Part shown: in pieces, positions 1 to 64,000 of the stretch
Numbering within the stretch: the stretch's first letter is position 1
How the letters are laid out: every line of letters starts with the position of its first letter
Assembly: GCF_000243075.1 (NCBI RefSeq)
Contig: NC_016745.1
Span: 1,505,001-1,569,000, forward strand
DNA length: 64,000 bases
Direction: 5' to 3'
Source of the DNA: Oceanimonas sp. GK1
GTDB taxonomy: Bacteria > Pseudomonadota > Gammaproteobacteria > Enterobacterales > Aeromonadaceae
The notes under the pieces: model-generated
The model's input: the letters and a program-made list of their open reading frames with translations, nothing else
Database searches by the model: none
Told to the model about the DNA's origin: nothing
Position numbers and translations under genes: made by a program

Positions 1-1
1 T

Positions 2-211
2 GTCATGCTCAAGCGGCAGGCCAGCGGGCTGCTCCATGCCGCGGTAATGTGTTTTGTGCTGGGCATATTGATGTTCAGCGGCAGTATTTATGCCCTGGTG
101 CTGCTTGGCACCAAGGGGATCGGATTTATTACCCCGTTGGGGGGAGTGTGTTTTATGGCGGGCTGGCTGTGTCTGATGCTGTCCGGTCGCGCCTGGTTGA
201 GGTCTGAATGA
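2..211 (+). CDS. ygdD: DUF423 inner-membrane protein YgdD, C-terminal part
   Basis: The reading frame is open from the window edge, so this is the C-terminal half of a longer protein (YgdD/DUF423 proteins are about 130 residues). The visible part has two hydrophobic segments, and the motif [12 protein letters not shown] followed by [15 protein letters not shown] is typical of DUF423. Its stop overlaps the rlmM start as ATGA, so the two genes are translationally coupled. ygdD-rlmM is the E. coli order, which supports the call. The biochemical function of the family is unknown; it is probably an integral inner-membrane protein. An internal Met at position 5 is not the true start. Confidence 0.85.
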
Positions 212-1299
212 AACAGTTGTTGATATATTGCCGCCCCGGATTTGAAAAGGAAGCGGCCGCCGAAATACAGGACAGGGCCGGGCAGATGGGCTGTCCGGGC
301 TTTGCTCGGGCCAAGGACGACAGTGGTTATGTGGTGTACGAGTGTTTTCAGCCGGAAGACGGCGACCTGCTGGCGCGCAAGCTGCCCTTTCGCGAGCTGA
401 TCTTTGCCCGCCAGATGCTGGTGGTATGGGCCGAGCTGAACGACCTGCCGCTGGAGGATCGCATCGGCCCCCTGGTTGAAGCCGCCGAAGGCATGCCCCT
501 GTGTGGCGACATTCGGGTGGAGACGCCGGACACCAACGCGGGCAAGGAGCTGTCGCGCTTTTGCCGCAAGTTTACCGTGCCGGCGCGTCAGGCCCTGCGC
601 GGAAAAGGGGTGCTGACCCGGGCCGAGGCCCGCAACCGGCCCACGCTGCATCTGTTTTTTACCGCCAATAATCGGGCGATGCTGGGGTATTCCTATTCCT
701 ATAACCAGTCGCCCTTTCACATGGGCATTCCCCGGCTGCGTTTTCCCGCCGATGCGCCGAGCCGCTCCAGCCTCAAGCTGGAAGAGGCGTTCCATGTGTT
801 TATTCCCCGGGAAGAGTGGGATACCCGGCTGACCTCCGGCCTGCGGGGCGTGGATCTGGGGGCGGCCCCCGGCGGCTGGACCTACCAGCTGGTGGCCCGG
901 GGCATGATGGTGGCCGCCATCGACAACGGCCCCATGGCTGAGAGCCTGATGGAGACCGGTCAGGTCAAGCACTACCGGGAAGACGGCTTTAAATGGCGGC
1001 CGAGTCGCAAGAACGTCTACTGGCTGGTGTGCGACATGGTGGAAAAGCCCGCCCGGGTGGTGGCGCTGATGGCCGACTGGCTGCTGGCGGAAGATTGCCA
1101 GGAGGCGATTTTCAACCTCAAGCTGCCGATGAAAAAACGCTACGCCGAGGCGGTGTACAACCTGCAGCAGCTGAAGGACAAGCTCGACGAGCTGGGCGGT
1201 TTTCAGGTGCAGGCCAAGCAGCTCTACCACGATCGGGAAGAGATCACGGTGCACGTGTGTCAGCCGCGCAAGGTGGCCAAGCTGCAACCCAAGGCCTGA
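208..1299 (+). CDS. rlmM: 23S rRNA 2'-O-ribose C2498 methyltransferase RlmM
   Basis: The 363-aa protein matches RlmM (about 366 aa in E. coli), which uses SAM to methylate the 2'-OH of C2498 in domain V of 23S rRNA before ribosome assembly. The N-terminal THUMP-like region opens with [11 protein letters not shown]. The Rossmann methyltransferase domain carries the SAM loop [14 protein letters not shown] near residues 215-228. Other family signatures are [25 protein letters not shown] and [11 protein letters not shown], which include candidate residues of the K-D-K-E catalytic set. The start overlaps the ygdD stop by four bases. A strong hairpin terminator follows. Confidence 0.96.
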
Positions 1300-1323
1300 T
1301 CCGGGCCTGCAGAGTGAACACAT

Positions 1324-1353
1324 AAAAAACGGCGCCTTCAGGCGCCGTTTTTC
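1324..1353. terminator. Bidirectional rho-independent terminator (rlmM / dehydrogenase)
   Basis: A perfect 12-bp stem (AAAAACGGCGCC / GGCGCCGTTTTT) closes a 4-base TTCA loop, with A and T tracts on the two sides. It lies between two convergent genes and can terminate both. Confidence 0.93.
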
Positions 1354-1383
1354 TTTCAGCAATTTCTTTCCGCCAGGTGCCGG

Positions 1384-2391
1384 TTACAGGTTGGCAATAA
1401 TGGCGTCGGTAAACTCCGTGGTGCTGGCGTTGCCGCCCAGATCCCGGGTGACGGTGTTGCCGTCGGCAATGGTTTTGGCTACGGCAGTGCGGATTTGTGC
1501 GGCCTTGTCGGTCATCCCCAGGTGCTCCAGCATCTGAATGGAAGCGAGGATCACCGAGCAGGGGTTGGCGATGTTCTGACCGGCAATGTCGGGGGCCGAG
1601 CCGTGCACGGCTTCAAAAATGGCCACGTTCTTGCCGATGTTGGCGCCCGGCGCCATGCCCAGGCCACCCACCAGACCGGCGCACAGATCCGAGAGAATAT
1701 CGCCGAACAGGTTGGTGGTCACGATCACATCGAACCGCTCCGGGTACATCACCAGGTTCATGCAGGCGGCGTCCACGATCATCTCGTTGGTTTCGATGTC
1801 CGGGTAGCGTTTCGCCACTTCCCGCGCCACTTCCAGGAACAGCCCGGAGGTGGACTTGAGAATGTTGGCCTTGTGCACCACGGTGACCTTTTTGCGGCCT
1901 TCGTTGCGGGCCAGCTCATAGGCAAACACCACGATACGCTCGGCGCCTTCCCGGGTGATGATGCTCATGGCCTCGGCGCTGTTGTTGTCCTCGGCGCGTT
2001 TCTGGCCGGCACCGGAATACATGCCCTCGGTGTTTTCCCGAATGGTGATGATGTCGATGTTGTCGAATTTGCTTTGCGTACCCTCAAACGACACCACCGG
2101 GCGTACGTTGGCGTAGAGATTGAACAGCTTGCGCAGAGAGACGTTGATGGAAGTAAAGCCGCCGCCCACCGGGGTGGTGAGGGGCCCCTTGAGGGCGATT
2201 TTGTTTTTGGCGATAAGGTCAAGGGTGGCTTGGGGAAGAAGCTCGCCGTGGTGTTCCAGGGCCGTGAGGCCGGCGTCGGCGTAATCGTAGTGAAAGTCAC
2301 AACCTGCGTGATCCAGAATGCGCAGGGCGGCATCGATAATGCTGGGACCGATGCCATCCCCCGGGATCACGGTAATACTGCGTTTGCTCAT
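1384..2391 (-). CDS. NAD-type isocitrate dehydrogenase (isocitrate/isopropylmalate dehydrogenase family)
   Basis: This 335-aa beta-decarboxylating dehydrogenase oxidises a 2-hydroxyacid, most likely isocitrate to 2-oxoglutarate. It starts ITVIPGDGIGP and has the substrate-loop sequence SINVSLRKLFNLYANVRP, the metal-site region IRENTEGMYSGAG, and the C-terminal EAVHGSAPDIAGQ nucleotide loop. The sequence TSINVSLRK and the 335-aa length fit the short NAD-type IDH of Shewanella and Vibrio rather than LeuB (which has an ELRP-type loop) or the 416-aa NADP-dependent Icd of E. coli. It is transcribed alone, convergent with rlmM. Tartrate or homoisocitrate dehydrogenase are less likely alternatives. 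Confidence 0.85.
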   Translation of the reverse strand: MSKRSITVIPGDGIGPSIIDAALRILDHAGCDFHYDYADAGLTALEHHGELLPQATLDLIAKNKIALKGPLTTPVGGGFTSINVSLRKLFNLYANVRPVVSFEGTQSKFDNIDIITIRENTEGMYSGAGQKRAEDNNSAEAMSIITREGAERIVVFAYELARNEGRKKVTVVHKANILKSTSGLFLEVAREVAKRYPDIETNEMIVDAACMNLVMYPERFDVIVTTNLFGDILSDLCAGLVGGLGMAPGANIGKNVAIFEAVHGSAPDIAGQNIANPCSVILASIQMLEHLGMTDKAAQIRTAVAKTIADGNTVTRDLGGNASTTEFTDAIIANL

Positions 2392-2482
2392 GGGCAGCGT
2401 CCCGTTATCAGTGGTTGGTCTATATTCAGTTTTACCGCGACTTTATAACATTTTGTACCCATTTTGCCTATGACTCTTTGGT

Positions 2483-3256
2483 CTAATGGTGATATCGAAG
2501 CTGCTGTAAATTCACCCCTAGCTCAATATCATCCACCAGTTTGACCAGTTGCCGTGCCAGCAGGGCATCATCTTTGTGCATCTTTACGGTTTTTTGTTCT
2601 TTGCTGTCGCCGGGGGCGGTCAGCAGGGTATCCAGGTTGCCAAAGTGTTGCAGCAGGGTGAGGGCCCGTTTCGGACCAATGCCGGGCACCCCTCGAATAT
2701 TGCTGCCGGACACGCCGGTCAGCGCCCAGTAATCCACCAGCTGAGCGGGTTCCAGGCCGAATTTCTGGCGCACATGGGCGTCGTCGAGCCAGCGCTGGCC
2801 GAAGTGATCCCACAGTTGCACCTTGGAAGACAGCAACTGGCAAAAGCCCTTGTCGGTGGAGACGATAATGCTGTGGCCACCGTGGCGGGCGAGCCGGCGG
2901 GCCAGGGTGGCCACCAGATCGTCCGCTTCCTCGCTGTCCGACAGCAGGGCGTCGATGCCCTGCTGCCACAGCGCCTGTTGCAGCTCGCCGAGGTAGCCGG
3001 CCAGCGCCACGGGCATGGGCTGGCGATTGGCCTTGTAGTCGGGGCAGAGGCGGTGGCGAAAGCCCTCCGGCGCGCCGTCAAATACCGCCACCACGTGGCT
3101 GGGGCTGAAGCGACCCAGCAGCTTGCCGGCGGCCTGCACCAGGGCGGCCCGGGTGGCCGCCAGCTGCGCCTCCACCTGGGCATGCTGGCCCTGCTGCACC
3201 GCATGCAGGCGGCGCACCAGGTTCATGGCGTCGAGGATCAGCAAGCGCACGGACAC
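2483..3256 (-). CDS. xni: Flap endonuclease Xni (exonuclease IX)
   Basis: The 257-aa protein is a stand-alone homologue of the 5'-nuclease domain of DNA polymerase I and acts on flap DNA. It keeps LILDAMNLVRR at the N terminus, a DSEEADDLVATLA acidic metal cluster, IVSTDKGFCQLLS, and the helix-3-turn region GVPGIGPKRALTLL. It ends NLQQLR like E. coli Xni. The start is a GTG one base after the ppnN stop (TGA-G-GTG), so it is coupled to ppnN. E. coli Xni lacks one acidic metal-site cluster seen in Pol I; whether this copy does was not resolved by eye. Confidence 0.94.
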   Translation of the reverse strand: MSVRLLILDAMNLVRRLHAVQQGQHAQVEAQLAATRAALVQAAGKLLGRFSPSHVVAVFDGAPEGFRHRLCPDYKANRQPMPVALAGYLGELQQALWQQGIDALLSDSEEADDLVATLARRLARHGGHSIIVSTDKGFCQLLSSKVQLWDHFGQRWLDDAHVRQKFGLEPAQLVDYWALTGVSGSNIRGVPGIGPKRALTLLQHFGNLDTLLTAPGDSKEQKTVKMHKDDALLARQLVKLVDDIELGVNLQQLRYHH

Positions 3257-3257
3257 C

Positions 3258-4613
3258 TCAGCGATTGATGCGGTAGCAGGGCACGTAGGTGGAGCCGGGC
3301 AGTTTCATGCGTTGCTGCTCCACAAATTGCCGCAGCAGCTTGTCCATCATCTTCATCAGCTTGGGATCGCCGTTGATCAGGAAGGGGCCCTTTTTCTCGA
3401 TGGCCTTGAGGCCGCTTTCCTTGACGTTGCCCGCCACAATCCCGGAAAAGGCCCGGCGAAGGTTGGCGGCCAGCTGCTGGGGCGCCTGCTCCCAGTTCAG
3501 GTTGAGGTTGGCCATGCTGTCGTGGTCGGGCACAAAGGGCAGCTGGAATTCGGGCTCGATCTTGAGCGACCAGTTAAAGGAGTAGGCGTCGCCCACGGAT
3601 TTGCGGTAATCCCGTACCAGCGGCATGGTGGTTTTCAGGCGCCGGGCCACTTCCGCCGGATCGTCGATGATGATCTCGTACAGGGCCTGGGCATCCGGCC
3701 CCAGGGTATTGCCGATAAACTCGTCGACGCTGCGAAAGTAGCTGGCGCTTTCCTTGGGGCCGGTGAGAATGATGGGCAGCGGCTGATTGCGGTTTTCCGG
3801 ATGCATCATGATGCCCAGAATGTAGAGAATTTCCTCGGCGGTGCCCACGCCACCGGGAAAGACAACGATGCCGTGGCCCAGGCGCACAAAGGCTTCCAGA
3901 CGCTTTTCGATATCCGGCAGGATCACCAGCTCGTTCACGATGGGATTGGGCGGCTCGGCGGCGATGATGGACGGCTCGGTCAGGCCCACGTAGCGGCTGC
4001 CGGTTACCCGTTGCTTGGCGTGGCCCACGGCGGCGCCCTTCATTGGCCCTTCCATGGCGCCCGGGCCGCAGCCGGTGCAGATATTGAGTTCGCGCAGACC
4101 CAGTTCGTTGCCCACTTCCCGAGTGTACTGGTATTCCACCGGACTGATGGAGTGGCCGCCCCAGCACACCACCAGGTTGGGATCGGCGCCGGGGTTGATG
4201 GCCCGGGCGTGGCGCAGAATGGAAAACACCAGATCGGTGATGTGGGATGACGCCGTCAGGTTGAGCTGGGGATTGACCTGCAAATGACTGTTCACGTAAA
4301 TAATGTCGCGCAGCACCGAGAACAGGTGATCCTGAATGCTGCGAATGATCTCGCCGTCCACAAAGGCATGCTCGGGGGGGTTGAACAGCTCCAGCTTGAT
4401 GCCCCGCTCCCGGCGAATGACGTTGATGTCGAAACTGCGATAACGCTCGAGGATTTCCTTGGAGCTGTCGGTTTTGCTGCCGGAATTGAGTACCGCCAGG
4501 GCGCAGTTGCGAAACAGCTGATACAGGCTGCCCGACGCGGACTGTTTGAGGCGATCCACCTCGATTTGGGACAGCAGGTTCATGCTGCCAACCGGATTGA
4601 TATGGGTGATCAT
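3258..4613 (-). CDS. ppnN: Pyrimidine/purine nucleotide 5'-monophosphate nucleosidase PpnN
   Basis: The 451-aa protein is nearly collinear with E. coli PpnN (YgdH, 454 aa). PpnN cleaves nucleoside monophosphates to base and ribose 5-phosphate, and in E. coli is stimulated by (p)ppGpp. The central LOG/TIR-like domain has the signature [15 protein letters not shown] and the upstream [18 protein letters not shown]. The N-terminal [12 protein letters not shown] stretch and the C-terminal [12 protein letters not shown] are family-specific. It is first in a two-gene unit with xni. The start [11 protein letters not shown] matches the family start. Confidence 0.96.
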
Positions 4614-4645
4614 GTCTTATCCCTAGATATGTAATTAGGCAGGGC

Positions 4646-6151
4646 TCAGATGATGACGAGCTGATTGCGTCCTGCATTTTTGGCCCGGTACAGGGCCTGG
4701 TCGGCGCGGTCCAGGGCAGAGGTGATGGTGTCTGTGCTCTGGAGCAGAGTGGCCCCCATGGAGACAGTGATGGTAACGCGCTCCTGCTTGAAACGAAACG
4801 GAATGGCTTCAATTTTTCGGCGCAGTTGCTCCAGTGGCCGGTGCAGCAGGAGCGGATCCACGTTCAGCATCAGTACCACGAATTCCTCACCGCCAAAGCG
4901 GGCCACAAAGTCGCTCTCCCTCAGGCTCTGGCGCAGGGTGCGGGCAATCAGCCGCAGGGCCTTGTCGCCGGCCAGGTGGCCGAACTTGTCGTTGATGTTT
5001 TTGAAATGGTCGATATCGAGCAGAGTAATGCACAAGGGCTGCTGGGTGCTCTGCCAGCGGCGGAACTCGGTTTTCAGGCGTTCATTGAGGGCGGTACGGT
5101 TGTAAATCTGGGTCAGGTCGTCGATCAGCAGCTTCTCATTCTGGCTGGTGAGCCGCCGGCGGTAATCGCCAGCTTCCTGCTTCAGCTCGGTGACCCGGTG
5201 TTCCAGTGCCTGCAGACGGCCCAGCAGGGCGGCTTCCCGTTGCTGCAATTGCTCGTGGCGGCCCAGTATGCCCCTGATGCCGGTCATGTGTTGCTCAATC
5301 TCCTGAGTCAGCCGGGTCTGTTCCTGACTGGCCAGGTGAGCACCGATGGCCCTGAGCTCGCCGGCCAGATCGGCATCATGGGCCTGGCGGTCATGCACCA
5401 ATGACTGGCCTTCATTGAGCGAGCTGGCGAACTGGTCCTGCATGCCTTCCAGGCCTTCGTTGAGCCGGGCCAGAAAGCGGGTGGAATGCTGGCGTTCGGT
5501 GCGGCTGCCCTGAATGATCAGTTCAATCAGGCGCAGGCAAAGGGGCGGCAGGGCACCGGCCTCGCCTTGTTGCAGCAGTTGTTGCTGAATGTCGGCGATG
5601 TCCCGGCCAATGTCGCCACCATAGTCCAGCTCGTCAATGAGCTGCAGCAGGCGCTGGCACAGCTCGCGCTGGTCCTGCAGCCCCTGCTGCTGGCGGCTGG
5701 CACACAATCGCAGGGCCTGCTGATAGCATTCCAGCAGCGGCCACAGGTAATAGAAAAAATGACCGGGCGTTTCCAGATCGTGCAGCAGGGCGGGCAGTTG
5801 GGGCGGTGCGCAAGGCAACTCCTGCAGCTCCCGGGCCGCCTGCAGCAGTTGTTCGCCGGCCTGCTGTTGCTGGCGGTCGGCCTGTTGCTGGCAGGCGCGC
5901 AACTGATCCAGCAGTGGCTGCAGCCGCTCACCCAGGGCCGACGGCTCGAAGGGAGCCGTCTCGCTGGGGGGTGACGACACGCTACCCTGGCCACCGAACA
6001 GTTTCTGCCACTGTATCAGCAGGCTGCGGTCGTCTTGTTCCGGCAGCGCCGTGTCCGGGGCTTGCCGGGGCAGGGAGTCCAGCAGGCGCTGCAGCTCGGT
6101 GATAACGGATGCCAGATCCTTTAACATCGTTTGGTCATTGTGGTTGTTCAT
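4646..6151 (-). CDS. Diguanylate cyclase with coiled-coil N terminus
   Basis: The 501-aa protein ends in a complete GGDEF domain (about residues 340-501) that would make cyclic di-GMP from two GTP. It has NEKLLIDDLTQIYNRTALNE at the entry, LLDIDHFKNINDKFGH, and the active-site loop RFGGEEFVVLML near residue 420. An RESD inhibitory site lies five residues before GGEEF, so product feedback is expected. The first ~330 residues are glutamine- and leucine-rich with long predicted coiled coils; there is no membrane segment, so it is probably cytosolic and dimerises through the coils. The N-terminal input domain was not recognised. The downstream gene on the same strand (ppnN) is probably separate. 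Confidence 0.9.
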   Translation of the reverse strand: MNNHNDQTMLKDLASVITELQRLLDSLPRQAPDTALPEQDDRSLLIQWQKLFGGQGSVSSPPSETAPFEPSALGERLQPLLDQLRACQQQADRQQQQAGEQLLQAARELQELPCAPPQLPALLHDLETPGHFFYYLWPLLECYQQALRLCASRQQQGLQDQRELCQRLLQLIDELDYGGDIGRDIADIQQQLLQQGEAGALPPLCLRLIELIIQGSRTERQHSTRFLARLNEGLEGMQDQFASSLNEGQSLVHDRQAHDADLAGELRAIGAHLASQEQTRLTQEIEQHMTGIRGILGRHEQLQQREAALLGRLQALEHRVTELKQEAGDYRRRLTSQNEKLLIDDLTQIYNRTALNERLKTEFRRWQSTQQPLCITLLDIDHFKNINDKFGHLAGDKALRLIARTLRQSLRESDFVARFGGEEFVVLMLNVDPLLLHRPLEQLRRKIEAIPFRFKQERVTITVSMGATLLQSTDTITSALDRADQALYRAKNAGRNQLVII

Positions 6152-6185
6152 TAGTCACCATGGGGCCCGGTACGGCGTTGATCCG

Positions 6186-8435
6186 TCAGTTCTCGGATGG
6201 TAACGCCGGCAGCAGTGCTTGCCACTCAATTTGTTGTTTTTTATGGGAGCTGTTCACCTTGACCAGCCCCTTCATAATACCCTGAATGCAGCAGGTACGA
6301 ATATCCCCGTTAAAAAAGGCGGCCTGCTGGCAGTCCACCGCCAGCAGCTCGACCCAGGCCGACTCCTGGGTTTTTTCCGCCAGCTGATGGGCGGCAGCCA
6401 TCGCCAGGTAGAGAATGTCGCCGAGCCTGAGATCGTCCAGTACATTGGGTGCCTTGGGCAGAAAGGGGTGTCCGATAATGCCGGTGACGAGCCGCCGATC
6501 CAGCTCGAACTGGCAGGGGAACTCGGCAAACATGCGCTCCAGCGCCTCCAGGGTCTGGTGCAGCTCGGCCACCTCCTTCTGGGGAATGGCATAAATAAAC
6601 TGTCCCTCGCGCAAATCATAGAGCCGCGCCCTGGGGTGAATGCGTCCGCGCAGGTAGTTGCCGAGCTGGCGCTGAATGTCGGTGGCATGGCCGAGGCCGA
6701 CCCGTTCGCGCAGGTTGGCCATAAAGGGCACCTGCAGCAGCAGGTAATAGATTTTGTCGTCAAAGGGACGGGGCTGCTCTTCACTCAGGTACCACTGTTC
6801 CGAGCGCTGTTGCTGCCGGGCCATTTCCTGAGGCAGGCGCTGCATCAGCTGGCGCCAGTTGGGCAGGCCGGTAATGGGTTCGATCAGCAGCGCCTGCTGC
6901 AATTCCTGATTATGGCGCAGCAGCCGTCGGTTGCGCAGATGATTGCGCAGCAGCCCGTACAGCAGCAGCGGAGACAGCAGACTGAGGCCAGCGGCGAGCA
7001 GGGCAAACTGTTCCCGTTCCTGGCGCAGCTGTTCACTGCGCCGGCCCAGCTCGGTCAGCTCCCGCTCCTGTTGCAGCTGTTGTTCATTATCCTGCACCAG
7101 GCTTTGCGTGAGCAGGCGGTTGACGGTGGTGGCGCGCCTGAAGTTGGCATGCAGCGCCTTCTGATGCACCAGCGCCTGAGCCGTGTTGCCGCTTTGTTCA
7201 AACAACTCGGCCAGCAGCCGGTGGCTTTCCATCAGCCGCAGCACATCGTCCTGCTGTTCGGCCAGGGCCCGCGCCCGCTCCAGCCGCAGCAGCGCCAGGC
7301 CGTTTTCTCCCTGAGCCAGATGCAGCTTGCCCAGTTGCACCAAGGCATCGATCTGGCGGGGCCTGTCCTGATTGTGTTCAAAGCCGGTGCGGGCCATGCC
7401 GAGATAATGCTGGCCTTCATCAAAGCTGCCCAGCATGGCATAAGACTGGCCGATTTCCAGGTAGAGCTGGTAAATCAGGCCGGTATCGCCCTGAATACGG
7501 ACCAGATCCAGGGCATTGAAAAAGTACACCAGCGCCAGGTTGGCATCGTTGCCGGTGCGGGTGACCCGGCCGAGGTTGATCAGCGAGCTTATCAGCAGCG
7601 GATTGTTGCCCAGCAGCTCGAACTCGGTGGTGGACTGGTTGGCATACTGCACGGCCTTGTCGTTCTGGCCCAGCGCCGCATAGATGGCGGCGGCCTTTTT
7701 GGCGGCCAGGGCCTTGACATAAAACTGGCGGCGATCCCCGAGGGAGTCGAGGGTTTCCAGAAAATGGGACAGGGCCAGCTCGTCCTGCTGCAGTTGCAGG
7801 TAGTATTCGCCCAGCAAAAAGTTGGCCCAGGCCTGGCGCGGCCGGTCGTCCTGTTGCAGGGCCTGCAGGCGCACCTGCTCAAAGGTCAGGCGGGCTTCGT
7901 CAAAGCGGTGCTTGTGCAGCAGTACCGCGGCCTGCAACAGTTGCAGATCCCCCTTCAGTCCCGTGTCGGGGGGCAGTGCCAGGCTGGCCGCCTCATCCAG
8001 CTGAGCCTGGGCCAGATCCGGCTGCTGGCGGGCCAGGGCCAGCTTGGCCTTGATCAGCAGGCTGGTGGCCAGGACATCCTGCTGGCGATGCTCCCTGGCC
8101 AGCGCGATGGCCTGGTTGATGCTGGCGTCCGCCGGCAGCAGCAGGCCGTCGTTGGCCTGGCACAGGGCCTGCAATTGCCAGGCGGTAAAGGTCTGACCGC
8201 GGGTACGAAAGCGCTTGGCCTGCTGCAGTTGATCCGGCTCCTGGCGGGAGTTGAACATGGAGGCGGGCCTGGCTTCCTTGCGCTGCAGAAAATAGTGGGT
8301 CAGGGCCACGCATTCGTCCGGCCGGCTCAGCATAAGCTGGCGGGCCCGCTGCAGTTCGGCGGGCTCCGGTGGGTAGGATGACAGTGGCGGGGCTCCCGCC
8401 AGATGCGACACCAGAACGGCGACAGACAGAATCAC
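6186..8435 (-). CDS. TPR sensor protein with degenerate GGDEF domain
   Basis: The 749-aa protein has an N-terminal hydrophobic segment, then about 400 residues of TPR-like helical repeats (for example ALSHFLETLDSLGDRRQF and LALVYFFNALDLVRIQGD). A coiled coil, one membrane segment (FALLAAGLSLLSPLLLYGLL, about residues 475-497) and a cytoplasmic GGDEF-like domain follow. EPITGLPNWRQLMQ matches the GGDEF entry motif, but the active loop reads DLREGQFIYAIP (near residue 607) instead of GGDEF, so it should not make c-di-GMP. It may sense in the periplasm and signal by binding. The GTG start lacks basic residues before the hydrophobic stretch; the frame stays open upstream without an ATG, so the true start is uncertain. 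Confidence 0.8.
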   Translation of the reverse strand: MILSVAVLVSHLAGAPPLSSYPPEPAELQRARQLMLSRPDECVALTHYFLQRKEARPASMFNSRQEPDQLQQAKRFRTRGQTFTAWQLQALCQANDGLLLPADASINQAIALAREHRQQDVLATSLLIKAKLALARQQPDLAQAQLDEAASLALPPDTGLKGDLQLLQAAVLLHKHRFDEARLTFEQVRLQALQQDDRPRQAWANFLLGEYYLQLQQDELALSHFLETLDSLGDRRQFYVKALAAKKAAAIYAALGQNDKAVQYANQSTTEFELLGNNPLLISSLINLGRVTRTGNDANLALVYFFNALDLVRIQGDTGLIYQLYLEIGQSYAMLGSFDEGQHYLGMARTGFEHNQDRPRQIDALVQLGKLHLAQGENGLALLRLERARALAEQQDDVLRLMESHRLLAELFEQSGNTAQALVHQKALHANFRRATTVNRLLTQSLVQDNEQQLQQERELTELGRRSEQLRQEREQFALLAAGLSLLSPLLLYGLLRNHLRNRRLLRHNQELQQALLIEPITGLPNWRQLMQRLPQEMARQQQRSEQWYLSEEQPRPFDDKIYYLLLQVPFMANLRERVGLGHATDIQRQLGNYLRGRIHPRARLYDLREGQFIYAIPQKEVAELHQTLEALERMFAEFPCQFELDRRLVTGIIGHPFLPKAPNVLDDLRLGDILYLAMAAAHQLAEKTQESAWVELLAVDCQQAAFFNGDIRTCCIQGIMKGLVKVNSSHKKQQIEWQALLPALPSEN

Positions 8436-8522
8436 AATAATCGATACCGAAAAAACCGAGCCAGTAGCGCAGTTTACGAAGCCCGCCGGTCCGCGTCCAG
8501 CCCGGCGGGTGTTGGCCGGCGG

Positions 8523-9374
8523 TTACTGGCGCTGCAGCCGCACGTTGGCCGCCTTGCCGGCGACGTTGCTGCGGTAGGGATTGATATCAAGCCCCCCCCG
8601 GCGGGTGTAGCGGGCATAGACGGTCAGCTCCCTGGGCTGGCAGTGCTGCATCAGATCCATAAAAATACGCTCCACGCACTGTTCGTGGAATTCGTTGTGC
8701 TGGCGAAAGCCCACCAGGTAGCGCAACAGCGCATCCTGACGCAGTCGCGGCCCCTGGTAGCGGATCATGATGCTGCCCCAGTCGGGCTGGCCGGTGACCA
8801 GGCAGTTGGACTTGAGCAGGTGGGAATGCAGGGTTTCGCTGACCACCTCCGGCTCGGTGGCGTCAACCAGCAGGGCGGGGTCGGGCTGATAGCGGTCGAT
8901 GTCGATATCCAGCTGATCGATGCAGTGGCCGGGCAGGCGGCCGAACTGGGCCGGGGCGTACTGCAGCTCATAGAGCTTGACCGTGACCGTGCCCTGGGCG
9001 CAGGCGGACAGATCCCGGGCCAGGGTTTCTTCCACCGCCGCCAGGCTTTCAAAACGGCTCTGGTTAAAGCTGTTTAGGTACAGTTTGAAGGATTTGGACT
9101 CGATCAGGTTGACGCTGGTGGCGGGCACCCGCACTTCGCCCATGGCCACCATGGGCTTGCCCCGGGCGTTGAGCCAGGACAGTTCGTAGAGGTTCCACAA
9201 GTCTTCACCGGAAAAGGGCAGGGCATCGGCTTCCAGCCCCAGATCGTCCCGGTTCAGGCTGCGGGGCACCGCCTGCAACTGCTGCGGATCATACTCGCTG
9301 ACATAGCTGCTCTGCTTGCCCAGTGACAGCCCGGCAAGGGACGGACTTTGTTGGTATTTCTGCTCTGGTGTCAT
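8523..9374 (-). CDS. queF: NADPH-dependent 7-cyano-7-deazaguanine reductase QueF
   Basis: QueF reduces the nitrile preQ0 to the amine preQ1 on the queuosine tRNA pathway. The 283-aa length is that of the two-domain (E. coli type) form. The QueF motif ESKSFKLY is at residues 92-99. The catalytic cysteine is C191 in [14 protein letters not shown], followed by the C-terminal [13 protein letters not shown] region with the conserved glutamate and histidine. It is divergent from syd, as in E. coli, with about 127 bp between them. Confidence 0.97.
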
Positions 9375-9501
9375 TTGAAATTCCGGTTGCTAAAATAACG
9401 GCCTGGCGCCGGTGCCGGCCGATGGGGCCGTCGGCGTCACGGCCGTGCGCCTGACGTAAAGAGGTTGTGCACATTTTTACCGTTTATTGTGAGACTTTGT
9501 C

Positions 9502-10038
9502 ATGCAGAATCAAGAGGTGACGGCGCTGTCCGAATTGTTCGACCGTTACCGGCGGCTCTACGGCCAGCCCCTGGCCGAACACGACCCCGAGCAGTCATCG
9601 CCCGCCGAGCTGCTGCCGGCCCATCAAGGCCGGGTGGGCTGGCGGCCCTTCCTGCGCACCGAGCCGGGCAGTTTCGACAACCTGGCCCACGCCCTCGACA
9701 TGCCGGTACACCCCTCGCTGACGGCGCTGTTCGGTCATTATTACGCCGGCCATTTACCCCTGTGTTACAAGGGACTTTTTATTACCCTGTTGCAGCCTTG
9801 GCACCGGGATGATTTCGAGCGGTTGCAGCAAAACCAGATTGGCCATCAGCTGATGCAGCGCAAGCTCGGGCTGCCGGCCACCTGGTTTATTGCCAGTTGC
9901 CGGGATGAGCACCGGCTGGTGACCCTGGACAACGCCAGCGGCGCCGTGCTGCTGGAGCGCCTCGGCCAGGGCGCCATCGGCACCCTGGCGCCGAATCTGG
10001 CCAGCTTTCTGCGCCGGGCCGAGCCGGTCAGCTCTTGA
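9502..10038 (+). CDS. syd: SecY-interacting protein Syd
   Basis: The 178-aa protein matches Syd (181 aa in E. coli), a soluble protein that binds SecY at the cytoplasmic face of the inner membrane and is linked to quality control of the translocon. Shared sequence includes FDNLAHALDMPVHPSLTALF, ITLLQPWHRDDFERLQQNQIGH and FIAS, and the C-terminal NLASFLRR. It is divergent from queF. Its last 11 bases overlap the 3' end of the convergent DUF2310 gene. Confidence 0.93.
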   Translation: MQNQEVTALSELFDRYRRLYGQPLAEHDPEQSSPAELLPAHQGRVGWRPFLRTEPGSFDNLAHALDMPVHPSLTALFGHYYAGHLPLCYKGLFITLLQPWHRDDFERLQQNQIGHQLMQRKLGLPATWFIASCRDEHRLVTLDNASGAVLLERLGQGAIGTLAPNLASFLRRAEPVSS

Positions 10039-10801
10039 AATCCCAGGACAGGTTGGACACCAGCCGGCAGGGCTCGCAGAAAAAGTCGAAAATGTCGTGC
10101 AGCGGCGTGTCCAGCCGCCAGTCGCCGCCACAGCCGGGGCAGGGGCGGGCCTGCTCGGCAGCGAGGCTGTCGCCGCCCACCCGGTACAGATAGTAGAAGG
10201 TGGGCACTCGGGTCAGGAACTCGATGCGCTTGGCCAGATCGCGCCCTCGGCGGCTGAGCAGGCTGGTGGTGGAAGCAATCTCCTCCACCGCCTGGTGCTC
10301 CAGAATGGAGCCGTTCATCTGCAACTGATCACAGGCTTCCCAGTCTTCCTGCCATTTCAGCACCTGCTTGAAGTCGCCGTTGGCCACCGCCGGAATCCGG
10401 TACAGCGGAATGGGGGCGAAATGCTCGCCGCAGCGCAAGGGAGAGCAGGTGTGCAGATAGCTGGTATAAAGCACCTGCCATGAAGGGGGGTGCGCCTCGT
10501 CGGTGGTGTCGGAGTTGAGATCCGGGCCGCGCGGGGTCACTTTCGGGCTGGTCAGCCCCGCCTGGTGCAGCCGCTCCACCGCCCGCTCTACCTGACGGCT
10601 GTAATGACGCGGGTGCAGGCTGTCGGCTTCCGGGCACACCACCCGGCTGGTGAGCCAGCCCTGGTGAATGACGGTAGGAAATTCCCGGCCGAGGATCTGG
10701 CCGTTGTAACGCAGGGCGTCGAGCAACTGGCGGATGGCGGATTCCGCCTCGGCCAGGGCGGTGTCCTGGTAGCAGTCAAACTGAAGTTCACAAACCCACA
10801 T
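10028..10801 (-). CDS. DUF2310 Zn-ribbon protein
   Basis: The 257-aa protein matches the DUF2310 family (Zn-ribbon, possibly nucleic-acid binding), found mainly in gammaproteobacteria. The C-terminal zinc ribbon is visible as CPGCGG followed about 20 residues later by CEPC. The N terminus starts MWVCELQFDC, with an alpha/beta-like region and no membrane segment. It overlaps the upstream 93-aa gene by one base (TGATG), so it is coupled to it. No reaction is known. The syd neighbourhood is conserved for this family in related genera as far as I recall. Confidence 0.78.
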   Translation of the reverse strand: MWVCELQFDCYQDTALAEAESAIRQLLDALRYNGQILGREFPTVIHQGWLTSRVVCPEADSLHPRHYSRQVERAVERLHQAGLTSPKVTPRGPDLNSDTTDEAHPPSWQVLYTSYLHTCSPLRCGEHFAPIPLYRIPAVANGDFKQVLKWQEDWEACDQLQMNGSILEHQAVEEIASTTSLLSRRGRDLAKRIEFLTRVPTFYYLYRVGGDSLAAEQARPCPGCGGDWRLDTPLHDIFDFFCEPCRLVSNLSWDFKS

Positions 10802-11082
10802 CAGGTGTTTGGCTCCTCAAGGCGGGCCAGGCGGGCCTCCAGCAGGCGGACTTTTTCTTCCAGCGCCGTCAGGCGATCGTCCGGGGTTGGTGCAAGGGGG
10901 GGCTGAGCCGGCGTGGTCCGGGCTGCGGGCAGCGACGCCGGATCCTGGCGGTGGCGGTTCACCAGGCTGATAAGCTCGGCCATGTTGACCGGGCCCGACA
11001 AGCGGGCCCGTACTGTGGCGGTGGTGATCGCCTTGCCCTCGCTGGCCAGGCGGTGAATGATATCGATGATCTCCTGGGACAT
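10801..11082 (-). CDS. Hypothetical protein, possible small DNA-binding fold plus coiled coil
   Basis: The 93-aa protein was not recognised. Residues 1-45 (GKAITTATVRARLSGPVN and the following helix) resemble the helix-turn-helix lead of KfrA_N-type proteins. A proline/alanine-rich linker follows, then a leucine-heptad coiled coil at the C terminus (LTALEEKVRLLEARLARLEE). Its stop overlaps the DUF2310 start by one base. It could be a small DNA-binding or scaffold partner of the Zn-ribbon protein; that is inference. Confidence 0.6.
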   Translation of the reverse strand: MSQEIIDIIHRLASEGKAITTATVRARLSGPVNMAELISLVNRHRQDPASLPAARTTPAQPPLAPTPDDRLTALEEKVRLLEARLARLEEPNT

Positions 11083-11095
11083 GGGGGCTCCGTGG

Positions 11096-11323
11096 TTATC
11101 TCAGGCTGGCATTGAGCTGATCAATGACTTCCGCCCAGTCGGAGTCTTCCTGCAGCCCTTCCTTCAAAAAGCTGGCCTGGGCGTGGTTCCAGAACGGCGC
11201 CTCCACCAGCTCCACCTCCGGGGGCAGCCGGTGATTGTGCAGAAAGTGCTCTATGCCCTGGTGGCTGGCATCCAGCCCCAGTTGTTCAAACAATTCGCTG
11301 AACGGGTGAACAATATGCTCCAT
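11096..11323 (-). CDS. DUF2789 family protein
   Basis: The 75-aa acidic protein fits DUF2789, a family of short proteins of unknown function. Family features are MEHIVHPFSELFEQLGL at the start, a central PFWNHAQASFLKEG motif and the end DWAEVIDQLNA. It lies 13 bp upstream of the 93-aa gene on the same strand and is probably cotranscribed. There is no membrane segment and no known activity. Confidence 0.82.
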   Translation of the reverse strand: MEHIVHPFSELFEQLGLDASHQGIEHFLHNHRLPPEVELVEAPFWNHAQASFLKEGLQEDSDWAEVIDQLNASLR

Positions 11324-11359
11324 GGTTACCTCCGGTTGCAGTGATCAATGGCATTCAGG

Positions 11360-11662
11360 TTACAGCATAGGTGATGGCGGCTCGCGCAGCACCGGCACCG
11401 ACACCTCCACCACGCGCAGGCCGCTGAGCCAGAGGTCGCCCTCGTTGTGCTGCAGGCCGTCATGGCTGAACTCAAAACGAAAATGGGCCAGCCACCGGCC
11501 CTGGCGCCGACAAAAACGATAGCGATACACGCTCAGCAACTGCAACTGCTGGCGCCTGCAATAGTGCACCAGCCAGCGGTTGGCGAACTCGCTCTGGCGG
11601 CGCAACTGCCAGAGCCCGGCCCCCAGCAGGGCCAGTGCCAGCAGCCCGAGCAGCTCAGTCAC
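11360..11662 (-). CDS. DUF3301 membrane-anchored protein
   Basis: The protein of about 100 aa has one N-terminal membrane helix (LLGLLALALLGAGLW) followed by a basic soluble part with CRRQQLQLLSVYRYRF and a C-terminal FEFSHDGLQHNEGDLWLSGLRVV strand region, as in DUF3301. I chose the GTG at 11662 because it overlaps the stop of the DUF3549 gene (GTGACTGA) and gives the family start V/M-TELL. A GTG at 11683 would add seven residues. It is coupled with DUF3549, its usual partner in related bacteria. Function unknown. Confidence 0.78.
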   Translation of the reverse strand: MTELLGLLALALLGAGLWQLRRQSEFANRWLVHYCRRQQLQLLSVYRYRFCRRQGRWLAHFRFEFSHDGLQHNEGDLWLSGLRVVEVSVPVLREPPSPML

Positions 11663-12689
11663 GGGCCATGGCGAACAGGCCACCCAGGGCCTGTTTCAGC
11701 GGCGTGGACAGCTCGGGGTTGTGCAGGTTGGCCAGGATCAGCGGACGCAGCGCCGGTACCGACACCAGTTCGGCAAACAGGCCGTTAAACAGCTCGCCGT
11801 GCCGCTCGGCCAGCAGCGTCAGGTAGGGCAGCAGCAGGGCCTCGTCGGTCAGCTCCTGCCACAACCGGGCGGCCAGGGTCAGCAGCAGGGGCTGGCTCGG
11901 CTGCTGGGTCAGCAGGCTGGCGATTTTGGCGCTGCGCTCACGAAAGGGGGCACAGCCGGCGGTGGCGCGCAGCAGCAGGGCGATGCGCGCCTCGTCGGGC
12001 TCGGCCCGCTCCAGCTCACCGTTAATGGCGTCGATCATGGCCCTGGCCAAGGGCGCGGGCAGCGGATGATGCTCGCACTGGGTCAGCAGCGCCTGCTGCA
12101 CCGGCGCCGGCAGTTGCCACAGTCGCTGTTGCACCGAGCTGGCCAGGGCGGCATCGGTATGCAGCCGGGCCGCCACGTCGGCCAGCCCCTGCAGGCCCAG
12201 TTGTTGCCAGTCGTGGGCACCGGGATGGCTCAAATAGTTCAGGGTGTCCTGATAATAGGCGGACGGCGCATGATCCAGTGCCAGGCTCAGGCGGGCGTGA
12301 AAGGCGGCCAGCTTGTCCTGGGGCGGCTGAAAGGTAAAGGGCGTATCCGCCAGCCGTTGCTGTTGCGCATCGGTCAATGGGGCGTGAATGTCGCCGCCGA
12401 GCTGTTCGACCAGCGCCGACAGAAAATGCTTGACCGCGGCGTTGTTGAACAGGCCGCGTTCGTCCAGGGGAATTTTGAGAAACCACACATAGGGCTGGCC
12501 GCCCTGTTGCTGCCAGTAGCATACCGCCAGCCAGGCATGCCGCTGCAACGGCCAGGGGTAGGGGCGCTGGCCGCGCTCGATGGCGACAAAGTCGTCCTGC
12601 TCCAGGGGCTGCAAGCGCCGGCCCAGGTCGAACAGGCGAAAGTCGGTACCGGCCTGGGTCAAAAATTCGCTGAGTGTGTCTATTTGCAT
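11655..12689 (-). CDS. DUF3549 family protein
   Basis: The 344-aa protein fits DUF3549, a gammaproteobacterial family of unknown function about 340 aa long. It begins IDTLSEFLTQAGTDFRLFDLG and contains YVWFLKIPLDERGLFN. The second half is alanine- and leucine-rich with helical repeats resembling HEAT/ARM repeats, ending LKQALGGLFAMARD. It overlaps the DUF3301 gene. No catalytic motif was seen; a scaffold role is possible but unsupported. Confidence 0.82.
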   Translation of the reverse strand: MQIDTLSEFLTQAGTDFRLFDLGRRLQPLEQDDFVAIERGQRPYPWPLQRHAWLAVCYWQQQGGQPYVWFLKIPLDERGLFNNAAVKHFLSALVEQLGGDIHAPLTDAQQQRLADTPFTFQPPQDKLAAFHARLSLALDHAPSAYYQDTLNYLSHPGAHDWQQLGLQGLADVAARLHTDAALASSVQQRLWQLPAPVQQALLTQCEHHPLPAPLARAMIDAINGELERAEPDEARIALLLRATAGCAPFRERSAKIASLLTQQPSQPLLLTLAARLWQELTDEALLLPYLTLLAERHGELFNGLFAELVSVPALRPLILANLHNPELSTPLKQALGGLFAMARD

Positions 12690-12775
12690 CGGCTCCTCCA
12701 GTCTTGAGGGCGAATTATAGGGAGTTGGGGGCCGGGATGGTATAGTGGCGGGCCGTTTTACCCGGAGTTTGCCCC

Positions 12776-13111
12776 ATGCCCGCCGACATTCCTGGCCTGC
12801 TGACCGACATTGAACAAGCGCTCAAGGCGCTTGGCTGGTGGCAGGACGCGCCGCCATCTCCCGAGGCGCTGGCGAGTACCCAGCCCTTTTGTGTCGATAC
12901 CCTGAGCCTGCCCCAGTGGCTGCAGTTTGTGTTGTTGCCTCGGCTGCGGGCCCTGGTGGCGGCAGGCAGCCCCCTGCCGACCCGCATTGCCGTTTATCCC
13001 ATGGCGGTGGAAAGCTTCCGCGGGATGAAGGAAGACACACAGGCGCTGGCCGAGGCCATTGCGCAGCTGGACGAGGCCCTCAGCGGTCAGCGGGTGGTGC
13101 GGGACGCATGA
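12776..13111 (+). CDS. yqcC: YqcC family protein (DUF446)
   Basis: The 111-aa protein matches YqcC/DUF446, a small helical protein of unknown function that sits next to truC in E. coli. Matching sequence includes STQPFCVDTLSLPQWLQFVLLPR and LPTRIAVYPMAVESF. Its stop overlaps the truC start (ATGA), so translation is coupled. It is the first gene of a yqcC-truC-glsB-yqcA unit. Confidence 0.93.
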   Translation: MPADIPGLLTDIEQALKALGWWQDAPPSPEALASTQPFCVDTLSLPQWLQFVLLPRLRALVAAGSPLPTRIAVYPMAVESFRGMKEDTQALAEAIAQLDEALSGQRVVRDA

Positions 13112-13872
13112 GTATCGAACTGGTGTATGAGGATGACTGGCTGGTGGCGGTTAACAAGGAACCGGGACTGCTGGTGCACCGCAGCTGGCTCGACCGCCAC
13201 GAAACCCGCTTTGCCATGCAGCTGACCCGGAATGCGGTGGGCTGCCATGTGTTTCCGGTGCACCGGCTGGACCGGCCCACCTCCGGTCTGCTGCTGTTTG
13301 CCAAGAGCGCCGAGGTGGCCCGCACCCTGACCGAGGATTTCGCCGAGCGGCGGGTTAATAAAACCTACCTGGCACTGGTGCGGGGCTACCTGGAAGGCGA
13401 AGGCCGGCTCGATTATGCGCTGACCCGAGAGCTGGACGACATCGCCGACCAATTTGCCGATGCCGACAAGCCGGCCCAGGACGCGGTGACCCGCTGGCAG
13501 GGGCTGGGGCGGATTGAGTTACCCGTTGCAGTGTCCAAAAAGCACGCCACCAGCCGGTACAGTCTGGTACAGCTCAGCCCGGAAACCGGCCGCAAGCACC
13601 AGTTGCGCCGGCACATGGCGCACCTGCGCCATCCCATCGTCGGGGATACCAGCCATGGCGATGGCCGTCATAACCGTTTTTTTCGTGAAACCTATCGATG
13701 CGAGCGGCTGATGCTGCACGCCGCCCGGCTCGGCCTGACTCACCCGGTCACCGGTGAGGCCCTGCGGCTGGACGCGCCCCTGGACGAGACCTGGCGATCG
13801 CTAATCTGTGAATTCGGTTGGGAAAGGGCCCTCGCGCCCGAAGCGCCGGACGGGGTAAAATTCGCGCTTTGA
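13108..13872 (+). CDS. truC: tRNA pseudouridine(65) synthase TruC
   Basis: The 254-aa RluA-family enzyme converts U65 in certain tRNAs to pseudouridine. The catalytic aspartate is D55 in VHRLDRPTSG. Other family motifs are GLLVHRSWLDRHE near the N terminus and TGRKHQLRRHMAHL-PIVGDTSHGDGRHN in the second half, the latter typical of TruC. The start is the ATG overlapping the yqcC stop. An in-frame upstream extension is open but unneeded, since E. coli TruC is 260 aa. Confidence 0.96.
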   Translation: MSIELVYEDDWLVAVNKEPGLLVHRSWLDRHETRFAMQLTRNAVGCHVFPVHRLDRPTSGLLLFAKSAEVARTLTEDFAERRVNKTYLALVRGYLEGEGRLDYALTRELDDIADQFADADKPAQDAVTRWQGLGRIELPVAVSKKHATSRYSLVQLSPETGRKHQLRRHMAHLRHPIVGDTSHGDGRHNRFFRETYRCERLMLHAARLGLTHPVTGEALRLDAPLDETWRSLICEFGWERALAPEAPDGVKFAL

Positions 13873-13890
13873 GTGGCGTAGGCGCATAGT

Positions 13891-14805
13891 GTGACACTTC
13901 AACCCTTACTTGATCGGATAGACTCCCAGGCCCGCCGGCATATTGGCCTGGGCAAGGTGGCCGACTACATTCCCGCCCTGGCGCGGGTGCCCGCCGAGCG
14001 CTTCGGCATGGCCATCTGTACCCTGGACGGCGAGCTGTATTGCAGTGGCGACGCCCGGGAGCCCTTTTCCATCCAGAGCATGTCCAAGGCCTTCGCCCTG
14101 GCCATGGCCCAGCAACGCTATGGCGACGAGCTGTGGCAGCGGGTCGGCAAGGAGCCGTCGGGCAATGCCTTCAACTCCCTGGTACAGCTGGAGTTTGAGC
14201 AGGGCATACCGCGTAATCCCTTTATCAACGCCGGCGCCCTGGTGGTGGTGGATGCGCTCAGCTCCCGCCTGTCGGCCCCGGTGCACGCCTTTCTGGAAGC
14301 GATGCGGTTGCGGGCCGGCAATCCGGGAATACGCATTGACCACAAGGTCGCCGACTCTGAATACGATCACCGCTTTCGCAATGCGGCCATGGCCAACCTG
14401 ATGAAAAGCTTTGGCAACTTCCGCAATGAGGTGGACGAGGTGCTGAAGGCCTATTTCAGCTATTGTGCCTTGTCCATGAGCTGCGTGGATCTGGCCCGGG
14501 CCTTCAGCTTTCTGGCCAATGGCGGTCGCTGCGTGGTGACCGGCGAGCAGTGGCTGTCCCGGCTGCAGACCCAGCAGCTCAACGCCCTGCTGTTCACCTC
14601 GGGACTCTACGATGCAGCCGGCGATTTCGCCTACCGGGTAGGCATGCCGGCCAAGTCCGGAGTGGGGGGCGGTATAGTGGCGGTGGTGCCGGGACGCTTC
14701 ACGGTGTGCGTCTGGTCGCCGGAGCTGAACTGCTACGGCAATTCGGTGGCGGGGATCTGGGCGCTGGAAGAGCTGTCCCGGGCACTGGACTTACGACTTT
14801 TCTGA
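13891..14805 (+). CDS. glsB: Glutaminase
   Basis: The 304-aa enzyme hydrolyses glutamine to glutamate and ammonia. It has the beta-lactamase-like SxxK motif (SMSK in [10 protein letters not shown]), [32 protein letters not shown], the conserved [15 protein letters not shown] and the C-terminal [16 protein letters not shown]. Length and sequence match E. coli GlsB (308 aa). It starts with GTG 18 bp after truC and sits between truC and yqcA, which are neighbours in E. coli. Glutaminases of this type can support acid resistance; that role here is inference. Confidence 0.95.
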
Positions 14806-14816
14806 CAGGAGGAGAT

Positions 14817-15257
14817 ATGGCGACAGTGGATATTATTATCGGCACCGTATACGGCTCGGCGGTGCTGGTGGCGGAAACCCTGGAAGAAGCGCTGGTGAAG
14901 GCGGGGCACAGCGTGGCCCTGCATGAGGATGCGGAGCTGGCCGAGCTGGACCCCGCCCATTTCTGGTTGTTTGTCACCTCGACCACCGGCCAGGGCGACC
15001 TTCCGCCCAACCTGGCTCCCCTGTTCGAGGCGCTGCGGGAAACCTGCCCGCCCATTCCTCAGGTGCGTTATGCCCTGGTGGCCCTGGGCGACAGCAGTTA
15101 CGAGCATTTCTGTGGTGCCGGCCGCCGGCTCGACGAGCAACTGCAGGAGCTGCAGGCCCAGCCCGTCACCGAACGGTTGCTGGTGGATGCCACCGACACC
15201 CTGGAGCCGGAAGTGCCCGCTCTGGAATGGCTCAAGGGCTGGATGGAGAAACTCTGA
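14817..15257 (+). CDS. yqcA: Flavodoxin YqcA (MioC-like)
   Basis: The 146-aa short-chain flavodoxin binds FMN and carries single electrons to unknown partners. The phosphate-binding loop near residues 10-16 reads GTVYGSA, where MioC-type proteins have GS-TLGGA-like loops. TSTTGQGDLPPNL (residues 58-70) and ALGDSSYEHFCGAG (from about 91) are the isoalloxazine loops. A strong Shine-Dalgarno sequence (AGGAGG) lies a few bases before the ATG. The truC neighbourhood supports YqcA over MioC. Confidence 0.9.
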   Translation: MATVDIIIGTVYGSAVLVAETLEEALVKAGHSVALHEDAELAELDPAHFWLFVTSTTGQGDLPPNLAPLFEALRETCPPIPQVRYALVALGDSSYEHFCGAGRRLDEQLQELQAQPVTERLLVDATDTLEPEVPALEWLKGWMEKL

Positions 15258-15268
15258 GGCCGTCCGGG

Positions 15269-15329
15269 TTGCCGCTTTGCGGCAATATGCGGGCAAGGCT
15301 GCCCCCATCCGGGGACAAGACCCGCGCTT
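15269..15329 (+). repeat. Interspersed hairpin repeat, copy 1
   Basis: A small hairpin (TTGCCGC / GCGGCAA, 15269-15285) is followed by ATGCGGGCAAGG and GGGACAAGACCCGCGCTT (15287-15329). A similar module in reverse orientation lies at 42257-42346, after purF. This looks like a genome-wide intergenic repeat family. The remaining intergenic DNA up to the S1-protein stop at 15430 contains nothing else I could identify. Confidence 0.7.
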
Positions 15330-15429
15330 CAAAGACGACTTGATTTCATCCCTTTCCCACGCTTGGCGTGAGAATGCATGCTTGGACGGTTTCGGGGGAA
15401 GCGCTGTTGTACGCCTTCCCCCTCCCATC

Positions 15430-16266
15430 TCACCCCTCACGATTGAGCCGAATACCGTCCGCTTCAATCAGGATTTTGCCCTGCTTGTACAGGCCGCCGA
15501 TGGCCTTTTTGAAGGTGCCCTTGCTGATGCCGAACTGGCGATAGATGGTGTCGGGATCCGTCTTGTCGCTCACCGGCAGGCTGCCGCCGGCGGCTTCCAG
15601 CCGGGCCAGGACCTTGTCCGCCGCCTCGTCGGTCTTGCCCGGGCCGGGCTTGAACAGGGTGAGATCCAGCTTGCCGTCGTCCCGCACCTGCTTGATGTAA
15701 CCGCGCAGGCTTTTGCCCATGGGCAGGCGCTCGGGCAGCTCCGATTTGAACAACTGGCCCCAGAAGCGACCATCGACAATCGCCTTGAGCCCCAGCGGGG
15801 TGCCGGCCACGATCAGCAGGCTGACTTCGTCGCCGGCCTGGTAGCGGGGCGTGTCCTTGCTCAAAAAGGGCTCCAGCTTGCTGGTGGCCACCATGCGGCC
15901 CTCGTGATCCAGGGACAGATACACCACATAGTGGCGACCCACCTGCATGGGCTGGGCCTGGTTGCGCGCCGGTACGAAGATATCCTTTTTCATGCCCCAG
16001 TCGAGAAAGGCGCCGAGACGGTTGACCGTGACCACCCGCAGTGAGGCGAACTGGTTTACCCGGGCCTTGGGGCGGGTGGTGGTGAGCACCGGCTCCAGAT
16101 CGGCATCCAAGTAAATGAAGGCGTCTACCTTATCGCCGGGCTTGCAACCGGCGGGCAATTGGCTGTTGGGCAAAAACAGCTCGCCGTAGTCGCCTCCGTC
16201 CAGCCAGCCGCCCTTGTCGTCCAGCCGCAGCAGGGGCAGGGAGTTGTTGTCGCCAAGCTTGATCAT
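15430..16266 (-). CDS. S1-domain RNA-binding protein, CvfB/YitL family
   Basis: The 278-aa protein fits the CvfB family: tandem S1-like OB folds plus a C-terminal winged helix. Visible features are GAFLDWGMKKDIFVPARNQ (the key S1 strand region), ARVNQFASLRVV, GYIKQVRDDGKLDLTLFKPG and the winged-helix stretch DTIYRQFGISKGTFKKAIGGLYKQGKI (quoted here in part for its lysine-rich turn). The start at 16266 (MIKLGDNN) gives the usual 280-aa size; a longer in-frame extension to 16362 is unlike the family. CvfB in Staphylococcus influences virulence gene expression; no role here is established. Confidence 0.88.
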   Translation of the reverse strand: MIKLGDNNSLPLLRLDDKGGWLDGGDYGELFLPNSQLPAGCKPGDKVDAFIYLDADLEPVLTTTRPKARVNQFASLRVVTVNRLGAFLDWGMKKDIFVPARNQAQPMQVGRHYVVYLSLDHEGRMVATSKLEPFLSKDTPRYQAGDEVSLLIVAGTPLGLKAIVDGRFWGQLFKSELPERLPMGKSLRGYIKQVRDDGKLDLTLFKPGPGKTDEAADKVLARLEAAGGSLPVSDKTDPDTIYRQFGISKGTFKKAIGGLYKQGKILIEADGIRLNREG

Positions 16267-16508
16267 GGAGTTCACCGTCATTATCAAAAGTCGTGATCTT
16301 AGCGTGCCGGCCAGGTAAAGACCATCTTTGCGCAAAGACGCGCAAGTCCGTCTCGACATCAATATTTAACCTTTTAAATTCAATGGATTATCATTTTTCT
16401 CTTGCCCTTGCAGCACAAAAGGCTGCTACACTCGGGCAACAGACGAGCACTTTGGTGATTGTGTTCCCGCCCTGAGCGGGCCCGCCATATCAGGAGCGAT
16501 ACGCAAGC

Positions 16509-18404
16509 ATGGATCAGGCACAGATCACCATCCTTGTTATTTTGGCCGCCACCGTGGTGATGTTCATGTGGGGACGCTGGCGTCACGACATGGTGGCTGC
16601 CGGCGCCTTGCTTGCCTGCATTCTTACCGGTCTGGTGGCCCCCGAGGTGGCGTTTGACGGCTTAAGCCATCCTGCCGTGATCACCGTCGCCTGTGTGCTG
16701 GTGCTTAGCAAGGGGCTGCAAAGCTCGGGGGCGGTCGATGTGCTGGCGCGGTTGTTTCTGCCTGCCCAATCCGGCCCCCTGTTGTCGATGATGGCCCTGA
16801 CCGTTCTGGGCGCCGTGCTGTCGGCCTTTATGAACAACGTGGGGGCGCTGGCGCTGCTGATGCCGCTGGCCCTGCAGATGGCCCGGCGGCAGCAGTTGCC
16901 GCCGGGCAAGATCCTGATGCCGCTGGCCTTTGGCACCATACTGGGCGGCATGACCACCCTGATCGGGACGCCACCCAACCTGATCGTGTCCGGCTTTCGG
17001 CAGGTCGGCGGTGGCGAGGGTTTTGGCATGTTTGACTATACCCCGGTGGGACTGGCGGTGGCGGCGCTGGGGGTGCTCTTTATCACCCTTATTGGCTGGC
17101 GGCTGGTACCCGGGCGCAAGCAGTCGGGCATGGAAGGATTCGAGTCTGGTTCCTACATCACCGAGGCGCGGGTGCCGGAAGGCTGCAAGGCCGAGGGCCT
17201 GACCCTGCGCGAGCTGGAGCAGGCGCTAAGCGAGGCCGATGCCCAGGTGCTCGGCCTGGTGCGCAATTCGGTGCGGGTAATGCCGCCAAGCCCGCGCCGG
17301 CGCACCCGGGCCGGCGATATTCTGCTGCTGGAGGCGGAGGCCGAAGCCCTGTCCCCAGCGCTGTCGGCCTTGGGGCTCAAGCTGGAGGGAGCCCGGGCCA
17401 CCCATGATGAGCGCCAGAAGGAAAAAGAAAAAGGCAAGGATAAAGACAAGGAAGGCACGGCCCGGGATGCCGCCGAGCCTGCGAGCGAGGAGCAGGAGAA
17501 AAAGGATAAAAAAGACAAGCCCGAGACCGACGGCTCGGATGAAATCGTGCTGATGGAGCTGGTGATCCTGCCCAGCTCCGAGCTGCTGGGGCGTTCCGCC
17601 CGGGGCATTCAGCTGCGCACCCGCTACGGCATCAATTTGCTGGCGGTGTCCCGCCAGGGTCAGCGCTCCTTCAAGCGGCTGCGGGCACTGGCCTTTCGCG
17701 CCGGTGATCTGTTGCTGATGCAGGGCTCGCCCGAGCTGATTACCGAGTTTGCGTCCAACACCGGCTGTGTGCCTCTGGCTGAGCGGGAGCTGCGTATTCC
17801 CGACAAGCAAAAGGCAATTACCGCCACCATCATCATGGCTGCCTCGGTGGCGATAGCCGCCCTTGGCCTGCTGCCGGCGGCGGTGGCCTTTGCTGCCGGC
17901 GTGCTGGCGTCGATGGCCTTTCGCACCGTGCCGCCACGCTCGGTTTACAATGCGGTGGACTGGCCGGTGGTGGTATTGCTGGGGGCCTTGATCCCGGTGG
18001 CAGATGTAATGGAATCAAGCGGTACCGCCGGGCTGGTGGCGGGCTGGCTGCTGGACGGGGTGGCCCAGGGCAGCGCCCTGGTAGCACTGGCGCTGATCCT
18101 GGTGGTGACCATGACCTTGTCGGATCTGATGAACAACGCGGCCACGGCGGCGGTGATGTGCCCCATTGCCCTGGGCACCGCCAGCCAGCTGGCGGTGAAT
18201 CCGGATGCCTTTTTAATGGCGGTGGCCATTGGTGGCTCCTGCGCCTTTCTGACCCCCATCGGCCATCAGAACAACACCCTTATTCTTGGGCCCGGGGGCT
18301 TTCGCTTCGGGGACTACTGGCGACTGGGTCTGCCGCTGGAGCTGCTGGTGGTGGCGGTCAGTCTGCCCATGCTGTTATGGATATGGCCGCTTCAGGCCGG
18401 ATGA
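16509..18404 (+). CDS. SLC13/DASS-type permease with two RCK_C domains
   Basis: The 631-aa membrane protein has two sets of membrane helices separated by a cytosolic block. GTILGGMTTLIGTPPNLIVSG and, in the second half, LMNNAATAAVMCPIAL and FLTPIGHQNNTLILGPGG are the SLC13 substrate/Na+ motifs of carboxylate or sulfate transporters. The cytosolic block holds two TrkA_C-like domains (around residues 215-295 and 348-420). Between them is a linker of about 45 residues (about 299-344) made mostly of Lys, Glu and Asp. The ligand cannot be assigned from sequence. The downstream DUF3081 gene is 15 bp away. Confidence 0.85.
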   Translation: MDQAQITILVILAATVVMFMWGRWRHDMVAAGALLACILTGLVAPEVAFDGLSHPAVITVACVLVLSKGLQSSGAVDVLARLFLPAQSGPLLSMMALTVLGAVLSAFMNNVGALALLMPLALQMARRQQLPPGKILMPLAFGTILGGMTTLIGTPPNLIVSGFRQVGGGEGFGMFDYTPVGLAVAALGVLFITLIGWRLVPGRKQSGMEGFESGSYITEARVPEGCKAEGLTLRELEQALSEADAQVLGLVRNSVRVMPPSPRRRTRAGDILLLEAEAEALSPALSALGLKLEGARATHDERQKEKEKGKDKDKEGTARDAAEPASEEQEKKDKKDKPETDGSDEIVLMELVILPSSELLGRSARGIQLRTRYGINLLAVSRQGQRSFKRLRALAFRAGDLLLMQGSPELITEFASNTGCVPLAERELRIPDKQKAITATIIMAASVAIAALGLLPAAVAFAAGVLASMAFRTVPPRSVYNAVDWPVVVLLGALIPVADVMESSGTAGLVAGWLLDGVAQGSALVALALILVVTMTLSDLMNNAATAAVMCPIALGTASQLAVNPDAFLMAVAIGGSCAFLTPIGHQNNTLILGPGGFRFGDYWRLGLPLELLVVAVSLPMLLWIWPLQAG

Positions 18405-18419
18405 AACGAGGAAATGCCC

Positions 18420-18686
18420 ATGCAAAACGAACTGGACAACCGCATTATTCTGGAAGTGTTTGACAAGATCCGGCGCTTTGGCGAGCCCTATGAGGATGGC
18501 CACATGTTGGAGGGCATCGTTGCCAAAAGCGATTTCGACGGTTACAGCGTGGTGCTGGAGGGCAGCGGCGTGACCCTGCAGCTCAACTTTCACCAGAGCT
18601 ACCATTTCGAGTACGCCACCACTGGCCTGAAGGATCAGTTCATGGCCAAGGTGGAGTACATTCATCGCCATTTCAACGAGTCATAA
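18420..18686 (+). CDS. DUF3081 family protein
   Basis: The 88-aa protein fits DUF3081, a short gammaproteobacterial family of unknown function. It starts MQNELDNRIILEVFDKI and has FDGYSVVLEGSGVTLQLNFHQ in the middle. I chose the second ATG because ACGAGGAA sits 7-8 bases before it and almost abuts the first ATG (18414). It follows the SLC13 permease closely and is probably cotranscribed. Confidence 0.8.
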   Translation: MQNELDNRIILEVFDKIRRFGEPYEDGHMLEGIVAKSDFDGYSVVLEGSGVTLQLNFHQSYHFEYATTGLKDQFMAKVEYIHRHFNES

Positions 18687-18748
18687 CAGCATACAACACG
18701 TCGTCATGCCGGGCCCGGTCGTGTTCAGCCGTTGCCGGCTTGCGCCTG

Positions 18749-20128
18749 TCAGCCCAACCGGCTTGCCCGCACGCTGCGGCCCTTGATCTTGCCCTGCTGC
18801 AGGTGCTTGAGTGCCTGCCGGGCCACGTCCTTGTGCACCGCCACGTAAGACTGCATTTCGGTGATGTCGATCTTGCCGACCTGTTCCCCGGCAAGGCCGG
18901 CGTCCCGGGTCAGGGCACCGAGAATGTCGCCGGCGCGGATCTTGCTTTTGCGCCCGCCGGCGATGTTGAGGGTGACCATCTCCGGCTGGCGGGGCTCGGC
19001 CTGGCCATTGAGGGCATCCAGTGAGCCCTGCGCCATGGGGGCACGCTGATATTCCTCAATCAGGTTAACTCGGTAGGCCTCCTGGGCGCTGTACAGGCTC
19101 AGGGCCAGGCCCTGCTCGCCGGCGCGACCGGTGCGGCCGATACGGTGCACGTGCACCTGGGGATCGGGCGTGATGTCGTAGTTGATCACCGCCGCCAGCT
19201 CCTTGATGTCCAGGCCCCGGGCCGCCACGTCGGTGGCCACCAGAATATTGGCGCTGCCGTTGGCAAAGCGCACCAGCACCTGATCCCGCTCCCGCTGTTC
19301 CAGATCGCCGTTCAGCGCCAGGGCGGCAAAGCCCAGGCCGTTGAGGTGGTCGGCCACTTCCTGGCAGGCCCGCTTGGTGTTGCAGAACACCACGGCGGAG
19401 GCGGGGGCATAGTGGGCCAGCAGGGTCGCCAGGGCCGCTTTGCGTTGCGCAGGGGTGACTTCAAACAGCAGCTCCACAATGTTGCCGGCGCTGTGCTCAT
19501 CGGCCACCGCAATTTGCTGAGGCTGGCGCTGCAGGCCACGACTCAGCTCGGCAATGCCATCGGGATAGGTGGCGGAAAACAGCAGGGTCTGGCGTGCGGC
19601 GGGAGCAAAGGCCACTACCTTGCGAATATCGTCGGCAAAGCCCATGTCGAGCATGCGATCCGCTTCGTCCAGCACCAGGGTGTGCAGGGCATCCAGCTCC
19701 AGGCTGCCCTGCTGCAGGTGCTTGAGCATGCGGCCCGGGGTGCCCACCACGATATGGGCGCCGAATTGCAGGGTGGCGGTCTGGGCCGCGGTGGGCGAGC
19801 CGCCACACAATGACACCAGTTTGACGTTGGCCATGGCCCGGGCCAGCTTGCGCAGCTCCCGGGCCACCTGATCCGCCAGCTCCCGGGTGGGGCACAGCAC
19901 CATGGCCTGAACCTGGTTGCGGCTCACATCGAGGCGCGACAGCAGCCCCAGGCCAAAGGCCAGGGTTTTGCCGCTGCCGGTACTGGCCTGGGCAATCACA
20001 TCCTGACCGGCCAGCACCAGGGGCAGGCCCTGAGCCTGAATGGGGGTCATACGGGTGTAGCCCAGGCTGGTCAGGTTATCGAGCAGGGTCGGCCCCAGGG
20101 GCAGAGTGGAAAAGTCGGTGTTGGTCAC
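18749..20128 (-). CDS. dbpA: ATP-dependent RNA helicase DbpA
   Basis: The 459-aa DEAD-box helicase acts in 50S subunit assembly and is activated by hairpin 92 of 23S rRNA. Motifs in order: Q motif MTPIQAQGLPL, motif I ASTGSGKT, PTRELADQV, VVGTPGRM, DEADRMLDMGF, SAT, and VHRIGRTGRAGEQG. The C-terminal ~75 residues (GGRKSKIRAGDILGALTRDAGL) form the DbpA RNA-recognition domain. The start is the GTG at 20128 (then TNTDFSTLPL), which gives the E. coli length of 457-459; upstream in-frame ATGs add an unconserved leader. Confidence 0.95.
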   Translation of the reverse strand: MTNTDFSTLPLGPTLLDNLTSLGYTRMTPIQAQGLPLVLAGQDVIAQASTGSGKTLAFGLGLLSRLDVSRNQVQAMVLCPTRELADQVARELRKLARAMANVKLVSLCGGSPTAAQTATLQFGAHIVVGTPGRMLKHLQQGSLELDALHTLVLDEADRMLDMGFADDIRKVVAFAPAARQTLLFSATYPDGIAELSRGLQRQPQQIAVADEHSAGNIVELLFEVTPAQRKAALATLLAHYAPASAVVFCNTKRACQEVADHLNGLGFAALALNGDLEQRERDQVLVRFANGSANILVATDVAARGLDIKELAAVINYDITPDPQVHVHRIGRTGRAGEQGLALSLYSAQEAYRVNLIEEYQRAPMAQGSLDALNGQAEPRQPEMVTLNIAGGRKSKIRAGDILGALTRDAGLAGEQVGKIDITEMQSYVAVHKDVARQALKHLQQGKIKGRSVRASRLG

Positions 20129-20233
20129 GGCAGGCTCTTGCGGTATCGAGAAAATGTAAGGGGCCGGAATGGCCGGGCGCGCATCATAGCAGAAAAGCGC
20201 CAGGGGTGGTGTTTTTCTGGCCGGCGAAGACAA

Positions 20234-20262
20234 CAACGGCGCTGTCGATGACAGCGCCGTTG
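20234..20262 (-). terminator. Probable terminator downstream of dapD
   Basis: A perfect 12-bp stem (CAACGGCGCTGT / ACAGCGCCGTTG) closes a 5-base loop 24 bp past the dapD stop. On the minus strand it is followed by a short T-containing run (TTGTCTTC), so termination may be moderate. Confidence 0.6.
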
Positions 20263-20285
20263 GCATCATAAAAGGCTGGTCGGCC

Positions 20286-21317
20286 TTAGTTGTGCTTGTG
20301 CAGCTCGGCGTTCAGCTCAACGGCAGACTTGTTGGTCTTCACCTCGATGCGGCCGGTCTGGGAATTACGACGAAACAGCAGATCCGGTTTGCCCGCCAGA
20401 TCGGCGGCCTTGACGGTCTGCACTTCCTGGTTCTTGTCATCCAGCACGGTGACTTTCGAGCCGGCGGTGATGTACAGGCCGGACTCGATGGTGCAGCGAT
20501 CTCCCAGGGGAATGCCCAGGCCCGAGTTGGCGCCCAGCAGGCTGCCTTCGCCCACGGAAATAACGATGTTGCCACCGCCGGACAGGGTGCCCATGGTGGA
20601 GCAGCCACCGCCCAGATCGGAGCCATTGCCGACCACCACACCGGCGGAGATGCGGCCTTCCACCATGCTCACACCCAGGGTACCGGCGTTGAAGTTGATA
20701 AAGCCTTCGTGCATGACGGTGGTGCCTTCGCCCACGTGGGCGCCCAGGCGAATGCGGGAAGCATCACCGATGCGCACCCCGGCAGGCACCACGTAATCGG
20801 CCATTTTCGGGAACTTGTCCACGGAGTTGACGCTGATGGTGCGCCCTTGAGCACGGGCCTGCAGCTGACGTTTAGACAGCTCGTCCACGGCGATGGCGCC
20901 TTCGCTGGTCCAGGCCACGTTGGGCAGCAGGCCGAACATGCCGGACAAGTCCAGCCCATGCGGCTTGACCAGGCGGTGGGACAGCAGCGCCAGTTTGAGG
21001 TAGACCTCGGCGGTGCTGGCAGGGGCGGTATCGGTTTCCAGCAGGGTCACCACCAGCGGCTGGCGGGTGCCCTCCAGGGCGTCGGCGATCTCGGCCTGCT
21101 CGGCGGCACCGGCTGCCAGGAAGGCCGCTTTCAGCTCGGCCAGTTGCGCGGCGGTGATGTCAATGGCGGCATTGCCACCCTGGTAGCCAATCTGGTCGGC
21201 CACGGCGGCGATCAGGGCATCATCCGCGTGCAGCAGCGGCAGGTTGTAGTAAACCTCCAGCCATTCTCCCTTGGCGGACTTGGTGCCCACGCCCAGACCG
21301 AAAGCAAAGTTTGCCAT
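20286..21317 (-). CDS. dapD: 2,3,4,5-tetrahydropyridine-2,6-dicarboxylate N-succinyltransferase, long form
   Basis: DapD succinylates tetrahydrodipicolinate in lysine and meso-diaminopimelate synthesis. The 343-aa length and sequence match the Pseudomonas long form (344 aa), not the 274-aa E. coli enzyme. Evidence is SVDKFPKMADYVVPAGVRIG, the hexapeptide (left-handed beta-helix) region GEGTTVMHEGFINFNAG, SDLGGGCSTMGTLSGGGN and the C-terminal PDLLFRRNSQTG. The start MANFAFGLGVGTK is chosen over an upstream in-frame ATG at 21362 because it matches the family. It is probably cotranscribed with glnD, 51 bp upstream. Confidence 0.96.
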   Translation of the reverse strand: MANFAFGLGVGTKSAKGEWLEVYYNLPLLHADDALIAAVADQIGYQGGNAAIDITAAQLAELKAAFLAAGAAEQAEIADALEGTRQPLVVTLLETDTAPASTAEVYLKLALLSHRLVKPHGLDLSGMFGLLPNVAWTSEGAIAVDELSKRQLQARAQGRTISVNSVDKFPKMADYVVPAGVRIGDASRIRLGAHVGEGTTVMHEGFINFNAGTLGVSMVEGRISAGVVVGNGSDLGGGCSTMGTLSGGGNIVISVGEGSLLGANSGLGIPLGDRCTIESGLYITAGSKVTVLDDKNQEVQTVKAADLAGKPDLLFRRNSQTGRIEVKTNKSAVELNAELHKHN

Positions 21318-21368
21318 GGTGTTCACTCCGTTAATTTTGTTGCTTTCCTGAAATTGATGCACCTTTTA

Positions 21369-23999
21369 TCACATTTTGCCCTCGCGGTTGAGTTCATCCA
21401 CCAACTTTTCTCGCAATTGCGTCTGCTCCTGTTCAGTTAATGGCCGATCTTCGCCGTTGGTGAGGCTGAAAAAGTCTTCGACCCGCTCGCCAATGGTGGT
21501 GATCTTGGCGGCATGCAGGTTCAGCCCCAGCCGGCTGAACACGGCGCCGGTACGGGCCAGCAGGCCGGGGGTGTCGAGGGCAACCAGCTCCATCAGGGTG
21601 CGCTTGCTGCTGCGCTCCGGCTCCAGAAACTGTACCCGGGTGGGCACATCAAATTCCCGGTGCCGGCGGGAAGGGGGGCGAATGCGTATCACCGGCGGAG
21701 TGCGGCTGTTCAGGGTCAGGCTCAGATCGGTGCACAGTTCGCTCAGGCGATCGCCACTTACCGGTTGGCCGTCGGGCTCGAGCACGATAAAGGTATCCAG
21801 GGCGTAGCCGTCTTTTGAGGTCATGATCTGGGCATCGTGAATATTGAGGTTTTTCTGATCCAGTGCCGCCGCCACCCGGCCAAACAGGTTGGGGGAGTCG
21901 GGGCAGTAGATAAACAGCTCGCTGCCACCCCGGCTCGGCTGCTGGCTGATCTGCACCAGCGGTTGTTGGGCGTTGCCATGGGCCAGAATGTGCCGGCTGT
22001 GCCAGGCAATCTGCTCTGGCGTATGGCGCAGAAAATAGTCGGCGGGAAAACGGGCCCACAGTGGTTTGATCTGTTCAGGGGAGGTATCCAGATGCTCCAG
22101 CAGCCGGCGCGCCTGCTGCTGGTTTTCGCGAATGCGCAGGCGCAGATCCGGTGGGTTTTCCAGTCCCCGGCGCAGCGCTTTCTGGGTGGCAAAATACAGC
22201 TCGCGCAGCAGGCTGCCCTTCCAGTCGTTCCACAGGGTATCGTTGGTGGCGCAGATGTCGGCCACGGTCAGGCAGTAGAGAAAGTCGAGGTGCAGCTCGT
22301 CCCGTACCTGGGTGGCAAAGTCCCGGATCACCTCCGGATCGTGAATGTCCCGGCGCTGGGCGGTGACCGACATCAGCAGGTGCTGGCGCACCAGCCAGGA
22401 CACCAGGCGGGCATCGGAGCGGTCGAGGTCATGCTCCAGGCAAAAGGCCAGGGCGTCATCGGCGCCCAGGGTGGAGTGATCGCCGCCCCGGCCCTTGGCA
22501 ATATCGTGAAACAGCCCGGCCAGCAGCAGCAGCTCGGGCTTGCGCAGCCGGTTGACGATATCAAAGCACAGCGGATGGCTGCGCTGGTAGCCGTCATCGC
22601 GAAAGCGGCCGAGGTTGGTCAGCACCCGGTGGGTATGCTCATCCACCGGGTAGGCGTGAAACATGTCGAACTGCATCTGGCCGACGATTTTGTTCCACTG
22701 GGGAAAATAGGCAGCGAGGATGCCGTAGCGGTGCATCAGGGTCAGTGCCAGACGGCCGCTGCCGGGATGGCGGATCAGCATCATGAACAGCCGGCGGCAG
22801 TCGGCTCGCTCGCACAGAAAACCACTTAGCCGGCGCCGTGCTTCTCGCAGCTGGCGCAGGGTGGTGGAATAGATGCCGGTGATCTGAGGCTGGGCAGCCA
22901 TCTGGTAGAACAGCCGTAAAATGGCGGCGGGCTCCCGGTTGAACAGCTCGGGATCGACCACGTCAATCAGCCGCCCGCGCAGGCGAAACTCCGGGGTCAG
23001 GCTTTTCACGTCCATGGCGATATGACCGAGAATGGCCTCGTCAAACAGCTGCAGCAGCATTTCGTTGAGTTCGGCCACCCGGCGTACCGTCTGGTAGTAG
23101 CGCTTCATCATGTGTTCGATGGCTTCGTTGCCCTCACCGGCGTAGCCCAGGGCGGTGGCCACCGCCCGCTGGCGGTCGAACAGCAGCCGGTTGTCGGGCC
23201 GGCGAATGACGGTGTGCAGGGCAAAGCGCAGCTTCCACAGAAAGTTCTGGCAATCTTGCAGCTCGTCGTACTCGGCCTGATCGAGAAAGCCGTGACTGAC
23301 CATTTCCCCCAGGGTGGTGGCGCCGAAGTGACGACGGGCCACCCAGCTGATGGTCTGAATGTCGCGCAGGCCGCCGGGACTGTTCTTGATGTCCGGCTCC
23401 AGCTTGTAGCTGGTGTCGTGAAACTGGCGGTGACGCTGCTCCTGCTCGGTGCGCTTGGCCTCGAAAAAGGCCTGGCTGGGCCAGAACCGATCCGGGGCCG
23501 TGGCCCGGGTCAGATCCGCAAAGGTATCGTAGCAGCCGGTGATCAGCCGGGCTTCGATCAGGTTGGTGGCCACGGTAATGTCCTGCTCGCCCTGGGCCAC
23601 GCACTCGGCCACCGAGCGCACACTGTGGCCCACTTCCAAATGCAGATCCCAGAGCTGAGTGACAAAGTCGCCGATGTGCTCGCTCAGGGGCTCGTCCAGT
23701 TGATGGCGGCAGAGGATCAGCAAGTCGATGTCGGAGCAGGGGTGCAGCTCGCCCCGGCCATAGCCGCCCACCGCCACCAGCGCCAGCTCCGTTGCCTGGG
23801 CCAGGCCATGGCGGGCCCAGAGCCCGGTGAGCAACTGATCCATATGCTGGGAACGGGTGTTCACCAGTTCGTTGATGTCGTCACCGGCATCGAAACGCTG
23901 CTCCAGCCAGCCCTGCAGGCGGGCCAGAATGTCCTTGCAGTGGGTCAGGGTCAGTTGATCGGGAGACAACAGGGCAGGAGCGAGAAGGCTGGCTTCCAT
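21369..23999 (-). CDS. glnD: Bifunctional uridylyltransferase/uridylyl-removing enzyme GlnD
   Basis: The 876-aa enzyme senses glutamine and adds or removes UMP on PII proteins, controlling nitrogen assimilation. Domains in order: nucleotidyltransferase with GGYGRGELHPCSDIDLLIL (around residue 80), GlnD helical domain, HD domain with LLAGLFHDIAKGRGGDHS (around residue 500), and two C-terminal ACT domains (ELFIYCPDSPNLFGRVAAAL and ELVALDTPGLLARTGAVF). The ATG at 23999 is preferred because AAGGAA lies nine bases before it, whereas that sequence abuts the upstream ATG at 24008. E. coli GlnD is 890 aa. Confidence 0.97.
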   Translation of the reverse strand: MEASLLAPALLSPDQLTLTHCKDILARLQGWLEQRFDAGDDINELVNTRSQHMDQLLTGLWARHGLAQATELALVAVGGYGRGELHPCSDIDLLILCRHQLDEPLSEHIGDFVTQLWDLHLEVGHSVRSVAECVAQGEQDITVATNLIEARLITGCYDTFADLTRATAPDRFWPSQAFFEAKRTEQEQRHRQFHDTSYKLEPDIKNSPGGLRDIQTISWVARRHFGATTLGEMVSHGFLDQAEYDELQDCQNFLWKLRFALHTVIRRPDNRLLFDRQRAVATALGYAGEGNEAIEHMMKRYYQTVRRVAELNEMLLQLFDEAILGHIAMDVKSLTPEFRLRGRLIDVVDPELFNREPAAILRLFYQMAAQPQITGIYSTTLRQLREARRRLSGFLCERADCRRLFMMLIRHPGSGRLALTLMHRYGILAAYFPQWNKIVGQMQFDMFHAYPVDEHTHRVLTNLGRFRDDGYQRSHPLCFDIVNRLRKPELLLLAGLFHDIAKGRGGDHSTLGADDALAFCLEHDLDRSDARLVSWLVRQHLLMSVTAQRRDIHDPEVIRDFATQVRDELHLDFLYCLTVADICATNDTLWNDWKGSLLRELYFATQKALRRGLENPPDLRLRIRENQQQARRLLEHLDTSPEQIKPLWARFPADYFLRHTPEQIAWHSRHILAHGNAQQPLVQISQQPSRGGSELFIYCPDSPNLFGRVAAALDQKNLNIHDAQIMTSKDGYALDTFIVLEPDGQPVSGDRLSELCTDLSLTLNSRTPPVIRIRPPSRRHREFDVPTRVQFLEPERSSKRTLMELVALDTPGLLARTGAVFSRLGLNLHAAKITTIGERVEDFFSLTNGEDRPLTEQEQTQLREKLVDELNREGKM

Positions 24000-24114
24000 G
24001 GGCGGCATTTCCTTTTGAGCGGGACAGCCTCTAACTTAACAAAGCCGGTGAACGGGGAAAAGTGCGCCCGCATTCGGCATACTAAACCCTGTCCTTTTTC
24101 GGTGATGGAGTGCC

Positions 24115-24708
24115 ATGATGCCAAGCCATGATCAACTGCCGCCCTGGCTCGGCCGGTTTACCGGCTCGGCCTGGCTGTTGCCGGTGGTGTTTGTGACATC
24201 GCTGCTGGAAGCGGTGATCCTGCCCATTCCCCTGGAGCTGTTGCTGATCCCGCTGTTTCTGATGGAACGCCAGCGCTTGTGGCCACTGGCGGCGGCCGCC
24301 CTGGCGGGGTGCCTGGCCGGTGCCCTGCTGGGCTATGGCCTGGGAGCCTGGCTGTTCGACAGCCTGGGGCTGCGGTTATTGCAGGTGCTGGACGGGCAGC
24401 AGGCCTTTGACGCCTTCAGCCAAGAGCTGTCCCAGGATGGCTTTTTGGCCATCGTCATGGTGGGAGTGACGCCGGTGCCGTTTCAGATGGCCATGCTGGC
24501 CGCCGGCGCCGTGGGCTACTCCCTGGGGCTCTTTATGCTGGCGTCACTGATTGGCCGCGGCATTCGCTACTTCGGCCTGGCGCTGCTGGTGCGGCTGACC
24601 GGGGAGCAGGCGCTGGCGCTGTGGCGCCGTCATGCCCGAACACTCGGGTTTTCACTACTGGGACTGGCCTTGCTGGGTTATGGGCTCCGTCAGTGGCTGG
24701 GCTCCTGA
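24115..24708 (+). CDS. VTT-domain (DedA-like) membrane protein YqaA
   Basis: The 197-aa integral membrane protein has the VTT fold. TSLLEAVILPIPLELLLIP near the N terminus and GVTPVPFQMAMLAAGAVGYSLG in the second half are the paired re-entrant motifs, the latter with the conserved TPxPF. It is closer to YqaA than to classical DedA because of length and motif. DedA relatives affect lipid carrier recycling; the exact role here is unknown. A strong terminator follows directly. Confidence 0.82.
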   Translation: MMPSHDQLPPWLGRFTGSAWLLPVVFVTSLLEAVILPIPLELLLIPLFLMERQRLWPLAAAALAGCLAGALLGYGLGAWLFDSLGLRLLQVLDGQQAFDAFSQELSQDGFLAIVMVGVTPVPFQMAMLAAGAVGYSLGLFMLASLIGRGIRYFGLALLVRLTGEQALALWRRHARTLGFSLLGLALLGYGLRQWLGS

Positions 24709-24714
24709 ACGAAG

Positions 24715-24738
24715 AAGAGGCGCCTTGGCGCCTCTTGC
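24715..24738. terminator. Terminator after yqaA-like gene
   Basis: A perfect 10-bp stem (AAGAGGCGCC / GGCGCCTCTT) with a TT loop lies 6 bp past the stop. It could also serve the convergent cspD. Confidence 0.85.
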
Positions 24739-24771
24739 TTACTGGGAATGTAAGGGTCTTCCCGTGCTTTA

Positions 24772-24987
24772 TTATGCAGGCTGACCTGCCGGTATTATGC
24801 TGACCGCATGATTACCTTTGGGGCCTTTTTCTATTTCGTAACGAACGACCTGGCCCGCTTTCAGGGTTCGGTATCCTTCCATCTGAATGGTAGAGAAATG
24901 GGCAAAGACATCCTCGCCCCCCTCCGCCGGACAGATAAAGCCAAATCCCTTGGCATTGTTAAACCACTTAACCGTTCCGGTTGTCAT
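24772..24987 (-). CDS. cspD: Cold-shock-like protein CspD
   Basis: The 71-aa single cold-shock domain has both nucleic-acid-binding motifs: KGFGFI (RNP1, within WFNNAKGFGFICP) and DVFAHFS (RNP2). The sequence STIQMEGYRTLKAGQ and the end GPKGNHAVSIIP match E. coli CspD, a stationary-phase inhibitor of replication that binds single-stranded DNA. It is divergent from clpS, the usual arrangement. CspD in E. coli is degraded by Lon. Confidence 0.96.
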   Translation of the reverse strand: MTTGTVKWFNNAKGFGFICPAEGGEDVFAHFSTIQMEGYRTLKAGQVVRYEIEKGPKGNHAVSIIPAGQPA

Positions 24988-25080
24988 ACTTGTGCATCCT
25001 TTTACTCAAACATCCTAAACAACATTGAGAAACTGGCCGTGGCCAATTATAACTTCAGGCGATTTTTCGCCGGATGCGGC

Positions 25081-25114
25081 CGCCATCAAAGTCTCGAATG
25101 AAACTTTGATGGCG
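25081..25114. promoter_or_regulatory. Perfect 12-bp inverted repeat between cspD and clpS
   Basis: The arms CGCCATCAAAGT and ACTTTGATGGCG are separated by 10 bases. There is no T-run, so it is not a simple terminator. It lies 94 bp upstream of cspD and about 200 bp upstream of clpS and could be an operator or an RNA structure in a leader. Confidence 0.5.
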
Positions 25115-25216
25115 ACCAGTTAACCACTCTAGTGAAACCGGTGAGGGAGTCAAGTGCTGCATGTCCCGGTTAAGGCCCCGTATTCGAGCAAAAAAACGTC
25201 ATGGTTGCGGCGGTTG

Positions 25217-25244
25217 TTGACAGTGGCGGCGCAGGCGGTAGGGT
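25217..25244 (+). promoter_or_regulatory. Probable sigma-70 promoter of clpS-clpA
   Basis: A perfect -35 box TTGACA, a 16-base spacer and a weak -10 box TAGGGT lie about 70 bp upstream of the clpS start. Confidence 0.45.
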
Positions 25245-25312
25245 GAAGGTAACAGGCCCGTACCGCCCGGCCAGGTGTAGCGGGATCCAATTCAGTGATT
25301 TAGAGTAACTAT

Positions 25313-25630
25313 ATGGGCAGGAGAACACAGCATACCCTGGATGACAAACTGAAGGAGGCGGAAGAAACCGCGCTGCAACCCCCTCCTATGTATAAGGTCA
25401 TCTTGAACAATGATGATTACACCCCCATGGATTTTGTGGTGGAGGTGCTGCAAAAATTCTTCGCCATGGACACGGACAAAGCCACCGAAGTGATGTTGTC
25501 GGTGCATTATCAGGGCAAGGGGGTCTGCGGACAGTTTACCGCAGAGATTGCAGAGACCAAGGTAGCGCAAGTGAACAAGTTTGCCCGTACGCACGAACAT
25601 CCGTTGTTGTGCACCATGGAGCAGGCATAA
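25313..25630 (+). CDS. clpS: ClpAP adaptor protein ClpS
   Basis: The 105-aa adaptor binds N-terminal Leu, Phe, Tyr and Trp and delivers N-degron substrates to ClpA. It has the ClpS core: [20 protein letters not shown], which contains the N-degron pocket residues NDD and M, followed by [20 protein letters not shown]. The N-terminal flexible region (residues 1-25) is present. It lies 46 bp before clpA and is clearly in one operon with it. Confidence 0.97.
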
Positions 25631-25676
25631 AATCACCCGAAGTGAGGGTGACCGTAGTTTCTTAGGGGAGGTGCCT

Positions 25677-27929
25677 ATGTTGAACAAAGATCTTGAGAGC
25701 ACGTTGAACGATGCCTTCAACGAAGCCCGCCGATCCCGTCACGAGTTCATGACGGTGGAGCACCTGCTGCTGGCCCTGCTCGACAACCCGTCGGCGAGGG
25801 AAGCCCTGCTGGCCTGCGGTGCCGATCTGGAACAGTTACGGCGCGAAACCTACAGTTTTATCGAGCAGACCACGCCGTTGATCCCCGTGGGCGACGATGA
25901 AATTGAAACCCAGCCCACCCTGGGCTTTCAGCGGGTGCTGCAGCGGGCAGTATTCCATGTGCAGTCGTCGGGCAATGCGGAAGTCACCGGGGCCAATGTG
26001 CTGGTGGCCATCTTCAGCGAGCAGGAATCCCAGGCCGCCTACCTGCTGAAAAAAGTCGGCGTGGGCCGGCTCGACGTGGTCAACTTTCTGTCTCACGGCA
26101 TTCGCAAGGACGGCGAGCAGGAAGACGCGCCCTCTTCCCAGCAGGAGGAGCAGAGCGACGAAGCCGCCAACAACCAGACCGAAGGTTTTGTGGTCAACCT
26201 CAACCAGTGGGTCAAGGAAGGCCGTATCGATCCGCTGATCGGGCGCGATCAAGAGCTGAACCGCACCATTCAGGTGTTGTGCCGCCGACGCAAGAACAAC
26301 CCGCTGCTGGTGGGGGAAGCCGGGGTGGGTAAAACCGCCATTGCCGAAGGCCTGGCTTATCGCATCGTGCACAACGACGTGCCCGAAATCATCGCCGACA
26401 GCACCATTTATTCCCTCGATATGGGCTCCCTGCTGGCGGGCACCAAGTACCGGGGCGACTTTGAAAAACGCTTCAAGGCGGTGCTCAAGCAGTTTGAAAA
26501 GCAAAAGGGCGCCATTCTGTTCATCGACGAGATCCACACCATTATCGGTGCCGGTGCCGCCTCCGGTGGCCAGCTCGATGCCGCCAACCTGCTGAAACCG
26601 TTGCTCTCCAGCGGTCAGATCCGTTGCGTGGGCTCCACCACCTATCAGGAATACAGCCAGATCTTTGAAAAGGACAGGGCGCTGGCGCGGCGTTTCCAGA
26701 AAATCGATATTCTGGAACCCTCCGTCGACGATACCGCCAAGATCCTGCAGGGACTGAAAAGCCGCTACGAATCCCACCACGATGTGCGCTACACCAGCAA
26801 GGCGTTGCGGGCGGCCGCCGAGCTGTCGGCCAAATACATCAACGATCGCCATTTGCCCGACAAGGCCATTGACGTGATCGATGAGGCCGGTGCTCAGGTG
26901 CGCATGCTGCCGCCGTCCAAGCGCAAGAAGACCATAGGGGTGGGCGATATCGAAGCCATTGTGGCCAAGATTGCCCGCATTCCGGAGAAGTCGGTGTCCA
27001 GCTCCGACAAGGAAGCCCTGAAAAACCTGGAGCCCAACCTGAAAATGGTGGTATTTGGCCAGGACAAGGCGATTTCCGTGCTCACCGATTCTATTCGTCT
27101 GAGCCGGGCCGGCCTGGGCCACGAGAAGCGCCCCATCGGCTCCTTCCTGTTTGCCGGCCCCACCGGGGTGGGCAAGACCGAGGTCACCCAGCAGCTGGCG
27201 CGCATTCTCGGCATTGAGCTGATTCGCTTTGATATGTCGGAATACATGGAGGCCCACACGGTCTCCCGCCTGATTGGTGCCCCTCCGGGCTACGTGGGCT
27301 TTGACCAGGGCGGTCTGCTGACCGACGCGGTGATCAAGCATCCCCATGCGGTGCTGCTGCTCGATGAAATTGAAAAAGCGCACTCGGATGTGTTCAACAT
27401 TCTGCTGCAGGTGATGGACAACGGTACCCTGACCGACAACAACGGCCGTAAGGCGGACTTCCGTAATGTCATCCTGGTGATGACCACCAACGCCGGGGTT
27501 CAGGAAACCGTGCGCAAGTCTATCGGCTTCCAGCAGCAGGATCACAGTCATGATGCCATGACCGAGATCAACCGCACCTTTGCACCGGAGTTCCGCAACC
27601 GGCTGGATCACATCATCTGGTTCAACCACCTCGACATGGACATTATTCACCGAGTGGTGGACAAGTTTATCGTGGAACTGCAGGCGCAACTGGATGCCAA
27701 GGGCGTCTCGCTGGAGGTCAGCGAGCCGGCCCGTCACTGGCTGGCGGAAAAGGGTTACGACAAGTCGATGGGGGCTCGTCCCATGGGCCGGGTGATCCAG
27801 GAACAGCTGAAAAAGCCGCTGGCCAACGAGTTGCTGTTTGGCGAGCTGGTGAGCGGCGGCACGGTGCGGGTTACCCTGGAAGGGGATGAGCTGCACTTCG
27901 AATTTCAGTCGGAAGCGTCCATGGCCTGA
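25677..27929 (+). CDS. clpA: ATP-dependent Clp protease ATP-binding subunit ClpA
   Basis: The 750-aa double-AAA+ unfoldase feeds ClpP. Order: N domain (residues 1-150, with HEFMTVEHLLLALLDNPSA), acidic/glutamine-rich linker, first AAA+ with GEAGVGKTAIAEGLAYRIV (Walker A near residue 214), second AAA+ with FAGPTGVGKTEVTQQLA (near residue 493), and the D2-small domain. The ClpP-binding loop contains IGF. I chose the ATG at 25677 (MLNKDLESTLNDAF, preceded by AGGGGAGG); an in-frame extension into clpS is not conserved. E. coli ClpA is 758 aa. Confidence 0.97.
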   Translation: MLNKDLESTLNDAFNEARRSRHEFMTVEHLLLALLDNPSAREALLACGADLEQLRRETYSFIEQTTPLIPVGDDEIETQPTLGFQRVLQRAVFHVQSSGNAEVTGANVLVAIFSEQESQAAYLLKKVGVGRLDVVNFLSHGIRKDGEQEDAPSSQQEEQSDEAANNQTEGFVVNLNQWVKEGRIDPLIGRDQELNRTIQVLCRRRKNNPLLVGEAGVGKTAIAEGLAYRIVHNDVPEIIADSTIYSLDMGSLLAGTKYRGDFEKRFKAVLKQFEKQKGAILFIDEIHTIIGAGAASGGQLDAANLLKPLLSSGQIRCVGSTTYQEYSQIFEKDRALARRFQKIDILEPSVDDTAKILQGLKSRYESHHDVRYTSKALRAAAELSAKYINDRHLPDKAIDVIDEAGAQVRMLPPSKRKKTIGVGDIEAIVAKIARIPEKSVSSSDKEALKNLEPNLKMVVFGQDKAISVLTDSIRLSRAGLGHEKRPIGSFLFAGPTGVGKTEVTQQLARILGIELIRFDMSEYMEAHTVSRLIGAPPGYVGFDQGGLLTDAVIKHPHAVLLLDEIEKAHSDVFNILLQVMDNGTLTDNNGRKADFRNVILVMTTNAGVQETVRKSIGFQQQDHSHDAMTEINRTFAPEFRNRLDHIIWFNHLDMDIIHRVVDKFIVELQAQLDAKGVSLEVSEPARHWLAEKGYDKSMGARPMGRVIQEQLKKPLANELLFGELVSGGTVRVTLEGDELHFEFQSEASMA

Positions 27930-27958
27930 GGCCAGTCAGCACCGCAACAGCATGCAGC

Positions 27959-27993
27959 ACGCCCGGCGCCGAGAAAGGCGCCGGGCGTTTTTT
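27959..27993. terminator. Terminator after clpA
   Basis: A 12-bp stem (ACGCCCGGCGCC / GGCGCCGGGCGT) with a GAGAAA loop is followed by TTTTTT. It is the clpA terminator; the convergent infA transcript would also pass through it. Confidence 0.92.
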
Positions 27994-28087
27994 CTTCCAG
28001 CGAAAACGGAGTCGTGCCTGGCGATAAGGGCGAAGGGCTCGCCCCGGGCTATTCAGCCTGTTGCCTCAACCGAAACGGAGGAGCGAA

Positions 28088-28318
<231 letters not shown>

Positions 28319-28376
28319 TTAGCGCAGGCAATAAAAACGGCAGGGATCATGCCGGATTTCGCTTGCAGTGTAAAGT

Positions 28377-29087
28377 TTAGGCTCCGTCTTTCATCGTTTG
28401 CCAATGGCCGTCGATCAACCGCTGGTGGGGATGAAAATGCTGCTTGTAATTCATTTTGCGACAGCCGTCGACCTGGTAGCCGAGATACAGCCACTGCTTG
28501 CTGAGCTCACGAGCCAGCTGAATCTGGCTGAGAATGGCAAAGGTACCCAGGGATCTGTGCTCTTCGTCGGGATCATAAAAGGTGTACATGGCACTGAGCG
28601 CCTGGCTCAGCAGATCGGTCACCGCCACGGCGATCAGCTGCTCTTCCCGGTGAAACTCGACAAACACTGGCGGCAGCCAGTGGCACAATAAAAAGCCTTC
28701 ATACTGCTGGCGGCTGGCCGGATACATGGAGCCATCCCGGTGGCGTTGGTTGATGTAACGCTGGTAAAGGGAAAAATACTCGGGCTTGTCCTGTTTACTC
28801 AGCCGAACGCGCAGATCGCGGTTCTTGCGCAGAATGCGTTTCTGGCTGCGGCCCGGGGTAAAGTCGTTGACCGCAATACGCAATGACTCGCAGGCCTGGC
28901 AGGCTTGGCAGCGGGGCCGGTAAATGTCGGCGCCGCTGCGGCGAAACCCCGCCGACAGCAACTGCTCGTAGCCCTCGGGGCACAGCAGCTCCCGGTCGAG
29001 CAATACCAGCAGTTGCTCCAGCCGGCCGGGCAGATAACTGCAGGGATGCTTGGGCGTCAGCCCCACTTTCAGGTTCACTTCCCTCAT
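28377..29087 (-). CDS. bpt: Aspartate/glutamate leucyltransferase Bpt
   Basis: The 236-aa enzyme adds Leu from Leu-tRNA to proteins with N-terminal Asp or Glu, making ClpS substrates. It belongs to the arginyltransferase (ATE) family: the N terminus has the Cys pair region YRPRCQACQACESLRI, and the C-terminal part has YTFYDPDEEHRSLGTFAIL and LGYQVDGCRKMNYKQHFHP. It overlaps aat by 4 bases (ATGA). infA follows 70 bp downstream and may be partly cotranscribed. Confidence 0.95.
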   Translation of the reverse strand: MREVNLKVGLTPKHPCSYLPGRLEQLLVLLDRELLCPEGYEQLLSAGFRRSGADIYRPRCQACQACESLRIAVNDFTPGRSQKRILRKNRDLRVRLSKQDKPEYFSLYQRYINQRHRDGSMYPASRQQYEGFLLCHWLPPVFVEFHREEQLIAVAVTDLLSQALSAMYTFYDPDEEHRSLGTFAILSQIQLARELSKQWLYLGYQVDGCRKMNYKQHFHPHQRLIDGHWQTMKDGA

Positions 29088-29782
29088 AGGCTCAGCTCAT
29101 TCGGTTGCCAGCAGTGATTGGAAACGGGCGCGTGTTGCAGCTCTTTGAGTTTATGCAGAAAGCGGGAGCGGGGCCAGCTTACCACCCCCAGGCTGTGCAG
29201 GTGCGGGTTGGGCAGCTGACAGTCCACCAGTTCGCCGCCGTAGTGAGCAAAATGCCGGCACAATCCCAGCATGGCCAGCTTGGAGCCGTTGTCCACCCGA
29301 TGAAACATGGACTCGCCGCAAAACAGCCGGCCCAGGCCAATGCCATAAAGCCCGGCCACCAGCCGCTGCTGGTCCCACACCTCGATGGAATGGGCATGGC
29401 CCTGGTGGTGCAGCCGGCAGTAGTTGCGCTCGATGTCGGGAGTGATCCAGGTGCCGGGGCCTTCTTCACGCAGCTCCCGGCAATGGCGAATGACCGCTTC
29501 AAAGGCGTGGTTCACGGTCAGCCGGTAGCGGTGTTTGCGGGCCAGCTTGGCCAGGCTGCGACTGACGTGCAGTTCATCGGGTATCAGCACGGCGCGGGGA
29601 TCCGGCGACCACCACAAGGGCGGCTGGGAGTCGTCATACCAGGGGAAAATGCCCATACGGTAGGCCAGCAGCAGCCGCTCGGGACGCAGATCGCCGCCCA
29701 CGGCGAGCAGGCCGTCGGGATCCGTGAGTGCTGTTTCGGGAGCGGGGAACCACAGCCGCTCATCCAGTTGGGTCAGGTACAT
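29084..29782 (-). CDS. aat: Leucyl/phenylalanyl-tRNA-protein transferase
   Basis: The 232-aa enzyme adds Leu or Phe to proteins with N-terminal Lys or Arg. Family signatures are FPAPETALTDPDGLLAVGGDL at the N terminus, MGIFPWYDDSQPPLWWSPDPRAV in the middle, HSIEVWDQQRLVAGLYG and the FCGESMFHRVDNGSKLAMLGL block. The stop overlaps the bpt start. Together with clpS-clpA it forms the N-degron system of this window. Confidence 0.97.
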   Translation of the reverse strand: MYLTQLDERLWFPAPETALTDPDGLLAVGGDLRPERLLLAYRMGIFPWYDDSQPPLWWSPDPRAVLIPDELHVSRSLAKLARKHRYRLTVNHAFEAVIRHCRELREEGPGTWITPDIERNYCRLHHQGHAHSIEVWDQQRLVAGLYGIGLGRLFCGESMFHRVDNGSKLAMLGLCRHFAHYGGELVDCQLPNPHLHSLGVVSWPRSRFLHKLKELQHAPVSNHCWQPNELSL

Positions 29783-29791
29783 GGCGGCGTC

Positions 29792-29962
29792 TTACCTTGA
29801 TGCGTTTTGCCAGTCTTCGCCGGTTTTCTGCTCAATGTATTCGCGAATGAACTGGCGCACCTTCTGGGACGGGGTGACATCTTCTGCGGCGCAGAGTTGC
29901 TCAAACAGCGCCTTCTTGCGCGGGTCGATGAGCAGGGTCAGACGGGCGGTTCTTTGCTCCAT
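29792..29962 (-). CDS. CopG/ribbon-helix-helix protein
   Basis: The 56-aa protein has the ribbon-helix-helix pattern: a basic strand (TARLTLLIDP), then helices KKALFEQLCAAEDVTPSQKVRQFIREYI. I chose the second Met (start MEQRTARL) since the upstream MMYPGGV extension lies outside the fold. It is nine bases before aat on the same strand. A perfect inverted repeat lies 22 bp upstream (29984-30002) and overlaps the dauA promoter region, so it is a candidate repressor of itself and dauA. Target is inference. Confidence 0.78.
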   Translation of the reverse strand: MEQRTARLTLLIDPRKKALFEQLCAAEDVTPSQKVRQFIREYIEQKTGEDWQNASR

Positions 29963-29983
29963 AACTCCTCCGGGGTACATCAC

Positions 29984-30002
29984 ATGTTAATCATATTAAC
30001 AT
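29984..30002. promoter_or_regulatory. Perfect 8-3-8 inverted repeat, candidate CopG operator
   Basis: The arms ATGTTAAT and ATTAACAT flank CAT. It lies between the divergent copG-like gene and dauA, 22 bp from the repressor start, and its edge meets the -35 box of the dauA promoter. Confidence 0.6.
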
Positions 30003-30029
30003 TGAATAGGTGCTTGATGAGAATACAAT
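30002..30029 (+). promoter_or_regulatory. Probable sigma-70 promoter of dauA
   Basis: TTGAAT (-35), 16 bases, TACAAT (-10) lie 40 bp upstream of the dauA ATG; the -35 overlaps the end of the 29984-30002 inverted repeat. Confidence 0.5.
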
Positions 30030-30068
30030 CAAGGATTGTTCATGCCTTAACCCACAGCGGAGCCAGCC

Positions 30069-31808
30069 ATGTCCCATCGCGCCCACCTGTTCTCTCTTCG
30101 CCCGGGCCATGCCCTGAATGAGGCCTGCCGGCGTGAGCCCTATGGCCGGGCACAGCTGATCAAGGATGTGCTGGCCGGGATCACCGTCGGCATCATTGCC
30201 ATTCCCCTGGCCATGGCTCTGGCCATTGCCAGCGGGGTGGCGCCCCAGTACGGGCTCTATACCGCCATTATCGGCGGTTTTGTGATTGCCCTGACCGGCG
30301 GCTCCCGGCTGAGCATTTCCGGGCCCACGGCGGCCTTTGTGGTGATCCTGTATCCCATCGCCCAGAACTACGGCTTGGGCGGCCTGTTGCTGGCCACCTT
30401 GATGGCTGGTGTCCTGCTGGTGGTGATGGCGCTGCTGCGGCTGGGGCGGCTGGTGGAATACATTCCCGAGCCGGTGACCCTGGGCTTTACCGGGGGCATT
30501 GCCGTGGTCATTGCCGGACTGCAACTGAAGGATTTTTTTGGCCTGACACCCACCGAATTGCCCGAGGCCTTTGTGCCCAGGCTGGTGGCCCTGGCCGGTC
30601 ACCTGCCGCAGTTGCACTGGCCGAGTGTGTTGGTGGCCGGGCTGACCCTGGCGGTCATGTTGTGCTGGCCGCGCCTGAAAACCGGGGTGCCGCCGCACCT
30701 GCCGGCGGTGCTGCTGGCCAGCCTGGCGGCACTGTGGCTTAACCAGCAGGGGCTCGGCATTGACACCATCAGCAGCCGCTTCAGTTATTGGCTACCCGAC
30801 GGCAGCCAGGGAGCGGGCATTCCTCCCGTGCTGCCGGCCTTCACCTGGCCCTGGCTACAACCCGGAGCGGAAGGGGCCGCCATCGGGCTAAGCTGGCCGC
30901 TGGTGCGGGATCTGCTGCCGGGGGCCTTTGCCATTGCCATGCTGGGGGCCATTGAGTCACTGTTGTGCGCCGTGGTGCTGGACGGCATGACCGGCAAGCG
31001 CCACAGCGCCAACAGTGAACTGCTGGGGCAGGGCATCGGCAACCTGGTGGCGCCGTTTTTTGGCGGCATACCGGCCACCGCCGCCATTGCCCGCTCTGCT
31101 GCCAATTTCAGGGCGGGAGCGGTGTCGCCGGTGGCGGCCATGGTGCATGCCCTGGTGGTACTGGCGGGGCTGGTGTTGCTGGCTGGTTGGCTTGCTTACC
31201 TGCCGATGCCGGCCATGGCGGCGCTGCTGTTGGTGGTGGCCTGGAACATGAGTGAAGCCCCCAAGGCAGTGCATCTGTTCCACACCGCCCCCAAAGGCGA
31301 CTTGCTGGTGTTTTTGACCTGTTTTTCCCTGACCATCGTGTTTGACATGGTGATCGCCATTACCACCGGCATGCTGTTGGCCACCGTGCTGTTTGTAAAA
31401 AACATTGCCGACATGACCCGGGTGGTGGACATCTCCGGTCACGAACGCCTGGTGCCCCAGGGTGTGCCGGCAAACTGGCGGGTATACAAGATCAACGGCC
31501 CCCTGTTTTTTGCCGCCGCCGACCGGGTATTCAGCGAGCTGGCGCTGCTGGTTCGGGAGCAGCGGGGCGTGGTGCTGTATATGGATGCGGTGCCGGTGCT
31601 GGATGCGGGCGGCCTGTCAGCCCTGAACCGCTTTATTGACGCCTGCCGCACTCAGGGGACGGAAGTGGTGATCGCGGATCTGCAGTTTCAGCCGCTGAAA
31701 ACCCTGGCCCGGGCCGGCATGGCCCCGGTGAAAAACAGCCTGAGCTTTCACCCCACCTTGAAAGAAGCGCTGGTGCATGTGCGGCACCCCGAGACCGCGG
31801 TGGCGTAA
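30069..31808 (+). CDS. dauA: SulP/SLC26 transporter DauA with STAS domain
   Basis: The 579-aa SulP transporter is close to E. coli DauA (YchM), a C4-dicarboxylate transporter. It has the SulP signature DVLAGITVGIIAIPLAMALAIASGVAPQYGLY (in two parts, near residues 30-60), GGSRLSISGPTAAFVVILYP, and GAIESLLCAVVLDGMTGKRH with NSELLGQGIGN. The C-terminal STAS domain (from about residue 460) has DAVPVLDAGGLSALNRF, where DAGG replaces the phosphorylatable DSSG of anti-sigma antagonists. Substrate could also be sulfate or bicarbonate. Transcribed alone; a strong terminator follows. Confidence 0.88.
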   Translation: MSHRAHLFSLRPGHALNEACRREPYGRAQLIKDVLAGITVGIIAIPLAMALAIASGVAPQYGLYTAIIGGFVIALTGGSRLSISGPTAAFVVILYPIAQNYGLGGLLLATLMAGVLLVVMALLRLGRLVEYIPEPVTLGFTGGIAVVIAGLQLKDFFGLTPTELPEAFVPRLVALAGHLPQLHWPSVLVAGLTLAVMLCWPRLKTGVPPHLPAVLLASLAALWLNQQGLGIDTISSRFSYWLPDGSQGAGIPPVLPAFTWPWLQPGAEGAAIGLSWPLVRDLLPGAFAIAMLGAIESLLCAVVLDGMTGKRHSANSELLGQGIGNLVAPFFGGIPATAAIARSAANFRAGAVSPVAAMVHALVVLAGLVLLAGWLAYLPMPAMAALLLVVAWNMSEAPKAVHLFHTAPKGDLLVFLTCFSLTIVFDMVIAITTGMLLATVLFVKNIADMTRVVDISGHERLVPQGVPANWRVYKINGPLFFAAADRVFSELALLVREQRGVVLYMDAVPVLDAGGLSALNRFIDACRTQGTEVVIADLQFQPLKTLARAGMAPVKNSLSFHPTLKEALVHVRHPETAVA

Positions 31809-31811
31809 ACC

Positions 31812-31846
31812 AAAAAAACGGCGCTGTTTGTACAGCGCCGTTTTTC
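31812..31846. terminator. Bidirectional terminator between dauA and trxB
   Basis: A 14-bp stem (AAAAACGGCGCTGT / ACAGCGCCGTTTTT) with a TTGT loop separates two convergent genes, with A and T tracts on each side. Confidence 0.93.
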
Positions 31847-31868
31847 CTGCAGATATGCTGCTTCGTGA

Positions 31869-33428
<1,560 letters not shown>

Positions 33429-33944
33429 ATGAGCCAAAGGATGGATGAAGTGTTGGATGCGAATAACCGGCCCCTCAAGGAGCTCGATCGCATCGACCGC
33501 AACATACTTAACGAGCTGCAGCAGGACGGCCGTATTTCCAACGTGGAGCTGTCCAAGCGAGTTGGCCTGAGTCCCACCCCTTGCCTGGAGCGGGTGCGCC
33601 GACTGGAACGTCAGGGATATATCGAAGGCTACACCGCCATTCTCAATCCCCAGTTTCTGGATGCCTCGCTGCTGGTGTTTGTGGAAATCACCCTGAACCG
33701 GGGTACCCCGGACGTGTTTGACGAGTTTAACGACGCCGTGCAGAAGCTGGAGGAAATCCAGGAGTGTCATCTGGTGTCGGGCGACTTCGACTACCTGCTG
33801 AAAACCCGGGTGGCCGACATGTCCGCGTACCGCAAGCTGCTGGGCGAGACCTTGCTGCGCCTGCCCGGCGTCAACGACACCCGCACCTATGTGGTGATGG
33901 AAGAGGTCAAGCAGAGCAACCGTCTGGTGATCAATACCCGTTAA
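33429..33944 (+). CDS. lrp: Leucine-responsive regulatory protein Lrp
   Basis: The 171-aa regulator is highly similar to E. coli Lrp. The N-terminal helix-turn-helix is KELDRIDRNILNELQQDGRI through SNVELSKRVGLSPTPCLERV, and the RAM ligand domain has HLVSGDFDYLLKTRVADMSA and GVNDTRTYVVMEEVKQ. It coordinates amino-acid metabolism in response to leucine. An ATG at 33441 (MDEVLDAN) would give a length nearer the E. coli 164 aa; start not decided. It precedes ftsK, the conserved order. Confidence 0.97.
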   Translation: MSQRMDEVLDANNRPLKELDRIDRNILNELQQDGRISNVELSKRVGLSPTPCLERVRRLERQGYIEGYTAILNPQFLDASLLVFVEITLNRGTPDVFDEFNDAVQKLEEIQECHLVSGDFDYLLKTRVADMSAYRKLLGETLLRLPGVNDTRTYVVMEEVKQSNRLVINTR

Positions 33945-34007
33945 GCTGTGCTATTGTGTCCCGCTCTGGTATTTTTATGCCGGCGGGACTTGAGACCACA
34001 CTTTCAG

Positions 34008-34034
34008 CGAGCGGCCCCGGCCGCTCGTTTGTCG
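34008..34034 (+). terminator. Probable terminator after lrp
   Basis: A perfect 9-bp GC-rich stem (CGAGCGGCC / GGCCGCTCG) with a 2-base loop is followed by TTTGTCGTT. It separates lrp from ftsK. Confidence 0.7.
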
Positions 34035-34121
34035 TTGTACCGGGTAACGGTGCGGCGGCGACTCTTTCCGTCGCGCAACCCTGATAATCTGAGCACCATC
34101 ATCATAACGAGGAGCGGACGT

Positions 34122-36680
34122 TTGGCGGAGAAAAAGCTGTTTACTCCCATGTCTGGTTTGCAGCGTCTCTTTGAGGCCGGGCTGATAGCCATCATTTTAC
34201 TGGCCGTGTTCATGATGCTGTCGCTGTTGTCCTATCATCCGTCGGATCCGGGCTGGTCGCAAACCGCCTGGGGCGGTGACATCAGCAACGCCGCCGGCCC
34301 GGCGGGCGCCTGGCTGGCCGACATACTGCTGTTTGTGTTCGGTTTTTCCGCCTACCTGCTGCCACCCTTCATGGTGTTTGTGGGCTGGGTGACCCTGTGG
34401 CGCCCCAAGGGGCTTATCGACATTTGCTACCTGACCCTCAGCCTGCGCATCATCGGTTTTCTGATGGTGTTGCTGAGCCTGCTGGCGCTGGCCAGCATGA
34501 ACATCGGCGATATCTACTATTTTTCTGCCGGCGGCCTGATTGGCGACATGCTGGCCGGGGCCCTGGATCCGGTGTTTGGCGGCCTGGGCACCACCCTGAT
34601 GCTGCTGTGCTGCTTTGCCACCGGCGTCACCTTTTTCACTGGCTGGTCCTGGCTGCTGATCGTGGAACGTCTCGGCGCCCTGGTGATGGAAGCACCGGGC
34701 TGGCTGTCGACGCTGCCGGAGCGGATTGCCGACTGGCAGACCCGCCGTCGCAGTGGCGCGCCGCCGGTGGCGGTGGCCAGCCAGCCAGCGCCCGCGGTCG
34801 ACACGCCGGCCCGGGAGGCGGGCTTTGCCGGCTGGCGCCGTTTCCGCGATCGCCTTGGCCCCGCCCGGGAGGCGGAGCTTGAACCAGAGCAGGACGATGA
34901 AGATCCGTTGCTGGCGCCGGCGTCGGCCGAGCCCGCTCCCCGGCCTGCTCCCCAGAAAAAACTGCCGCCCCGGCGGCGGGAGCCGGTGCTGAGTGCCCCG
35001 GCCATGGACGACGATGAGCCGCCGGTGGCCACCTTAGCCGAGGCCAATGGCTGGAGCCTGGATGACGACGATGAAGAGCTGGACCTGCCCTGGGCCGGGG
35101 AAGACGACGCCGATGATACCGAGGTGGTGCCGCCCCGACCTGCTGCGCCATCTGCGCCGGTCGCCAGGCCCCGTAACAACCAGCTGAGCCCGGTGCCGGA
35201 CGTTACCCTGCTGGACCCGCCCAAGCCGCGCCAGCACGCAGTAAGCGAAGACGAGCTGGAGCGCATTGCCCGGCTGGTGGAAGCCAAGCTGGCCGACTAC
35301 AACGTGCAGGCCAGTGTGGTGGGTGTGTACCCGGGGCCGGTGATCACCCGCTTTGAGCTGGATCTGGCGCCCGGGGTCAAGGTCAGCAAGATCACCAACC
35401 TGGCTCGGGATCTGGCCCGTTCCCTGTCCGCCATCAGTGTGCGGGTGGTGGAAGTCATTCCCGGCAAGCCCTACGTTGGCCTGGAGCTGCCCAACACCCG
35501 GCGGGAAACCGTGTACCTGCGCGAGGTGATCGACACCGAGCTGTTCCACCGCAGCCAGCATCCGCTGACCATGGTGCTGGGCCAGGACATCGCCGGCGAG
35601 CCGGTGGTGGTTAACCTGGCCAAGATGCCCCATGTGCTGGTGGCCGGTACCACCGGCTCGGGCAAGTCGGTGGGGGTCAACGTGATGATACTGTCGATGC
35701 TGTTCAAGGCCACCCCGGAAGAGGTGCGCTTTATCATGATCGATCCCAAAATGCTGGAGCTGTCGGTGTATGAAGGTATTCCGCACCTGCTGACCGAAGT
35801 GGTCACCGACATGAAGGAAGCGGCCAACGCCCTGCGCTGGTGCGTGGGCGAGATGGAGCGGCGTTACAAGCTGATGTCGGCCATGGGGGTGCGTAACCTC
35901 AAGGGCTTCAACACCAAGATACAGGACGCCATCGACGCCGGTGAGCCGCTGCGGGACCCCTTGTGGCAGCCCACCCAGTCCATGGACACCTATCCGCCGG
36001 CGCTGGAAAAACTGCCCCATATTGTGGTGGTGATCGACGAATTCGCCGACATGATGATGATCGTCGGCAAGAAGGTGGAAGAGCTGATCGCCCGTATCGC
36101 CCAGAAGGCCCGGGCCGCCGGCATCCACCTGATCCTGGCGACCCAGCGGCCCTCGGTGGACGTGATCACCGGCCTTATCAAGGCCAACATTCCCACTCGC
36201 ATGTCGTTCCAGGTGTCGAGCAAGATTGACTCCCGCACCATCCTCGACCAACAGGGCGCCGAGTCGCTGTTGGGCATGGGCGACATGCTCTACCTGCCTG
36301 CCGGCGACAGCAACCCCACCCGGGTACACGGCGCCTTTGTGGACGACCACGAGGTGCACAAGGTGGTGGCGGCCTGGAAGGAGCGGGGCGAGCCCGATTA
36401 CATCGAGGATATTCTCAGTGGCGAGGTGGGGGCCGACGGCCTGCTGCCCGGCGAGGCGCCGGAAGGGGCTGACGGCGAGCTTGACGAGCTGTTTGACCAT
36501 GCGGTGGCTTTTGTCGCAGAAAGCCGCCGGGGCTCTACCTCCAGTGTGCAGCGCAAGTTCAAGATAGGCTACAACAGGGCTGCTCGTATCATCGATCAGA
36601 TGGAAGCTCAGGGCATCGTTAGCCCGGCGGGCAGCAACGGTCAACGGGAAGTGCTGGCACCGCCGCCGGCGAGGGGATAA
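34122..36680 (+). CDS. ftsK: DNA translocase FtsK
   Basis: The 852-aa protein couples chromosome dimer resolution to division. Layout: four N-terminal membrane helices (residues ~20-180), an acidic/proline linker (~200-390), alpha-beta RecA-type motor with Walker [14 protein letters not shown] near residue 508 and Walker [12 protein letters not shown], and a C-terminal gamma winged helix ([22 protein letters not shown]) that reads KOPS. The TTG at 34122 is chosen because GAGGAG lies 7 bases before it; the next ATG (34149) has no ribosome-binding site. The linker is much shorter than in E. coli (1329 aa). Confidence 0.96.
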
Positions 36681-36683
36681 TTG

Positions 36684-37292
36684 ATGAAAAAACTGATGAC
36701 ACTGGCCGTGATGCTGTGGTCCGTGAGCACCTTGGCACTGGCCGATGCGGCCGGCGAGCTGCAGCAAAAACTGTCGGCCCTGGGGCGCTTTTCCGCCGAT
36801 TTCAGCCAGCAGGTCTATGACGAAAGCGGCGCGCCCATGCAAACGGCCGAGGGCAGCATGCAGCTGGCCCGGCCCGACCGGTTCCGCTGGCACACTACGT
36901 CGCCGGACGAAAGCCTGATCGTGTCCGACGGCACCGATGTGTGGATGTACGATCCCTTCGTGGAGCAGGTGAGCATTCTGCCTTTGGCCCAGGCGGTGCA
37001 GAACACGCCGTTTTTGTTGATTTCCGGCGCCGATCCCAGCCGCTGGCAGGGCTATAACGTCAGCAAGCAGGGCAGCAGCTATGTGGTGGCCAGCAAGGAT
37101 CCGGCGGAGCTTATTCAGCGTTTTACCCTGCGCTTTGATACCCAGGGGCGGCTGGCACGGTTCACCGTGGTAGAGTCGGGCGGCCAGCGCAGCGAATTTA
37201 CCCTGAGCCGGTTTAACGCCAGCCCTGAGCTTGCCGCCAACGCCTTTCGCTTTATCCCGCCGGCGGGGGTGATGGTGGACGATCAGCGGTAA
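36684..37292 (+). CDS. lolA: Outer-membrane lipoprotein carrier protein LolA
   Basis: The 202-aa periplasmic chaperone moves lipoproteins from LolCDE to LolB. A signal peptide is clear (MKKLMTLAVMLWSVSTLALA, cleavage around residue 20). The mature domain shows LGRFSADFSQQVYDESG, GSMQLARPDRFRWHTTSPDE and VWMYDPFVEQV, as in LolA. The ATG at 36684 is chosen over an in-frame TTG three bases earlier. It follows ftsK directly, the conserved order. Confidence 0.96.
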   Translation: MKKLMTLAVMLWSVSTLALADAAGELQQKLSALGRFSADFSQQVYDESGAPMQTAEGSMQLARPDRFRWHTTSPDESLIVSDGTDVWMYDPFVEQVSILPLAQAVQNTPFLLISGADPSRWQGYNVSKQGSSYVVASKDPAELIQRFTLRFDTQGRLARFTVVESGGQRSEFTLSRFNASPELAANAFRFIPPAGVMVDDQR

Positions 37293-37301
37293 GGACAGAC
37301 C

Positions 37302-38633
37302 ATGAGTACCCTGAGCCTGGACTTTGAGCAGGACGACTTTCGGCCACTGGCGGCGCGCATGCGCCCCGAGCGCATCGATCAGTATCTGGGCCAGCAGCAC
37401 ATTCTGGCGCCGGGCAAGCCGTTGCGCCGGGCCCTGGAAGCCGGCCATTGCCATTCCATGATTTTGTGGGGGCCGCCGGGTACCGGCAAGACCACCCTGG
37501 CCGAGCTGGTGGCCTACTACTGCGATGCCCAGGTGGAGCGGGTGTCGGCGGTGACCTCGGGGGTGAAGGACATTCGCGCCGCCATCGAGCGGGCCCGGGA
37601 GCACAAGCTGGCCGGCCGGCGCACCATTTTGTTTGTGGATGAGGTGCACCGCTTCAACAAGTCCCAGCAGGATGCCTTTCTTCCCCATATCGAGGACGGC
37701 ACCGTCACCTTTATCGGTGCCACCACCGAGAACCCGTCTTTCGAGCTTAACAACGCCCTGCTGTCCCGGGCCCGGGTTTACCTGCTCAAGCGCCTGGAAA
37801 CCGGCGAGGTGGAAGCCATGCTGGAACAGGCGCTGCACGACGAGCGCGGCCTGGCGGGGCAGGGCATCATACTGGCCGACGGGGTGCAGCGGGCCCTGGC
37901 CGAGCTGGTGGACGGCGACGGCCGCAAGGCGCTCAATTACCTTGAGCTGCTGGCGGACATGGCTGAAGAGCACAATGGCGTGCGCCATATCGACAAGGCC
38001 CTGCTGGCGGAAGTGACTGGCGAGCGCCTGGCCCGTTTCGATAACCAGGGGGATCTGTATTACGATCTGATTTCCGCCATTCACAAGTCCATTCGCGGCT
38101 CCAACCCGGATGCCGGCCTGTACTGGTATGCCCGCATGATTACCGCCGGCTGCGATCCGCTCTACATCGCCCGGCGGCTGCTGGCCATCGCCTCGGAAGA
38201 CATCGGTCTCGCCGACCCCAAAGCCATGGACGTGGCCCTGGCCGCCTGGGACTGCTTTACCCGGGTAGGACCGGCGGAAGGAGAGCGGGCCATCGCCCAG
38301 GCCATTGTCTATCTGGCCTGTGCCCCCAAGAGCAACGCCCTGTATACCGCCTGGAAGGCGGCGCTCAAGGACGCCCGGGAATTGCCCGACTTTGAGGTGC
38401 CCCTGCACCTGCGCAATGCCCCCACCAAATTGATGCAGGAGCTGGGCCACGGCGCCGAGTACCGCTACGCCCACAACGAGCCCGGCGCCTATGCCGCCGG
38501 CGAAACCTACCTGCCCGAGGCCATGGCCGGCCGGCGCTACTATGTGCCCAACGAACGGGGCTTTGAGCAGAAAATTCAGGCCAAGCTCGACTACCTGAAC
38601 CAGCTTGACCAGCAGGCCAGTCACAAGCGGTAG
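37302..38633 (+). CDS. rarA: Replication-associated recombination protein RarA
   Basis: The 443-aa AAA+ protein (MgsA) acts at stalled replication forks. It has [16 protein letters not shown], Walker [13 protein letters not shown], Walker [21 protein letters not shown], and sensor region [14 protein letters not shown]. The C-terminal tetramerisation and MgsA domains include [17 protein letters not shown] and the end [21 protein letters not shown]. It lies 9 bp after lolA, in one unit. Confidence 0.96.
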
Positions 38634-38741
38634 CCAGACCGGTCTTGCTCGCCTTGGCCCGCCGGCGAGGATGCTGATAAACTGTGGTCCGAACCGACTT
38701 TAATCTCTCGCGTGCAAACGCATCACACGAATTTAAGGTAA

Positions 38742-40043
<1,302 letters not shown>

Positions 40044-40063
40044 GGCAGGTGTGACCGAGAATG

Positions 40064-40093
40064 AGGCCGGGGTAGTGACCCCGGCCTTTTTTG
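40064..40093 (+). terminator. Terminator after serS
   Basis: A 9-bp stem (AGGCCGGGG / CCCCGGCCT) with a 6-base loop is followed by TTTTTTG. Confidence 0.92.
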
Positions 40094-40219
40094 TTCGGGA
40101 GTGGGGCCGAATCACGGTGGACTAATTTCATATTGAATGAAGTTTATCCGCTTTTTCGTCGCCTTTTACCAAGTGGTTTTGATAGAATGCGCGGCAATCA
40201 GGAGGGCTTCGGCACTAAC

Positions 40220-40711
40220 ATGATGGTTTGGATAGACTACGTAATACTCGGCATTATCGGCCTGTCGGCCCTCATCAGCCTGGTCCGGGGCTTCGTCAAG
40301 GAAGCCATGTCGCTCGCCACCTGGGTGGCCGCCTTTTTCATCGCCAGCCGTTTTTACGCCGATCTGGCGGTGTTTCTCGATATCACCGATCCGCTGTTTC
40401 GCAATGGCACCGCCATTGCCATTCTGTTTGTGCTCACCCTGATCCTGGGCGCCCTGGTCAACTACATTATCGGCGAGCTGGTCACCCGTACCGGCCTGTC
40501 GGGCACTGACCGGGTGCTGGGCGTCTGTTTTGGCGCCGTGCGTGGCGTCTTTATCGTTGCCGCGCTGCTGCTGTTTGTCGATACCCTGACCGCCTTTCCC
40601 CATAGTCCGTGGTGGAAGGACTCCGTGCTCATTCCCGAGTTTGGTATCGTGATCCAGTGGTTTTTTAACATGCTGCAGAATTCATCCAGCTTTTTACCCC
40701 CCAAGCTATAG
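40220..40711 (+). CDS. cvpA: CvpA family membrane protein
   Basis: The 163-aa protein with four membrane helices matches E. coli CvpA (colicin V production protein). It begins [22 protein letters not shown] and has [23 protein letters not shown], then SSSFLPPKL at the end. The start is the first or second ATG at 40220/40223; family alignment favours the MVWIDY form. AGGAGG is 14 bases before the first ATG, a long spacing. It lies 20 bp before purF, as in E. coli. Its link to purine synthesis is only genetic. Confidence 0.94.
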
Positions 40712-40731
40712 TAATTCGAGGAAATTTGGAC

Positions 40732-42252
<1,521 letters not shown>

Positions 42253-42256
42253 GTTG

Positions 42257-42346
42257 GAGCGCGGGTCTTGTCCCTGAATAGGGGCGGCTTGCCCGCATTA
42301 GCGTCTGAAGGGCGCTCCTTTTGAACGCATTGCCGCTTCGCGGCAA
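42257..42346 (-). repeat. Interspersed hairpin repeat, copy 2 (reverse of copy 1)
   Basis: Read on the minus strand it has the small hairpin TTGCCGC..GCGGCAA (42330-42346), then a 29-base insert, then ATGCGGGCAAG with GGGACAAGACCCGCGCT (42257-42299). Same order of modules as 15269-15329. Confidence 0.7.
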
Positions 42347-42374
42347 ATGGCAGGCGGGCCGCCTGCGCTCCATA

Positions 42375-42402
42375 AAAAAGCCGGGGAGTTCCCCGGCTTT
42401 TT
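42375..42402. terminator. Bidirectional terminator after purF
   Basis: A 12-bp stem (AAAAAGCCGGGG / CCCCGGCTTTTT) with a loop AGTT lies between purF and the convergent Yip1-family gene. Confidence 0.93.
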
Positions 42403-42419
42403 ACGTTTTGCGTGCCACC

Positions 42420-43019
42420 TTAATAGGTATACACCGGCCCGATGCCCCAGCTCCATACGATGACCGAGCCGACCATGATGCACACCAGCAGAATAAGGCC
42501 GCAGGTCACGACCGAACTGGCATAGATAAAGCCGCGCTCTTCCGGAATGTGCATGATGATGGGCACACCGGAATAGAGCAGGTAGACCGAGTAGGCCAGG
42601 CCCGCCAGCCCCACCAGCATCAGGAACACCGGCTCCGGATAGAGCACCGCCAGCCCGGTCATGAACAACGGCGTGGCGGTGTAGGCGGCCAGCTCCATGC
42701 TTTGGGTAAAGGTCGGGCTGGCGCCAAAGGTTTTGGCCATCCAGTAGGTGAGATAGGCCAGGGCAAAGACGCCGCCGATAAGGGTGAAGTACATGCCCAC
42801 CGACATCACCAGCGCGCTTGGGGTGGTCATCATGATGGTGTTCTGGGTACCGAAATTCCAGCCGATGAGGGTGGCCGAAATAAAGGTGCAGACAGACGGG
42901 ATCAGGGCGATGAACGCCAGGTGTGTCAGGCTGTAGGTCAGGCTTTCATGGTGATCGTCTATGGTATGCCACTCATCCTTGGGGTGGGCATACAGACCCC
43001 AGATGTGGTTTAAAATCAT
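42420..43019 (-). CDS. YIP1 family membrane protein
   Basis: The 199-aa protein has five or so hydrophobic helices and fits the bacterial YIP1 (DUF1282-like) family. MILNHIWGLYAHPKDEW is the typical start; the in-frame upstream Met at 43034 adds five residues and looks less likely. YLTYWMAKTFGASPTFTQSMELAAYTATPLF is the family core. Function is unknown; an inner-membrane location is expected. Confidence 0.83.
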   Translation of the reverse strand: MILNHIWGLYAHPKDEWHTIDDHHESLTYSLTHLAFIALIPSVCTFISATLIGWNFGTQNTIMMTTPSALVMSVGMYFTLIGGVFALAYLTYWMAKTFGASPTFTQSMELAAYTATPLFMTGLAVLYPEPVFLMLVGLAGLAYSVYLLYSGVPIIMHIPEERGFIYASSVVTCGLILLVCIMVGSVIVWSWGIGPVYTY

Positions 43020-43425
43020 GGCTCTTTCCCCCAAATATTCCGCAGCCGGCTGGCTGAAAACGGGTGTGAGTTGAAACGAGGGTGTTCGCTTCGCCTCTGA
43101 TTAGTTATTGGTCATGCCATGACCTGCGTCAAGTTTTTCTACGTATAAACCACAATAATTAAGCGATTGCTAACATGGCCATCACGGTGGTGGCGGGTGC
43201 GCCTGTTGCCGCCAGTCAGTGGGTACCGAGACGGCCCCGCCGGCCATGGCCGGCGGGATGAGAGGTCACTCAAAAAAACGCCCGAGGTGGTGGCTTTTAA
43301 GGCAAAACGGCCTTGTTTACATAGGGGATTTTAGCGTTCTCTGATAGACTGCCCGCACTTTAAACCGCCAATAAGAAAAACAATGACTTCTGGCTGGTGC
43401 AGCTTCTGAATGGAGGCTGCTTGAT
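43020..43425. other. Intergenic region upstream of the GGDEF-EAL gene
   Basis: About 400 bases with no gene. It contains a 22-bp perfect palindrome at 43236-43257. AT-rich stretches near 43130-43170 and 43315-43345 could hold promoters for the divergent genes. Confidence 0.6.
43236..43257. repeat. 22-bp perfect palindrome
   Basis: CCCGCCGGCCA and its reverse complement TGGCCGGCGGG meet without a loop. No T-run follows, so it is probably not a terminator. Confidence 0.6.
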
Positions 43426-46074
43426 GTGCCCGGTCGTCATTTTTCGATATCCATGCTCGCAACCGTAATTCAACAGGCCATTATTTTGCTGGCCATGGGC
43501 TGGGCGCTGTCGCTCAATGTGCGCAAGGGCTGGCATAACCCCCGGCTGATGATCCTGACGTCCGGTTTCTGGTTCGGGCTGGCGACCACGGTCTGCATGA
43601 TCCAGCCCCTGACCGTGGCGCCCGGCGTTTTGCTGGATGCCCGTAACGGCGTCATGTTTGTGGCCGGGCTGTTTGCCGGCCCGCTGTCCGGTGCCCTGGC
43701 GGCCCTGATGGCCGGGGGCTTTCGGCTCTGGATCGGTGGGGACGGCGCCATCACCGGCCTCATTAATCTCTGGCTGGCGCTGTTGCTTGGCCTGGGCTTT
43801 CGCCATTGCGTGACCCAAGGCTGGCTGCAAATCCGGATCCGACACCTGTTGCCGGTGGTGTTGCTGCTTCATGCCGGTACCCTTGTTGTGGTGACGCTGC
43901 TGATGGGGCCGGAGAGCCGGCTGCTGCTGCCGGTGCACCTCTGGCCTTTTCTGGCGGTGATGGTGCCACTGACCCTGATGCTGACACATATTCTGCGGGA
44001 TGCGGAGCAGCGGCAGTGGGAGCAGGCGGCCCTGAAGGAAAGCGAGTCTCGCTTGCGGGCCATTACCGGTGCCCTGCCGGATCTGATGTTCGTGATGGAC
44101 GAGGACGGCCGTTACCTGGAGGTCATGGCTTCCCAACCCTCCCTGCTGTATCCCGTGGACGACAGCGTGATCGGCAAGCGGGTGGACGAGTTGTTCAAGG
44201 CCGAACAGGCCGAGATGTTCGTGAACTTCATTCGCGAAACCCTGACGCGGACGCACCCCCACCGCCTGGTGTATGAGCTGGAGACCTTTGAGGGCCGGCG
44301 GATTTTTGAAAGCCAGGCCCAGGCCATGGACGCTCCCCTGGATCACCGGCGCGCCGTGGTGGTGCTCACTCGGGATATCACCCAGCGGGTGCGCAATGAA
44401 ACCGAGCTGCGAATTGCGGCGGTGGCCTTTGAAAGTTTTGAAGGCATGCTGGTGACCGATGCCCAGAACCGAATCTTGCGGGTCAACCGGGCCTTTACCG
44501 ACATTACCGGCTATACCGCCGACGAGGTGATGGGTTACACCCCGGCCCTGTTCAGCTCCGGCCAGCACGGCCCCGAGTTTTACCGGCAAATGTGGCAATG
44601 CATCAACGAGCAGGGGCACTGGCAGGGGGAAATCTGCAACAAGCGCAAATCCGGCCAGGTATACCCCCAGTGGTTGTCGATCAGCGCGGTGCGCGACGAA
44701 CAGGGCACCGTCAGTCATTATGTGGCCTCCATTACCGACATTACCCAGCGCAAGAAGGATGCAGAGCGCATCAATCACCTGGCGTTTTATGATGGGGTGA
44801 CCGGCCTGCCCAACCGCCGCTCTCTCAATGAACGTATTCGGCAGCATCAGGACGACCGTCACGGCGCCGGGCTGGTGTTTATCGATCTCGACAACTTCAA
44901 GGACATCAACGACCTCTGGGGCCTGGCGGTGGGAGATCAGCTGTTGCTGCAGGCGGCCCAGCGGCTGAACAAGTCGCTGCGGGAGCAGGACATGGTGGCG
45001 CGGCTGGGGGGGGACGAGTTTGTGGTGCTGTTGACCGGCCTGCCACGGGATCGCAACCGCGCTGCCGCCCTGCTGGAGCAAACCGGCCATCGCTTGCTGG
45101 CGTTGCTGGAGCAGCCGTATGTGCACGAGAATCATATGTTGCGCTGCAGCGCCAGCATGGGAGTGGTGTTGCTGGAAAACAGCGAGCTGGCGCCCGATGA
45201 GCTGGTGCAGCAGGCGGAGCTGGCCATGTATGACGCCAAGCGCGGCGGCAAGGGCAAGCTGCGGTTCTTCGATCCTCGCATGCAGGAAGTGGTGGCGCAG
45301 CGACTGCGCCTGGAAGAGGACATTTTACGCGGCCTGGAAGCCGAGGAATTCAGGGCGCATTTTCAGCCCCAGTTCGACTTTCAGGGGCACATGATCGGCG
45401 CCGAAGCCCTGGTGCGCTGGTACCATCCCGAGCGGGGCGTGCTGGCGCCCGGCGCCTTTATTGCCGTGGCCGATGAAGCCGGCCTGATGAACCGCATCGA
45501 TCGCATGGTGCTGACCCAGTCCTGCCGGCAAATGGCGGCCTGGGCGCGGCTGCCGGCGTTTCGCGATTTTACCCTGTCGGTCAACATCAGTGCCGCCCGG
45601 CTGTATCAGGCGGAATTTATTGAAGACGTGCTGGCCATTTTTGAGCAGACCGGGGTCAGTCCGACGGCGATCAAGCTGGAAATTACCGAATCCATGCTGC
45701 TGGATGACATGCCCACCGCCATTGCCCGCATGCAGACCCTGAAAGCCCACGGTGTCCGCTTTGCCATTGATGATTTTGGTACCGGCTATTCCTCCCTGCT
45801 GTATCTGCAGCAGTTACCCTTGGATCAGCTCAAGATCGATCAGTCTTTTGTGCGCGCCCTGCCTGCCGATGAAAACAGCCTGAGTATCATTCAGGCCATC
45901 GTCGCCATGGCCCACAGCCTGAAGCTGGAAGTGATCGCGGAAGGGGTGGAAACCGAGGCCCAGCGCCAGTTGCTGCATCAGCACGGCTGCCACCACTATC
46001 AGGGGTACCTGCTGTCCCGTCCCGAGCCCGCCGAGGTGGTGGAGGCCATGCTGGCCGAGCGCCTCTGCTCTTAA
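43426..46074 (+). CDS. Membrane PAS-GGDEF-EAL cyclic di-GMP enzyme
   Basis: The 882-aa protein starts with a 5TM-LYT-type membrane sensor (about residues 10-190, with GVMFVAGLFAGPLSGALAALMAGGFRLW in the core). Two PAS domains (about 205-320 and 330-450), a GGDEF domain (LGGDEFVVLL near residue 528) and an EAL domain follow. The EAL part has EALVRW (near 658), SVNISA, EITESML, DDFGTGYSS, KIDQSF and AEGVET, so all catalytic residues seem present. It may switch between synthesis and hydrolysis of c-di-GMP. The GTG start has GGAGG nine bases upstream; ATG 43453 is an alternative. Its stop overlaps that of the next gene. Confidence 0.9.
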   Translation: MPGRHFSISMLATVIQQAIILLAMGWALSLNVRKGWHNPRLMILTSGFWFGLATTVCMIQPLTVAPGVLLDARNGVMFVAGLFAGPLSGALAALMAGGFRLWIGGDGAITGLINLWLALLLGLGFRHCVTQGWLQIRIRHLLPVVLLLHAGTLVVVTLLMGPESRLLLPVHLWPFLAVMVPLTLMLTHILRDAEQRQWEQAALKESESRLRAITGALPDLMFVMDEDGRYLEVMASQPSLLYPVDDSVIGKRVDELFKAEQAEMFVNFIRETLTRTHPHRLVYELETFEGRRIFESQAQAMDAPLDHRRAVVVLTRDITQRVRNETELRIAAVAFESFEGMLVTDAQNRILRVNRAFTDITGYTADEVMGYTPALFSSGQHGPEFYRQMWQCINEQGHWQGEICNKRKSGQVYPQWLSISAVRDEQGTVSHYVASITDITQRKKDAERINHLAFYDGVTGLPNRRSLNERIRQHQDDRHGAGLVFIDLDNFKDINDLWGLAVGDQLLLQAAQRLNKSLREQDMVARLGGDEFVVLLTGLPRDRNRAAALLEQTGHRLLALLEQPYVHENHMLRCSASMGVVLLENSELAPDELVQQAELAMYDAKRGGKGKLRFFDPRMQEVVAQRLRLEEDILRGLEAEEFRAHFQPQFDFQGHMIGAEALVRWYHPERGVLAPGAFIAVADEAGLMNRIDRMVLTQSCRQMAAWARLPAFRDFTLSVNISAARLYQAEFIEDVLAIFEQTGVSPTAIKLEITESMLLDDMPTAIARMQTLKAHGVRFAIDDFGTGYSSLLYLQQLPLDQLKIDQSFVRALPADENSLSIIQAIVAMAHSLKLEVIAEGVETEAQRQLLHQHGCHHYQGYLLSRPEPAEVVEAMLAERLCS

Positions 46075-47642
46075 AGCGTTTCGCTGAGGATCACTCGGTT
46101 GCGGCCTTCGCGTTTGGCCTGGTAGAGGGCGCGGTCGGCCTGCTTTAATACCTGGCCAATGGCCGTGCCGGTCTCGGGCCAGTGGGCAATGCCCAGAGAC
46201 AGGGTAATGTGGCCGACCCCGGTGATGGCCATGTTGGCCACGTGTCTGCGCAGGCGCTCGGCTACCTCGCGGGCGTTGTTGGCGGAGGTGGCGGGAAGAA
46301 AGATCATGAATTCCTCGCCGCCGCTGCGGCACAGGGTATCGCCCCGGCGCGCCTGCTCCTGCATCACTTTGGCCAGGGTCTGAATGACCAGATCACCGGT
46401 ATCGTGGCCGAACGTGTCATTGACCTGCTTGAAGTGGTCAATATCCAGCGCGATCACCGAAAATGGCGTCTTTTCCTGCTCATAGCTGTCCAGCACATGC
46501 TGCATGCCCCGGCGGTTGAGCAGGCCGGTGAGGGTATCGGTGTGGCTGTCGGTATGCAGCTTGTTGATGCGCTCATTGAGCAGGCCAATGCCCCGCAAAA
46601 TGGCCCGCTTGAGCTGGGCCGCCTCAAAATACCAGGAGCGTACGCCGGAAATATCGGCCTGTGCGCTTTGCTTGTTCATCAGGCCGGCGGAGGTAGCCAG
46701 CTGCCATAAGGGACGGGAGATAAACAGCGCCGACAACCAGATCCCTGCCAGGGTCAGCAGCCCTACGGGAAGGCTTTTCAGCACCACGCTCAGCAGATGT
46801 TCGTTTATGCCCGCCAGAGTAGCGGCCTTGGGTCGTTGTACCACTATGCCCCAGCCGGTGCTGGCCACCGGCGCAAAACCGGCGAGCATGTCGATGCCTT
46901 GGGAGTTGACCACGTGATGGGCATATTCCCGGCCCTGGAGCACTTCCTCGATGGCGTTGTTCCCGCTGATGCGTTCGCCGATACGGGTGGCCTCCGGGTG
47001 GTAAATCAGGGTCTGGTGACGGTCAACCACATACAGGTAGGAGCCGTCCTGGTAGTAGTGTTTGCCGAGCAGCTCTCCCAGAATGTTGCTTTGTTGCAGA
47101 TAGATGGTGCCGGCGATATAGCCGAGATAGTCGCCGTTGGCGGCAAACACCGGATGGGAGAGGCTGACGATATAGTTGCCGGACGGAGACACAAAGGGAT
47201 CGGTGATCAGGGGCTTTTTCGCCTCCAACGACTGCCGGGCACGGGTGGAGGTAAGCTTGAATCCCTTCATGTTCAGGGTATCGGGGGAGGTGGCCAGGAC
47301 CACGCCGGCGGCGTTGACCACCACCACGGAGTTGAAGGTATTGCTCTGTGCATGCAGCCGCCGGGCCTCCGCCATCAGCGCCGGTTCGTCAGCCATTTTC
47401 GTGACCAGTTCAGTGGCACTGTAAGCCAGTTGCTGACGGGTGGACTGAATAAAGCTCTCGGTCATTTCCGCCAGCTTGGCCGCGTACACCCGGTTGGCTT
47501 CCAGGGTGTTGTTGATAAGCAGGGTGCGCTGTACCTCGTAGGTGGCATAGAAGCTGTTGCACAGGGTGATCACCACGCTGAAGATGGCCATGGCCAGCAT
47601 CAGGTTGCGAAGGTTGAGCCGGGGCAGCGGGCTGGATGACAT
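46071..47642 (-). CDS. Diguanylate cyclase with periplasmic Cache-type sensor
   Basis: The 523-aa protein has an N-terminal membrane helix (LMLAMAIFSVVITLCNSFYA), a periplasmic double-Cache-like domain (about residues 45-280, with ITDPFVSPSGNYIVSLSHPV), a second membrane helix, and a C-terminal GGDEF domain. The active loop is RSGGEEFMIFLP near residue 440, with the RRGD inhibitory site five residues before it, so it should be active and feedback-inhibited. I chose the Met at 47642 (MSSSPLPRLNLRN); an upstream extension to 47726 does not look like a signal anchor. It is convergent with the GGDEF-EAL gene. Confidence 0.9.
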   Translation of the reverse strand: MSSSPLPRLNLRNLMLAMAIFSVVITLCNSFYATYEVQRTLLINNTLEANRVYAAKLAEMTESFIQSTRQQLAYSATELVTKMADEPALMAEARRLHAQSNTFNSVVVVNAAGVVLATSPDTLNMKGFKLTSTRARQSLEAKKPLITDPFVSPSGNYIVSLSHPVFAANGDYLGYIAGTIYLQQSNILGELLGKHYYQDGSYLYVVDRHQTLIYHPEATRIGERISGNNAIEEVLQGREYAHHVVNSQGIDMLAGFAPVASTGWGIVVQRPKAATLAGINEHLLSVVLKSLPVGLLTLAGIWLSALFISRPLWQLATSAGLMNKQSAQADISGVRSWYFEAAQLKRAILRGIGLLNERINKLHTDSHTDTLTGLLNRRGMQHVLDSYEQEKTPFSVIALDIDHFKQVNDTFGHDTGDLVIQTLAKVMQEQARRGDTLCRSGGEEFMIFLPATSANNAREVAERLRRHVANMAITGVGHITLSLGIAHWPETGTAIGQVLKQADRALYQAKREGRNRVILSETL

Positions 47643-47743
47643 GAATACAGAACCTGGAAACGGGGGAGTGGTGTGCCTGATGGCAAATTGTTCGTAATAG
47701 TAATGAAATTTAACCGCCATGACCACCGCCCGGGCCGGCCGCG

Positions 47744-48673
47744 TCAGACTGAAGTTGCCGTGTTATCAAACACATCCCAGCGGGGCGGGTCGCCGAAGTA
47801 GCCGTCGATAAAGTCAAGAAAACAGGTGACCTTGCTGGCCTGCAGTTTGCGATGGGCATAGACCGCATACAGCCCCATGGGAGCCGGTTCGTACTCAGGC
47901 AGCAGGATCTGCAACCGGCCGTCGGCGATGGCCTCACCGGCGATAAAGGTGGGCTGAATGGTGATGCCGGCGCCGGCAATGGCGGCCTTTACCAGCATCT
48001 CTCCGTTGTTGCTGATCAAGCTTCCGCTCTGTTCCCGCCCTTCGGCCTCGAGCCATTCATGTAATTGCGGCAGGCTGGCACCGTCTTCCATGTAGTGATA
48101 GCGCAGATAGCGGTGCCCCTTCAGATCTGCCGGTTGGCGGGGGGTACCGTGGCGGGCCAGGTAGGCGGGGGAAGCGCACACCACCAGCCGGACGGGGGCA
48201 ATGCGCCGGGCGATAAGCGACGAGCTTTTCAGGTGGCCAATACGCAGGGCGATATCAAAGCCTTCTTCCACGATGTCCACCTTGCGGTCGTTCAGTTGCA
48301 GGTCAACCCCCACGGCCGGAAACGCACCTTGAAAATCGCACAAGAGCGGGGCCAGGTGCAGGGTAGCAAAAGAGACCGGCGCACTGATGCGTAATTGCCC
48401 CTGTGCACTTTGCTGCAGGTTACCCAGCTGGTTTTCCATGTCGTCGATATCATCCAGGATCTGCTGGGCATGCTGCACAAAGCGCGTGCCGGCTTCGGTC
48501 AGGTGCACTCTGCGGGTGGTGCGGTTGAGCAGGCGCACGCCCAGCCGCTCTTCCAGCCGGGACACCTGTTTGCTGATCTGTTGGGGGGAGGTGTTCAACC
48601 GCCGGGCGGCGTGGGTAAAACCGCCTTCGGTGGTGACGGCAACAAAGGCACGCATGGCGTCGATACGATCCAT
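47744..48673 (-). CDS. LysR-family transcriptional regulator
   Basis: The 309-aa regulator has the N-terminal winged helix (MDRIDAMRAFVAVTTEGGFT then LNTSPQQISKQVSRLEERLG) and a LysR effector domain. I chose the Met at 48673, standard for the family; the longer frame to 48733 runs through the palindrome. It is divergent from doxX/DODA and is the likely regulator of that pair and itself. The ligand is unknown; such pairs often respond to quinones or aromatics. Confidence 0.9.
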   Translation of the reverse strand: MDRIDAMRAFVAVTTEGGFTHAARRLNTSPQQISKQVSRLEERLGVRLLNRTTRRVHLTEAGTRFVQHAQQILDDIDDMENQLGNLQQSAQGQLRISAPVSFATLHLAPLLCDFQGAFPAVGVDLQLNDRKVDIVEEGFDIALRIGHLKSSSLIARRIAPVRLVVCASPAYLARHGTPRQPADLKGHRYLRYHYMEDGASLPQLHEWLEAEGREQSGSLISNNGEMLVKAAIAGAGITIQPTFIAGEAIADGRLQILLPEYEPAPMGLYAVYAHRKLQASKVTCFLDFIDGYFGDPPRWDVFDNTATSV

Positions 48674-48703
48674 AGCAGGGCTCCGCAAAAGTGACAGAAT
48701 TAT

Positions 48704-48726
48704 ATTATCAACAATACGTTGATAAT
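48704..48726. promoter_or_regulatory. LysR-type operator (9-5-9 palindrome)
   Basis: Perfect arms ATTATCAAC and GTTGATAAT flank AATAC, in the divergent region 30 bp upstream of the LysR start. It contains the T-N11-A pattern expected for LysR regulators. Confidence 0.75.
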
Positions 48727-48835
48727 TACTCAATGAAGTCGCTGTTTTTGTTTTTATTCGATGAGATTAAGCTGGTTTCACTTTCCGGCAAGGCAACCGG
48801 TTCCACGCATCACATCGATTTACGAGGGCAATATC

Positions 48836-49303
48836 ATGGCTTCACAATTTGTACGTAACCTGCTTGATTCCAACGGTGGTTATGCCGCCCTGGCGCTGCG
48901 CCTGCCAGTGGGCGCCATCCTGGCGGCCCATGGCGCCCAGAAACTGTTCGGCTGGTTTGGCGGCTACGGACTGGACGGCACCGGCCAGTGGATGGCCAGC
49001 ATTGGCCTGGCGCCGGGCTACCTGATGGCGCTGCTGGCCGGCAGTGCCGAATTCTTTGGCGGCCTGGCGCTGGTGTTGGGGCTGCTGACCCGTCCGGCGG
49101 CCCTGGTGTCGGCCTTTACCATGCTGGTGGCCATCTTCAGTGTTCACATTGGCAACGGCCTGTTCATGTCGAACAACGGTTACGAATATGCGCTCGCGCT
49201 CTTTGCCGCCACCCTGGCCCTGGGCATTCAGGGGGCCGGCCACTTCTCCCTGGACCAGCGCCTGCAGGCGACCCTGGGCAAGGTCCGGAGTTCCGCAGCC
49301 TGA
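48836..49303 (+). CDS. DoxX family membrane protein
   Basis: The 155-aa protein has four hydrophobic helices, with LRLPVGAILAAHGAQKLFGWFGG near the N terminus and AGSAEFFGGLALVLGLLTRPAA in the middle, typical of DoxX/YphA. The start at 48836 is preceded by GAGGGC. Related proteins are quinone-linked membrane redox subunits; the activity here is unknown. It is cotranscribed with the dioxygenase 53 bp downstream and divergent from LysR. Confidence 0.88.
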   Translation: MASQFVRNLLDSNGGYAALALRLPVGAILAAHGAQKLFGWFGGYGLDGTGQWMASIGLAPGYLMALLAGSAEFFGGLALVLGLLTRPAALVSAFTMLVAIFSVHIGNGLFMSNNGYEYALALFAATLALGIQGAGHFSLDQRLQATLGKVRSSAA

Positions 49304-49356
49304 GGCCGGCCCTCCGGCCTGCCATGATGACTGTATCTATCCTGGGAGAAACCAGC

Positions 49357-50169
49357 ATGAGCAAGACGACTGATATTCTTTTTATTTCCCATGGCGGTGG
49401 CCCCATGCCGCTGCTGGGAGACCCGGATCATCAGGAAATGGTGAATACCCTGCAGGCCCTGGCCGGCAAACTGGAAAGGCCGTCGGCCATTCTGGTGATC
49501 AGCGCCCACTGGGAGGCCCGGGTGCCGACCGTCACCTCCGGGGCCACCCCTGGCCTGATCTACGATTATTACGGTTTTCCGCCCGAGTCCTATTCCATCC
49601 GTTATCCCTGTCCTGGCGAGCCAGCACTGGCACACCGGATTTGTCAGGCATTGCAGGAGGCCGGCATTCCGGCCAGCGAGGACGAGCAACGGGGTTATGA
49701 CCATGGTCTCTTTGTGCCCCTCAAGCTGATGTATCCGGAGGCGGACATTCCCTGTGTGCAGTTGTCACTGGTGGACAGTCTCGATGCCAGAACCCATGTT
49801 GCCATTGGCCGGGCCTTGCGGTCACTGGACGAGGATAACCTGCTGGTGATCGGATCCGGCTTTTCGTTTCACAATATGCGCGCGTTTTTTGCGCCGGAAA
49901 CACCGGAGATCCGTGCCAGTAACCTGGCCTTTGAAGACTGGCTGGAAGACACCTGCTCAAATCAGAACATGGACGAAAGCGAGCGCTGCCGCCGTCTGAT
50001 TGACTGGGAACAGGCTCCCCATGCCCGCTTTTGCCATCCCCGGGAGGAGCACCTGTTGCCGCTGCATGTCTGTTATGGCCTGGCCGGCAAGGCCAGCGAC
50101 GAGCATCTTTCCGCCACCATACTGCGAAAGCGCTCGGGCATGTTTTACTGGCAGAGAAAAATGGATTGA
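49357..50169 (+). CDS. DODA-type extradiol ring-opening dioxygenase (YgiD-like)
   Basis: The 270-aa class III extradiol dioxygenase is like E. coli YgiD (4,5-DOPA dioxygenase). Candidate metal/acid-base histidines are H12 (FISHGGGP), H51 (SAHWE), H116 (RGYDHGLFVPL) and the REEHLLPLHV pair. It would cleave catechol-type substrates with Zn or Fe. GGGAGA lies nine bases before the ATG. Partnered with doxX under the LysR gene, it may form a detoxification unit for aromatic or quinone compounds (inference). Confidence 0.87.
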   Translation: MSKTTDILFISHGGGPMPLLGDPDHQEMVNTLQALAGKLERPSAILVISAHWEARVPTVTSGATPGLIYDYYGFPPESYSIRYPCPGEPALAHRICQALQEAGIPASEDEQRGYDHGLFVPLKLMYPEADIPCVQLSLVDSLDARTHVAIGRALRSLDEDNLLVIGSGFSFHNMRAFFAPETPEIRASNLAFEDWLEDTCSNQNMDESERCRRLIDWEQAPHARFCHPREEHLLPLHVCYGLAGKASDEHLSATILRKRSGMFYWQRKMD

Positions 50170-50186
50170 GGTGGGAGGAAAAACAG

Positions 50187-50210
50187 CCCTTAAATGCGTT
50201 TCAGGTATGA
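50187..50210 (+). repeat. Direct repeat flanking the accessory island, left copy
   Basis: A 24-bp sequence CCCTTAAATGCGTTTCAGGTATGA begins 17 bp after the dioxygenase stop. Its partner at 57557-57580 is identical at 22 of 24 positions, with TGCGTTTCAGGTATGA exact. Between them lie the toxin pair and hsdRMS. Possible attachment site remnant. Confidence 0.7.
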
Positions 50211-50376
50211 AGGTGCGTAACAAAGGCACTCTATCATCAAAATCTGGGTCACAGTAAAGGGGCCTGGCACTGTGGCTGCTATGCTTGGCTTATGGTCGCA
50301 CTGGCGTATAATGTGTGGCTCAGTAAACAGGTAAATTACATGATTTTTTAACCTGTTGATTATTAAGAGGTTTGTT

Positions 50377-50940
50377 GTGATAGAGATACTGACCGCTGCG
50401 AGTCTCTCGCTATGCTTAACCGGCATCAAACAGGATGCCCACCAGCTGATCAAGGTGGGTAATCGGGTTGTGGGTGCGGCAGATTCTTCCATGCAGACAG
50501 CCTCACCCGCAGTGTCTGCTCAGCAGGCGCTGGCCGATGACGTCGTTAACGCCGCCGGCGCCCTTCAATCAAACCTTTCTGTGCTGGCTGCAAGAGTAGC
50601 TGATATGGACGATATAGATGAGTCCGAACTTGATGCCGCACTCAAGCTGGTGTCCAGCGCTGCTTTGCAGTTTGCCGGCCAGGTTGAATACATACAGACC
50701 GAGCTGGAGCTAAACGCCTCTCCTGAGGCGAGCATGGCGGATACGACCGTGCTGAACTCGATTATAAGAGTGCGTAATCAGTTTGAAGACCTCTATGTGG
50801 TGCTCAAACAATTCAGGGAAGATGACCCTTTAGAGTCTGGCGCATTTTTTGCCAGCAAAGACCAGGCGTTGGCGGTGTCTGTAAAAGGGTTGATGGCCTT
50901 GGGCTTGAGTGGCGATGAAGCCAGAGAGCTGGTCCACTAA
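50377..50940 (+). CDS. Unknown protein paired with YafO toxin, candidate antitoxin
   Basis: The 187-aa protein was not recognised. It is acidic and Ala-rich, starts with a hydrophobic stretch (IEILTAASLSLCLTG), has an Ala/Asp-rich middle likely to be helical, and ends with SIIRVRNQFEDLYVVLKQ and a LMALGLSGDEARELV helix. The GTG start at 50377 has AAGAGG seven bases before it. The toxin ATG starts five bases after its stop, so the two are translationally coupled. It does not resemble the Phd-like YafN antitoxin (about 97 aa). Antitoxin role is inferred from position only. Confidence 0.6.
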   Translation: MIEILTAASLSLCLTGIKQDAHQLIKVGNRVVGAADSSMQTASPAVSAQQALADDVVNAAGALQSNLSVLAARVADMDDIDESELDAALKLVSSAALQFAGQVEYIQTELELNASPEASMADTTVLNSIIRVRNQFEDLYVVLKQFREDDPLESGAFFASKDQALAVSVKGLMALGLSGDEARELVH

Positions 50941-50945
50941 GCTGC

Positions 50946-51362
50946 ATGTCTGCCAGCATTGTTTTGCCTTCTGTTGAACTGCACGTTTCCCTGATTGAAG
51001 CGCTTGGCCAGGAAGAAGCCGAGCGCCTGAAAAGTCTCTTTTTTGCCTACAAGGCAGATCACCGGCCAGAAACCTTTGGCAGAGACGTCCCCTTTGACTG
51101 GCCTGCTCATGTTGCCCAATCTGAACTCCGGCATATTCATCTGCTTTCCGATGAGCAGATTACGCGCTACAAACGATTGGGTATTCGCAGGCAAATTAAA
51201 CAGACCAGTGATATGTTTCTGGTTTACGTCCAGCATCTGACCCAACGACATCGCTATTTATTGATAGCTGTTATCCCCGAGCCGGCTCATGAGCGTTGTC
51301 GTCGTCAGCTGACCAGACTGCCGGGCTATGCCGATATTGCCGAAGCGTTTCATTCTTCCTGA
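50946..51362 (+). CDS. YafO-family type II toxin
   Basis: The 138-aa protein has the YafO core: TFGRDVPFDWP, ELRHIHLL, QTSDMFLVYVQ, YLLIAVIPEPAHERC and the end IAEAFHSS, which line up with E. coli YafO in the same order. YafO is a ribosome-dependent mRNA interferase that stops growth. No good Shine-Dalgarno sequence is seen; translation likely depends on the upstream gene. The pair is convergent with hsdS. Confidence 0.82.
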   Translation: MSASIVLPSVELHVSLIEALGQEEAERLKSLFFAYKADHRPETFGRDVPFDWPAHVAQSELRHIHLLSDEQITRYKRLGIRRQIKQTSDMFLVYVQHLTQRHRYLLIAVIPEPAHERCRRQLTRLPGYADIAEAFHSS

Positions 51363-51385
51363 CGATATTCAGACGCAGAGCAAGA

Positions 51386-51410
51386 AAAAGCCCCTCACTG
51401 AACGGGGCTT
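51386..51410 (-). terminator. Terminator after hsdS
   Basis: A 7-bp stem (AAGCCCC / GGGGCTT) with a 9-base loop lies between the toxin and hsdS. On the minus strand it runs into TTTTTCTTG, so it mainly serves hsdS. Confidence 0.8.
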
Positions 51411-51422
51411 GGAAGAGAGCTA

Positions 51423-53219
51423 TCAGGCCAGTGCCTGCTCAACAATGGCGTCGGTCAGATGCACCTGGGTTTGCTGTGACTGCTGGAGCTTGTGCTTAAG
51501 CTGATCGCAGAGGGCCATCAGTTCATCAACTTTTTGGCATATACTCTTCTGCTCTAAAACTGGCGCTATAGGGCAAATGAGATGAACCAGCTTACCTTGA
51601 TAGATTGCACAAACATTCGTTGTGCTTGATTTTATAGATTCCAGTAGATCTTTACCTGATGTGGATCTAAACCAGAAGTCAATGAAATAAGGTGAAATTT
51701 TTGAGAGTCTAACTCTTAATATATTATTGTTATAAATTACGTCATCTTCTGGTGAGTTATTAAAGACGCAGGTTTTACCCACAAGCTCTCTACTGTTTCT
51801 CGTGTTAAATAAAAAGTCACCCTTGGTTAGCTTGTATTTTTCTTTCTCTAGCTCACTGGCATCTACACGAGTTATATCTTTCCACTCGATGCCACCATTG
51901 TTCCCTATGTTGTTCATTTTGAAATACGCAAATTTTTGGTCTGGTGATTGCTCTGCTTTGGGTCGATCCAAACCAGTTTCTGCGCTAGTTATAATGAAAC
52001 CAAACTTGACCCACTCCCAACCTTCCGGCAGTTCAAACGGCTCTTCATCTTCACTGATTTCCGGCAGTGGCTTTTGCTTTTTGATCTTTTTCTCTTTAAC
52101 CAGTCTGTCTTTTTCTGCCGCTATACGCTTCAAGAGCACGGCGGCGGGTTCGTCGTTCGGGTTCTGGCGCACCAGCTTACCCATAACGGCCAGTTGCAGT
52201 ATGGTCTGCTTGAGGGCGTCTATGCTTTGCTCGGTGGTGAACAGGGTGTCGAAATGCCCGGCGATTCTGCCCCAATTCTGCTGCAACTCGTCGGCATCGG
52301 CGCTGTTGGGCAGGGTAGACAGCAGGGTATCGACCAGGGTGGAATGAGCCTCAATGCTGGATTCGGTCTGCTGCTCCAGCTGATCGCAGAGGGCCATTAG
52401 TTCATCGACTTTCTCGACAATGCGTTGTTGCTCCTTTAATGGCGGGAGCGGAACAACTAATGAATTAACAGCACTTGTGCTAAGTTCGACCTGCTTTGTG
52501 GATCCTGATACAAGAGACTTTTCATCAGTCGGCTCAATTCTTTTTTGAACTGAATGCGAGGAAATGTAAGTGTTTAAGAACAGGCTGCTAGTAAGAAGTG
52601 GCCGGATTACAGTGACGTGAGAGTCTGCAACCAGAGAGTTTGGCTTTATGTTAGATAATACGTTGATTCTTCCTACAGTTCCCGTTCCTGTAGAATTCCA
52701 CAGAAGATCTTTCTCCTGTAAGAATCTTTCCGGTTGGTATTTGTCTAAGCTACTATCGCTAATATAGCGAGCAGGCTCAATATCAAACCCTTTCCATTGA
52801 ACACATTTTTGTGAAATGACTCTAACCTGGCCACTATCAGAATAGTTTGGCCCTTTTCCTCGTTGGACGTAACTGGTTATGGTTTGTAGATGTGTCCACT
52901 CCCACCCTTCAGGCAGCTCAAAAGGCTTTTCCTCATCACTGATAGACGGCAGTGCCTTGGACTTTTTGATTTTTCCCTGCTTAATCAGCTCGGCCTTTTC
53001 GGCGGCGATACGTTCCAGCAATACGGAGGCCGGTTCATCGTTTGGGTCTTGCGGCACCAGTTTGCCGCGCACGGCCAGCTCCAGGATTAGCTCCCGCAGC
53101 TTTTTGATGCCATACAGCTCATGCTTGTTGCTGCTGCCACGGCCGGCAGTGGATTTGGCCTGAATGGCTCCAGTCCAGGTGGCAATGTTCTCGGTGATAA
53201 GTGTTTGCGCCCGGCTCAT
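51423..53219 (-). CDS. hsdS: Type I restriction-modification specificity subunit HsdS
   Basis: The 598-aa subunit reads the DNA target. It has two target-recognition domains (about residues 110-260 and 410-560) separated by duplicated conserved regions. LAVRGKLVPQDPNDEPA and LAVMGKLVRQNPNDEPA are the two copies before each domain, and KVDELMALCDQL follows each. Both recognition domains are clearly more AT-rich than the repeats, which fits exchange by recombination. The length is like EcoAI (type IB). The start overlaps hsdM by 4 bases. The target sequence cannot be predicted. Confidence 0.94.
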   Translation of the reverse strand: MSRAQTLITENIATWTGAIQAKSTAGRGSSNKHELYGIKKLRELILELAVRGKLVPQDPNDEPASVLLERIAAEKAELIKQGKIKKSKALPSISDEEKPFELPEGWEWTHLQTITSYVQRGKGPNYSDSGQVRVISQKCVQWKGFDIEPARYISDSSLDKYQPERFLQEKDLLWNSTGTGTVGRINVLSNIKPNSLVADSHVTVIRPLLTSSLFLNTYISSHSVQKRIEPTDEKSLVSGSTKQVELSTSAVNSLVVPLPPLKEQQRIVEKVDELMALCDQLEQQTESSIEAHSTLVDTLLSTLPNSADADELQQNWGRIAGHFDTLFTTEQSIDALKQTILQLAVMGKLVRQNPNDEPAAVLLKRIAAEKDRLVKEKKIKKQKPLPEISEDEEPFELPEGWEWVKFGFIITSAETGLDRPKAEQSPDQKFAYFKMNNIGNNGGIEWKDITRVDASELEKEKYKLTKGDFLFNTRNSRELVGKTCVFNNSPEDDVIYNNNILRVRLSKISPYFIDFWFRSTSGKDLLESIKSSTTNVCAIYQGKLVHLICPIAPVLEQKSICQKVDELMALCDQLKHKLQQSQQTQVHLTDAIVEQALA

Positions 53220-54727
53220 GCGTTGCTCTCCTCGGCGTTTTTCTCGGCCACTGCTTCAGGCTCGTCGGCGTCGCTCAGCAGGGCGTTGCCCAGCACAGTT
53301 TTAAGCTGATTACGCAGCTTTTGAATGCTTTGCTGCTGCTCGGAAAAGGCGGCCAGCAGCTCGTCGGGATCGTGGCTTACTGTTTCGCCTACATGGGGGT
53401 TTTTGATGTCGAGGTTGAAGTTGCGGGCAATCACTTCATCAATGCCCACCTTCCAGGCGTACTCGTTCTCCACACGGGCGGCAAAGCCGTCAGCCTCGTT
53501 GCCCCACCAGTCGATTTCGGCCTGAAACTCCTCAAACTTCATCGGTCGGGTTTTGCTGTAGTTCTTCACACCGGCCGGGTAGGGGTGCTCGTAGAACCAG
53601 ATGTCTTTAGTGGGCTTGCCCTTGGTAAAGAACAGCAGGTTGGTCTTGATGCCGGTATAGGGGTTGAACACGCCGTTGGGCAGCCGGACTATGGTGTGCA
53701 GGTTGCATTCTTCGGTGAGCAGCTTCTTGATCTTGGTTTTTACGCCTTCGCCAAACAGGGTGCCATCGGGCAGCACCACGGCGGCCCGTCCGTTCTCGGC
53801 CAGCAGCTCGATGATCAGTTGCAGGAACAGATCGGCGGTTTCGCGGGTTTGCAGCTCGGACGGAAAGTTCTTCTCGATGCCGTGCTCTTCAGTGCCGCCA
53901 AAGGGCGGGTTGGTCACAATCACATCGATGTCGCTGTCCCAGCTCGACAGCGGCCGGTTCAGGGTGTTGTCGTGGCGGATCTGCACCGGCACTTCAATGC
54001 CATGCAGCATCATGTTGGTGGTGCACAGCAGGTGCGGCAGCTGCTTTTTCTCCACACCCAGGATCTGCTGTTGCAGCACCTGATGGTCATCGGCGTTCTT
54101 TACATAGTGGTTCTTTACATGGTCAAAGGAGCAGGCCAGAAAGCCGCCGGTGCCACAGGCCGGATCCATAATGCGCTCACCCAGCCTGGGGTCAACACGG
54201 TTAACCATAAAGCGGGTGACGGCACGGGGGGTATAGAACTCACCGGCGTTACCGGCACTTTGCAGATCGCGCAGCAGTTGCTCGTAGATGTCGCCGAACA
54301 GATGACGCTCGCTGGAGCTGGTGAAATCGATTTCGTTGAGCTTGTTGATCACCTGGCGCAGCAGGGTGCCGTTCTTCATGTAGTTGTAGGCATCGCTCAG
54401 GCCTTCGCGCACCACAAAGCCACGGGGGTTCTTGTCGATGGGGGCGGTCATGTTCTTGAGCTTAAAGAACAGCTCGTCGTTCACAAACTCCAGCAGTTCG
54501 TCACCGGTCATGCCTTCCGGGTCTGCCGCCCAGTTGCGCCACAGAAACTTTTCCGGAATGGGGGACTGATAATCGTCCAGTTCAAATTCCAGCGCCTCTT
54601 CCTGGGCGTCGAACACCTTCAGGAACAGCAGCCAGGACAATTGCCCCAGACGCTGGGCATCGCCATCCACACCGGCGTCCTGACGCATGATGTCCTGAAT
54701 GGATTTGATAATGGAGCTGATCGACAT
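53216..54727 (-). CDS. hsdM: Type I restriction-modification methyltransferase HsdM
   Basis: The 503-aa N6-adenine methyltransferase has SAM motif I as DPACGTGGFL (residues 188-197) and catalytic motif IV NPPFGG (residues 273-278). The N-terminal helical domain (MSISSIIKSIQDIMRQD) contacts HsdS. GEFYTPRAVTRFMV is the family signature before the SAM site. It protects host DNA and is part of the R2M2S1 complex. It sits 48 bp after hsdR in the order hsdR-hsdM-hsdS. Confidence 0.96.
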   Translation of the reverse strand: MSISSIIKSIQDIMRQDAGVDGDAQRLGQLSWLLFLKVFDAQEEALEFELDDYQSPIPEKFLWRNWAADPEGMTGDELLEFVNDELFFKLKNMTAPIDKNPRGFVVREGLSDAYNYMKNGTLLRQVINKLNEIDFTSSSERHLFGDIYEQLLRDLQSAGNAGEFYTPRAVTRFMVNRVDPRLGERIMDPACGTGGFLACSFDHVKNHYVKNADDHQVLQQQILGVEKKQLPHLLCTTNMMLHGIEVPVQIRHDNTLNRPLSSWDSDIDVIVTNPPFGGTEEHGIEKNFPSELQTRETADLFLQLIIELLAENGRAAVVLPDGTLFGEGVKTKIKKLLTEECNLHTIVRLPNGVFNPYTGIKTNLLFFTKGKPTKDIWFYEHPYPAGVKNYSKTRPMKFEEFQAEIDWWGNEADGFAARVENEYAWKVGIDEVIARNFNLDIKNPHVGETVSHDPDELLAAFSEQQQSIQKLRNQLKTVLGNALLSDADEPEAVAEKNAEESNA

Positions 54728-54775
54728 GATGTTTCTCTTTTTGGTATTAGGCTGTGTAAATAGGACTACGGCAAA

Positions 54776-57226
54776 TCAGGCCTGTTTTTTGGGGGCCAGC
54801 TGGTAGATTTCGGCTTCCAGCTCGCTGATGGCCTGCTGATAGTTCTGTTTGCTGCCAAAGCCCTTTTTGACGATTTCCATGGGGTTGCCGAGCCGGTCAA
54901 GGGGCTGCACCTTGAGCACATTCATGCTTTCTATTTCCTGCACACCGGCATCAGCATACTTGTCCAGCAGCGCATTCAGCACGGTTTGAGCGGTCTCGGA
55001 ATACCTGGTGAAGTAGTTGCGCTTTCTTACCTCGTTGGCCCGTTCACGACGGGTGAGCGGGGGCTGATCATAAACCACATGGCAGATGAGGTCGAAGGGA
55101 TCGAGATCCTTGCCCACTTCCTGCTCCAGCACTTCCCAGATAATGCCCTCGTTGGCCAGCTCGTCGATGATAGCCTGCTTGCGCTCGGCATCATTCCAGC
55201 GTTTGATGAAGTCGTCCAGGCTGGCAAACTGCCGGGCAAAGGTCTTGCGGGTGTAATCCTGAAAGGACTCGGTGACCAGCTTGCCGTCGGCATCGTAATA
55301 CTGCACCCGCTGGGCAATGGTCTTGACGGTCACGCCGTTAACGTGAAATTTTCTGACCCTGTGCTCGTCATCGTCGTCACCGCCCAAGGGGCCGTGGTCG
55401 CCGTCTTCGGCAGACGGAAATTCATAGTCCGCATCCGGCTCACCAATAGTCAGTCCATCCTCTCCAGTGGCGTCCAGCTCCTCCTGAGACTCACCATCAA
55501 TGATCTCATCAAGCGTCTCGTCGTCTTCATTGATTTGCTCAGGCGTTACCGTCATCACCCGCTCGGGAATGCCGTCGAAGCGCTCGTCGGCGAACAACTC
55601 GGTGGCCTTCTTGAAGTCGAGAATGGTAAACCACAGCTTGCCGTATTTATCGTTAATGCGGGTGCCGCGTCCGATGATCTGCTTGAACTTGGTCATGGAC
55701 TGAATGTTCTGATCCAGCACCACGAACTTGCAGGTCTGGGCATCCACGCCGGTGGTCATCAGCTCTGAGGTAGTGGCAATCACCGGATAGGCTTTTTTGG
55801 GGTTGATGAAGTTATCGAGCTGCGCCTTGCCCAGTTCATCATCACCGGTGATTTTCATCACATACTTGTCGTTCTTCAGCACCTGCTCAGGGTTGCAGTT
55901 CACCAGCGCCTGCCGCATGCGCTCGGCATGGTCGATGTCGTTGCAGAAGACGATGGTCTTGGCCATGGGATCGGTGCGCTTGAGGTAGTTGGTAATGGTT
56001 TCCGCCACCAGCTGGGTGCGCTCGTCGATGACCATGGTGCGGTCAAAGTCTTTCTGGTTGTAGATGCGGTCGTCAATCAGCTCGCCGCTCTTGTCGGTCT
56101 GCCCCTTAGTGGGACGCCAGCCTTGCAGGTCGATGTCGATATCAACCCGCACCACCTTGTAGGGGGCGAGAAAGCCGTCTTCAATGCCTTCCTTGAGGGA
56201 GTAGGTATAGACGGGATCGCCAAAGTAATCGGAGTTGGATACCTCGTCGGTTTCCTTGGGCGTGGCGGTCAGTCCCACCTGAGTGGCACTGCTGAAGTAT
56301 TCGAGTATTTCCCGCCAGGCGCTGTCTTCGGCGGCGCTGCCTCGGTGGCACTCGTCAATCACAATCAGGTCAAAGAAGTCGGGAGCCACCTGCTTGTAGG
56401 CTTTTTGCTGCTCTTCCGGGCCGGTTAACGCCTGATACAGCGCCAGGTGAATTTCAAAGGCGGGATCAACCTTGCGGCCTTCCACCTTGGTCATCGCAGA
56501 GCCAAAGGGCTGGAAGTCGTTGATGCGGGTCTGATCCACCAGAATGTTACGGTCAGCCAGAAACAGGATGCGCTTCTTGCTGCGCGCCTTCCACAGTCGC
56601 CAGATGATCTGAAAAGCGGTGTAGGTTTTGCCGGTGCCGGTGGCCATCACCAGCAGAATGCGCTTCTGCCCGGCAGAGATGGCTTCAATGGTCTTGTTGA
56701 TGGCCTGCAGCTGATAGTAGCGGGGCATTTTGCCACTGCCGTCATCATGATAGGGCTGGGTAATGATGGGCAGCTGCGCCTGAGTGTAGCCCTTCCAGGT
56801 GCAGTATTTGTCCCAGAGCTGAGCCGGGGTAGGGAAGTCGTCGAGGCTGATCTGGGTTTCCAGTGCCGCCGGGTTGGTTTTGTCGTGAAAGACGAAGCCG
56901 TCACCGTTGGAGGCGAACACAAACGGCACTTCCAGCAAACCGGCATAGTCCAGCGCCTGCTGCATGCCCTTGGCAATGTCGTGCTTGTTGGCCTTGGCCT
57001 CAATCACCGCCAGAGGCAGGTTGGGCTTGTGATAAAGCACAATGTCGGCGGATTTCACCTTCTTCCGCGCCGCCATCTGGCCGCGCACAATCACCTTGCC
57101 ATCGCGCAGCTTCACTTCCTGGCGGATCTGAGTCATGTCGTCCCAGCCGGCATCCTTCACCGAAGGCAGGATAAACTTGCTGATGATGTCGGTTTCAGTA
57201 AGCACTGACTTATTTATTTTTGTCAT
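54776..57226 (-). CDS. hsdR: Type I restriction-modification endonuclease/translocase HsdR
   Basis: The 816-aa subunit has an N-terminal PD-(D/E)xK nuclease (D61 in ADIVLY, E76 and K78 in IEAKAN), a SF2 motor with Walker A MATGTGKT (residues 194-201), DECH box (291-294), LTATPK, and later QIIGRGTRI motif VI. An acidic stretch is followed by the C-terminal HsdM-binding domain. Start MTKINKSV is chosen by similarity; an ATG at 57283 would add 19 residues. The set of sizes fits the EcoAI-like type IB class. Nothing looks broken. Confidence 0.95.
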
Positions 57227-57301
57227 GGCTGCGCTGTCCCGTGTCACAGTCTTTTGGCCATTCTGGCACAGGGGGAGTGCCATTTGAATTATTAGTAACC
57301 A

Positions 57302-57454
57302 GACTGCGTAGCTTACTGAGCTTACTGAGCTTACTGAATCTACATAGGCTGCTCAGCTTCAATAGTATCCGCAGGCTATTGAGTCTGTGCAGCTTGCTTA
57401 GCCTCAGCAGGCTGTGCAGGTTATTGAGGCTATGCAGCCTCCGTAGGCTAATGA
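57302..57454. repeat. 17 tandem degenerate 9-bp units upstream of hsdR
   Basis: Read on the plus strand in 9-base steps, units follow G-N-Y-T-N-N-N-N-A (for example GCTTACTGA three times in a row, GGCTATTGA, GGCTGTGCA, GGCTATGCA). T at position 4 and A at position 9 are in every unit; G at position 1 and a pyrimidine at position 3 in 16 of 17. The array starts 76 bp upstream of hsdR. Confidence 0.9.
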
Positions 57455-57556
57455 AAATCCGGTGCTTGCAGCAGGTCCGGCACAGAAAGGCAAAAGCCAC
57501 CGCCAGTCATTGAGTGCTGGAAAAATTTGAGGAAGAGATTAGAGTGAAATTACTGC

Positions 57557-57580
57557 CCCTGAAGTGCGTTTCAGGTATGA
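57557..57580 (+). repeat. Direct repeat flanking the accessory island, right copy
   Basis: CCCTGAAGTGCGTTTCAGGTATGA, 22 of 24 identical to 50187-50210 in the same orientation. It lies 114 bp from the 3' end of ssrA. Confidence 0.7.
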
Positions 57581-57658
57581 CAGTAGGTGTGACAGTAAGC
57601 GAGTTTTTGGTAGTTTTTCAGGAAGTGCTAATAAATAGATAAGTCATTGATTTAATCA

Positions 57659-57684
57659 ACAAAAAGGCCCCTTGCGGGGCCTTT
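57659..57684 (-). terminator. ssrA terminator
   Basis: A 9-bp stem (AAAGGCCCC / GGGGCCTTT) with a TTGC loop, running into TTTTT on the minus strand just after the tmRNA 3' end. Confidence 0.92.
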
Positions 57685-57693
57685 CCAATCGAT

Positions 57694-58054
57694 TGGTGGA
57701 GCTGGCGGGAGTTGAACCCGCGTCCGAAAAACCTACGTCGTCGGTACTACATGCTTAGTCAGTCATTAAATTCGCCAGCTGCTGCGGACTGACACGCCAC
57801 AGACAGACTATCCTGAATTGGTTTTAACGCTTCAACCGTCAGGCACGGCATCCACGCGATCCTGTGAAGGATGACCTTCCGATTCCCTAAGTCACAGGCA
57901 AGCTAGGGCAGAAGGGCTCTCTACAGGTTATTAAGCTGCGAGTGCGTAGTTTTCGTCGTTTGCGACTATTTTTTTGCGATTGTTTAACGAGGCCTATCGC
58001 ACCTCGGCATGCACCTTGGAGTTCGAGAATCTCGTCGAATCCTGAATCAGCCCC
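57694..58054 (-). ncRNA. ssrA: Transfer-messenger RNA (tmRNA)
   Basis: The 361-base RNA begins GGGGCTGATTCAGGATTCGACG and ends GTTCAACTCCCGCC-AGCTCCACCA with the CCA encoded, so both ends of the tRNA-like domain are present. The tag reading frame (57931-57963 on the minus strand) encodes ANDENYALAA followed by TAA, the E. coli tag, recognised by ClpXP and ClpAP. It rescues stalled ribosomes with SmpB, whose gene lies just upstream on the same strand. 3' ends of ssrA are frequent integration sites; the accessory island begins just beyond it. Confidence 0.98.
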
Positions 58055-58067
58055 AAGCTGTAAACTG

Positions 58068-58096
58068 ATCTTATTTCAAACAATGCTGAAATACAA
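58068..58096 (-). promoter_or_regulatory. Probable ssrA promoter
   Basis: On the minus strand TTGTAT, 17 bases, TAAGAT; 13 bases then lead to the mature 5' end, allowing a short 5' leader removed by RNase P. Confidence 0.55.
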
Positions 58097-58104
58097 GCCC
58101 TAAC

Positions 58105-58590
58105 TCAGCGGCCCTTGTGTTTCATCATGCGCGCTTTTTCCCGCTGCCAGTCTCGTTCCTTCACGTCCTGACGCTTGTCGTGGGCTTTCTTGCCCTTTAC
58201 CAGGCCGATCTCGGCCTTGACCCAGGACTTGGACCAGTACAGGGACAGCGGCACCAGGGTGTAGCCTTCCCGTTCGATAAGGCCAGTGAGCCGGTCCAGC
58301 TGACGCTTGTGCAGCAGCAACTTGCGGGTACGCAAGGGATCACAGACCACATGGGTAGAGGCCATGTTGAGCGGGGTAATGGTGGCGGCAAACAGAAAGG
58401 CCTCACCGTTTCGCATGAACACGTAAGCCTCGCCGATGTTGACCTTGCCGGCCCGCAGCGATTTGACTTCCCATCCTTGCAACTCGACACCGGCTTCGAA
58501 TTTTTCCTCAATGGAGTATTCGTGCCGTGCCTTGCGGTTAACGGCAATGGTGTTGGAGCCGGATTTCTTTTGGGTTTTGTTTTTTGCCAT
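58105..58590 (-). CDS. smpB: SsrA-binding protein SmpB
   Basis: The 161-aa protein binds the tRNA-like domain of tmRNA and the ribosome decoding centre. It has the OB-fold core ([39 protein letters not shown]) and the basic C-terminal tail [21 protein letters not shown]. The Met at 58590 gives the E. coli length (160 aa); the in-frame extension to 58662 is not conserved. It lies 50 bp upstream of ssrA on the same strand. Confidence 0.97.
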
Positions 58591-58727
58591 AGTGGCCGCA
58601 GTATACGGTGTCCTTTGGTGCTTGGGAATTGGTGAGCAGACGACCGACGGCTTTTTGAGCAATAGTGGAGGGTGAGCCTGGGTCCCATAAGTGTTAAAAT
58701 CGGCCGGTCAGAATGCCAGGAGAGGTT

Positions 58728-59177
58728 ATGCCGAGTATTACCCGAAGCGCGCTGGTGATGTTCAGTGCCAAGCAGATGTATGAGCTGGTCAACAATGTAG
58801 ACGACTATCCCCAGTTTTTACCGGGTTGCGTGGCCAGCCGTGTGGTTGATAAGAGCGAAAACAGCATTACTGCGGCGCTGGAGGTGGCCAAGGCCGGCAT
58901 TCGCAAGACGTTTACCACCCGCAACCGCCTTGAGCAGGATCACAAGATCAACATGGAACTGGTGGACGGTCCCTTCAAGTCGCTGAATGGTGGCTGGACC
59001 TTTATTCCCCTTGATGAGGACGCCTGCAAGGTCGAGCTGAAGCTGCACTTCGAGTTCAAGTCACGACTGGTAGAGCTGGCCTTTGGCGGTATCTTCAAGG
59101 AGCTCACCAACGCCATGGTGCATGCCTTCAGTGAACGGGCCCGGGAGGTGTACGGCAGTGAATCTTATTCAGGTTGA
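58728..59177 (+). CDS. ratA: RatA family START-domain protein
   Basis: The 149-aa protein matches RatA/YfjG, a polyketide-cyclase/START-fold protein related to coenzyme Q-binding Coq10. It has SALVMFSAKQMYELVNNVDDYPQFLPG (start of the fold, two parts), LVDGPFKSLNGGWTF and the amphipathic C-terminal helix FKELTNAMVHAFSERA. E. coli RatA was described as blocking 70S formation; a CoQ role is also likely. The Met at 58728 matches the family start. It is divergent from smpB and overlaps rnfH. Confidence 0.93.
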   Translation: MPSITRSALVMFSAKQMYELVNNVDDYPQFLPGCVASRVVDKSENSITAALEVAKAGIRKTFTTRNRLEQDHKINMELVDGPFKSLNGGWTFIPLDEDACKVELKLHFEFKSRLVELAFGGIFKELTNAMVHAFSERAREVYGSESYSG

Positions 59178-59499
59178 AGTGGTGTACGCCCTGCCGGCGA
59201 AACAGACGGTGCTGACCCTGCGGGTGGCCCCCGATGCCTGCGTACGGGAGATCATTGAGCAGTCCGGCATTTTGCGTCAGTTTCCCGAGATTGACCTGGA
59301 GCAGAATGCCGTCGGTATTTTCAGTCGCCAGGTCAAGCTTGATCAGACGGTCTTCGACGGAGACCGTATTGAGATCTACCGTCCGCTGCTGGCGGATCCC
59401 AAGGAGATTCGCCGGCGCCGGGCCGAGCAGGCCAAGGAAGAGGGGCGGGCCGACAAGGTGACCGGCGGCCGGCCCGATCCCAAACGCACTCGCCAATAA
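59158..59499 (+). CDS. rnfH: RnfH family protein (RatB, UPF0125)
   Basis: The 113-aa protein has a ubiquitin-like beta-grasp fold: VEVVYALPAKQTVLTLRV, ILRQFPEIDLEQNAVGIFSR and GDRIEIYRPLLADPKEIRRRRAEQ (split here). The GTG start at 59158 gives the family N terminus VNLIQVEVVYA and overlaps ratA by 20 bases. The tail is charged and disordered. Function is unknown; named after its occurrence in some rnf operons. Confidence 0.92.
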   Translation: MNLIQVEVVYALPAKQTVLTLRVAPDACVREIIEQSGILRQFPEIDLEQNAVGIFSRQVKLDQTVFDGDRIEIYRPLLADPKEIRRRRAEQAKEEGRADKVTGGRPDPKRTRQ

Positions 59500-59506
59500 G
59501 CCAATA

Positions 59507-59533
59507 AAAAGCGGAGCTCCCGGCTCCGCTTTT
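59507..59533. terminator. Bidirectional terminator between rnfH and bamE
   Basis: An 11-bp stem (AAAAGCGGAGC / GCTCCGCTTTT) with loop TCCCG lies between convergent genes. Confidence 0.92.
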
Positions 59534-59542
59534 ATGTTGTGC

Positions 59543-59881
59543 TCAAAGTCCCTGGTAAAACGCCTCGGGAACCTCAAAATCACCGCCAAGGGAGGTCAGG
59601 CTGTCGTTGGTAAAGTCCAGCACCAGACGCTTTTGCTCCAGCTCGCCCCGGCCCGGTTTGAAATAATAGAGATACACCCAGCGGTCGTGGTTGAAGCCAT
59701 CCTGACTCATGGGGTTTCCGAGCAGGTAACGCACCTGCTCCCGGGTCATGCCCTGGCGAAGCTGGGCCACCTGCTTTTCTTCAAGGTAGTTGCCCTGGGG
59801 AATATCCACCTTGTACACCAGGTTGCAGCCGGCCAGGGGCAGTGCCAGAAAAAGGGATAAAAACAAGCTTTTGAGTTGCAT
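59543..59881 (-). CDS. bamE: Outer-membrane assembly lipoprotein BamE
   Basis: The 112-aa lipoprotein of the BAM complex helps fold outer-membrane beta-barrels. It has a signal peptide with lipobox LAGC (lipid on C19), KVDIPQGNYLEEKQVAQLRQG, and the SmpA/OmlA core MTREQVRYLLGNPMSQDGF and RWVYLYYFKPG. Length matches E. coli BamE (113 aa). It is divergent from udp; the 163-bp gap between holds no gene. Confidence 0.96.
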   Translation of the reverse strand: MQLKSLFLSLFLALPLAGCNLVYKVDIPQGNYLEEKQVAQLRQGMTREQVRYLLGNPMSQDGFNHDRWVYLYYFKPGRGELEQKRLVLDFTNDSLTSLGGDFEVPEAFYQGL

Positions 59882-60044
59882 ATGGGATTATGTCCTTTGA
59901 GTCCTGCCGGCATCATAACGGCTGCCGGTTTCGATGTAAAAGACAGACCGGCCAGCAGCCATTTGGTTCCGGCGAACAGGCATGGTGATTTGAGGCCGGC
60001 TGACTTAGTATGCGGGGTTAATGTACTCGGTTGGGGAGCTCGTT

Positions 60045-60803
60045 ATGACCAAACACGTTTTTCATCTGGGCGTGACCGATAAAGATCTGCAGGGCGCCAC
60101 GGTGGCGATTGTTCCGGGAGATCCGGAGCGGGTGGAGCGGATCGCGCGCAGTCTTGGCAATCCCAGGCCCCTGGCCAGCAAGCGTGAGTTCACCTCCTGG
60201 CTGGGCGAGCTGGATGGCAAGCCGGTGGTGGTGTGCTCTACCGGTATCGGTGGCCCGTCTACCTCTATTGTGGTGGAGGAGCTGGCCCAGCTGGGGGTGC
60301 GGACTTTTTTGCGAGTGGGCACCACGGGTGCCATTCAGCCCCAGGTGGCGGTGGGGGATATTATCGTGACCACGGGAGCGGTGCGTCTCGACGGCGCCAG
60401 TGGTCATTTTGCTCCCCCGGAGTTTCCGGCGGTGGCGGATTTTGACTGTACCTGTGCCCTGGTAGATGCGGCCCGGGAACAGGGGGTGGCACCTCATGTG
60501 GGTATCACGGCCTCGTCGGACACCTTTTACCCGGGGCAGGAGCGCTACGACACCCACTCGGCTCGCGTGCTGCGCCGGTTTCAGGGCAGCATGAAGGAAT
60601 GGCAGTCGATGGGCGTGCTGAACTACGAGATGGAGTCGGCAACCCTGTTTACCATGTGTGCCAGCCAGGGACTGAAGGCCGGTTGTGTGGCCGGGGTCAT
60701 TGTCAACCGTACCCAGCAGGAAATGCCCGACGACAGCACCCTGCAGGCGACCGAGCAAAAAGCCATCGATATTGTGGTGAGTGCCGCTCGTCGGCTGGTG
60801 TAA
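60045..60803 (+). CDS. udp: Uridine phosphorylase
   Basis: The 252-aa enzyme splits uridine to uracil and ribose 1-phosphate in pyrimidine salvage. It has [25 protein letters not shown], the phosphate loop [29 protein letters not shown], and the ribose-binding [12 protein letters not shown]. The ATG at 60045 is preceded by GGGGAG; an upstream in-frame ATG at 60021 is not conserved. E. coli Udp is 253 aa. It is convergent with recN. Confidence 0.96.
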
Positions 60804-60819
60804 AAACAGCCCGTTAGTT

Positions 60820-60862
60820 AGACGGAAGAGGTTAGACGTTGAACGTAAAACGTCTTCCGTCT
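60820..60862. repeat. Degenerate 7-bp repeat and inverted repeat between udp and recN
   Basis: Units like GACGGAA, GAGGTTA, GACGTTG, AACGTAA, AACGTCT run in 7-base steps. The ends form a 10-bp inverted repeat (AGACGGAAGA / TCTTCCGTCT). It resembles the array at 62613-62660 on the other side of recN. Confidence 0.6.
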
Positions 60863-60868
60863 TTCATC

Positions 60869-62539
60869 TCAGCCTTCACATACCAGCAGTTCCCGGGCGT
60901 TGGCCAGGGTGTTGTCGGTAATGCGGTTGCCTCCCAGCAAACGGGCCAGCTCATGCAGGCGGTGCTGCTCATCCAGCTCCTGCATACGGGTTTCGGTATT
61001 GTCGGTATCGCTGCTCTTGCTGACAAAAAAGTGCTGGTGGCCGTTGCCCGCTACCTGGGGCAGGTGAGTGATCACCAGCACCTGGGTGGACTCGCCGAGG
61101 CGGCGCAGCAGTTTGCCCACCACGGCAGCGGTGGGGCCACTGACACCCACGTCCACCTCGTCGAAAATCAGGGTCGGGGTTTCCACTTTCTGGGCGGTGA
61201 TCACCTGGATCGCCAGGCTGATGCGCGACAGCTCGCCCCCCGAGGCGACCCGGGCCAGGGGGCTCAGGGGCTGGCCCGGGTTGGTGCTGACCAGAAACTC
61301 CACCCGGTCAATCCCCAGGGGTGAAAAACCGGCACTGGTATCGGCATTCACCTGTATTTCAAACCGGCCCTTTTCCATGCTGAGCTGATGCAGGCTCTGG
61401 GTGATCTGTTTGTTCAGGGCTTGGGCGTAACGCTGGCGACTCTGGCTAAGCCGCTCGGCGGCCTGCACAAAGTCTTCCCGGGCCTGCTCCACTTCTTCAT
61501 CCAGTCCTTCCAGCCTGTGACTGCTCTGCGCCATGTCGGCCAGCCGGGCCTTGAGCTGCTGATGAAAGCCGAACAGGTCGGCGGCGGGCACATGGTGTTT
61601 GCGGGAAAGATCCATCACTCTGGTCATGCGGCTTTCCACCTCGTGCAGGCGCTCCGGATCCAGTTCCAGCCGGTCCAGATAGCGGCCCAGCTCGCTGTGC
61701 CCCTCCTCCAGCTGGATCAGGCTGCTTTCCACCATTTCCAATGCCGGGTTCAGCTGCGAGTCCATGGTGACCAGCTCGCTCAGGGTCTTCAGCCCCTGGC
61801 GCAGCAGTTGCAAAGCATTGGTTTCGTCGTTATCACCCAGTATGTTGAGCGCCAACTGGCAGTCGTGCACCAGCTCGGCACCGTTCGAGAGCCGTTTGTG
61901 CTCGGCTTCCAGCTCGGGGAATTCGTCCTGGCTCAGATTGAGCTCGTCAAGCTCGGCCACCTGGTATTCCAGCAGCTGGCGTTCGGCCTGCCATTTTTCC
62001 TGCTCGGCCTGCAGTTGCTTGCGTTCGTTGCTCAGCTGGCGCCAGTGCTGATAATGCTGGCTGGTTTGGCCCAGCAACTGGTGGTGGCCGGCATAGGCAT
62101 CGAGCAGGGCGCGCTGGTGATCGGGTTTTTGCAGCTCCTGGTGGGCATGCTGGCCATGAATGTTGACCAGCAGCGCCCCCAGGGCCTTGAGTTGCGACAG
62201 GGGAACCGGGGTGCCGTTAATGTAGCCCCGTGAGCGGCCTTCCCGGCTCAGGGTACGGCGCAGTATGCATTCATCCTGCTCGTCCAGCTCCTGCTCGCAC
62301 AGCCAGGCCTTGACCCTGGGCAGTTTGTCGATGCGAAAGCGGGCGCTGATGTCGGCCTTGTCGGCACCGGGGCGCACCGAGTCGGCATCGGCTCGTTCGC
62401 CCAGGGCCAGTGCCAGGGCATCAATGGCGATGGATTTGCCGGCGCCGGTTTCGCCGGTAATGCTGGTCATGCCCCGGCGCAGGTCCAGCTCAAGAAAGGA
62501 AACGATGGCAAAATTGCTGATGGTGAGCTGAAGCAACAT
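60869..62539 (-). CDS. recN: DNA repair protein RecN
   Basis: The 556-aa SMC-like ATPase acts in double-strand break repair. Walker A GETGAGKS is at residues 29-36, a long coiled coil with a hinge region occupies the middle, and the C-terminal half has the signature SGGELSRISLAIQVI and LIFDEVDVGVSGPTAAVVG. The Met at 62539 (MLLQLTISNF) gives the E. coli size (553 aa). Its promoter is overlapped by two LexA boxes, so it is SOS-controlled. Confidence 0.97.
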   Translation of the reverse strand: MLLQLTISNFAIVSFLELDLRRGMTSITGETGAGKSIAIDALALALGERADADSVRPGADKADISARFRIDKLPRVKAWLCEQELDEQDECILRRTLSREGRSRGYINGTPVPLSQLKALGALLVNIHGQHAHQELQKPDHQRALLDAYAGHHQLLGQTSQHYQHWRQLSNERKQLQAEQEKWQAERQLLEYQVAELDELNLSQDEFPELEAEHKRLSNGAELVHDCQLALNILGDNDETNALQLLRQGLKTLSELVTMDSQLNPALEMVESSLIQLEEGHSELGRYLDRLELDPERLHEVESRMTRVMDLSRKHHVPAADLFGFHQQLKARLADMAQSSHRLEGLDEEVEQAREDFVQAAERLSQSRQRYAQALNKQITQSLHQLSMEKGRFEIQVNADTSAGFSPLGIDRVEFLVSTNPGQPLSPLARVASGGELSRISLAIQVITAQKVETPTLIFDEVDVGVSGPTAAVVGKLLRRLGESTQVLVITHLPQVAGNGHQHFFVSKSSDTDNTETRMQELDEQHRLHELARLLGGNRITDNTLANARELLVCEG

Positions 62540-62566
62540 GGTGATTCCCCGCAACAAAAAACAATG

Positions 62567-62582
62567 CTGTATGGGAATACAG
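62567..62582. promoter_or_regulatory. LexA (SOS) box 1 of recN
   Basis: CTG-N10-CAG (CTGTATGGGAATACAG) lies 28 bp upstream of the recN start and overlaps the -10 box. Confidence 0.88.
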
Positions 62583-62607
62583 TATACTGTTGTTTTATAC
62601 AGTGCAA
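62579..62607 (-). promoter_or_regulatory. recN promoter
   Basis: On the minus strand TTGCAC, 17 bases, TACTGT. Both LexA boxes overlap it, which explains SOS repression. Confidence 0.7.
62587..62602. promoter_or_regulatory. LexA (SOS) box 2 of recN
   Basis: A second CTG-N10-CAG (CTGTTGTTTTATACAG) four bases from box 1, within the promoter spacer. Confidence 0.88.
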
Positions 62608-62612
62608 GATGG

Positions 62613-62691
62613 GCGTGAGAGGAAAGACGTAAGACGTAAGAGGTGAGGTGTAAGGAGTGAGGGGGCCTCACATTCAGCACCTCACTCCTCA
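62613..62691. repeat. Degenerate 7-bp repeat array and inverted repeat between recN and nadK
   Basis: GCGTGAG, then after 6 bases GACGTAA twice, GAGGTGA, GGTGTAA, GGAGTGA (to 62660). GGAGTGAGG (62654-62662) pairs with CCTCACTCC (62680-62688), so it can also form a hairpin at the nadK 3' end. Confidence 0.6.
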
Positions 62692-62696
62692 CGGGG

Positions 62697-63581
62697 TTAA
62701 AACAGTTTGCTGCCCCAGCCGAGCTTGCTGCGCAACACTTCAAAGTAGCTATGGCCGCGGGGGTGGAGCAGTTTCAGCCGGTGCGGGCTCTTGTTGATGT
62801 GGATCTCGTCGCCCGGCTGTACCGCCAGCGACACATGGCCATCACAGCTGACCAGCATGTGCTCGCTCTTGTTGGCAGGGGACAGCACCATTTTTACCTG
62901 GGCGTCGGCGTCGATCACGATGGGCCGGCAGCTCAGGGTATGGGGGAACATGGGCACCAGGGTAATGGCATTGAGATTGGGGGTGAGGATGGGGCCGCCG
63001 GCAGAGAGAGAATAGGCGGTGGAGCCGGTGGGGGTGGCCACTATCATGCCGTCGGCACGCTGGCTGTACATGAAGTGGCCGTTGATGTAGACCTCGAATT
63101 CGATCATGTGGGCGATTTTGCCCGGATGCAGCACCGCCTCGTTCATGGCAGTGTTGCTGGCCTTGAGCTGGCCGTGGCGGTGTACCTGGGCTTCCAGTAA
63201 AAAACGGTGCTCGGTCTGGTAGTCGCCGCTCAGCAGCCGTTCTAGCGGTTGCTCAAAGCTGTCGGGGGAGAGATCGGTCAGAAAACCCAGGTTGCCCCGG
63301 TTTACGCCCACCACCGCCACATCAAAGCGGGACAGTACGCGGGCCGAGCCCAGCATGTTGCCGTCGCCACCCACCACAATGGCCAGATCGGCGCGCTCGC
63401 CCAGCTCCACCATTTCCAGCAGCTCGGCCTGTGCCAGCCCCAGCTGTTCGCCCACCCGGTGTTCGATCACCACGTTCAGACCCAGTCCGGAGAGGTAACG
63501 GTACAGCGCCACCAGGGTCTGGTTGGCCCCCTGGTGATCCGGTTTGCCGATAAGGGCGATGGTCTTGAAGTCGGTTTCCAT
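62697..63581 (-). CDS. nadK: NAD kinase
   Basis: The 294-aa kinase makes NADP from NAD and ATP. It has the GGDG motif (residues 71-74 in [13 protein letters not shown]), [23 protein letters not shown] and the [14 protein letters not shown] glycine-rich region. The Met at 63581 matches the E. coli length (292 aa); the in-frame upstream extension to 63665 is not conserved. It is divergent from grpE, the common arrangement, and its 3' end abuts the repeat array. Confidence 0.97.
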
Positions 63582-63703
63582 AAATAGCTGTCCGGGGGCT
63601 GGCAAGGCGGCCTGCATTGCGTGGTGTGAGTCAGTAATCGCCATTCTAATCAGAGTGTTGCCCAAGCGCTACCGGAGTGAATGCAAGTCTGTGAGCTTGT
63701 GCT

Positions 63704-63731
63704 CTTGAAAAGAGGGTGACTGCCCCCATAT
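63704..63731 (+). promoter_or_regulatory. Heat-shock (sigma-32) promoter of grpE
   Basis: CTTGAAA, 13 bases, CCCCATAT matches the sigma-32 consensus (CTTGAAA / CCCCATnT) and lies 36 bp upstream of the grpE start. Confidence 0.85.
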
Positions 63732-63766
63732 AGGCTCCAAGTTGATTGATACACACGGGAGACACC

Positions 63767-64000
63767 ATGAGCAGCAAGCACAATCAGGTTGAGACGGAGC
63801 AGTCCGAAGCGCTTGAGCAGGAGCAAGGGGCCGTCACTGACGCGGGCCAGTCCGAGCAGCAGGAAACCGTGCAGCCCGATGCGGCTTATGTCGCCGAGCT
63901 GGAGCAAAAGCTGGCCGCTGCCGAAAACAGCGCCAAAATGGAAAAAGACAGTGCCCTGCGGGCCGTGGCCGAGATGGAAAACATTCGTCGTCGCGCCGCC
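63767..64000 (+). CDS. grpE: Nucleotide exchange factor GrpE, N-terminal part
   Basis: The frame is open to the window end and covers the first 78 residues. It has the acidic, glutamine-rich disordered start (VETEQSEALEQEQ) followed by the coiled-coil start AAYVAELEQKLAAAENSAK and AVAEMENIRRRAA, the hallmark of GrpE. GrpE drives ADP release from DnaK. ACGGGAGA lies seven bases before the ATG. The sigma-32-type promoter upstream supports the call. Confidence 0.93.
   Translation, partial: MSSKHNQVETEQSEALEQEQGAVTDAGQSEQQETVQPDAAYVAELEQKLAAAENSAKMEKDSALRAVAEMENIRRRAA

Follow-up and report, generated by a model that had tools for sequence, protein, structure and literature searches.

Results

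A coupled gene pair and its leader

The window, that is, the whole 64,000-nucleotide stretch of Oceanimonas sp. GK1 analysed here (NC_016745.1), carries a gene of the YafO toxin family directly preceded by a second gene, hereafter the partner gene. The pair and its leader comprise the following elements.

50285..50312, forward strand: sigma-70-like promoter TTGGCT-16-TATAAT, agreeing with the consensus at 10 of 12 positions
50326..50357, no strand: leader inverted repeat with imperfect arms, AACAGGTAAA/TTAACCTGTT, possible operator
50365..50370, forward strand: ribosome-binding site AAGAGG of the partner gene, recognised from the sequence
50377..50940, forward strand: partner gene (candidate antitoxin; 187 aa, acidic, predicted all-helical), open reading frame with GTG start
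50386..50427, forward strand: hydrophobic, uncharged stretch ILTAASLSLCLTGI at the N-terminus of the partner (residues 4-17), from a rule-based test
50946..51362, forward strand: YafO-family toxin gene (138 aa; candidate ribosome-dependent mRNA interferase), ATG start, from Pfam and NCBIfam

The partner gene ends with TAA at 50938-50940 and the toxin gene starts with ATG at 50946, which leaves a gap of 5 bases; AAGAGG ends 6 nt 5' of the partner GTG at 50377, and inspection of the sequence ahead of ATG 50946 revealed no clear ribosome-binding site for the toxin gene. A preliminary description of this DNA had placed two reading frames here, 5 bases apart and the first with the better ribosome-binding site, and the sequence confirms this. 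A start of the partner at TTG 50356, giving a protein with a positive N-terminus (MIIKRFVV...), was judged less likely because the position of AAGAGG suits GTG 50377 well. This ribosome-binding site and the promoter are both identical in Zobellella denitrificans (L011), the promoter being found once where 1.0 occurrence would be expected by chance. The inverted repeat differs in L011 in its loop and in one arm base, and it could be only a weak candidate operator because of this difference in one arm. Relative to Z. denitrificans, the partner gene has accumulated 21 synonymous and 5 non-synonymous changes (dN/dS 0.068) and the toxin gene 5 and 2 (dN/dS 0.122); both are therefore real protein genes under purifying selection. 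A search of Rfam over 49000-60000 gave no structured RNA besides tmRNA.

Genomic setting

The toxin gene converges on a complete hsdRMS type I restriction locus, the surroundings being organised as follows.

50195..50210, forward strand: left copy of the 16-bp direct repeat TGCGTTTCAGGTATGA, which brackets the pair and hsdSMR
51389..51409, reverse strand: likely hsdS terminator (stem, then T run) in the 60-bp gap between the convergent genes, from the sequence
51423..53219, reverse strand: hsdS, type I restriction specificity subunit (Pfam Methylase_S, E 2.5e-19), convergent with the toxin gene
53216..54727, reverse strand: hsdM (Pfam N6_Mtase, E 4.2e-91, and HsdM_N)
54776..57283, reverse strand: hsdR (Pfam ResIII, EcoEI_R_C and HSDR_N)
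57565..57580, forward strand: right copy of the 16-bp direct repeat TGCGTTTCAGGTATGA, which adjoins ssrA

Across 50-58 kb, the G+C content drops from about 60% to 45-55%. The 3.5-Mb genome contains the 16-bp repeat exactly twice. It was considered as a classical att site and rejected: the right copy has ancestral flanks on both sides in genome G409 (L114), and because it keeps both of them the repeat is not a simple attachment duplication. In G423 and G427, the diguanylate-cyclase-like gene (46071-47726 in the window) adjoins ssrA (57694-58054 in the window), and therefore about 9.9 kb (47727-57658) is extra in the window. This segment contains a LysR-DoxX-LigB dioxygenase cassette in addition to the toxin pair and the restriction genes; in G419 that dioxygenase cassette is found about 37 kb away from ssrA. 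The pair, or a remnant of it, also adjoins hsdS in G410 and G427, elsewhere on the chromosome, with ssrA about 80 kb and 450 kb away. Since hsdS adjacency is thus found at different chromosomal places, the pair and the restriction genes seem to move together. On two Klebsiella plasmids, a YafO pair is located downstream of a type I hsdR (L022:1-1059, L027:1-537).

Two of the 23 genomes of the genus contain the window pair, namely the window's own and that of a second species, where the same pair has 97-99% identity; the pair thus co-occurs elsewhere. In G427, what is left of the partner gene is frameshifted, consists of two short pieces with 55-68% identity and lies beside hsdS (L105:9570-9681, minus strand), and no toxin gene was detectable at this locus. 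The loss of the toxin together with a frameshifted partner is what decay of a toxin-antitoxin locus would be expected to leave.

The YafO-family toxin

The assignment of the 138-aa protein to the YafO family, made earlier from its motifs, is borne out by a match to Pfam YafO_toxin PF13957 over residues 35-136 (E 2.6e-33; 114.6 bits, cut-off 25). Its match to the NCBIfam equivalog of K-12 YafO (E 4.8e-16) falls under that model's strict cut-off. All 8 columns that are invariant among 15 aligned YafO relatives are retained, as F32, G45, D47, H65, L92, Y94, H115 and A132. YafO of E. coli cuts translated mRNA, is ribosome-dependent and toxic, and is relieved by YafN (PMC2814082). Relatives of the toxin were recovered from 618 plasmids, 16 phage records and 53 IMG/VR contigs; scans of viral contigs with the window toxin alone as query gave none.

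An acidic, predicted helical partner distinct from YafN

The partner has a pI of 4.3, with 27 D+E vs 12 K+R, and gave no significant match in Pfam, NCBIfam, PADLOC, PHROG or PDB, in agreement with its initial portrayal as an acidic 187-aa protein of no nameable family. The best Pfam match, MethyTransf_Reg, was rejected as lying below the cut-off (E 0.027). Equally upheld is the statement that the coupled upstream gene is not of the YafN/Phd type: no match to PhdYeFM was obtained in Pfam at E up to 10, and the protein has 187 aa vs 97 aa for YafN. The further suggestion of an antitoxin plus an extra domain is not supported, the partner being devoid of any detectable known antitoxin domain. Family searches likewise yielded no recognisable DNA-binding domain in it. 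Such a domain is found in most type II antitoxins.

The AlphaFold model of the partner (mean pLDDT 59) predicts helices at 7-38, 46-74, 82-113, 121-146, 161-173 and 179-186, and that of a phage partner, built from a 12-sequence alignment (mean pLDDT 73), at 6-28, 44-74, 77-110, 116-146 and 159-175. In these models of low-to-moderate pLDDT (59 and 73), the order of the helices is the same and their positions are nearly so. The PDB structures matched by the two models are the same generic helical bundles; the VIA-align matches to MukF, syntaxin/Sso, STAT and FlgN (Z 9-13) were set aside as falling in the range that the tool gives for unrelated helical bundles, and Foldseek with the two models returned nothing with E under 0.001. 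The shared bundle matches and helix order are compatible with a common fold of the window and phage partners, which is short of proof.

Long partners are usual upstream of mobile-element YafO genes

In E. coli K-12 and at the chromosomal loci L006, L008 and L010, the gene upstream of yafO encodes a Phd-like YafN of about 100 aa. Phage, prophage and phage-plasmid YafO loci with upstream sequence present have a coupled partner of 158-216 aa, represented by 37 distinct sequences, and its spacing from the toxin gene ranges from a 10 nt overlap to a 16 nt gap in 36 of the 37, the remaining one being a decayed locus with 77. With its 187 aa and its gap of 5 nt, the window pair fits this layout (158-216 aa; -10 to 16). 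The long phage and plasmid partners match no Pfam family; they fall in PHROG 8416, 22162 and 13546, whose function is not annotated, or in none, with bridging matches between 8416 and 22162 (E 1.8e-5) and toward the plasmid-type partner (E 0.0036). Homologues of two long-partner types were found in 258 and 317 plasmids, together close to the about 570-618 plasmids that bear YafO and thus accounting for nearly all of them; of 40 sampled matches to the first plasmid type, 36 have an annotated YafO neighbour. Of 5426 complete E. coli genomes, 49 have one particular long partner and 48 have the complete pair. In Aeromonadaceae and others, YafO partners of a third kind were also observed, in the form of very short upstream open reading frames of 53-81 aa that belong to no family (L009, L012, L014, L015, L091, L099; for instance L009:1152-1331, L014:1179-1358, L015:1109-1354 and L012:4596-4820), some of which overlap the toxin start by 14 nt.

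The preliminary description had proposed the pair as a candidate for an undescribed system. This does not hold in the sense of something unique to the window: long non-YafN partners are usual upstream of phage and plasmid YafO genes and are partly gathered in PHROG, a phage GenBank record already says antitoxin, and a survey of E. coli had already counted 13 partner clusters for YafO, of which 8% are known and which are mostly novel (PMC10790755). The literature searched yielded no experiments on the long YafO partners, prophage papers mentioning the toxin only.

Partner type follows the toxin clade

A tree of 51 toxins was labelled by partner type. Toxins partnered by YafN cluster in a single group (support 90/82; recovered in 90% of the bootstrap trees), and 36 of the 37 long-partner toxins, the window toxin included, lie across a branch supported 91/91 from that group, in a tree whose deep branches are long and of only moderate support. 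The partner labels require 4 changes on this tree vs a mean of 13.3 after shuffling. Partner type thus tracks the toxin clade, and the partner is therefore part of the module and not a chance neighbour.

Relationship of the window partner to phage and plasmid partners

The window partner has no significant match in PHROG, and none to 8416, 22162 or 13546. Alignment by hhalign with other YafO partners remained non-significant (E 0.059-0.47), and 229 of 2000 shuffles scored as high as the window partner against a full-length HMM of the phage and plasmid partners. Searches with the window partner by tblastn of plasmids and phages, and by a scan of viral contigs, retrieved no relatives. The C-terminal third of the phage and plasmid partners contains a two-block motif, I-x-K-A-R...L...Q, then S...GL..LA..G. 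On this motif, the window partner outscores every unrelated open reading frame among the 552 tested and is equalled by 15 of 3000 shuffles, the only sequences above it being those used for training and two further YafO partners outside the training set; since the blocks were chosen after the sequences had been inspected, this result is only suggestive. Homology of the window partner to the phage and plasmid partners is thus no more than suggested. As the profile searches were not significant, the two are likened by their position, their length, the order of their helices and a weak motif near the C-terminus.

A conserved, often signal-like N-terminus

The N-termini were assessed with a rule-based test, not SignalP, which asks for first residues that are neutral or positive, a hydrophobic stretch free of charges and a small-x-small site. 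A signal-peptide-like start was found in about 12 of 18 partner clusters (under 60% identity) vs 0 of 11 control proteins, the clear cases including L095, L100, L079 and L033. The window partner, read from its best start, has the hydrophobic stretch without positive N-terminal residues or a small-x-small site, and partners of the L025 type have no signal-like N-terminus. When subfamilies are taken singly, the initial block of about 28 residues ranks as the most conserved or among the most conserved (identity 0.94, 0.91 and 0.73), and a hypervariable linker follows it (L034, L057, L062, L065, L081-L085, L025-L032). An overlapping DNA element was rejected as the cause: synonymous conservation in the block, evaluated in one subfamily, is 0.60 vs 0.29-0.47, and as this excess at synonymous sites is only mild, the conservation is mainly at the protein level. 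Generic signal peptides drift fast, so that the block probably has a specific role, be it toxin binding, membrane anchoring or export control. At a decayed Enterobacter plasmid locus (L018:1900-3060), an IS3 OrfA-type helix-turn-helix (PF01527, E 5.6e-14) has been joined in frame to the front part of a partner that is then truncated; the N-termini of L019/L020-type partners resemble the zipper segment of OrfA.

Discussion

We propose that the pair is a type II-like toxin-antitoxin module whose antitoxin is a helical protein other than YafN, and that it travels with a type I restriction system, a reading to which we give a probability of roughly 0.72. Position and linkage support the upstream partner as a non-canonical candidate antitoxin. 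For the window pair, we infer toxicity, neutralisation, binding and regulation along the following lines. By analogy with E. coli YafO, the toxin would cut mRNA on translating ribosomes. Having the better ribosome-binding site, the partner would be translated first and the toxin would follow through coupled re-initiation, leaving the partner in excess; the partner would bind the toxin and keep it inactive. Should the partner be lost or destroyed, whether through loss of the module or through shut-off of host protein synthesis, the toxin would be freed. By its layout, the module would belong to a broad YafO class in which helical partners of about 160-215 aa replace the Phd-like YafN. Against the toxin-antitoxin reading stand the non-significant sequence relationship of the window partner to the other partners, its missing DNA-binding domain and the presence of the window pair in only two or three genomes. 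The signal-peptide-like N-termini of many partners are likewise odd for a protein that has to meet a cytosolic toxin.

The window pair shares with E. coli yafNO (PMC2814082) the Pfam family of the toxin, a tightly coupled upstream gene in the antitoxin position and a promoter of its own. It differs in that its partner, with 187 aa, is acidic, helical and not Phd/YefM-like, in that its toxin lies outside the YafN-partnered clade, and in that it adjoins a type I restriction locus and has no dinB/SOS context. Because antitoxin family and toxin clade both fail, the window module is not a member of yafNO. The closer resemblance in layout is to modules of phages and phage-plasmids that combine a PHROG 1651 toxin with PHROG 8416, 22162 or 13546, such as those of HK639, PhiR40_1, YMC11/02/R656 and the IncFIB 110-kb plasmids. 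Gene order, spacing, partner length, predicted helix order, the hydrophobic N-terminus and the weak C-terminal motif are alike, and the pairs of K. quasipneumoniae and K. pneumoniae plasmids are also near a type I restriction gene. The window copy, however, is chromosomal, and its partner, whose homology is not significant by profile, has an insertion of 8-12 residues before the C-terminal motif and a non-classical N-terminus. On the preferred reading, the window module would work like yafNO and belong, by layout, to an unnamed widespread class.

In PhiR40_1 (PV340560.1), the gene of the long partner has the same layout and is labelled 'YafM antitoxin' by the depositors, a label that stands by itself. 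E. coli YafM is a REP-associated transposase, and the name is probably a misnomer for that reason. An antitoxin with a hydrophobic export-like segment would resemble, in idea, TAC modules, which involve SecB-like chaperones; we do not propose membership, as the window pair has no adjacent SecB-like gene and its hydrophobic segment is N-terminal, not C-terminal.

The N-terminus leads to another conceivable reading, in which the partner would be an antitoxin that acts via the membrane or export, its hydrophobic N-terminus serving as signal or anchor, so that the toxin would be held at the membrane or the module would sense the state of export or of the envelope, for example during phage infection. 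This is consistent with signal-like N-termini in about two thirds of the partner clusters and in none of the controls, and with a strongly conserved front followed by a variable linker. We nevertheless regard it as rather unlikely, given that the window partner itself has neither the positive start nor the small-x-small site, that L025-type partners have no signal-like N-terminus, that the test was rule-based and that true export would part the antitoxin from its toxin. The broader proposition that most YafO toxins of mobile elements, the window's included, are controlled by a new antitoxin superfamily whose export-signal-like N-terminus couples toxin release to membrane targeting or export seems to us speculative and unlikely.

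It could also be surmised that the partner is not an antitoxin and is a co-transcribed gene, concerned with exclusion or regulation, the toxin being controlled by something else, such as an RNA or an unlinked protein. A partner unrelated in sequence to YafN, with neither a DNA-binding nor a known antitoxin domain and with relatives bearing signal-like N-termini, would suit such a scenario. It is made improbable by the exclusive coupled linkage across very diverged toxins and by purifying selection; moreover, the gap of 5 bases is too small for another gene, and tmRNA is the only Rfam match in the region. That the toxin is inactive and the pair a conserved or decaying remnant without toxin-antitoxin function is very improbable, since dN/dS is 0.12 for the toxin and 0.07 for the partner, the frames are intact and the family-invariant residues are kept, even if the pair is rare in the genus and a decayed copy exists in G427.

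YafO is treated as paired with YafN, yet the usual partners of copies carried by phages or plasmids, among them many clinical plasmids of Klebsiella and Enterobacter, are long proteins. If these long partners are antitoxins, then hundreds of YafO copies have an antidote that toxin-antitoxin catalogues overlook, and the partners would constitute a broad antitoxin group with a conserved N-terminal module.
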